Below, piece after piece: positions 1 through 25,466 of a stretch of 25,466 nt of DNA; position 1 is the stretch's first letter, and every line of letters begins with the position of its first letter. The notes beneath the pieces are model-generated. The model saw nothing but the letters and a program-made list of their open reading frames with translations. It made no database searches and was not told where the DNA came from. The stretch comes from a virus: the IMG/VR virus record IMGVR_UViG_3300028610_000292, positions 1 to 25,466 of that record; one strand, written 5' to 3'. The translations under genes and the position numbers were made by a program.

Positions 1-639
1 GCGTTCTTTAGCATAGAGTCCTCTAAATTCTCGAATATCATCAGGAGAAAGAGATACCTTGATATTCTTGGTTTTAATAAAATTGTTTAACGCTTTCCCG
101 ATAGGCTTGAAAACTCCCTCTGTAAAGAACGCCGTTTCAATCAGTTCTGGGGTTATACTTATTAATGTCCCAAGGCCAGCCGATACCATCGGATCCAACC
201 CTTCTTTTGCCAAGGTTTCCGCTACGAATTCACCGCCTTTCTCATAACCTTTGCCAATTAATTCACGGCCTTTCCCAAGTAACTGCCTGGGGGCGCCAAG
301 CTGAGAACGTCGATAAGGTTCATAAGCCTGGGCCGCCTGTTGAACGAACCGGCCAGCGCCTTTAAGTCCTTTACGGAATAAGCGGCCAGCCCTTCCTGGC
401 TGGGGCGGTTCTACTATCCCCGGTGGCGGGCCAACATCGGGCGACATAGGCATTGTTCCACGTGGAACATTAGGAGGGGAAGCAGCTTGAGCCGGCGCAT
501 CAATTAACCCATCCGGGGGAGCCAAAGGGGGAAGCGATGGTTGCGGCCTCGGTGCTGTTGCTATTAACCCATCCGGCGGAACCAGTGTTTCCTCTTCCCC
601 TATAAATCCATCTGGGGGGCGAAGGAAATCATTGGCCAT
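1..639 (-). CDS. Partial virion-associated protein with proline-rich N-terminus (3' end outside window)
   Basis: An open frame begins at the ATG ending at 639 and runs without a stop to the window edge (213 codons seen). The start overlaps the end of the preceding gene by a few bases, typical of this array. Residues 1-90 are Pro-rich and contain three copies of a PPDG(L/F)I motif. Residues 90-213 are basic and Gly/Ala-rich (RLFRKGLKGAGRF, LLGKGRELIGKGYEKGG), then a hydrophobic stretch (SAGLGTLISITPELIETAFF). I do not recognise a family. Its place after the tail and fibre genes and its mixed basic/hydrophobic make-up would suit an internal or ejected virion protein, but that is inference. Its coding sequence contains a perfect parS-like palindrome at 454-469. 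Confidence 0.75.
   Translation of the reverse strand, partial: MANDFLRPPDGFIGEEETLVPPDGLIATAPRPQPSLPPLAPPDGLIDAPAQAASPPNVPRGTMPMSPDVGPPPGIVEPPQPGRAGRLFRKGLKGAGRFVQQAAQAYEPYRRSQLGAPRQLLGKGRELIGKGYEKGGEFVAETLAKEGLDPMVSAGLGTLISITPELIETAFFTEGVFKPIGKALNNFIKTKNIKVSLSPDDIREFRGLYAKER
454..469. promoter_or_regulatory. parS-like perfect 16-bp palindrome
   Basis: The sequence TGTTCCACGTGGAACA is a perfect inverted repeat with the CACGTG core of the ParB-binding parS family (commonly TGTTTCACGTGAAACA; the TTCCACGTGGAA form is known from chromosomal ParB systems). It lies within the reading frame of the leftmost gene, where it encodes part of NVPRGTM. No parA or parB gene is in this window, so any binding partner would be encoded elsewhere in the phage or by the host. 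Function is inferred from motif identity only. Confidence 0.55.
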
Positions 640-1321
640 ATTTTAACCTCGCTTGATTTTGCGCTTCAGGAGAAAGACTATTCCACCATTGAAGATTGCC
701 GGGGGTAGGCTTGAAAGCTGAAGGCATTCCTCCTGCTTGTTGGGGTCCCTGTTGAGGGTCCCGCCGCGGACTTTCTCTTAAAACAGGAGCACCGGGAACA
801 TATCTTGGCTGTGCCGTTCCAAAAGACTTTATCTGATCCCACCAGTTAGGATCTTGAATTGTAGGCGCTTTCTGTGAAACATTGAACCCGGCCGCCCGGA
901 AAGGTTCAGGGCCTAAACTTTCCAAATACTCCGGACGTTGCCCTGGATCTATTCCTTCAAATGTCTTCACCCTTCCAGTAGCAATCGATCGCTGAGACTT
1001 TTCCCATGGTGTCTCACCAGGCGGCTTCTGTGGCTTATTCTGATCCGCTTGCCATTGCTTAAATCTCATGGTATCGCGTTGACGTTTAACCTTCTTATCC
1101 TCAAGGCCGGTCGCCCGATCCTCCGCCCTTACCCTTCGCTGTTCCAAGGTATAATCCCTATCTTCACCAGCCAGCTTTTCTCTTTCGGCCAACGCCGTTT
1201 TATTCTGAGAAAACTGTATCGCTCGACTCAGTAAAGGAATAATACTTTGAAGTGTCCGATTAACTTCTCCCCATTTGTCCCGCTTCTGTTGAACGGGATA
1301 CGGTCTGAAATTTAATGCCAT
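629..1321 (-). CDS. Hypothetical coiled-coil virion-region protein
   Basis: A 230-aa protein. I chose the ATG ending at 1321 because AAGGAGG lies just upstream; a longer frame to 1585 only overlaps the neighbour. Residues about 35-110 are highly charged and rich in Glu, Arg, Lys and Gln (for example AEREKLAGEDRDYTLEQRR), predicting a long helix or coiled coil. The C-terminal part is Pro/Gly-rich and ends NLQWWNSLSPEAQNQARLKYGQ-like, with paired tryptophans. The stop overlaps the next gene's start region (629-639). No family recognised. Position among late virion genes suggests a minor structural or internal protein. Confidence 0.75.
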   Translation of the reverse strand: MALNFRPYPVQQKRDKWGEVNRTLQSIIPLLSRAIQFSQNKTALAEREKLAGEDRDYTLEQRRVRAEDRATGLEDKKVKRQRDTMRFKQWQADQNKPQKPPGETPWEKSQRSIATGRVKTFEGIDPGQRPEYLESLGPEPFRAAGFNVSQKAPTIQDPNWWDQIKSFGTAQPRYVPGAPVLRESPRRDPQQGPQQAGGMPSAFKPTPGNLQWWNSLSPEAQNQARLKYGQ

Positions 1322-1334
1322 ATTGATTGCCTCC

Positions 1335-2441
1335 TTAACTAAATGATCTTGCGGTGCCAGAACCGAATTGGTAGCCAGCCGACATCGCCCACGGGTTCCA
1401 ACCTGTGGCTGCACCCACACCGACTGCCGTAGCCGCACCCGCAGCGGGTTCCCACCAATTCGTACCGCTTCCACCTTGGCTCTCAGCCCAATTCGCATAA
1501 TCCCTGGCCTGTTGAGCATAATCTGCGGTTTCCCAAGCCCGATTGCGATAAACATCTTGAATGTAATCTTCACGTTGAGTTCCATACGCCTTAAGACTAC
1601 GCTGGTAAGCTTGATCGCCGAGATATTGATTTAATTGTTGCTGATAGTCTTGGCGAGCGACACCTTGGCGACCACCGTACTGCTGAGCCGATAAACCAGA
1701 AAGATACCGTTGCCGGCCTTCCTCAAGCTTTGCAGCTGCATCAGTCATAGCGAAGTCAAGCGCCGTGGAATGCTGCGTTCCGCTTCGTTTGAACTGTGAC
1801 ATGATCTGAGGGGTCATCCGGCCAAAGGCTTTCTCTTGAAAACCCAAAGTCTCTTCCGCTAAGCCCTCACGAAACGCAACGTCTTGCTGTTTCAAGAATT
1901 CAGGATCTTGGCGAAGGAAGCTCTTCAGCTCAAAAGCATCAATCCCATTCTCTGCCATCATCCCAGAGTAATGTTCTATCTCGTCTTCGGAAGGATCGCG
2001 ACCTAAGATATCGCCAAAGATTCCGCGAACAGAATCATGGAACTCAGAAGGATCTTTGACTTCCCCTTCCTCTTCAGCTTTATCGGCTTCGCGTTGAGCA
2101 ATTTGACCGAGATACGCTTTACCCTGAAGATGGCCACCTGTTTCATAGGGGAATTGAGGGATGAACTGATAAAATTCTGCCTCTGTTATATCTCGGCCAA
2201 GAATCTCTCTCGCGGTATCGTAAACGCGCTGCTCAACCGCAGTGCTTCCTGGCCCGGTATCTTCATAGAAATGTTGCCAGTTCGTATCCATCCCGCCCCA
2301 GGGCAACCCTTTTTCTACCGCCCAATCATAATTTGCCTTGTATTTATCAAATGCTGTTGCGCCCGGTTCGTAGGTGGGACTCTCCCCGCCACGAACCACA
2401 GGTCTTTGTTCTTCATCGAAATAATCTATTGTCGTTCCCAT
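1335..2441 (-). CDS. Putative internal/ejection virion protein with DUF4214-like repeats
   Basis: A 368-aa protein whose ATG at 2441 is preceded by a strong AGGAGG. Two related segments are visible, AREILGRDITEAEFYQF (about residues 76-92) and FGDILGRDPSEDEIEHY (about 142-158). They share an ILGRD-(I/P)-(T/S)-E-x-E-(F/I) core and resemble the short helical units of DUF4214-type repeats. The middle is Gln-rich and helical (residues 200-300, many QQ and Tyr). The C-terminus is a Gly/Ala-rich hydrophobic segment (WEPAAGAATAVGVGAATGW) that could contact a membrane. This layout, and its place next to fibre and tail genes, fits a podovirus internal core or DNA-ejection protein; the assignment is inference. 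Confidence 0.7.
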   Translation of the reverse strand: MGTTIDYFDEEQRPVVRGGESPTYEPGATAFDKYKANYDWAVEKGLPWGGMDTNWQHFYEDTGPGSTAVEQRVYDTAREILGRDITEAEFYQFIPQFPYETGGHLQGKAYLGQIAQREADKAEEEGEVKDPSEFHDSVRGIFGDILGRDPSEDEIEHYSGMMAENGIDAFELKSFLRQDPEFLKQQDVAFREGLAEETLGFQEKAFGRMTPQIMSQFKRSGTQHSTALDFAMTDAAAKLEEGRQRYLSGLSAQQYGGRQGVARQDYQQQLNQYLGDQAYQRSLKAYGTQREDYIQDVYRNRAWETADYAQQARDYANWAESQGGSGTNWWEPAAGAATAVGVGAATGWNPWAMSAGYQFGSGTARSFS

Positions 2442-2442
2442 A

Positions 2443-2769
2443 TTATTCGCCTCCTCTTTCAGCTTCCCTCTCTTCCCTCTCTTCCCGCTCTGCCTCTCTA
2501 TCTCTTTTATTTCTGTAATCAGGTCTGTTAAAATGTTTCTGAATGATTGCGACCTTTCCGGCTGGGATATCTTCTTCTGCTTTAATGGAAATCTTGGTTT
2601 CTTTGTCTATGATATGACTCTCGCTTCCGCTTACCTTCCCATCCCATGCGCCTTCAAGCCAGACATGAGCGTCAACTACAGAATCCTCAACAGCGTCAAT
2701 CTCGCTCTGCGGGGACTGGACGCACAAAGCAACCCAAACAGTAAACATTAAAACAAGTATTTTTTTCAT
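2443..2769 (-). CDS. Small exported protein with signal peptide and charged Arg/Glu tail
   Basis: A 108-aa protein. Its N-terminus (MKKILVLMFTVWVALC) is a clear signal peptide or membrane anchor: two lysines, then about 13 hydrophobic residues, with a Cys that might serve as a lipid-attachment site. The residue before the Cys is Leu, so the lipobox is poor. Residues 25-80 form a plausible small beta domain. The last about 20 residues are a run of Arg and Glu encoded by a purine-rich, imperfectly repeated stretch (2450-2500), which also supplies the AGGAGG for the next gene one base away. It lies between a fibre gene and a putative ejection protein. No family recognised; secretion of a phage product from this region is unusual. 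Confidence 0.7.
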   Translation of the reverse strand: MKKILVLMFTVWVALCVQSPQSEIDAVEDSVVDAHVWLEGAWDGKVSGSESHIIDKETKISIKAEEDIPAGKVAIIQKHFNRPDYRNKRDREAEREEREEREAERGGE

Positions 2770-2778
2770 AAAACTCTC

Positions 2779-3984
2779 CTAATTTAAAAATCCGGAAAAA
2801 AAGCAATTTGATGCCGATATGTCAACCACTTTATTTCCCGTCGCAACTTTACCAGAAGCGGTCGCAGTATCGTTTGCATCCATCCATGCTAGAACAGAAA
2901 ACGGAACTATCGGTGTCGCAAGTGCGGCACTATTCACTGTCGGGAGCTGAGCGATAAATACTTGATTACTAGTATTTATCCGGACTTGCATAGCTTCGTG
3001 CGTAACGTCGATACCAGAGTAAGCGACAAGAAGACTGAACTGATAAAACCCCTCCACCGGAGCCGTAAATGTATTGCCGGAGAAATTATTGTTTAAATCC
3101 TTCGTTTCAACATTCCAGATTATGGCAACTTCCGTCCCATCTCCGGTAACATCATCTTGGCTCGCATTATGCGTCACAGAAAACGACGGTTGCCTGGGTT
3201 GAGTGACCCACCCCTCTTGATATACCCTAAGATTGGTAACAAAGTTTGTTCCAGCGTCCGGCGTAACGGCCCTACCGCCACCAACTATGAAGTCGCCAGC
3301 ACCAGTTGATATCGCATAGTTTCCAAGATTCCCGGTGTCATACGGTGATATCCGATAACCGTAAGGTCCCCAGAAGCTATCATTGTTTTTGCTTATGATA
3401 TGAGTCCAGCTTCGATTTGCAGAGGGATGCGCGTTCAACGCCAAATGAATTGCCTGTGTTCCAAAAGCATCAGCTGTTGATTGAATATTGTCGGAATAGC
3501 TTACACCAGGGCCAATAATTAAATCTCCGACAAAATCAATACGCATCCGGGCAATGTTATTAGTGTAAAACGCAAGATCCCCAGTAGGATGATAATTTTT
3601 CAATGCCACTTCATTTGCCAAAGAAGCGTGGGTAGGCCCGTAAGCGACAAAGCCAGCATGGTTCGTATCACTATTTTGAAGAATGAATGAAGCCGCAGAG
3701 TTTGTAAGTGCGTTATTGATAACAACACCCGTATTTGAACCACTGACATGCAACTTATAGCTCGGAGAAACCCCGATCCCAACCAGATTATTAACCGTAT
3801 CCACGCAAAAGGTTGGACCGTCGATACACCGCGCGGAACCATTCAGCCCAAGAACCGTCCGAATATCTTGGTAAGCGTTCTCAAACTCCTGCTGAATAAA
3901 TGGATCTTTATGCTGAAACGCTGGCCCTTCAGCAAAAACCAAAGAACCACAAAACAATAGAGGAATTAAATATCTTAACTTCAT
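2779..3984 (-). CDS. Tail fibre / receptor-binding-type protein with C1q-like C-terminal domain
   Basis: A 401-aa protein. The ATG at 3984 is preferred over one five codons upstream because GGAGG lies at proper spacing and the start overlaps the previous stop as ATGA. It opens with a signal-peptide-like segment (MKLRYLIPLLFCGSLVFAEG). Residues about 50-90 contain NNLVGIGVSPSYKLHVSG, the kind of sequence typical of tail-fibre and tailspike head domains. The last about 135 residues have the spaced aromatic/Gly pattern of C1q/TNF-like jelly rolls (NTFTAPVEGFYQFSLLVAY, then VIFIAQ-like strands, ending NCFFSGFLN). This suggests a trimeric adhesion protein at the virion surface that contacts the host. 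The signal peptide is unexpected for a virion protein. Confidence 0.75.
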   Translation of the reverse strand: MKLRYLIPLLFCGSLVFAEGPAFQHKDPFIQQEFENAYQDIRTVLGLNGSARCIDGPTFCVDTVNNLVGIGVSPSYKLHVSGSNTGVVINNALTNSAASFILQNSDTNHAGFVAYGPTHASLANEVALKNYHPTGDLAFYTNNIARMRIDFVGDLIIGPGVSYSDNIQSTADAFGTQAIHLALNAHPSANRSWTHIISKNNDSFWGPYGYRISPYDTGNLGNYAISTGAGDFIVGGGRAVTPDAGTNFVTNLRVYQEGWVTQPRQPSFSVTHNASQDDVTGDGTEVAIIWNVETKDLNNNFSGNTFTAPVEGFYQFSLLVAYSGIDVTHEAMQVRINTSNQVFIAQLPTVNSAALATPIVPFSVLAWMDANDTATASGKVATGNKVVDISASNCFFSGFLN

Positions 3985-6467
3985 TCTGTCGGCCTCCAAG
4001 GTTTGGATCTGTACCCGAATTGGATACCGAAGATTTCAAAAGGTTGGTCTGCTGCGTCATTGCCAATCTTAAAGTTTATGGTTTGACCTGTTTCACCAGC
4101 CGCAAGGTTGCGGTTGTTCTTGATGAAATCAGAATTCGCGTCTTCAAGGCCAATACTGTAATTTGTTGATGTGCTTCCATCCAATTCATAAGTCAAAGTT
4201 ACATTTGACCCAGCATCACTAGCAGCCGCAACCGATACTCGATTAAATTCCTTTTCTGTGAACAAACTGGAAACAGGATAATCCTTTGATTTCCAGTAAG
4301 CTTCTATATCAGAGCCGTTATCATTAGTGGCGCTCCCAAATTGATAAATATATCCACTGGAAACGCTTCCAAAAAACAAATTGTTGTCTTTTATCAGCAT
4401 TCCATTCATTCCGATATTGTAAAGACCCCATCCCCGATTAAACAAATCAAGCCTAAGAATATAATTATTGGCTGTAACCCCAGCCCCAGAAGCTACCGCC
4501 CACCATATTGCGTCTTCATGATAAACAGCATAGGTCTTATCTTCTACCGAACCTTCTTGCCAATTAAACGTAAAATCATACAAGGCAGGCGCCTGGGTCG
4601 CATATGCGATAGAAAAATCATCCCGCATTTGAATAAATGATCCTGTGGACATTGTTGGAATTGTACCGAAAGTTGCGCTTACCCACGAAGGAGTCGAGGA
4701 ATCCGATGTGAAAGTTTCCGTTGCCGCTCGGATATAAATATCATGTGTCCCACCGTCATCGCTTTTATTCCCAACGAAGCTTCCCCACGCTGTTAAATTC
4801 GCAGCATTGTGAACCTCAGAGTAGTAACTCATTGTAGACGGCTTAACACCAAAATCGTCAATATTTACAATCCTGTTTGTTCCCTGATTTGAATCAGTTA
4901 AAGAAAAATAAGCATAAATAGATCCCGCTGCTAAATTATGGGTTAAACTACTGACAAGAATGTCATTGATTTTCAACTGATAATTGGACGCATCAACAAA
5001 GAAATCGAAAGTAGCTGGTTGATCGTAAATTGATCCACACTTAGTTGAAGATGTATTATCGGCGCAAATATTCCCCTCATCTTCCTTTATATAATTGATG
5101 AAAATCTTCCCAGCGGAAGTAGACTGAATGATCAGCTCAAGTCTTTCGCTGAGACCGGCTGGAACATCAGCTAAAGTAGAAGAATTGGTTAAAGTAAAAG
5201 CAAGGTACGGAGTCTGGGAAACATAAAATGGATAATCTACTATTTCGAAATGAAATGTAGTTCCTGCACTGAAACTTGGCAAAGGTTCAACAAACCCAAC
5301 TGTATAAAATCCAATGTTTTGATCTGTCTGGATTACCAATTCGCCACCGCTAACAGAAGCATCGCCAGAGCCACTACCTAATGTTGACCCCCCTTCTTCC
5401 CATACCACCTTTGTACCACTCGTCCCATCTCGGAAAGAAGCAAAAGCATCTGGAAAAGTCATTTGTAGTTGATTTGCTACAGTCTCCGTATCAACAGAAA
5501 CGCCATTAATAAAATATCCATTATCAAAATCTGCACTTGATGTTTCCGTCCAGGAATTTGTCGTATTAACTTGGATATCATCAGTAATAGACGAAATGTC
5601 TTTACTCAGTTTAGTTAGGCTTGCGCCATCATAAGCATAAAAGTGGCTGTCCTGTGCTTGGAAATAAAGAATCCCGTTATAGTAGACAGACGTATTATTA
5701 AGCGTTCCAATATTGTGCGACACAATCCGAAGCGTCCAATCTGTCTGAGTTGGTCCTTCCATAAGATAACCGAAGCTCTCATCCTTAAACCACATGATCC
5801 GGCCAAAAGCATAAGTAATATGTCGAAGTTCTGGCCCCGGAGAAACAATCTTAAATTGTATCGGATCAGTCGGTTCCCCGGCCGGAGTCCAATCCGAAAA
5901 ATCATTGGCCTCTGAAACATCGAGACGGTTAGGTGCTGCAACGAATCCGGCCATAGCCAACCTCTCAACGGTACTGGTAATCATCGTACCGGTCGAAGAC
6001 GGTCCTATGTCAGAATAAGTCGCGCCATCTGTTTTGAATAATCCGTCTCGTGAAGAATTAACGCAATACGCATACCCTTCAGAGTCAGTACACTGATAAG
6101 TTGCTCCGAAGGTCTTACCTTGAAACAAAGTTGTTGAAGATCCATTGACCTCGGAGATCATATCGACATCATTAAAGAACAGAGAAACATCATTCCCAGA
6201 CGAATCATAGAAATGATAAATGCCGTGGACCGCCGAAGTCGTATGGTCCAAGGTATAAGCCAGCCCGTACCCGTCCCGCTTCTTGATCGATCCATACTCT
6301 GTGATATCTACATTCAACATATCCTGGGCCATGTGATTAGGGAGAATAATGGAATTGTCCGTGTTGTTTAGCGTCCCAAACGGAGAGATAATCATCGTGC
6401 GGTAGTCTTGAGATTGAATCCCAGCGCAACCGAAAAAGAAAAATAATCCAATAATTAGTTTTTTCAT
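3981..6467 (-). CDS. Large tail / stabilization-type protein with beta-propeller-like core and lectin-like insertion
   Basis: An 828-aa protein. After an N-terminal hydrophobic segment ending FFFFGC (resembling a lipoprotein signal), residues about 24-65 read MIISPFGTLNNTDNSII...DMLNVDITEYGSIKKRDGYG. That is the start seen in many podovirus tail or stabilization proteins that wrap the tail hub. Residues 70-300 and 570-828 hold many short beta strands with Gly-Asn turns and repeated Trp/Tyr, consistent with a beta propeller. Between them, residues about 330-560, lies a segment of alternating hydrophobic strands (FHFEIVDYPFYVS, FDFFVDASNYQLKIND, RIVNIDDFGV) that resembles a concanavalin/LamG-like jelly roll. 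The gene follows the adaptor gene and is coupled by ATGA to the fibre gene, fitting a tail-tube role. Domain names are by pattern only. Confidence 0.7.
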   Translation of the reverse strand: MKKLIIGLFFFFGCAGIQSQDYRTMIISPFGTLNNTDNSIILPNHMAQDMLNVDITEYGSIKKRDGYGLAYTLDHTTSAVHGIYHFYDSSGNDVSLFFNDVDMISEVNGSSTTLFQGKTFGATYQCTDSEGYAYCVNSSRDGLFKTDGATYSDIGPSSTGTMITSTVERLAMAGFVAAPNRLDVSEANDFSDWTPAGEPTDPIQFKIVSPGPELRHITYAFGRIMWFKDESFGYLMEGPTQTDWTLRIVSHNIGTLNNTSVYYNGILYFQAQDSHFYAYDGASLTKLSKDISSITDDIQVNTTNSWTETSSADFDNGYFINGVSVDTETVANQLQMTFPDAFASFRDGTSGTKVVWEEGGSTLGSGSGDASVSGGELVIQTDQNIGFYTVGFVEPLPSFSAGTTFHFEIVDYPFYVSQTPYLAFTLTNSSTLADVPAGLSERLELIIQSTSAGKIFINYIKEDEGNICADNTSSTKCGSIYDQPATFDFFVDASNYQLKINDILVSSLTHNLAAGSIYAYFSLTDSNQGTNRIVNIDDFGVKPSTMSYYSEVHNAANLTAWGSFVGNKSDDGGTHDIYIRAATETFTSDSSTPSWVSATFGTIPTMSTGSFIQMRDDFSIAYATQAPALYDFTFNWQEGSVEDKTYAVYHEDAIWWAVASGAGVTANNYILRLDLFNRGWGLYNIGMNGMLIKDNNLFFGSVSSGYIYQFGSATNDNGSDIEAYWKSKDYPVSSLFTEKEFNRVSVAAASDAGSNVTLTYELDGSTSTNYSIGLEDANSDFIKNNRNLAAGETGQTINFKIGNDAADQPFEIFGIQFGYRSKPWRPTE

Positions 6468-6471
6468 AGTT

Positions 6472-7209
6472 TTATCCTAAGGGGTTAGTCTTTGAAGGCC
6501 GACCGATTCCACCTACCCGACCGCCTTGCGGATACCATTTGACCCTCGCGGGGATCTCTGTTACCGCATTAAACTTGGAATTGATGAGCTTGATCCATTT
6601 CTCGAATTCGCCGGGGTCATCCACGTTGTTAGATCTGTGGAACCTGGATTTTGATAAAGCTTCAGGAGTTCCATCATCTTGAAAACATTGAGCAACCACC
6701 CAATGAACAATCGACATCGCGTAGTTTTGCATAGCCTGGTTAGCCTCGAAGGGTTCCGATGTGGAACCAGACAAGACCGTCGGGATATTGACTTCCCATA
6801 GTTTGAGCGCATCAGCATTTGCATGGTCGGAGGAAGGTTTAGGCCGTAAGATTACCTGACGATTTGAAGCGTCGTAACTGAATTCGGTAGGAAGCCCGGA
6901 GTCTTCGTTCTCCCAATTTGGATGATAAAAATCCCAATCAATACGAGATTTCCCTGTTAATGGACGTATCTCACCACTAGAATCGGTAAACGTAGCTCTT
7001 GTTATATCTACGATATCCGATCCAACCGTTACCTCTTTCGTATCGGCAACAGGCGTATAAGTATTGACCTGCTTTATTGCATTTGTAAGAGCTTGGACTT
7101 GTTGCTGTGCATACTCAATTCTTTCCCTGAGCTTAGTTACACTCCACCTGCTGTGTTGGGGATCTCCCAATAAATACCCAATTTCCGTTTCTAAAGATTG
7201 TCTATCCAT
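6472..7209 (-). CDS. Putative head-tail adaptor (neck) protein
   Basis: A 245-aa protein with ATG at 7209 preceded by GGAGGG. The N-terminus is helical (LETEIGYLLGDPQHSRWSVTKLRERIEYAQQQVQAL). It is followed by a beta-rich middle (KEVTVGSDIVDITRATF, RQVILRPKPS) and a C-terminal helical part with AMQNYAMSIVHWVVAQCF. This helix-beta-helix plan, and the phrase pattern of an N-terminal helix leading to GLPTEFSYDASNRQVILRP, match phage adaptor proteins that sit under the portal. Position just before the tail protein supports this. It is the first structural gene after the glycan island and is convergent-adjacent to an HNH gene on the other strand. Confidence 0.65.
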   Translation of the reverse strand: MDRQSLETEIGYLLGDPQHSRWSVTKLRERIEYAQQQVQALTNAIKQVNTYTPVADTKEVTVGSDIVDITRATFTDSSGEIRPLTGKSRIDWDFYHPNWENEDSGLPTEFSYDASNRQVILRPKPSSDHANADALKLWEVNIPTVLSGSTSEPFEANQAMQNYAMSIVHWVVAQCFQDDGTPEALSKSRFHRSNNVDDPGEFEKWIKLINSKFNAVTEIPARVKWYPQGGRVGGIGRPSKTNPLG

Positions 7210-7237
7210 TTAGCCCTCCATGTGCTAGAATTGATCC

Positions 7238-7732
7238 ATGAGGAAACATCTGAATCCAAGGAAAAGAATTCCGATCAGAGATCGATTTTTTAAATATGTT
7301 AAAAAAACCAAAGATTGCTGGTATTGGAAAGGTGCGATTGATCCAACCGGATATGGAGCAACAGATAATGGCGGTTGGCCAAGCAAAAAAGAATCTGCCC
7401 ATCGGATGTCTTGGTTTTTCCGTTATGGCCTGATTCCAGGTAAACTTTGCGTTCTCCATACGTGCGATGTACGAAACTGCGTAAACCCTGAACATCTTTG
7501 GCTTGGAACACGAAAAGACAATGCGCTGGATTGCATTAAAAAAGGAAGGAAGTTTATTACGCATGGAGAACGATCTGGACAAGCAAAACTCACCAACAAA
7601 AAGGTTTATGAAATAAGAAAATCTTACACACCAAGAAAAACTAGCACTAGATACCTTGCTGAAAAATATGGCGTTCAACACCACACTATATGGCTGATTG
7701 TGACAAAGCAAACTTGGAAACATCTTCTTTAA
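7238..7732 (+). CDS. HNH homing endonuclease (HNH_3 type), opposite strand
   Basis: A 164-aa protein on the strand opposite to all structural genes. It has the HNH_3-type core: CW-W-G (residues 27-31), GYG (38-40), AHR (54-56), HTCD around residue 74, CVNPEHLWLG (81-90) and Asn95 in the RKDN motif, giving the His-Asn-His metal site and two zinc-binding cysteines. The C-terminal about 45 residues (AKLTNKKVYEIRKSY, LAEKYGVQHHTIWLIV) form a helix-turn-helix DNA-binding domain. Its 3' end overlaps the end of the minus-strand methyltransferase-glycosyltransferase gene by 47 bp. It is a paralogue of the gene at 10354-10911. Such enzymes nick or cut DNA at specific sites and spread themselves; the target here is unknown. 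Confidence 0.9.
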   Translation: MRKHLNPRKRIPIRDRFFKYVKKTKDCWYWKGAIDPTGYGATDNGGWPSKKESAHRMSWFFRYGLIPGKLCVLHTCDVRNCVNPEHLWLGTRKDNALDCIKKGRKFITHGERSGQAKLTNKKVYEIRKSYTPRKTSTRYLAEKYGVQHHTIWLIVTKQTWKHLL

Positions 7733-9611
7733 CTCCTATTTTCCCCAAGTTCCCCAATATTCCTTCCCCTTTAAAATTCCCCTCAATTTCCTTTAATATT
7801 CCAGCATATCTTTCCGAGATTTTATCCATATCATGATACTCTTTAATATATAAATATGCATTCTCCCCCATCATCCGTCTTTTCTTCTCATCAACAATAA
7901 GACTTCGTAAACTTTCATACCATTCTAATTCTGAACTACATAAAAGCCCTGTATTTCCATGCTCTATGCTGTTCCTGAATGGGTAAACCGGGCTAGCCAC
8001 TGTTGGGATATGAAGCGCACTATATTCGATAAATCTTAAGTTCGATTTGGAACAGTTAAAATTATTGTCCCTTAATGGAGCGACCCCGATATCCATCTTC
8101 CAAGTATTGATCTCGTATGGGTAGCGATCCATCAACACCCATCGTTCCAGAAACCTGACCCTCGGATGATCGACATCCGGCCAGAGCTTAAGGTCTCCAA
8201 CCTGGAAACGATTCGCTATTATGAAATCCAGATTCGGAAACTCTTCCAACAATTTCAAAAGAGGCCGCTTAATCAAATTCAAGTCACCGATATGGTTCCC
8301 GCAACCCGTGTACCCGATTCGGATCACACCGGGGGCCTTCTCGGTTCCCTTGATCTCGGGCGCAAGCTGTTTGTCCAAATTGTCCCAAATATCAAAATCG
8401 ATCCCGTTGGGAACCAGGTGCATCGGTTTATTTGGGAATATCTCTTTTAAATGATCGATCATGAACTGGGTCGAAACAATCAAAGCATCTGAAAGCTTTA
8501 ACTGTTCCATCGCAATCCATTCCGATTCAGAATTCGGCTTGAATGGATGGGACGCGATATTGTAGGCCGGCAGATCCAAGAGCCAATCATCGACTTCCGT
8601 AACAACCGGCTTTTTGAAAACCCCTTTGATGGTATGAAGGAAAGCCAATACGAACCTGTTCCCGGCGATCTGCCAAACGGACATATGGGCCACTGTTAAG
8701 AGCCTCTGGAAAAAATTACCCAATAACCATTTTGACCATTCAAACTTACCGTCATGCAAAGGGTAAACAACCCGGTTCTGCCAATCGGATTGAGATTCGG
8801 ACCCGTCATACCTGAAATCCTCATAGGCCGCCTCGACTCCGTACTTGTGCATCTTGTCCGCGAACCCGCGCATCCGGTAATAGACCGTCCCGGAAAGCTG
8901 GGTGAACCCGAACCAAACGCGGAGCTTCTTTTCTTTCCTCATCTCCGCTTCCCATTTGTCGATCATCTTCCCGCCCGATTTAAAAAGCAATTCCACCGGC
9001 TCGCTTTGTAGGAAAGTCGATGAAAACGCCATCGAGAATTCAGTGCCGTTCAAGGCTCGGATATAAGACTTTTTGAAAACCTTATCCAAATCGCTCCTGA
9101 GTCCATTCTCGTCGTAATACTGACAGTGGAGCCGATCATCCGACCAGATATGACGTTCTAAATTGTTGTGTGGACACGACCCCAAAAGTATCCCGTCTTT
9201 CTTCAGGACGCGCCGGATCTCTTTTAGGTATGGGATCGGATCGTTAAAATGTTCCAATGTTTCCATGAGCGTAACAACGTCAAAAGTTTTGTCCGGGAAC
9301 GGTAAATCGTCAGCATCGCAGAGGACAACATTGAGTCCTTTCTTCTTTGCGATATCAAGAACCGGAGCCGAAACGTCCACACCCGTTACATCGCAATGCC
9401 TTTTTTCTTTCAGTAACAACATGAACTCGCCTGAATTGCACCCAATATCCAAAACCTTCGCACCTTCCGGGATCTCATAAACGATAGGGAGTATCCTCGA
9501 TTGGGTGAACGGATAAGCCTCGATCCCCTGGGGCATGATATCTCGATAATTTTCATGAGATTGAATCATCTGCTCCCGAGTTAAAATTTCCTTCTCTTTC
9601 ATTTGGCTCAT
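7686..9611 (-). CDS. Fused SAM methyltransferase and group-1 glycosyltransferase
   Basis: A 641-aa protein. The ATG at 9611 overlaps the upstream stop as ATGA; a longer frame to 9734 is not needed. Residues 1-220 form a class I methyltransferase: motif I VLDIGCNSGEF (53-63), an acidic VDVS after strand 2, CDADDLPF and a FDVVTLMETLEHF motif (110-122), as in Methyltransf_11/23. Residues about 230-620 resemble a GT-B glycosyltransferase: FTQLSGTVYYRMRGFADKM, VPNGIDFDIWDN (the linker before the second Rossmann domain), RIGYTGCGNHIGDL, and a C-terminal APLRDNNFNCSKSNLRFIEYSALHIPTVAS nucleotide-sugar binding region with the E-x-x-A pattern. It may both methylate and transfer sugars in building one glycan. 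The last 40 codons are Gly/Lys-rich. Confidence 0.85.
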   Translation of the reverse strand: MSQMKEKEILTREQMIQSHENYRDIMPQGIEAYPFTQSRILPIVYEIPEGAKVLDIGCNSGEFMLLLKEKRHCDVTGVDVSAPVLDIAKKKGLNVVLCDADDLPFPDKTFDVVTLMETLEHFNDPIPYLKEIRRVLKKDGILLGSCPHNNLERHIWSDDRLHCQYYDENGLRSDLDKVFKKSYIRALNGTEFSMAFSSTFLQSEPVELLFKSGGKMIDKWEAEMRKEKKLRVWFGFTQLSGTVYYRMRGFADKMHKYGVEAAYEDFRYDGSESQSDWQNRVVYPLHDGKFEWSKWLLGNFFQRLLTVAHMSVWQIAGNRFVLAFLHTIKGVFKKPVVTEVDDWLLDLPAYNIASHPFKPNSESEWIAMEQLKLSDALIVSTQFMIDHLKEIFPNKPMHLVPNGIDFDIWDNLDKQLAPEIKGTEKAPGVIRIGYTGCGNHIGDLNLIKRPLLKLLEEFPNLDFIIANRFQVGDLKLWPDVDHPRVRFLERWVLMDRYPYEINTWKMDIGVAPLRDNNFNCSKSNLRFIEYSALHIPTVASPVYPFRNSIEHGNTGLLCSSELEWYESLRSLIVDEKKRRMMGENAYLYIKEYHDMDKISERYAGILKEIEGNFKGEGILGNLGKIGVKEDVSKFALSQSAI

Positions 9612-10297
9612 GATTTCCCACCCCACTCTTCCTTGAATCCTCTCATCCGGGCCATCATCGAATGAGGCAAAACACGATGCATACAAAGGTATTCGCCTTC
9701 CTGGATCGTGATCTTTTTCCCGGCATGTATCCAATCGTAAACCAACTGAAGATCATCGGTCTGAAGTTTTGTTTCCGCTTTGTACCCGCCGGCCTCAAGG
9801 ATATCCTTCTTTGTGTACGCGCAACCAGGATGACAAAAGTAATTCACTGATCCGGTTTCTTTGAAAAGCTTCTCGTTAAAATGTTCTCCGTTGAAGTATT
9901 CCAAAACATCGTTGTCGTATCCAATCCGGACATAAGGCGCCGTCATCATATGCCCTTCCGGGTACTTCTCAAAGAACTCAACAACCCGCTCCGCCCGCTG
10001 GATCGGATAACAATCATCGTCATCACAAACAGCGATCAAAGGAGCTTTCGCCAATTCATTTCCTTTATTCCTCGATAGGCCACCTCCTACTGATTTCTCG
10101 TTGTGGTAAATCTGGACCCGCTTATTATCGCCCAGCCATTCATTAAGGAACTCTTTGGTCCCATCAATCGAGCCGTCGTTCACAATGACAACCTCGATCT
10201 CATCCAATGTCTGAGCCAACAACCCCGACACACACTCCGCCACCCATTCGATTCTGTCGCGAGAAGGCACCACAAAAGAGACGAGTGGATTTTTCAT
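9608..10297 (-). CDS. Family 2 glycosyltransferase
   Basis: A 229-aa GT-A enzyme. It opens VSFVVPSRDR (6-15), has the nucleotide-binding VNDGS (39-43) and the metal-binding acidic cluster CDDDDCYP (91-98), which is the DxD motif. A C-terminal TDDLQLVYDW (about 180-190) supplies the likely catalytic acid region. Length is near the minimum for the family and there is no membrane segment, so it is a soluble cytoplasmic enzyme. The ATG at 10297 follows GGGGG. It is coupled by ATGA to the methyltransferase-glycosyltransferase fusion, and both belong to the glycan island. The plus-strand HNH gene at 10354 separates it from the upstream glycosyltransferase. Confidence 0.9.
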   Translation of the reverse strand: MKNPLVSFVVPSRDRIEWVAECVSGLLAQTLDEIEVVIVNDGSIDGTKEFLNEWLGDNKRVQIYHNEKSVGGGLSRNKGNELAKAPLIAVCDDDDCYPIQRAERVVEFFEKYPEGHMMTAPYVRIGYDNDVLEYFNGEHFNEKLFKETGSVNYFCHPGCAYTKKDILEAGGYKAETKLQTDDLQLVYDWIHAGKKITIQEGEYLCMHRVLPHSMMARMRGFKEEWGGKS

Positions 10298-10353
10298 ATT
10301 TCCCCCAATAATTTAGTATTATGTTCCAACCCAAGATAAGGAGGAACGAAATT

Positions 10354-10911
10354 ATGCAACTGTGTGAATGTGGATGCGGTACCCCTGTTAAACAAAAAGA
10401 AAGCAATTTTAGACCTGGACATATCATGAGAATAAGAAAATATCCTGTCCCGACACTTGAGGAAAGATTCTTTCGCTATGTTCGCAAAACACGCAAATGC
10501 TGGAATTGGATTGGCCCTATGAATCATGGTGGCTACGGTAGGCTCAGCAACGGAAGGAAAGGAGGCCGAATACTTGCTCATCGTTATTCCTGGGAATTTC
10601 ATAAAGGAAAAATACCTAAAGAAATGTATGTCTGTCATCATTGCGACAATCCGAAATGCGTAAATCCTAAACATCTTTATGTAGGAAATCAGTCTCAAAA
10701 CATGGAAGATGCCGCGCAACGAAAACGTATGCCTCGTGGAAGCAGCCACCACAATGCAAGACTTACCATAAAAGACATAGAAAGAATCTACGCACTTAGA
10801 AAACAAGGCAAGAAACAACATGAGATAGCTACTCAATTCGGAGTTACCAATTCTCACGTTTGTCTCATCCTGCAAGGGAAACACTGGGCGCATTGCTTTC
10901 AAAAACGATGA
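10354..10911 (+). CDS. HNH homing endonuclease (HNH_3 type) with N-terminal Cys-rich motif, opposite strand
   Basis: A 185-aa protein. I chose the ATG at 10354 because AAGGAGG lies ten bases upstream; an in-frame ATG at 10321 lacks a site. It has an N-terminal CECGCGTPVKQKESNFRPGH motif, which looks like a small zinc-binding knuckle common in phage nucleases. The HNH core then follows: CWNWIG (49-54), GYG, AHRYSW (75-80), CHHCD (94-98), CVNPKHLYVG (102-111) and Asn116. The C-terminus (ARLTIKDIERIYALRKQGKKQHEIATQFGV region) is a helix-turn-helix. It aligns throughout with the HNH protein at 7238-7732. It lies antisense between two glycosyltransferase genes and ends 12 bp from the upstream one, so it could have interrupted an older operon. 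Confidence 0.9.
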   Translation: MQLCECGCGTPVKQKESNFRPGHIMRIRKYPVPTLEERFFRYVRKTRKCWNWIGPMNHGGYGRLSNGRKGGRILAHRYSWEFHKGKIPKEMYVCHHCDNPKCVNPKHLYVGNQSQNMEDAAQRKRMPRGSSHHNARLTIKDIERIYALRKQGKKQHEIATQFGVTNSHVCLILQGKHWAHCFQKR

Positions 10912-10922
10912 AACTTTCGGCT

Positions 10923-12590
10923 TCATAGTATTCCCCCCATCTCTTTGATCGTGTGGATATATTTGTCTCGATTCAAATTATCTTTAAAGTATTTGCTCGC
11001 CTTCTCTCTCCGATCCAAAGAATACGGCTGGAACCTTTTCACTTCCCGAATCCGCTGGACGATACTTTTCTTTGTCGAAGGCCATAACGTATTGCTAAAC
11101 CTGGACGCGAAGGTGTCCCATTCGTTTCGTTCCAAGTCGCCGCCGGTCTTAATGTATTCCATGTAAGCCATCGGGACATTCGTTATCACATCCCTGCCGG
11201 CCAAAATGAATTCATCTGAAGCCATCGGCCTGGTGTCGTGCATGACGATCCTCAAGTAGCATGAATTCGCATAAACAAATTTCTTCCAATCCGCCTTATC
11301 CATGTTCCCGGCATGAGTCATGTTCGGATAAATCAAGTTCTTCCCGCCGTCACCGTAAGCGCAAAACTGGATGTCAGGCATCGCCCGGACAACCGAAAGA
11401 GTCTTTTCATAACAATATTTATCAAAGTCGCTTTTCCCTGTTAAAAAGATAGCAACGCTGAACTTCTCAGGAAGCGGCATGACATCAAAGTCTTGGTAAG
11501 GAGGAATCTGGACAACCTTGCTATTGATCCCCATCTCAGCCAATTCCTTTTGAGCCAATTCTGTTTCACAAAGGATATGGTTTACCTTTAAGTTCAACGC
11601 GCCAGCCAAATATTTTAAATCCTCATGCGTGAACTTCCTCAACCAGTAAATATCCGCACCGACGAAATGGACAATCTTAATTTGCTTGTCGTACTTCGCG
11701 AGTACCTGGGCGTGAGGGTTCCCCTCATCCGTCGGCTTGGTATAGAACCCGATCATATAGATCGACTTGTATTCGTTCTTCTTGAAAATCGTATCATCCC
11801 GATAATCTGCGCCGAGCATCTTGGCGATCTCTGTTCCGTGATAGGGCGCACCCATCGAAGTGACCACCATCTTGGATGTCGGGATACTATGTTTATCTCG
11901 GATATACTTGACCCGATCAATCCAGTTATCCTCTGAATCGTAAGATAATCCGCCCGCTTGCGGAATCTGTGCAATAAAACTAATTTCCCTTTTAAGGAAG
12001 TGGCCTTTGACTTTGACATCTTCTCCAACCGGTTCCCCAAACACAACACGCAACCAGAAATCCCAATCCTGAAGGCTCTTAACTTTCTCATCCCATTTGA
12101 CAACGTGCTTTCTCCAAAGAGGGAACCCGCAATCAATAAAATTCGCTTGCTTCAATTCAAATGCGTTGAACGATTTAGAGGGATACCAGGCCCGGTCCTT
12201 TGTCCCGTACTCGTAAGCTCCATAAATGAATCCGCAATCTGGATGAGTTTGCAACTCGTCGATCCACATCCGAACCATTCCACGTTTTGCAATGTAGTCG
12301 CTATTGAAGAACGAAACGATCTCACCCTTGGAAGCCTCAAACCCGGCGTTCCGGGCCGCAGGTGCGCCGCCATGTTTAATCTCGACAACCTTCACCCGTT
12401 TATCTTTGTGGAACGACATCGGCACCTTAAGCAGTTCCGGATCAATACCGTCAAACGCGCAAATGATCTCAATATTTGAATAGTCTTGATCGATAAGGCT
12501 CATGATGCACCGCTTAAATAGGTCTTTATCAACCTTGTAAACCGGTACGATAAATGAGATCAACGGTTCTCTTTGTAGTTCGATTGTCAT
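10923..12590 (-). CDS. Two-domain glycosyltransferase (GT2-like plus GT-B-like)
   Basis: A 555-aa protein whose ATG at 12590 overlaps the methyltransferase stop as ATGA. Residues 1-260 are GT-A/family-2 like: ISFIVPVYKV (11-20), FDGID (47-51), GGAPAARNAGFEASKGEIVSF (the conserved donor-binding region, from 74) and then FFNSDYI (94-100). The metal-binding motif here is NSD instead of DxD. QDWDFWLR supplies the usual C-terminal acidic region. Residues about 300-530 look like a GT-B half: VVQIPPYQDFDV, VAIFLTGKSDFDKYCYEKTLSVV, and ASDEFILAGRDVITNVPMAYMEY. It may add two sugars in sequence, or the second half may be a non-catalytic partner. It sits in the middle of the glycan island. Confidence 0.8.
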   Translation of the reverse strand: MTIELQREPLISFIVPVYKVDKDLFKRCIMSLIDQDYSNIEIICAFDGIDPELLKVPMSFHKDKRVKVVEIKHGGAPAARNAGFEASKGEIVSFFNSDYIAKRGMVRMWIDELQTHPDCGFIYGAYEYGTKDRAWYPSKSFNAFELKQANFIDCGFPLWRKHVVKWDEKVKSLQDWDFWLRVVFGEPVGEDVKVKGHFLKREISFIAQIPQAGGLSYDSEDNWIDRVKYIRDKHSIPTSKMVVTSMGAPYHGTEIAKMLGADYRDDTIFKKNEYKSIYMIGFYTKPTDEGNPHAQVLAKYDKQIKIVHFVGADIYWLRKFTHEDLKYLAGALNLKVNHILCETELAQKELAEMGINSKVVQIPPYQDFDVMPLPEKFSVAIFLTGKSDFDKYCYEKTLSVVRAMPDIQFCAYGDGGKNLIYPNMTHAGNMDKADWKKFVYANSCYLRIVMHDTRPMASDEFILAGRDVITNVPMAYMEYIKTGGDLERNEWDTFASRFSNTLWPSTKKSIVQRIREVKRFQPYSLDRREKASKYFKDNLNRDKYIHTIKEMGGIL

Positions 12591-13213
12591 TTTGTTTCCC
12601 CTTTTTTGGTAGCGATCCCCAGACCGCTTGACGTTTTGAAATCTTCGTAAATCCATTTGTTCCCCGGCTTCGCTGTGACTCCGCAATGATTCAATCTGTG
12701 CGAATTGATCCCATGAAAATAATCTTTTAAACATCGGCCCATTTCTTCGATATAGGCAATATCATGAACCGCAATCTCTCCCCCTATGGTAAGCCTCGGC
12801 ATGAGCAGCTCAATATCATCAACAATATCTCCGATCTGATGATCCGAATCCAAGAAGGCCATATCGATCTTGGATGGTAAATAATCGATATTCTTTTGAA
12901 GTGTTTCGCCCATAAGAGACAATCGGCCATCCGGTATCGCCAGCTTCTCCCATATCCGGCCCTCCCCTCTGTAGCTATTGATGTCAATCGTATGGAGATG
13001 GCCAAACCCGTTTTTCTCTAAAGCCAAGAGCATCCAAGAAGTTGAATAGCCATGCCCGGTTCCAACCTCAACCACATTCTCAGGCCGTTTCTTGATAATG
13101 CGATCATGAAGCATTTGCCCATGCTCAATTTCGATAGCCAACAGGTCCTTATGCTGGTTCCTGTTCTCTTTGCCCATCGCGATCAGGCATTTTTCGATCT
13201 CAATTAAGTTCAT
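12587..13213 (-). CDS. Class I SAM-dependent methyltransferase (Methyltransf_24-like)
   Basis: A 208-aa protein. Motif I is NVVEVGTGHGYS (47-58), followed by HTIDIN after the second strand, and a FLDSDHQIGDIVDDIELLMPRLTIGGEIAVHDI segment (split here as FLDSDH, then LTIGGEIAVHDI). This is the pattern of the Methyltransf_24 / cephalosporin-hydroxylase-like group often found in polysaccharide clusters. The probable substrate is a sugar or an amino sugar intermediate. The start is coupled by ATGA to the upstream gene and the stop by ATGA to the downstream glycosyltransferase. Acceptor specificity cannot be read from the sequence. Confidence 0.85.
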   Translation of the reverse strand: MNLIEIEKCLIAMGKENRNQHKDLLAIEIEHGQMLHDRIIKKRPENVVEVGTGHGYSTSWMLLALEKNGFGHLHTIDINSYRGEGRIWEKLAIPDGRLSLMGETLQKNIDYLPSKIDMAFLDSDHQIGDIVDDIELLMPRLTIGGEIAVHDIAYIEEMGRCLKDYFHGINSHRLNHCGVTAKPGNKWIYEDFKTSSGLGIATKKGETK

Positions 13214-13704
13214 ATTTTTTTTGCGTTACTGGAAACATTAAGTTTCCCACCGATCTTGTTTAGATTCGAAGCCGTCAAAACAGCGTTCCCATTTACATAA
13301 AGACTTCCCCTAACCTCTTTTAAATTGTCGCTCGTCACGTTCTCGTTGATCGAAAGATCGCCGGGATAAATCCCTTTCGCAACATGAGGAATAATATATT
13401 TATCGAGCGCATCCATGCATCGGTCAAACCATAATTCCCGGTCCTCTTCAAACCAAGCTGGCAAACTATTCTCCTCATCAACACTCACGCCCCAACCATT
13501 AAACCGGAGCATAGGATCAAACCAACACCCCCTCGGCCATATCTGGACCCGGACAAATTTTCGATTAAGCAAGTCCTCATCCCTGAGGCCCAGGTCTCTA
13601 ATCAGAAGCTCATGACTGTCATGCGTCAAACTGTACTTTGGCACAATATCGTCTTTGACGCAGATGAACACCTTCTTACTTGATCCCGAATTATTTGAGT
13701 TCAA
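13210..13704 (-). CDS. Hypothetical protein of the glycan island, TTG start
   Basis: A 164-aa protein with no recognised family. The first usable codon is TTG at 13704 with GAGGT about nine bases upstream, and it overlaps the aminotransferase gene by 14 bp; a GTG at codon 12 is an alternative. Residues 60-110 are rich in Trp and acids (VQIWPRGCWFDPMLRF, WFEEDRELWFDRCMDALDKY). Residues 115-160 contain a repeated pattern of short strands (GDLSINENVTSDNL, GSLYVNGNAVLTASNL, GGKLNVSSNAKKI), spaced about 15-18 residues, like a small beta-solenoid. It could be a sugar-binding or scaffold partner of the neighbouring enzymes, but this is a guess. Confidence 0.7.
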   Translation of the reverse strand: MNSNNSGSSKKVFICVKDDIVPKYSLTHDSHELLIRDLGLRDEDLLNRKFVRVQIWPRGCWFDPMLRFNGWGVSVDEENSLPAWFEEDRELWFDRCMDALDKYIIPHVAKGIYPGDLSINENVTSDNLKEVRGSLYVNGNAVLTASNLNKIGGKLNVSSNAKKI

Positions 13705-14803
13705 AATTCATTACCTCTAAAACCACTCGTTCCGCATCTGCTACCGTCATTGTCGAGGAAACCGGAAGGCTTATCGTCGTTGCCCCGATCCTTTCCGCTT
13801 TCGGGAAATCGCCCTCTCCGTATCTCAAGAACTTGTAGGCCGGCTCCAAATGTAACGGCTTGAAATGTATCCCGGTCCCGATCTTTCTTTCATATAAAGC
13901 CTGTCTTAATTTGTCTCTTCTGGGGGATCGAATCTCAAAGATGTGCTGAGAGTGACCATCTCCCTTTTTATCATCGAACGATTTCTCGTAAACCTTCCAG
14001 ACCTTGGCCCGCTTCTCTCTAAGCTCCGGCCAGCGTCTTAACTGCGCCAATCCTATGGCCGCATGGATGTCAGACATATTCCCTTTGTGGCCGGGGAACT
14101 CGACTTGGTAATTGCAAACCGTATCCCTGCCGTATCTCTTCCAAGCGCCCATCGTAAGCCCTTGAAGGATAAGCGTTTTGATTCGAGTTGCGTGGTCCGG
14201 GTATCGACAAATCACCATCCCACCCTCGCCACAAGTGATGTTCTTCGTGGGATAAAAGCTGAAACAGGTGAAATGGCTTATCGTTCCAATCTTTTGCCCT
14301 TTGTACGAACCTCCGAAAGCGTGGGCCGCGTCCTCAATCACTATCAAATTCTGGCGCTTGGCAAGCCTGTTTATCTCATCCATGTCGCATGGCGCGCCAG
14401 CGTGGTGGACCGCAATAATTGCCCTGGTCTTTTCGGTGATAGCGTACTGAACCAAGTTGGGGTCAATATGGCCCGAAGCTGTTACATCAACAAGCACCGG
14501 TTTGGCTCCCACTTGTAGGACTGCGTTTATCACGGCTGGGAACGTCATGGCGGGGATAATAACCTCATGACCGCTTCCGATGCAGGCAACCGTCAAAGAG
14601 GCTACCAGGGCCTCAGAACAAGACGATACGGCCACAGCGTACCCGCCACCGATGAACTTCTCGAACTCTGTCTGGAACTCTTGGACAACCTTGCCCGTAG
14701 ACAACCAGCCGGACCGCATAACATGAGCAACGGCCCGAATCTCCTCATCTGAGATATCGGGCTTGCTGAAAGTTATGAATTCCGAACTGGCTTTCTTTTT
14801 CAT
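13691..14803 (-). CDS. DegT/DnrJ/EryC1/StrS-type PLP sugar aminotransferase
   Basis: A 370-aa protein of the usual length for the family, which transfers an amino group to a keto-sugar nucleotide. The opening FSKPDISDEEIRAV and SGWLSTG (31-37) are family hallmarks. SSCSEALVASL (60-70) binds the cofactor phosphate. IEDAAHAFG (156-164) holds the Asp that contacts the pyridine nitrogen, and SFYPTKNITCGEGGM (182-196) holds the Schiff-base Lys187. All catalytic residues look intact. The start overlaps the upstream stop as TAATG. With the dehydrogenase-like and methyltransferase genes it points to synthesis of a modified amino sugar nucleotide. Confidence 0.93.
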   Translation of the reverse strand: MKKKASSEFITFSKPDISDEEIRAVAHVMRSGWLSTGKVVQEFQTEFEKFIGGGYAVAVSSCSEALVASLTVACIGSGHEVIIPAMTFPAVINAVLQVGAKPVLVDVTASGHIDPNLVQYAITEKTRAIIAVHHAGAPCDMDEINRLAKRQNLIVIEDAAHAFGGSYKGQKIGTISHFTCFSFYPTKNITCGEGGMVICRYPDHATRIKTLILQGLTMGAWKRYGRDTVCNYQVEFPGHKGNMSDIHAAIGLAQLRRWPELREKRAKVWKVYEKSFDDKKGDGHSQHIFEIRSPRRDKLRQALYERKIGTGIHFKPLHLEPAYKFLRYGEGDFPKAERIGATTISLPVSSTMTVADAERVVLEVMNFELK

Positions 14804-15045
14804 TAAACCTCAAGAAAATCGACGCAAGGGCAAAGATGACACTCTTCGCCTACCCCATTGAATATGTGCATCCGGCGAGGGTGACCGCAACCGCCACGAG
14901 CGCATTTGTCTTCAAGACCACCAATAGCCTTCTCCGCTTTCTTTGTCAGCGTTTTACAGGTTGCCGGGCTAGGAGCAACCGGCGCATCCACTGGCGCGGG
15001 TTCAACTACCTTCTTTTTTGCTTTTGTTACTTTTCGTTTCTTCAT
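14803..15045 (-). CDS. Small Cys/His-rich, probably zinc-binding protein
   Basis: An 80-aa protein. The N-terminal half is basic and then Pro/Ala-rich (KKRKVTKAKKKVVEPAPVDA), a flexible tail. The C-terminal half has a compact CARGGCGHPRRMHIF followed by ECHLCPCVDFLEV, giving Cys-Cys-His-His and C-x-x-C-x-C ligands for a metal site. Related small CGHxxxxH...CxxCxC proteins are common in phage genomes without known function. It overlaps the dehydrogenase-like gene upstream by 44 bp and is coupled by TAATG to the aminotransferase. Role unknown; nucleic-acid or protein binding are both possible. Confidence 0.75.
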   Translation of the reverse strand: MKKRKVTKAKKKVVEPAPVDAPVAPSPATCKTLTKKAEKAIGGLEDKCARGGCGHPRRMHIFNGVGEECHLCPCVDFLEV

Positions 15046-15739
15046 TGCTTGACCTCACAAACTCAAAGATAGGTGAAGAAAATTGTTGCCTTAATATTTC
15101 AACGCACTCCAAAATACAATGTCCGCCGATCGGATCCGGTCTCATGATCGGCCTCATCATATGCGGTTGGAGCAATTTGAAATAACCAGCATTGTAACTC
15201 TCTTCCCATTTTTCATACGTCAACGGATTTGCTTCAAAATGTTTTAAGATTCGGTCCACTTCTTGCGCCCATGCGATCTCGATCCCCATATGGATATTTG
15301 ACAGCATCTTACTTAACTCGGTTCCCTCTACGTCTTTGGTTGAAAACACCTCCCATCCGCATTCCTTGAAATACTTCGACGCGATATCCGAGTCCTTCTC
15401 GTTCGCGCTGGCAATAAACTTTGGGAAGAATTTGAGTTCTACCGAAAGTTTCGGCCGGTGTCTCCCTCTGATCGGAGAGTAAACAATGTGGCCCCCGATC
15501 TGTTCCGTCGTTCCAATCGTGATGGAAGAATGGATGATTGTTAAATCTGGTTTGTATTTCTTCTGGTATCTCTTAACTTCAGCGATAAATTCGTCACTAT
15601 CTGGAAAACAGATGTGCATCACTTCAATATCAGGAAGATCACACTCCCCAACATCACGGATATATGTCGCGTGATAAGGTTTGATGACCTCAAACAATGC
15701 TTGTCCTACTTCGCCTCTGCCTATGATTAAACTTTTCAT
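15002..15739 (-). CDS. Short UDP-sugar-dehydrogenase-like NAD-binding protein
   Basis: A 245-aa protein starting at ATG 15739 after AAGGAAGAG. The N-terminus is a Rossmann NAD-binding strand-loop-helix (SLIIGRGEVGQALFE, GxGxxG form at 7-12). Residues 139-163 (GTELSKMLSNIHMGIEIAWAQ) resemble the central helix of UDP-sugar dehydrogenases. PIGGHCIL (203-210) resembles their GGHC catalytic-cysteine motif, with Cys208 as candidate nucleophile. Known enzymes are near 400-450 aa and end with a second nucleotide-sugar-binding domain, which is absent. The end is polar and basic. It could oxidise a sugar nucleotide or be a reduced form with another activity; the assignment is by motifs only. First gene of the glycan island. 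Confidence 0.6.
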   Translation of the reverse strand: MKSLIIGRGEVGQALFEVIKPYHATYIRDVGECDLPDIEVMHICFPDSDEFIAEVKRYQKKYKPDLTIIHSSITIGTTEQIGGHIVYSPIRGRHRPKLSVELKFFPKFIASANEKDSDIASKYFKECGWEVFSTKDVEGTELSKMLSNIHMGIEIAWAQEVDRILKHFEANPLTYEKWEESYNAGYFKLLQPHMMRPIMRPDPIGGHCILECVEILRQQFSSPIFEFVRSSNEETKSNKSKKEGS

Positions 15740-15757
15740 TCTCTTCCTTTTAAGCTC

Positions 15758-15802
15758 CCAAAGCCCCCCCGCCTGGGGGAAATCAGACGAGAGGGACTTT
15801 GG
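15758..15802 (-). promoter_or_regulatory. Nested stem-loop between capsid gene and glycan island
   Basis: The 72-bp gap after the capsid gene holds an outer stem CCAAAG/CTTTGG (15758-15763 with 15797-15802) and an inner GC stem of five C-G pairs around GCCT (15766-15779). On the transcribed strand no U-run follows, so it is not a classical terminator. It could partially stop transcription, protect the 3' end of capsid mRNA, or reduce expression of the glycan genes. It ends just before the Shine-Dalgarno of the dehydrogenase-like gene. Confidence 0.5.
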
Positions 15803-15811
15803 AAATATTGT

Positions 15812-16843
15812 CTAGTCGCCGCTTTTGTACGTCATGATAATACCAGCCGAAGGATTCAGAATCTTAGCCGCCACCGCGATCTTGTACCCGATGTAGGTAC
15901 GCTGATCGAGAGGGTCGCTCTTATCTGCTCCCGAGACGATATTAACTTTCGTATCTTGGCCACGAAGCTTGGTTACACCATAAGCACCTTTTCCGACGAT
16001 GAGAGTTCCATACAAGGAACCACCACCTGAAACATACCCGGAATAAGTTGAAGCGAGAATCGCAACGGTCATTGCCTGAGAACTTTCCTCAAACAAGACG
16101 CGTTCAATCACTCCAAGTCTTCCTCGTTCCATTGCACTCCGGTTGGTGTAAGCCATCCAGGTTGCAAAGTTAGAGTCAGCCCTGATTTGATCCGAAACCG
16201 TGGGACTCACGATTCCGCGATAGTTCCCGTCTTCAAACGGCATAGCATCGAGCTTTTTCAATTCAGTAACAGCCTTTCGCACGTGTGCGATAGTTGTCAC
16301 CGTAGAGAAGAAACCGTTCTGCAAACCAATGGCAGCCCAGAAAGTTGACGTTCGGTTTGCTTCAAACAAGGGAAACCCTTGAGTAAAGGCCGAAGGAAAC
16401 TTGGTGGACGACGCATTAGCGAGGCCGGTCGAAGCCGCAGACCCAAATCCGATTGCGTCGGAAATGAAGTTATCTACGGTCAAAGCCGCACCATAACCGA
16501 GAGCGTCTGCTGTCTCTTTGACAACAGGGTTCACGGCTGTAGCAGCGACCCGAGTAGTTACGTTGCGGAGGTCGGCTTTCCAAACTTGAGTTGCGGACAC
16601 TTTGCGAGTTGACATTGCGCTGGTTCCAGGGGTTCCAGTCTCATCGAGAGTGTAACCTGTTCCGGGATTTTTCAGCTGATGCCAAATCACTGTGTCGCCC
16701 TCATTCATTGGAAGCGACTTCTTAACAGCGAACTTTTGGTAAACCAGATTAGCCATGAGGCGTTCCAGGAACACTTTGTCGTAATAGTTCCCGATCATTG
16801 TGGTAATGGTCACGCCGCTGGTATCTGTATATAAGTCAGTCAT
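15812..16843 (-). CDS. Major capsid protein, N4-gp56 family
   Basis: A 343-aa protein with the sequence character of the N4-gp56 family of HK97-fold capsid proteins. An N-terminal segment leads to YYDKVFLERLMANLVYQKFAVKKSLPMNEGDTVIWHQL (split: YYDKVFLERLMANLVYQKF, then GDTVIWHQL), followed by a GYTLDETGTPG loop. A central helix contains VDNFISDAIGFGSAAS, and the C-terminal domain includes GTLIVGKGAYGVTKLRG and RTYIGYKIAVAAKILNP. It is expected to assemble the icosahedral head. It follows the scaffold candidate and is preceded by GGGGGG eleven bases from the ATG. The next gene on the same strand starts the glycan island. Confidence 0.88.
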   Translation of the reverse strand: MTDLYTDTSGVTITTMIGNYYDKVFLERLMANLVYQKFAVKKSLPMNEGDTVIWHQLKNPGTGYTLDETGTPGTSAMSTRKVSATQVWKADLRNVTTRVAATAVNPVVKETADALGYGAALTVDNFISDAIGFGSAASTGLANASSTKFPSAFTQGFPLFEANRTSTFWAAIGLQNGFFSTVTTIAHVRKAVTELKKLDAMPFEDGNYRGIVSPTVSDQIRADSNFATWMAYTNRSAMERGRLGVIERVLFEESSQAMTVAILASTYSGYVSGGGSLYGTLIVGKGAYGVTKLRGQDTKVNIVSGADKSDPLDQRTYIGYKIAVAAKILNPSAGIIMTYKSGD

Positions 16844-16876
16844 AATTTATTTCACCCCCCATTCCTGCTGGGGTAT

Positions 16877-17851
16877 TTAGTCAATTTCCAATTTCTGTCC
16901 CATCCCCGTTAAGACCTTTTCCATCCCTGCCAAAGGGAGGTCAGCAAACTGTTGGTTTGTGATCTTATTTTTTCCCGGACCTAATGCGTTCCCTGTCCTA
17001 TTCACACCGGTTCCCCTTGCGGTTGGTGGCGGACCATTTGGAACAGCACTCCCATCGGTCGGTGGACTATTAGATGGAATCTGATTTAAACCTTCCAGGT
17101 TTCTCCGCCCTATATTTCTCAAGGCCGTTTCAAAGACCGTGACCATAGGCGCGGGATCGTTTCTGAGGTTTGTTGGATTGCCTTCCATGATTGTGTGCAT
17201 TTCTTTAAGCACCTCGGGATCATGAAAAGCGGGATCAGCGTCCAGTTTCTCGACGGCTGTTCTACGTGAAGTCACTCGCTCGGAGGCGTTAAGCCTTGCG
17301 GTCAACGGACCGAGTTGCTGCTGAACTATGGACATCGCGATATCGTGAGCAATCGGGCCGATCTTTCCTAGATCTTCCGGATCTATCCCATAATGTTTCG
17401 CAACATCTTCAGCAGATTGGGAAGCTGGTTGCATCGGTTGGCGGAGCGGTGGCGCATTGGCCGCAGGAGGCAAAGCCTCCCTATTTGGCTCCGGTTCTTT
17501 GCTGTGCAACTTCCTTTCGAGATTCCACATGGAACGAGCCATGTCTTGAACTGACTTGAATCCCTTCTTCTTCATCCATTCCTCTGTCGCCGCCTTGTCT
17601 TTCTCTGCGAAAGGGACGGGTGATTCAACCGGGGCAGAAGGTGCCTCGGGTTCGGATGGCTTGTCTATCGGGGGTACCGGCTTTTTGACTGTATCTTCTG
17701 GTTCGAGTTCCACCGCAGGTTGAAGCTCTTCGATCTTCGCCTTGGCGGGCGGAGGATCTCCGGGTTCCTTCTTCTTGCGTTGTATCTCGTCCATGATTTG
17801 ATCTGAAGTCTTGCCGCCTACCTCTTCTAGGACCGATTCCTGTTCTGTCAT
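16877..17851 (-). CDS. Putative scaffold protein
   Basis: A 324-aa protein. Residues 1-95 are acidic and Pro/Glu/Lys-rich (for example ELQPAVELEPEDTVKKPVPP). The middle contains helical segments (ATEEWMKKKGFKSVQDMARSMW; AEDVAKHYGIDPEDLGKIGPIA, shown here in parts under 23 residues), and the C-terminus is Pro/Gly/Asn-rich ending in a short helix (FADLPLAGMEKVLTGMGQKL). Low-complexity acidic composition and position directly before the major capsid gene are typical of phage scaffolds, which guide shell assembly and leave. No protease domain is seen. AGGGAGGA lies in front of the ATG at 17851. Confidence 0.65.
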   Translation of the reverse strand: MTEQESVLEEVGGKTSDQIMDEIQRKKKEPGDPPPAKAKIEELQPAVELEPEDTVKKPVPPIDKPSEPEAPSAPVESPVPFAEKDKAATEEWMKKKGFKSVQDMARSMWNLERKLHSKEPEPNREALPPAANAPPLRQPMQPASQSAEDVAKHYGIDPEDLGKIGPIAHDIAMSIVQQQLGPLTARLNASERVTSRRTAVEKLDADPAFHDPEVLKEMHTIMEGNPTNLRNDPAPMVTVFETALRNIGRRNLEGLNQIPSNSPPTDGSAVPNGPPPTARGTGVNRTGNALGPGKNKITNQQFADLPLAGMEKVLTGMGQKLEID

Positions 17852-17906
17852 TGTGTGTTCCTCCCTATGGCCGGCCTTTTATGGCTTGTGGCCAAAGCGT
17901 GAAAAT

Positions 17907-17987
17907 CTATGGCCGGATCAACCCAGCCCGAATTAAAATCTCTGTTAATGTGTCTTGGTCCACGAGGTAAAGTTCCTCATCCGTCAT
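17907..17987 (-). CDS. Small coupled ORF (26 aa)
   Basis: An ATG at 17987 overlaps the stop of the preceding gene as ATGA and opens a frame MTDEELYLVDQDTLTEILIR ending six codons later at TAG. The peptide is acidic and probably a single helix. It shares the coupling style of the array, which is the main support. It sits in the 130-bp gap before the scaffold candidate. It could also be a chance frame that reinitiates ribosomes. No homology recognised. Confidence 0.45.
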   Translation of the reverse strand: MTDEELYLVDQDTLTEILIRAGLIRP

Positions 17988-18238
17988 ACCCCATCCTTTG
18001 CCTGCCCAATCTTTCTCATGATGTCGTCGATACACTTCCGAATCCCGCGAGCTTGAGCAATCCTTTGAACCGTCAAATCATCAATCGGGATCTTGTCGAT
18101 ATCATCAACCGCCTTCGACTTCATCCGAATTAATTCGCCCATCAAATACTTCCAAGCGTAAAACCTTTGGATGTCGCCAAACGAGGCCGCCAACTCTTTT
18201 GAAGCTACTTCCTCTGCTGTCTGTTGACGGCTAAACAT
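17984..18238 (-). CDS. Small helical protein in head operon
   Basis: An 84-aa protein. The ATG at 18238 is chosen because it overlaps the upstream stop by eight bases and removes 24 residues that only duplicate the neighbouring frame. It is predicted mainly helical (TAEEVASKELAASFGDIQRF, AWKYLMGELIRMKSKAVDDI, VQRIAQARGIRKCIDDIMRK). No family recognised; short helical proteins between portal and scaffold genes may be minor head or completion factors. The stop overlaps the next small start as ATGA. Confidence 0.7.
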   Translation of the reverse strand: MFSRQQTAEEVASKELAASFGDIQRFYAWKYLMGELIRMKSKAVDDIDKIPIDDLTVQRIAQARGIRKCIDDIMRKIGQAKDGV

Positions 18239-18563
18239 GAGACACCACCTTGCAATTACAGATCTTCTCTTGTCGAGCAACTGCGCCAAAGCACGTTGAG
18301 CAAGTCCCATTTACCAGCATCATTTTTGCGACCATGTCCTTGTAATATCCTTCTGCGGCCTGCATACGGCCTTTATAAAGTGCCGCATTTTCTTCCGCAA
18401 CTGAGATCCGCATCGCGGCAACCTCTTTTTGGAATCCCTCTGTTTCACGCTTGGATAACTCCGCCTCTCTTTGAACTAGCTTCTCTTCCATCCGCTGAAG
18501 CCGGGCTCTCCACTCTTTTTGAAATCCTTCCTCTATTTTGGACCTTGTAGTGCTTCTTATCAT
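18231..18563 (-). CDS. Coiled-coil protein with C-terminal Cys motif
   Basis: A 110-aa protein. GGAGGGG precedes the ATG at 18563, so this start is preferred over the ATG at 18575, which lies within the ribosome-binding site. Residues 5-60 are a strong coiled coil (GFQKEWRARLQRMEEKLVQR, then EAELSKRETEGFQKEVAAMR). The C-terminus has CSTCFGAVARQEKICNCKVV, with C-x-x-C and C-x-C spacing that could bind a metal. Related small coiled-coil proteins in phages include structural and lysis-regulating types, but no function can be assigned. The Tad2-like gene precedes it and shares its leader sequence. Confidence 0.7.
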   Translation of the reverse strand: MIRSTTRSKIEEGFQKEWRARLQRMEEKLVQREAELSKRETEGFQKEVAAMRISVAEENAALYKGRMQAAEGYYKDMVAKMMLVNGTCSTCFGAVARQEKICNCKVVSHV

Positions 18564-18578
18564 TTTCCCCTCCATGAA

Positions 18579-18815
18579 TTAAATCTTTACAACTTGCCAA
18601 TCAGTCGCAAGTAAATCCGTCTGGCTGCATACCCAGGGTACCCGTTGTTTCTGGACCGTCCTGATCCAAACATAAGGCAATGAGTTTGCGCTGAGTGCAT
18701 CCGGAATCTGAATTCCCAGATATTGCCCTTTGCCATTCCATCCTCCACGCTGAACAAACTGCCCGTCCTGCATCTGTTTTACTGCCCATCCTATGTCACC
18801 AATCGATATTGCCAT
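18579..18815 (-). CDS. tad2: Tad2-family (DUF2829) protein, candidate anti-Thoeris sponge
   Basis: A 78-aa protein that matches the DUF2829/Tad2 domain along its whole length: IGWAVKQMQDGQFVQRGGWN (8-27), GKGQYLGIQIPD, LPYVWIRTVQKQRVPW (46-61) and the terminal SQTDLLATDWQVV (64-76). Family knowledge: Tad2 proteins were shown to bind and sequester the cyclic-ADP-ribose-type signal made by Thoeris TIR proteins, protecting phages; many DUF2829 homologues are untested. The start at 18815 follows GGAGGGA; the ATG four codons upstream lies within that site. It sits directly after the portal gene in the same operon, so it would be made with late proteins. I am confident of the family, less of the activity. 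Confidence 0.85.
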   Translation of the reverse strand: MAISIGDIGWAVKQMQDGQFVQRGGWNGKGQYLGIQIPDALSANSLPYVWIRTVQKQRVPWVCSQTDLLATDWQVVKI

Positions 18816-18830
18816 CTTTCCCTCCATGAA

Positions 18831-21008
18831 TTAAGCTAACTCTAAAGGCTTCCCTGATCCTGGTCCCGGCCCCGCACCAGGCAATGGCGGCAACCCGCCC
18901 CCTGCGCTGGGGGGAACATTACCCGCCCCAGGTTGCCCCGGCGGTCCCCCTGGTCCTGGGCCTGATTGTGGCCCTTGCCCTTGTCCCGGCGCGCCACCGG
19001 GCAAACCAGGAAATGATTGCATCATCTTTTTCCGGAATTCATTAAATTGCTGAAGTTCCTCTTCCGAGAAAATCACTCCGTCCGGATCAGAGTTGCCCAT
19101 CTCCAACCACATCTTGCGGGCAAGATCGTATTTCTTGAGCCAAGGTTCATTCATCCAGAGCTTCGCATACCCTTCCATCTGGCCCAACTTGACACCTTTG
19201 CTTTCAAGAGTCATCACGCCCAGAGGTACCAAGTTCGCGACATTATCCAACTCTTCCGGTAGAAGATATTGGAACTTGGCCGCCTCTTCCTTGCCAAGTA
19301 TCTTTGAAATCGATTCGAAACTCTTGTACTGATAAACCTGCTGATAAGTCTTTCGATATAAATCCTTAAGCCCATTGGCCTCTATCCCCTTGGCAGTCAA
19401 CATGAACCGTTCGCCAGCGACCTGTTTGTTCATAAGCTGGCCACGGAATGTTCCGCCTCCGGCCTCATCCTCTGCACCACCGACCCCGATGGTCGCCTTG
19501 ACCGCTGCGGTCGCTTCCTGGATAGCCTGATCCACCATACTAATTTTCATGTACCAATCTTTTGTCATATCCGGGAACTCGACAATCGTAAACGCTTTCC
19601 GAATATCCTCGATCCCTTCAAATGTCCATATGGCTGCCGGCTCAGACTTCAACCGCTTCCAATCCTTGGACGGGATCTTATCCTTGAGTACCGCAATAAT
19701 CTTTTGAAGGCTTAAGTTCACTTGGTCCGAGCCTGTGTTGACCATCTCATTCTTTTCGATCTGAAGGCCGAGCATGATCTCAGCCGGCCCGATACCATCC
19801 CAATCGCCGGGGATCGAAATGTAGGTATCTTTGAAATATGGTGGTTCGCCATCTCGGTTTGGGTTCAAGCTTTTCCGTACACATCCTTTGCCATCGATAA
19901 TCCATATCCAAGCGTTGACCTGCTCGTTCTTTGTCGCCTCGTCATATCTCTTTGAAGGGTCCAACATCCAAGCCGGAACAGGCCCCCAATATTCAAGTAG
20001 CTGATGGGGCGTATCTGGGTCCATGTAAGACATTGTTGGATCATCTTGTAAGAGTGCCGCGCGGCGGGCCGCAGTATCTTCATCGTATTGGACGACCTGC
20101 CCGAAGCTCTGGTTCAATAAGTTCGGGGTCACATTCTGTAATCGATAAAACGGATCTGGATCGTTAGCAAGCGCAACAAGCTCCGCGTTTGTGATGACAG
20201 ACTCTTCGATAATCCAAAACTCTGAGCTAATCCTGTCTGTGTACGGTTGCGGGAAAATCTTGTACCGATCAACATAATTAACGGTTGCCCAATCTCGAAC
20301 CGTCATTTCCTGGGGAGTAAAAGTCTCGGGTGGAACACGGGGGGGCCGGCCTTGAAATGCCGCCATAGCACGTTCAAGAACACTCGCTTGGGGTTTGTTC
20401 TTCGCCATGACGACTTTCTTTTTGAGGTCATAGCCCACCTTTCCAACTGAAGTCCCAACAATGCACAAGGTCCGAAGGTAGTTCGTTAACCCAACTTTAA
20501 GTTTGGCGTGTTCCAAATCTTTGCTGACAATCGAATTGATATGCCGAACCTGGTTCTCGTACTGCTTGACCTTGCATTGCCACTCTGCCGGGGAATTCGG
20601 GGCCGTTAATGCGCTATGAAGATTGGCCGTAATGATCTCAACAACTTTTGTCGTGTCCGGCTGGAACGTGGTCGATTGCCATGACTGCTTGTTCGTCCTG
20701 TCATAAACCTGTTTGTAATGCTCCCAGCATTTATCCCACATGAATTTCTTGGTTTTCCAAGATTCATAAGACGATTCCTTTCGAGCTGTGACCATGCTTG
20801 CAACTTCCATCTGAACCATTTCATCGATTCCCATATCCGTATACTTCTGGGCTGATTGTTCAGCGGGCTGATCACCCGGTAACGTGGCAAGAAGCGAAGC
20901 GGGGTCAAGAGTGGGAGCTGGTCGATCTGGATCGTAAAGTGGCTGAACTGACTGGTCAGGTCCACCGGGGCCGAAAACATTTGGTCGGGGTCGATCGAAA
21001 ATTGGCAT
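18831..21008 (-). CDS. Portal protein
   Basis: A 725-aa protein with the length and position of podovirus portals, directly after the large terminase (10-bp gap). The N-terminal 40 residues are Pro/Asp-rich. The body shows portal-like segments: KKFMWDKCWEHYKQVYDRTN, VEIITANLHSALTAPNSPAE, VNYVDRYKIFPQPY, a helical stretch LMNKQVAGERFMLTAKGIEA and YQQVYQYKSFESISKILGKE. The last about 65 residues are almost entirely Gly/Pro/Gln, a flexible tail that may face the inside of the head. It would form the dodecameric vertex through which DNA enters and leaves. AGGAG precedes the ATG at 21008. Confidence 0.85.
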   Translation of the reverse strand: MPIFDRPRPNVFGPGGPDQSVQPLYDPDRPAPTLDPASLLATLPGDQPAEQSAQKYTDMGIDEMVQMEVASMVTARKESSYESWKTKKFMWDKCWEHYKQVYDRTNKQSWQSTTFQPDTTKVVEIITANLHSALTAPNSPAEWQCKVKQYENQVRHINSIVSKDLEHAKLKVGLTNYLRTLCIVGTSVGKVGYDLKKKVVMAKNKPQASVLERAMAAFQGRPPRVPPETFTPQEMTVRDWATVNYVDRYKIFPQPYTDRISSEFWIIEESVITNAELVALANDPDPFYRLQNVTPNLLNQSFGQVVQYDEDTAARRAALLQDDPTMSYMDPDTPHQLLEYWGPVPAWMLDPSKRYDEATKNEQVNAWIWIIDGKGCVRKSLNPNRDGEPPYFKDTYISIPGDWDGIGPAEIMLGLQIEKNEMVNTGSDQVNLSLQKIIAVLKDKIPSKDWKRLKSEPAAIWTFEGIEDIRKAFTIVEFPDMTKDWYMKISMVDQAIQEATAAVKATIGVGGAEDEAGGGTFRGQLMNKQVAGERFMLTAKGIEANGLKDLYRKTYQQVYQYKSFESISKILGKEEAAKFQYLLPEELDNVANLVPLGVMTLESKGVKLGQMEGYAKLWMNEPWLKKYDLARKMWLEMGNSDPDGVIFSEEELQQFNEFRKKMMQSFPGLPGGAPGQGQGPQSGPGPGGPPGQPGAGNVPPSAGGGLPPLPGAGPGPGSGKPLELA

Positions 21009-21018
21009 AAAGTTTCTC

Positions 21019-22500
21019 CTATCCGTATAGTTTGCGAGGCTGGTTATCTGGAATCGGTTCTTCTAGGCGCGGACTGTCCATCAACCCATATCGAACGCAA
21101 TCCATGAAATCCTTGTATTCCTCGCGAATCTTCCCCGTTTTAGGATCGAACGACCAACGCTGAAATCCTTTGATCGTGTTCTTGCATTTGGGACTGACAA
21201 TGTACTTTGGTTGGTTTGCTGAATCGATTGGCTTCTTGGTGTTGTACCGGAGCGCCGACCGAACCTTGATTATCCCGGTATCAACTTCTTCGGATGCTTT
21301 GTAGGACGGATTAAATCTGAGGCCCACCTTCCCGAACTCTTGCCGGATCGTGGTCCTGGTCTGGACGCTCTCGATGTCTGCAAAATGGCGGTCAATAATC
21401 CTCTTCTGCACATTCCAGCCTTCCTCTTTCATCAGGATTATTTTCTTGTAGTCTTCGATACCAAAACTGCATCCGTGCATCCGGTAGAAATCCTCATTCG
21501 GCCACTCATCAACCTGGCGGAATACACCTTGCTTGTCTGGATATCCCCAGATCATTGCGAAAGGTTTGTCGGTATGCGGATCAACGATGTGGTAAATGGG
21601 AGCGTCCCAAGGGACAGGGATATTTTCTTTTGCGACGTGGACATTGTAATCAAAAACTTTATAAATCAGACCTTTAAGGTACATTGCTTTCCCGTGTACC
21701 CGCGCTTCGATCTCGTCGGGGTCCATCTCTTCGACCATCTTCATGATCTGGTTGTGATCCAAGTGGCCTCGGATTCCATGCTCCTTGCAAGCGTCTTCCA
21801 TCGAGGCATAGACGATGCGGCTCTCGTTTCGCGGGACCACTTCTTCAAAGAACCAGGCCGCCTCGGTTAATGGGGTCATCAACACGAACAGGAGGCCACC
21901 CATCCGCAGCCGTGTTATACAAGCATGGTATATCCCTCGTGGAGGCGGCTCATCGCACACAACCAAGCCCAGGTTCCCGCCTTCAAATTGGCTGACATCT
22001 TGATCGTAGGTCATAACATCCACCACCCAACCGTTTGCCTTGTACTGAGAGAAGTAATTCTTGCCAGCCTTGTGGACCTCGTATTTGCCTTTGGGCCACC
22101 ACTTCTCGATCTCAGAATGAAATGGGCCGATCTCTTCAACCAGTTTGGGATTTGTGATGTAACGGATTCGTTTGGGATAAGGCCAGTTCCGGAAGAGTTC
22201 CGTATCGAACCAATGACTTTGAGGCCCGAAAATAAGATTGCCAAAGATATTAACAATATCGGCAGTTTTACCAACACCGTTGGCAGATGAAAGGATTGAA
22301 ACAAGGCCGGATGTGTCTTGAGCAATTTTGACAAACTCTTCTTGCTTGCCATTAGGTGTGAAAAATTGAATCCGCCGGTTCTTTCTCGTCCATTCAAGCT
22401 CGTATTTGAGATCATCTAAGAGGCCCTCCTTCGAGCGCGGCGATAGTTCGGATAATTTCTTCCGCAGATAAACGTCCTCTGAGTCTTGTCCCGTCCTCAT
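21019..22500 (-). CDS. Terminase large subunit
   Basis: A 493-aa DNA-packaging motor and nuclease. FFTPNGKQEEF (46-56) is an adenine-contact motif. SSANGVGKT (71-79) is the Walker A loop and LGLVVCDEPP (177-186) is Walker B with the catalytic Glu. FVLMTPLTEAAWFFEE (about 207) is the coupling region. The C-terminal RNase-H-like nuclease shows its acidic residues at YHIVDPHTDKP (Asp about 292), RHFADIES, and DFMDCVRYGLMD near the end. GGAGG precedes the ATG at 22500, which overlaps the small-subunit gene by 89 bp. It acts at the portal vertex. Confidence 0.93.
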   Translation of the reverse strand: MRTGQDSEDVYLRKKLSELSPRSKEGLLDDLKYELEWTRKNRRIQFFTPNGKQEEFVKIAQDTSGLVSILSSANGVGKTADIVNIFGNLIFGPQSHWFDTELFRNWPYPKRIRYITNPKLVEEIGPFHSEIEKWWPKGKYEVHKAGKNYFSQYKANGWVVDVMTYDQDVSQFEGGNLGLVVCDEPPPRGIYHACITRLRMGGLLFVLMTPLTEAAWFFEEVVPRNESRIVYASMEDACKEHGIRGHLDHNQIMKMVEEMDPDEIEARVHGKAMYLKGLIYKVFDYNVHVAKENIPVPWDAPIYHIVDPHTDKPFAMIWGYPDKQGVFRQVDEWPNEDFYRMHGCSFGIEDYKKIILMKEEGWNVQKRIIDRHFADIESVQTRTTIRQEFGKVGLRFNPSYKASEEVDTGIIKVRSALRYNTKKPIDSANQPKYIVSPKCKNTIKGFQRWSFDPKTGKIREEYKDFMDCVRYGLMDSPRLEEPIPDNQPRKLYG

Positions 22501-22792
22501 CCCCTACCTCCAAGATCGATTGAAGGGGTTTCCCGTAACCGTGTTCAATGAGATAAATCGCGGCCTCGCGCCTATCTCTTGGGTGGCAAGGGTAAGCCAC
22601 CGTTTCCCCATTCTCGTTAATCTTTTGCTCAAAATCTTTGCCGCTTGCCATATCGTGCAACATCTCGACAAGCTGGCCTTTATCCACAAGCTCTCGACAT
22701 TTAGCTTTAAAAACAGAAGAGGGCTGGCCTGATCCCGGCCTTGCCCCCCCAGTTGCAAATTTGTGACCTTTAGGAAATTTGTGTCTAGCCAT
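22412..22792 (-). CDS. Terminase small subunit-like DNA-binding protein
   Basis: A 126-aa basic protein preceding the large terminase. It begins MARHKFPKGHKFATGGARPG, with the GGARPGSGQP motif (AT-hook-like) common at the start of phage small terminases. It then has helices (SVFKAKCRELVDKGQLVEML, RDRREAAIYLIEHGYGKPLQ). The C-terminus ends in ETEE-like acidic and helical residues (SAEEIIRTIAALEGG). Position and basic N-terminus support a role in recognising the packaging site. The 89-bp overlap with the large subunit is long but both starts are well supported. Confidence 0.75.
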   Translation of the reverse strand: MARHKFPKGHKFATGGARPGSGQPSSVFKAKCRELVDKGQLVEMLHDMASGKDFEQKINENGETVAYPCHPRDRREAAIYLIEHGYGKPLQSILEVGDEDGTRLRGRLSAEEIIRTIAALEGGPLR

Positions 22793-22833
22793 TTCGTATT
22801 GATTACCCTATTGATAAATTTCTCATTAGACAT

Positions 22834-22869
22834 AAAAAAAACAGGTCGCCCGTGACAGGCATACCTGTT
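22834..22869 (-). terminator. Rho-independent terminator before the packaging genes
   Basis: On the minus strand, AACAGGT and ACCTGTT (22863-22869 with 22840-22846) form a 7-bp stem. Inside it, GCC/GGC can add three pairs. Eight U's (22834-22841) follow. This should end transcripts from the small-gene cluster and RNA region to the right, so the terminase operon likely has its own promoter downstream of it. On the plus strand the T-run is short, so it is one-directional. No clear promoter is visible in the 40 bp between it and the small terminase gene. Confidence 0.75.
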
Positions 22870-23133
22870 TATAACTTTCCCCTCGATGAATCTCATGAAT
22901 GTTCATCAAGGTTTAGAACCTAGTAAATTTGAATTGTTATGGCAAGCTATTTTTTAATCTGCATATCGTTTATCGCCTTAACTACCGCCTGGACAACTGG
23001 ATTCACCAGCATCTGGCGGGGGCATCCCGTTTTTCTGCCTACTCCTCGCCGCCCCCTAGCAAGACTTCGGCTTTTCGGTTTCGTTCTTTCCTTGATCGAA
23101 CACCTAGGTTATTCTTTCGTACTAGAACAAATC
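22870..23133. other. Non-coding stretch with structured RNA potential
   Basis: No convincing protein gene lies here; plus-strand frames read across it are typical translations of RNA genes. On the minus strand it holds a hairpin of seven pairs (23017-23056: GGGGGCG with TGCCCCC) ending in G-CCA-GAT, the same end as the tRNA-like element 120 bp away. Between them lies a segment with several short inverted repeats (GTTCT/AGAAC, CTAG/CTAG). It may be part of a processed non-coding transcript. In a genome this compact, 260 bp without a gene is notable. Confidence 0.4.
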
Positions 23134-23234
23134 TGGCGGGAGTCGCAGGGCTTGAACCTACGTATTGATTGCGTTTTACCTCGGCTATGCGTCCATAGTG
23201 GTTCAGCAATCGCATCCCTCTTTCAGGGCCTCCC
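23134..23234 (-). tRNA. tRNA-like element with encoded CCA and oversized anticodon loop
   Basis: On the minus strand the T arm is canonical (GTAGG TTCAAGC CCTGC, 23145-23161). It is followed by 3' acceptor GACTCCC, discriminator G and encoded CCA. The matching 5' acceptor GGGAGGC (23228-23234) pairs with one mismatch. A 5-nt variable region and a perfect anticodon stem GATTG/CAATC (23207-23211 with 23167-23171) have the correct spacing. Two features depart from the norm: the D-arm region (16 nt) is weak and lacks the usual GG, and the anticodon loop is 35 nt instead of 7. It begins CTGAA, which would place GAA (Phe) at 34-36, and contains a perfect CTATG-GACG-CATAG hairpin. It may be an intron-bearing or decayed tRNA, or a tRNA mimic. 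Confidence 0.45.
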
Positions 23235-23270
23235 TAATACCGCGCCCCACCACAGAACGCGGCATTAAAT

Positions 23271-23462
23271 CTATTCCTTCCCCATAGCGTCATCATCTGG
23301 GTACGCTCCCGGTTTTAAGTCTGGACACATTTTTTCATGGTGCATAATTCTAGAGTGCGCCTGTTTCGCGCTCCTTTCGGATTCAGCAAAATTCCCCTGA
23401 ATCTGTTCCATGTTTTCAGGAAGATTCCAAATGTGTTTTATTATTTTTAGGATTTTCATCAT
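23271..23462 (-). CDS. Small hypothetical protein
   Basis: A 63-aa protein starting immediately after the TAG of the preceding gene (tag-ATG-ATG). The N-terminus is helical and basic (MMKILKIIKHIWNLPENM), followed by ERSAKQAHSRIMHHEKMCPD and an acidic end. No membrane segment and no family recognised. It is the last protein gene of the right-hand cluster before the RNA region. Confidence 0.6.
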   Translation of the reverse strand: MMKILKIIKHIWNLPENMEQIQGNFAESERSAKQAHSRIMHHEKMCPDLKPGAYPDDDAMGKE

Positions 23463-23636
23463 CTATTCCATAACCTTCTCAAGTGTGATTTTAAAGATGG
23501 CTCGTTTGTTCCTAGAACATTTGCCCAATTTTCTCCATTTCTGTTTAGCTTGATGCAGTGTGAGCGGGTCCGCCCATTGAAGCAGTTTTTCCAGGTTATC
23601 TTCCCCGTAGAAAGTAGCTCCTCTCTTGGTTTTCAT
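23463..23636 (-). CDS. Small basic hypothetical protein
   Basis: A 57-aa frame from ATG 23636 to TAG, beginning MKTKRGATFYGEDNLEKLLQ and containing ADPLTLHQAKQKWRKLGKC. It is basic and helical, so it may bind nucleic acid, but no family is recognised. Its ATG overlaps the TGA of the preceding gene as ATGA. The following gene begins at the base after its stop. This coupling on both sides is the main evidence that it is real. Confidence 0.6.
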   Translation of the reverse strand: MKTKRGATFYGEDNLEKLLQWADPLTLHQAKQKWRKLGKCSRNKRAIFKITLEKVME

Positions 23637-23776
23637 GGCTTTTTAATCCATCCTTGATCAATTAATTTTTCCGCAAGTTCATATGCCCATGATGGGCAAT
23701 GTATTCTATCTCTGGAATCAACGTTCTCAAATCCCATATCTTTTAAAAATGCAATTATTAAATCACGCTCATTCAT
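23633..23776 (-). CDS. Small hypothetical protein whose N-terminus is duplicated upstream
   Basis: A 47-aa protein. The first 19 residues (MNERDLIIAFLKDMGFENV) are identical in protein and DNA to those of the 88-aa gene at 25073-25339, because both lie in a perfect 78-bp repeat. After that it continues differently, DSRDRIHCPSWAYELAEKL and IDQGWIKKP. It looks like a small helical protein, with an Asp-rich opening helix. It is coupled to its neighbours on both sides by ATGA overlaps. Confidence 0.65.
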   Translation of the reverse strand: MNERDLIIAFLKDMGFENVDSRDRIHCPSWAYELAEKLIDQGWIKKP

Positions 23777-23797
23777 ATTTTTTCCTTGCCCAGCGGA
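23720..23797. repeat. 78-bp perfect direct repeat, copy 1
   Basis: Identical over 78 bp to 25283-25360, 1563 bp away in the same orientation. On the minus strand it encodes the last seven residues of one gene (PLGKEKI and stop), the ATGA coupling and the first 19 residues of the next. Identity stops abruptly on both sides. Confidence 0.97.
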
Positions 23798-24165
23798 CCG
23801 GAATCACAATTACAAATTCCCATATCGGCGCAACAATCTGGCTTTATTTTTTCTTTCGGGGCGGGTTGGGATAGGGCTTCCTCTTTGCGTGTTACCGTTA
23901 CAGTTAGATTCGTTTTCATGTCAGAAGTAAAACTCCCATAACTCGTTTTTATCTTCATCCATCGACTGTTCATTTTCCAAACCTCAATAGTCCTATCCTT
24001 TGAGGCGGGTTGATATAAGGCCAATGCCCCAGTTAGTTTCTTAATCCTATCGTCCTTTTCCTTGAGTTCTGCCATATATTCTTTAACGTGCCGATAACAT
24101 TCGGGATGTTCTTTTTGATATTTAAGTGGATTAACGCACCAAGCACACCAAGTTTTCTCATCCAT
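23773..24165 (-). CDS. Cys-rich hypothetical protein
   Basis: A 130-aa protein. The ATG at 24165 overlaps the upstream TGA; a longer frame to 24219 only covers the neighbour. The N-terminus MDEKTWCAWCVNPLKYQKEH and a following EC give a C-x-x-C...C motif. The middle has a charged helix (VKEYMAELKEKDDRIKKL) and a beta-type part (TNLTVTVTRKEEAL). The C-terminus has DCCADMGICNCDSGPLGKEK with four close cysteines. The last seven residues lie in the 78-bp repeat and are shared with the partial gene at the right edge. Two metal sites are plausible; no family recognised. Confidence 0.7.
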   Translation of the reverse strand: MDEKTWCAWCVNPLKYQKEHPECYRHVKEYMAELKEKDDRIKKLTGALALYQPASKDRTIEVWKMNSRWMKIKTSYGSFTSDMKTNLTVTVTRKEEALSQPAPKEKIKPDCCADMGICNCDSGPLGKEKI

Positions 24166-24677
24166 CACTTCACCTCTTTTATTTTGGATAGGGCATCCAT
24201 AACCCTTGGAAACAAACATTCTGGGTCATGCTGTCCAATTGCCCCAGGACCGGCTTCACCCATGTCGCAACCGGTTCCACAAGCGCAAGGGTTTAACTTA
24301 TCTAAAGGATGCTCATAGCACCCCCTAAACAACTCCAACGCCTCCACCGCAATCCTCACCTTCTCCCTTTCGGACTCTAGAACCTCCCAAGGCATGAAAG
24401 TGACCTCAAGCCTTTTCTTGCCATCGGCTACAGTCTTCGTAATCATCTCACAACATTGGCGATATATTTTTCCATTTGCCCTTGAGCGCAAAGCAACACC
24501 CCAACGATAAGCATTTTCCGCCTGTTTCTCTTGGGTGGATTTTTCTTGGGCGACTCTTTCGAGGTAGCCTTTGACAAATGTTATGAGACGCGGTGCCTTT
24601 GTTCTAATCTGAAGTTTATTTTGTTTAAGGAAATTTTCCTCTATCTCCCTGGCTTTCTCTTCTGTCATCTCGTCCAT
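24165..24677 (-). CDS. Hypothetical protein with helical N-terminus and Cys motif
   Basis: A 170-aa protein. The start overlaps the preceding stop by one base (TAATG). It is mainly helical and charged: EEKAREIEENFLKQNKLQIR, RVAQEKSTQEKQAENAYRW, KVRIAVEALELFRGCYEHPL. A NPCACGTGCDMGEAGPGAIG segment (about 128-148) followed by HDPECLF gives Cys-Cys-Cys-His-Cys ligands. It has no recognised family. It is coupled to the Cys-rich gene downstream, and the two could work together. Confidence 0.7.
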   Translation of the reverse strand: MDEMTEEKAREIEENFLKQNKLQIRTKAPRLITFVKGYLERVAQEKSTQEKQAENAYRWGVALRSRANGKIYRQCCEMITKTVADGKKRLEVTFMPWEVLESEREKVRIAVEALELFRGCYEHPLDKLNPCACGTGCDMGEAGPGAIGQHDPECLFPRVMDALSKIKEVK

Positions 24678-25066
24678 TACTTCGCCCCCTTGCTGCTGTT
24701 CTCTTCTCTTTCAATGAATCGACAATTGGATAAAGTGTAATTGCCGTCATTGGCAATCCTGTCCAATGTGGGTTTTTTCAACAACCCTCCCTTGTCCCTT
24801 TTCCATAAAAAGGTCATGCCTTTTTGCGATAAATTCATTTGAATCCCTCTTCCTCCATACCTGTGATATTTGTAATGATTTTTATCGTTGCACCTCTCTT
24901 TTGCTTTCAACCACGAAACATACCACGGATACCTTACCTTGAGTCTCCTGTTTGCGCCCCTTGCACATATTAAGCAAACACTGCTGTGCCGATTAGGACA
25001 TTTTTTATTCCTCATGAATCTTCCTATGGTTTTTATTTTTTTACAATGAATGCAAGTCCTCTTCAT
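24677..25066 (-). CDS. HNH-like phage endonuclease with N-terminal zinc ribbon
   Basis: A 129-aa protein. The N-terminus MKRTCIHCKKIKTIGRFMRN and SSVCLICARGANRR carry two C-x-x-C pairs, a zinc-ribbon. Then WLKAKERCNDKNHYKYHRYG followed by GRGIQM and the C-terminal TLDRIANDGNYTLSNCRFIE match a widespread phage family in which these motifs (RC...YGGRGI, DRI-NDGNY-NCR) mark small HNH-type or AP2-linked nucleases. It runs in the same direction as its neighbours, unlike the other two nucleases here. It lies inside the segment bounded by the 78-bp repeats. Confidence 0.75.
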   Translation of the reverse strand: MKRTCIHCKKIKTIGRFMRNKKCPNRHSSVCLICARGANRRLKVRYPWYVSWLKAKERCNDKNHYKYHRYGGRGIQMNLSQKGMTFLWKRDKGGLLKKPTLDRIANDGNYTLSNCRFIEREENSSKGAK

Positions 25067-25072
25067 CCCTAT

Positions 25073-25339
25073 TTAAACCTCCCTCTCGGCTTTGGCAATC
25101 AGTATTTTTGCTGTACATTTGGTATTACAATCGGGTTGGGCTATATTGTGGTACGCCCTTAACTCTTCCACCAATTCCCCATTCAATTTCTTCAGCCTGT
25201 CGATCTCGGCTTGGTTGGATTCGTAGGAGTTGACGGTTTTTGAATTAGACATTAAATGTGAAAGTTCTAAACATCCGTCGTTAACGTTCTCAAATCCCAT
25301 ATCTTTTAAAAATGCAATTATTAAATCACGCTCATTCAT
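25073..25339 (-). CDS. Small coiled-coil hypothetical protein
   Basis: An 88-aa protein. Residues 1-19 are identical to the 47-aa protein at 23633-23776. The rest differs: a linker, then a coiled coil (ESNQAEIDRLKKLNGELVEE) and a C-terminal NIAQPDCNTKCTAKILIAKA with two Cys. The start is coupled to the partial gene upstream by ATGA. Function unknown. Confidence 0.7.
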   Translation of the reverse strand: MNERDLIIAFLKDMGFENVNDGCLELSHLMSNSKTVNSYESNQAEIDRLKKLNGELVEELRAYHNIAQPDCNTKCTAKILIAKAEREV

Positions 25340-25360
25340 ATTTTTTCCTTGCCCAGCGGA
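25283..25360. repeat. 78-bp perfect direct repeat, copy 2
   Basis: Second copy of the repeat at 23720-23797. It joins the C-terminus of the edge gene to the N-terminus of the 88-aa gene. Confidence 0.97.
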
Positions 25361-25466
25361 ATTGTTTCCAATGATTCTGAGAACGGCGTATGCCCTTCGG
25401 CGGTTGGTTTACCCGTCCCTTCCTTCTCCTGGCACACCAAACACTTGATCTCTGCCTCGCTCTCCG
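25336..25466 (-). CDS. Partial Cys-containing protein (5' end outside window)
   Basis: An open frame enters from the right edge and ends at TGA 25336. It reads ...ESEAEIKCLVCQEKEGTGKP, then TAEGHTPFSESLETIPLGKE and KI. It has one C-x-x-C pair. The last seven residues match those of the 130-aa gene at 23773-24165 because they are in the repeat. The stop overlaps the next start as ATGA. Too little is visible to assign a role. Confidence 0.65.
   Translation of the reverse strand, partial: ESEAEIKCLVCQEKEGTGKPTAEGHTPFSESLETIPLGKEKI

Follow-up and report, generated by a model that had tools for sequence, protein, structure and literature searches.

What do genes for nucleotide-sugar synthesis and sugar transfer do in the head gene cluster of a phage, and are they visitors there or part of its inherited equipment? 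The window, by which we mean the whole stretch of DNA analyzed, is a viral record of 25,466 bases whose minus strand encodes, in order, the terminase, portal, a scaffold-like protein, the major capsid protein (MCP), eight ORFs, the adaptor and tail genes. The eight cassette ORFs span 15739-7686 on the minus strand as DH, u14803, AT, u13210, MT, GTa, GTb and MTGT. Profile searches confirmed these coordinates, the eight ORFs and most of the assignments that an earlier sequence-only reading had given them; that reading listed all eight cassette genes and missed two HNH endonucleases on the plus strand (10321-10911 and 7238-7732). The slot and its contents are as follows.

15812..16843, minus strand: MCP, N4-gp56 family, bounding the slot on the left (NCBIfam TIGR04387, 113 bits, cut-off 60; PHROG 1357, major head protein).
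15002..15739, minus strand: DH, short nucleotide-sugar dehydrogenase (TIGR03026, PDB UDP-sugar dehydrogenases and alignment A10).
14803..15045, minus strand: u14803, 80-aa Cys-rich protein with no assigned family (same-place homologues).
13691..14803, minus strand: AT, DegT/ArnB-type nucleotide-sugar aminotransferase (PF01041, 359 bits).
13210..13704, minus strand: u13210, 164-aa protein with no assigned family (homologues in L003 and L005).
12587..13213, minus strand: MT, SAM methyltransferase, O-methyltransferase-like (PF13578, 72 bits; PDB O-methyltransferases).
10923..12734, minus strand: GTa, GT2 domain plus GT-B-like C-terminal half, core gene (PF00535; AlphaFold model).
10321..10911, plus strand: HNHa, free-standing HNH endonuclease in the GTa-GTb gap (HNH_3, 44 bits; GC3 0.36).
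9608..10297, minus strand: GTb, GT2 glycosyltransferase, core gene (PF00535, 104 bits; alignment A8).
7686..9734, minus strand: MTGT, Methyltransf_11 fused to a GT4-type glycosyltransferase (PF08241, 87 bits; PF00534, 26 bits, slightly under cut-off; PHROG 7162, glycosyltransferase).
7238..7732, plus strand: HNHb, free-standing HNH endonuclease whose ORF overlaps the 3′ end of MTGT (HNH_3, 37 bits; GC3 0.32).
6472..7209, minus strand: SU10-type head-tail adaptor, bounding the slot on the right (Pfam SU10_adaptor PF24175, 48.6 bits, cut-off 27; PHROG 399).

This gene order is genuine. The contig L002 is identical to the window over 13,031 bp, starting near the terminase and ending inside GTa, and the contig L003 is colinear with it from the terminase through the adaptor at ~81% DNA identity; together they rule out an assembly join, which had been raised earlier as a possible source of the arrangement. 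Chance ORFs are likewise ruled out by end-to-end alignments of homologues with invariant catalytic residues. The HNH genes come and go: HNHa is found in L003 and is missing from the GTa-GTb junction in L005, L006, L014 and L017, and HNHb is missing in L003, whose MTGT and adaptor genes overlap.

Family matches identify GTa, GTb and MTGT as soluble phage-encoded glycosyltransferases (GTs). None of the cassette GTs has a membrane segment, and the lone flagged stretch sits inside the soluble aminotransferase. GTa was correctly recognized at the outset as a glycosyltransferase, but it carries two GT folds, GT2 and GT-B-like, rather than one. In its AlphaFold model (pLDDT 76 overall) the C-terminal half adopts a GT-B-like fold; by Foldseek, GT2 polymerases match the N-terminal half, and the PDB matches listed fall mainly on this GT2 half. 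Of 43 distant homologues, 41 share the two-domain architecture. The fusion of a methyltransferase to GT4 in MTGT was seen in none of 48 distant homologues and is specific to the lineage of the window, the GT4 part being the core gene.

The remaining genes belong to precursor synthesis or have no assigned family. DH matches TIGR03026 at 37 bits (E 1.5e-9), well under the cut-off of 190, and UDP-sugar dehydrogenases in the PDB at E 5e-5. Its motifs GxGxxG, K144, N148 and IGGHC208 are invariant across the six sequences of alignment A10, with the roles of the Cys, Lys and Asn residues taken from the chemistry of Ugd and WecC. The protein consists of the NAD and central domains and ends at 245 aa; the TIGR03026 match stops at 299 of 413 profile positions, and the C-terminal UDP-binding domain is absent from it. 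AT retains the PLP lysine region SFYPTKNITCGEGG and has ArnB as its best solved relative (PDB 1mdo, E 7e-96), scoring 288 bits against the ArnB equivalog NF008658, short of its cut-off of 631. For u14803 there was no Pfam or PHROG match, and homologues occupy the equivalent place in L003, L005, L017 and L118. Homologues of u13210 occur in L003 and L005 only (53-67% identical); profile searches gave it no family match, and its structure model, at pLDDT 53, was unusable. Judged by sequence, the cassette enzymes look functional. A profile search of the window cassette found no Gfo/Idh 3-dehydrogenase, N-acetyltransferase or 2-epimerase, so the precursor pathway of this lineage is incomplete on its own. 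DH and AT may be the remnant of a UDP-ManNAc3NAcA-like pathway, or they may supply a different sugar.

To place the cassette we turned to relatives. Scans seeded with the capsid returned, among the matches listed, relatives with capsids 51-94% identical, and every one of these that spans the site has GTa, GTb and MTGT between capsid and adaptor. The presence of DH, AT, MT, u14803 and u13210 varies among them while the GT core is constant. A scan seeded with MTGT, a GT4 enzyme and hence independent of the capsid, gave 48 further viral contigs among the matches listed; these carry the GT by construction because they were found through it. The GT4 gene nevertheless lies between MCP and adaptor in all 27 contigs in which the three markers were detected, adjoins the adaptor in 26 of them, and closes a GTa-GTb-GT4 order in 26. 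Deeper members, with capsids ~30% identical (L122, L126 and L129-L135), have bigger cassettes at the same slot, which include an SDR, a hexapeptide acetyltransferase, DegT, a Gfo/Idh oxidoreductase, a UDP-GlcNAc 2-epimerase and several GTs. The best PDB match of their Gfo/Idh protein is WbpB (E 2.6e-30), and WlbB/WxcM-type acetyltransferase and WecB-like epimerase genes are also held in the slot. Gfo/Idh, N-acetyltransferase and 2-epimerase are present in both L122 and L126, and L126 additionally has a short dehydrogenase. In a related clade that is free of the cassette, the same gap holds proteins weakly matching tail fibers.

The cassette follows the capsid phylogeny. On a first MCP tree of 56 capsids from the capsid-seeded scans, the cassette label was strongly clustered, requiring 4 changes compared with 17.6 when shuffled. 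An extended tree of 89 capsids, drawn from the matches listed, separates 61 cassette-clade from 28 cassette-free capsids by a branch with 100/100 support; three of the 61 (L124, L125 and L127) extend too little downstream for scoring, and API480, L171 and L190, long-branch cassette-free capsids of uncertain place in the first tree, were left out of the second. Cassette-free members could exist inside the clade among capsids beyond the matches listed. In up to 11 genomes, the pairwise distances measured on GTa, GTb and MTGT are correlated with the TerL, portal and MCP distances (r 0.54-0.87; no more than 2 of 2000 permutations reached these values), and the median identities of the GTs (0.50-0.59) fall within the head-gene range of 0.44-0.63 for adaptor, portal, TerL and MCP. 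The distance correlation with the tail protein tailA was near zero; several copies of this gene are probably truncated or mis-started, and it was set aside. Composition shows the same affinity: GC3 is 0.48-0.59 in cassette genes, 0.51-0.58 in head genes and 0.32-0.36 in the HNH genes, and cassette GC also resembles that of the head genes.

We also looked for the cassette outside phages, which carries out in part a comparison with host polysaccharide clusters proposed earlier. Among 84,980 bacterial and archaeal genomes scanned, no full-length relative of GTa turned up, only matches of ~30% identity to its GT2 domain. No close cultured relative was found in a phage collection, where the portal had no match, the MCP reached at most 27% identity and GTa was matched through its GT2 domain only. 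Both the genome scan and the searches for relatives were seeded with patterns and may miss distant relatives. Composition, phylogeny and the genome scan together rule out a recent host island; only the HNH ORFs appear recent. The sequence-only reading had described an island between capsid and adaptor genes that interrupts a head-tail operon, a picture contradicted by the head-like GC and GC3, by the GT core in all relatives spanning the site and by its co-divergence with TerL, portal and MCP; synteny shows that the cassette is the standard state of the clade and not an insertion into a pair of genes that are normally neighbors. The GT core is a fixed, ancient locus of this clade of uncultured phages and co-diverges with the head genes: the core GTs pass down together with them, and the precursor genes are swapped.

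What, then, do these enzymes glycosylate? We favor, at a probability of about 0.55, a self-contained cytoplasmic locus for virion glycosylation, with a virion protein as the candidate acceptor. DH, AT and MT would produce or complete a nucleotide sugar, which is probably an amino sugar and possibly C6-oxidized or methylated; in the window lineage this partial pathway would need keto-sugar intermediates from the host. The classes of these enzymes come from sequence, and their substrates are putative. Sugars would then be added successively by GTa, which has two GT domains, by GTb and by the GT4 portion of MTGT, whose methyltransferase portion may cap or tailor the product; these activities are likewise putative. 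The product would be a short oligosaccharide that contains an amino sugar and carries methyl groups. Finally, the acceptor would be a structural protein of the phage, produced simultaneously from the late operon that also encodes the enzymes, and the glycan on the particle would shield the virion or aid adsorption. Swapped precursor genes would yield a changed glycan.

Several observations point this way. The searches bore out the earlier proposal of an enzyme set for sugar synthesis and attachment in a late, head-linked position. In ten contigs, some possibly partial, and with positive controls working, we found no initiating sugar-phosphate transferase (PF02397), no flippase of the Polysacc_synt family (PF01943, the one flippase family searched) and no member of the thymidylate synthase family (PF00303), which favors a cytoplasmic acceptor. 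Since the GTs are linked to the head genes and co-diverge with them, we infer that this acceptor is a virion protein. Ser/Thr-rich proteins do not discriminate, being no more frequent in the cassette-bearing sets (15 of 352 and 14 of 209) than in the cassette-free set (15 of 260). For environmental phages the benefit is unlikely to be an antibody shield and may lie in adsorption, in stability or in avoiding debris. It is also conceivable, though improbable, that the glycan replaces a protein tail fiber, such that a swappable oligosaccharide borne on the virion sets adsorption or host specificity, because the slot that holds fiber-like genes in the related clade holds glycan genes here.

The main competitor is modification of the host surface, the other role suggested at the start, in which the GTs would act on lipid-linked O-antigen or capsule precursors of the host and alter the receptor during infection or lysogeny; stopping superinfection or the loss of progeny on debris would be the benefit. 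The enzymes have most of their relatives in O-antigen or capsule synthesis, GTa and GTb have weak PHROG matches alongside GtrB-like O-antigen conversion, and late expression suits a surface change equally well. However, the lack of lipid-linked glycan machinery among the families searched in the ten contigs and of GT membrane segments sets the cassette apart from GtrA/GtrB/Gtr systems and favors virion decoration, and the fixed linkage and co-divergence of the GTs with head genes also weigh against a surface role. An integrase is present in one of the ten contigs (G006), so that some members may carry out lysogenic conversion, and was not found in the other nine; no prophage or host flank was found, and G006 ends in phage genes. 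We consider a host-surface role, together with its proposed benefit, rather unlikely, with the acceptor on the virion side a candidate.

Still less probable is that the MCP-adaptor gap is a cargo slot that accepts insertions, with the cassette a passenger for host metabolism. The slot does carry tail-fiber-like genes in the related clade, HNH elements insert there and precursor genes turn over, but the three GTs keep their order, architecture and head-gene-like conservation across the sampled clade, and catalytic residues are invariant. Glycosylation of modified phage bases against restriction, a role in which phage GTs are known (Pyle 2024 via PMC12619734; Shewanella phage Thanatos, PMC12838424), is very improbable, as the ten contigs, possibly partial, have no thymidylate-synthase-family enzyme (including dCMP/dUMP hydroxymethylases) and the three GTs, aminotransferase and dehydrogenase sit in the head module and not among replication genes.

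The proposed virion glycosylation by this locus can be set against known systems. The L126 cassette, with its dehydrogenase, Gfo/Idh, DegT, hexapeptide acetyltransferase and epimerase, is close to WbpA-B-E-D-I, which makes UDP-ManNAc3NAcA for Pseudomonas O-antigen; the window keeps only the short dehydrogenase and DegT, its DegT is nearer ArnB and PseC than WbpE, and the cassette is phage-borne and without Wzx, Wzy or ligase. ArnB, the UDP-4-amino-4-deoxy-L-arabinose aminotransferase, is the closest solved relative of AT, but its partners ArnA, ArnC and ArnT were not seen in the cassette. In the chlorovirus PBCV-1, a eukaryotic virus with unrelated genes, the major capsid protein receives its glycans from cytoplasmic GTs that the virus itself encodes. 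GtrABC serotype conversion shares phage-borne GTs, whereas our cassette has no Polysacc_synt flippase or membrane GT and lies in the head module. The annotated complete genome of Podoviridae sp. ctQWt234 (MW202801, circular, Manatee Spring) has a GT-rich cassette directly after the MCP, but with different tailoring genes (radical SAM, PhyH and NodB-like); it is annotated gene by gene, so single genes had been annotated earlier, and we found no description of them as a module.

The nearest functional precedent is in mycobacteriophages, whose GTs, according to PMC12363180 and PMC12619734 (citing Freeman 2023), glycosylate capsid and tail-tube proteins and thereby shield particles from antibodies. 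The likeness to Che8 gp110 and Corndog gp38 (Freeman et al. 2023 via PMC12363180) lies in phage-encoded GTs; here, three GTs with four GT domains are combined with nucleotide-sugar genes in a fixed MCP-adaptor slot throughout a clade, and virion glycosylation is their proposed role. A literature search with few subscription papers within reach returned no description of such a locus. Glycosylated phage particles are already known, but within its reach that search turned up no locus so fixed and so old.

If this reading is true, protein self-glycosylation would be ancient and shared across a whole clade of small podovirus-like phages, not a rarity of a few mycobacteriophages, and its precursor cassettes would swap like O-antigen genes. 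The three GTs together with the MCP, adaptor and tail proteins would provide a defined set for tests of virion glycosylation. Many 'auxiliary' DegT, GT and epimerase genes of phages would then be explained as virion-finishing genes.

Free-standing HNH endonucleases were found at junctions of the core glycosyltransferase (GT) genes, namely GTa, GTb, and the GT4 part of the methyltransferase-GT4 fusion MTGT, in the window and in related viral contigs such as L003 and L020.

Window 10321-10911 (+), HNH endonuclease antisense to the GT genes
Window 7238-7732 (+), HNH endonuclease antisense to the GT genes
L003 15310-15900, antisense HNH endonuclease at a core GT gene junction
L020 12341-12871, antisense HNH endonuclease
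L020 14647-15123, antisense HNH endonuclease

The L020 copies are placed at the GTb/MTGT and MTGT/adaptor junctions and, in the relative L007, an HNH endonuclease adjoins GTa on the sense strand. Placement varies among relatives, and the low GC3 of these genes makes them look like mobile, recent arrivals. A possible third small endonuclease-like ORF was noted by eye upstream of the terminase (window 24677-25066, minus strand). Contig L011 has an apparent DNA-methyltransferase-like ORF with a DPPY motif (14972-16063) inserted between GTb and MTGT.

In the cassette-free clade (L140-L203), the interval between major capsid protein and adaptor encodes tail-fibre-like and collagen-like genes. Downstream of the adaptor, the window encodes three tail-region proteins, listed here with a tail-module protein from another contig, L208.

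Window 3981-6467 (-), tail-region protein
Window 2779-3999 (-), tail-region protein
Window 2443-2769 (-), tail-region protein
L208 5619-6617, 332-aa tail-module protein of a cassette-bearing phage

The window proteins have Sec-signal-peptide-like N-termini, e.g. MKKLIIGLFFFFGCAG, and their genes have counterparts in L019, L016, L014, L017, L020, L024, L258, and L229. A crude rule flags such starts in 13 of the 58 proteins encoded after the adaptor versus 0 of 62 upstream, and they are retained across much of the wider clade. Sec-like N-termini would be odd on tail proteins, whose assembly is presumed cytoplasmic. The L208 protein, with an 80-residue stretch that is 97% Ser/Thr and with additional GT9-like and GT21-like genes close by, could be an O-glycan acceptor or else a low-complexity assembly error.

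Methyltransferase fusions also differ: in L126 (12228-14381) the domain is joined C-terminally to the GTa homologue, in the window lineage N-terminally to the GT4 gene. These differing partners and ends suggest possible domain shuffling.
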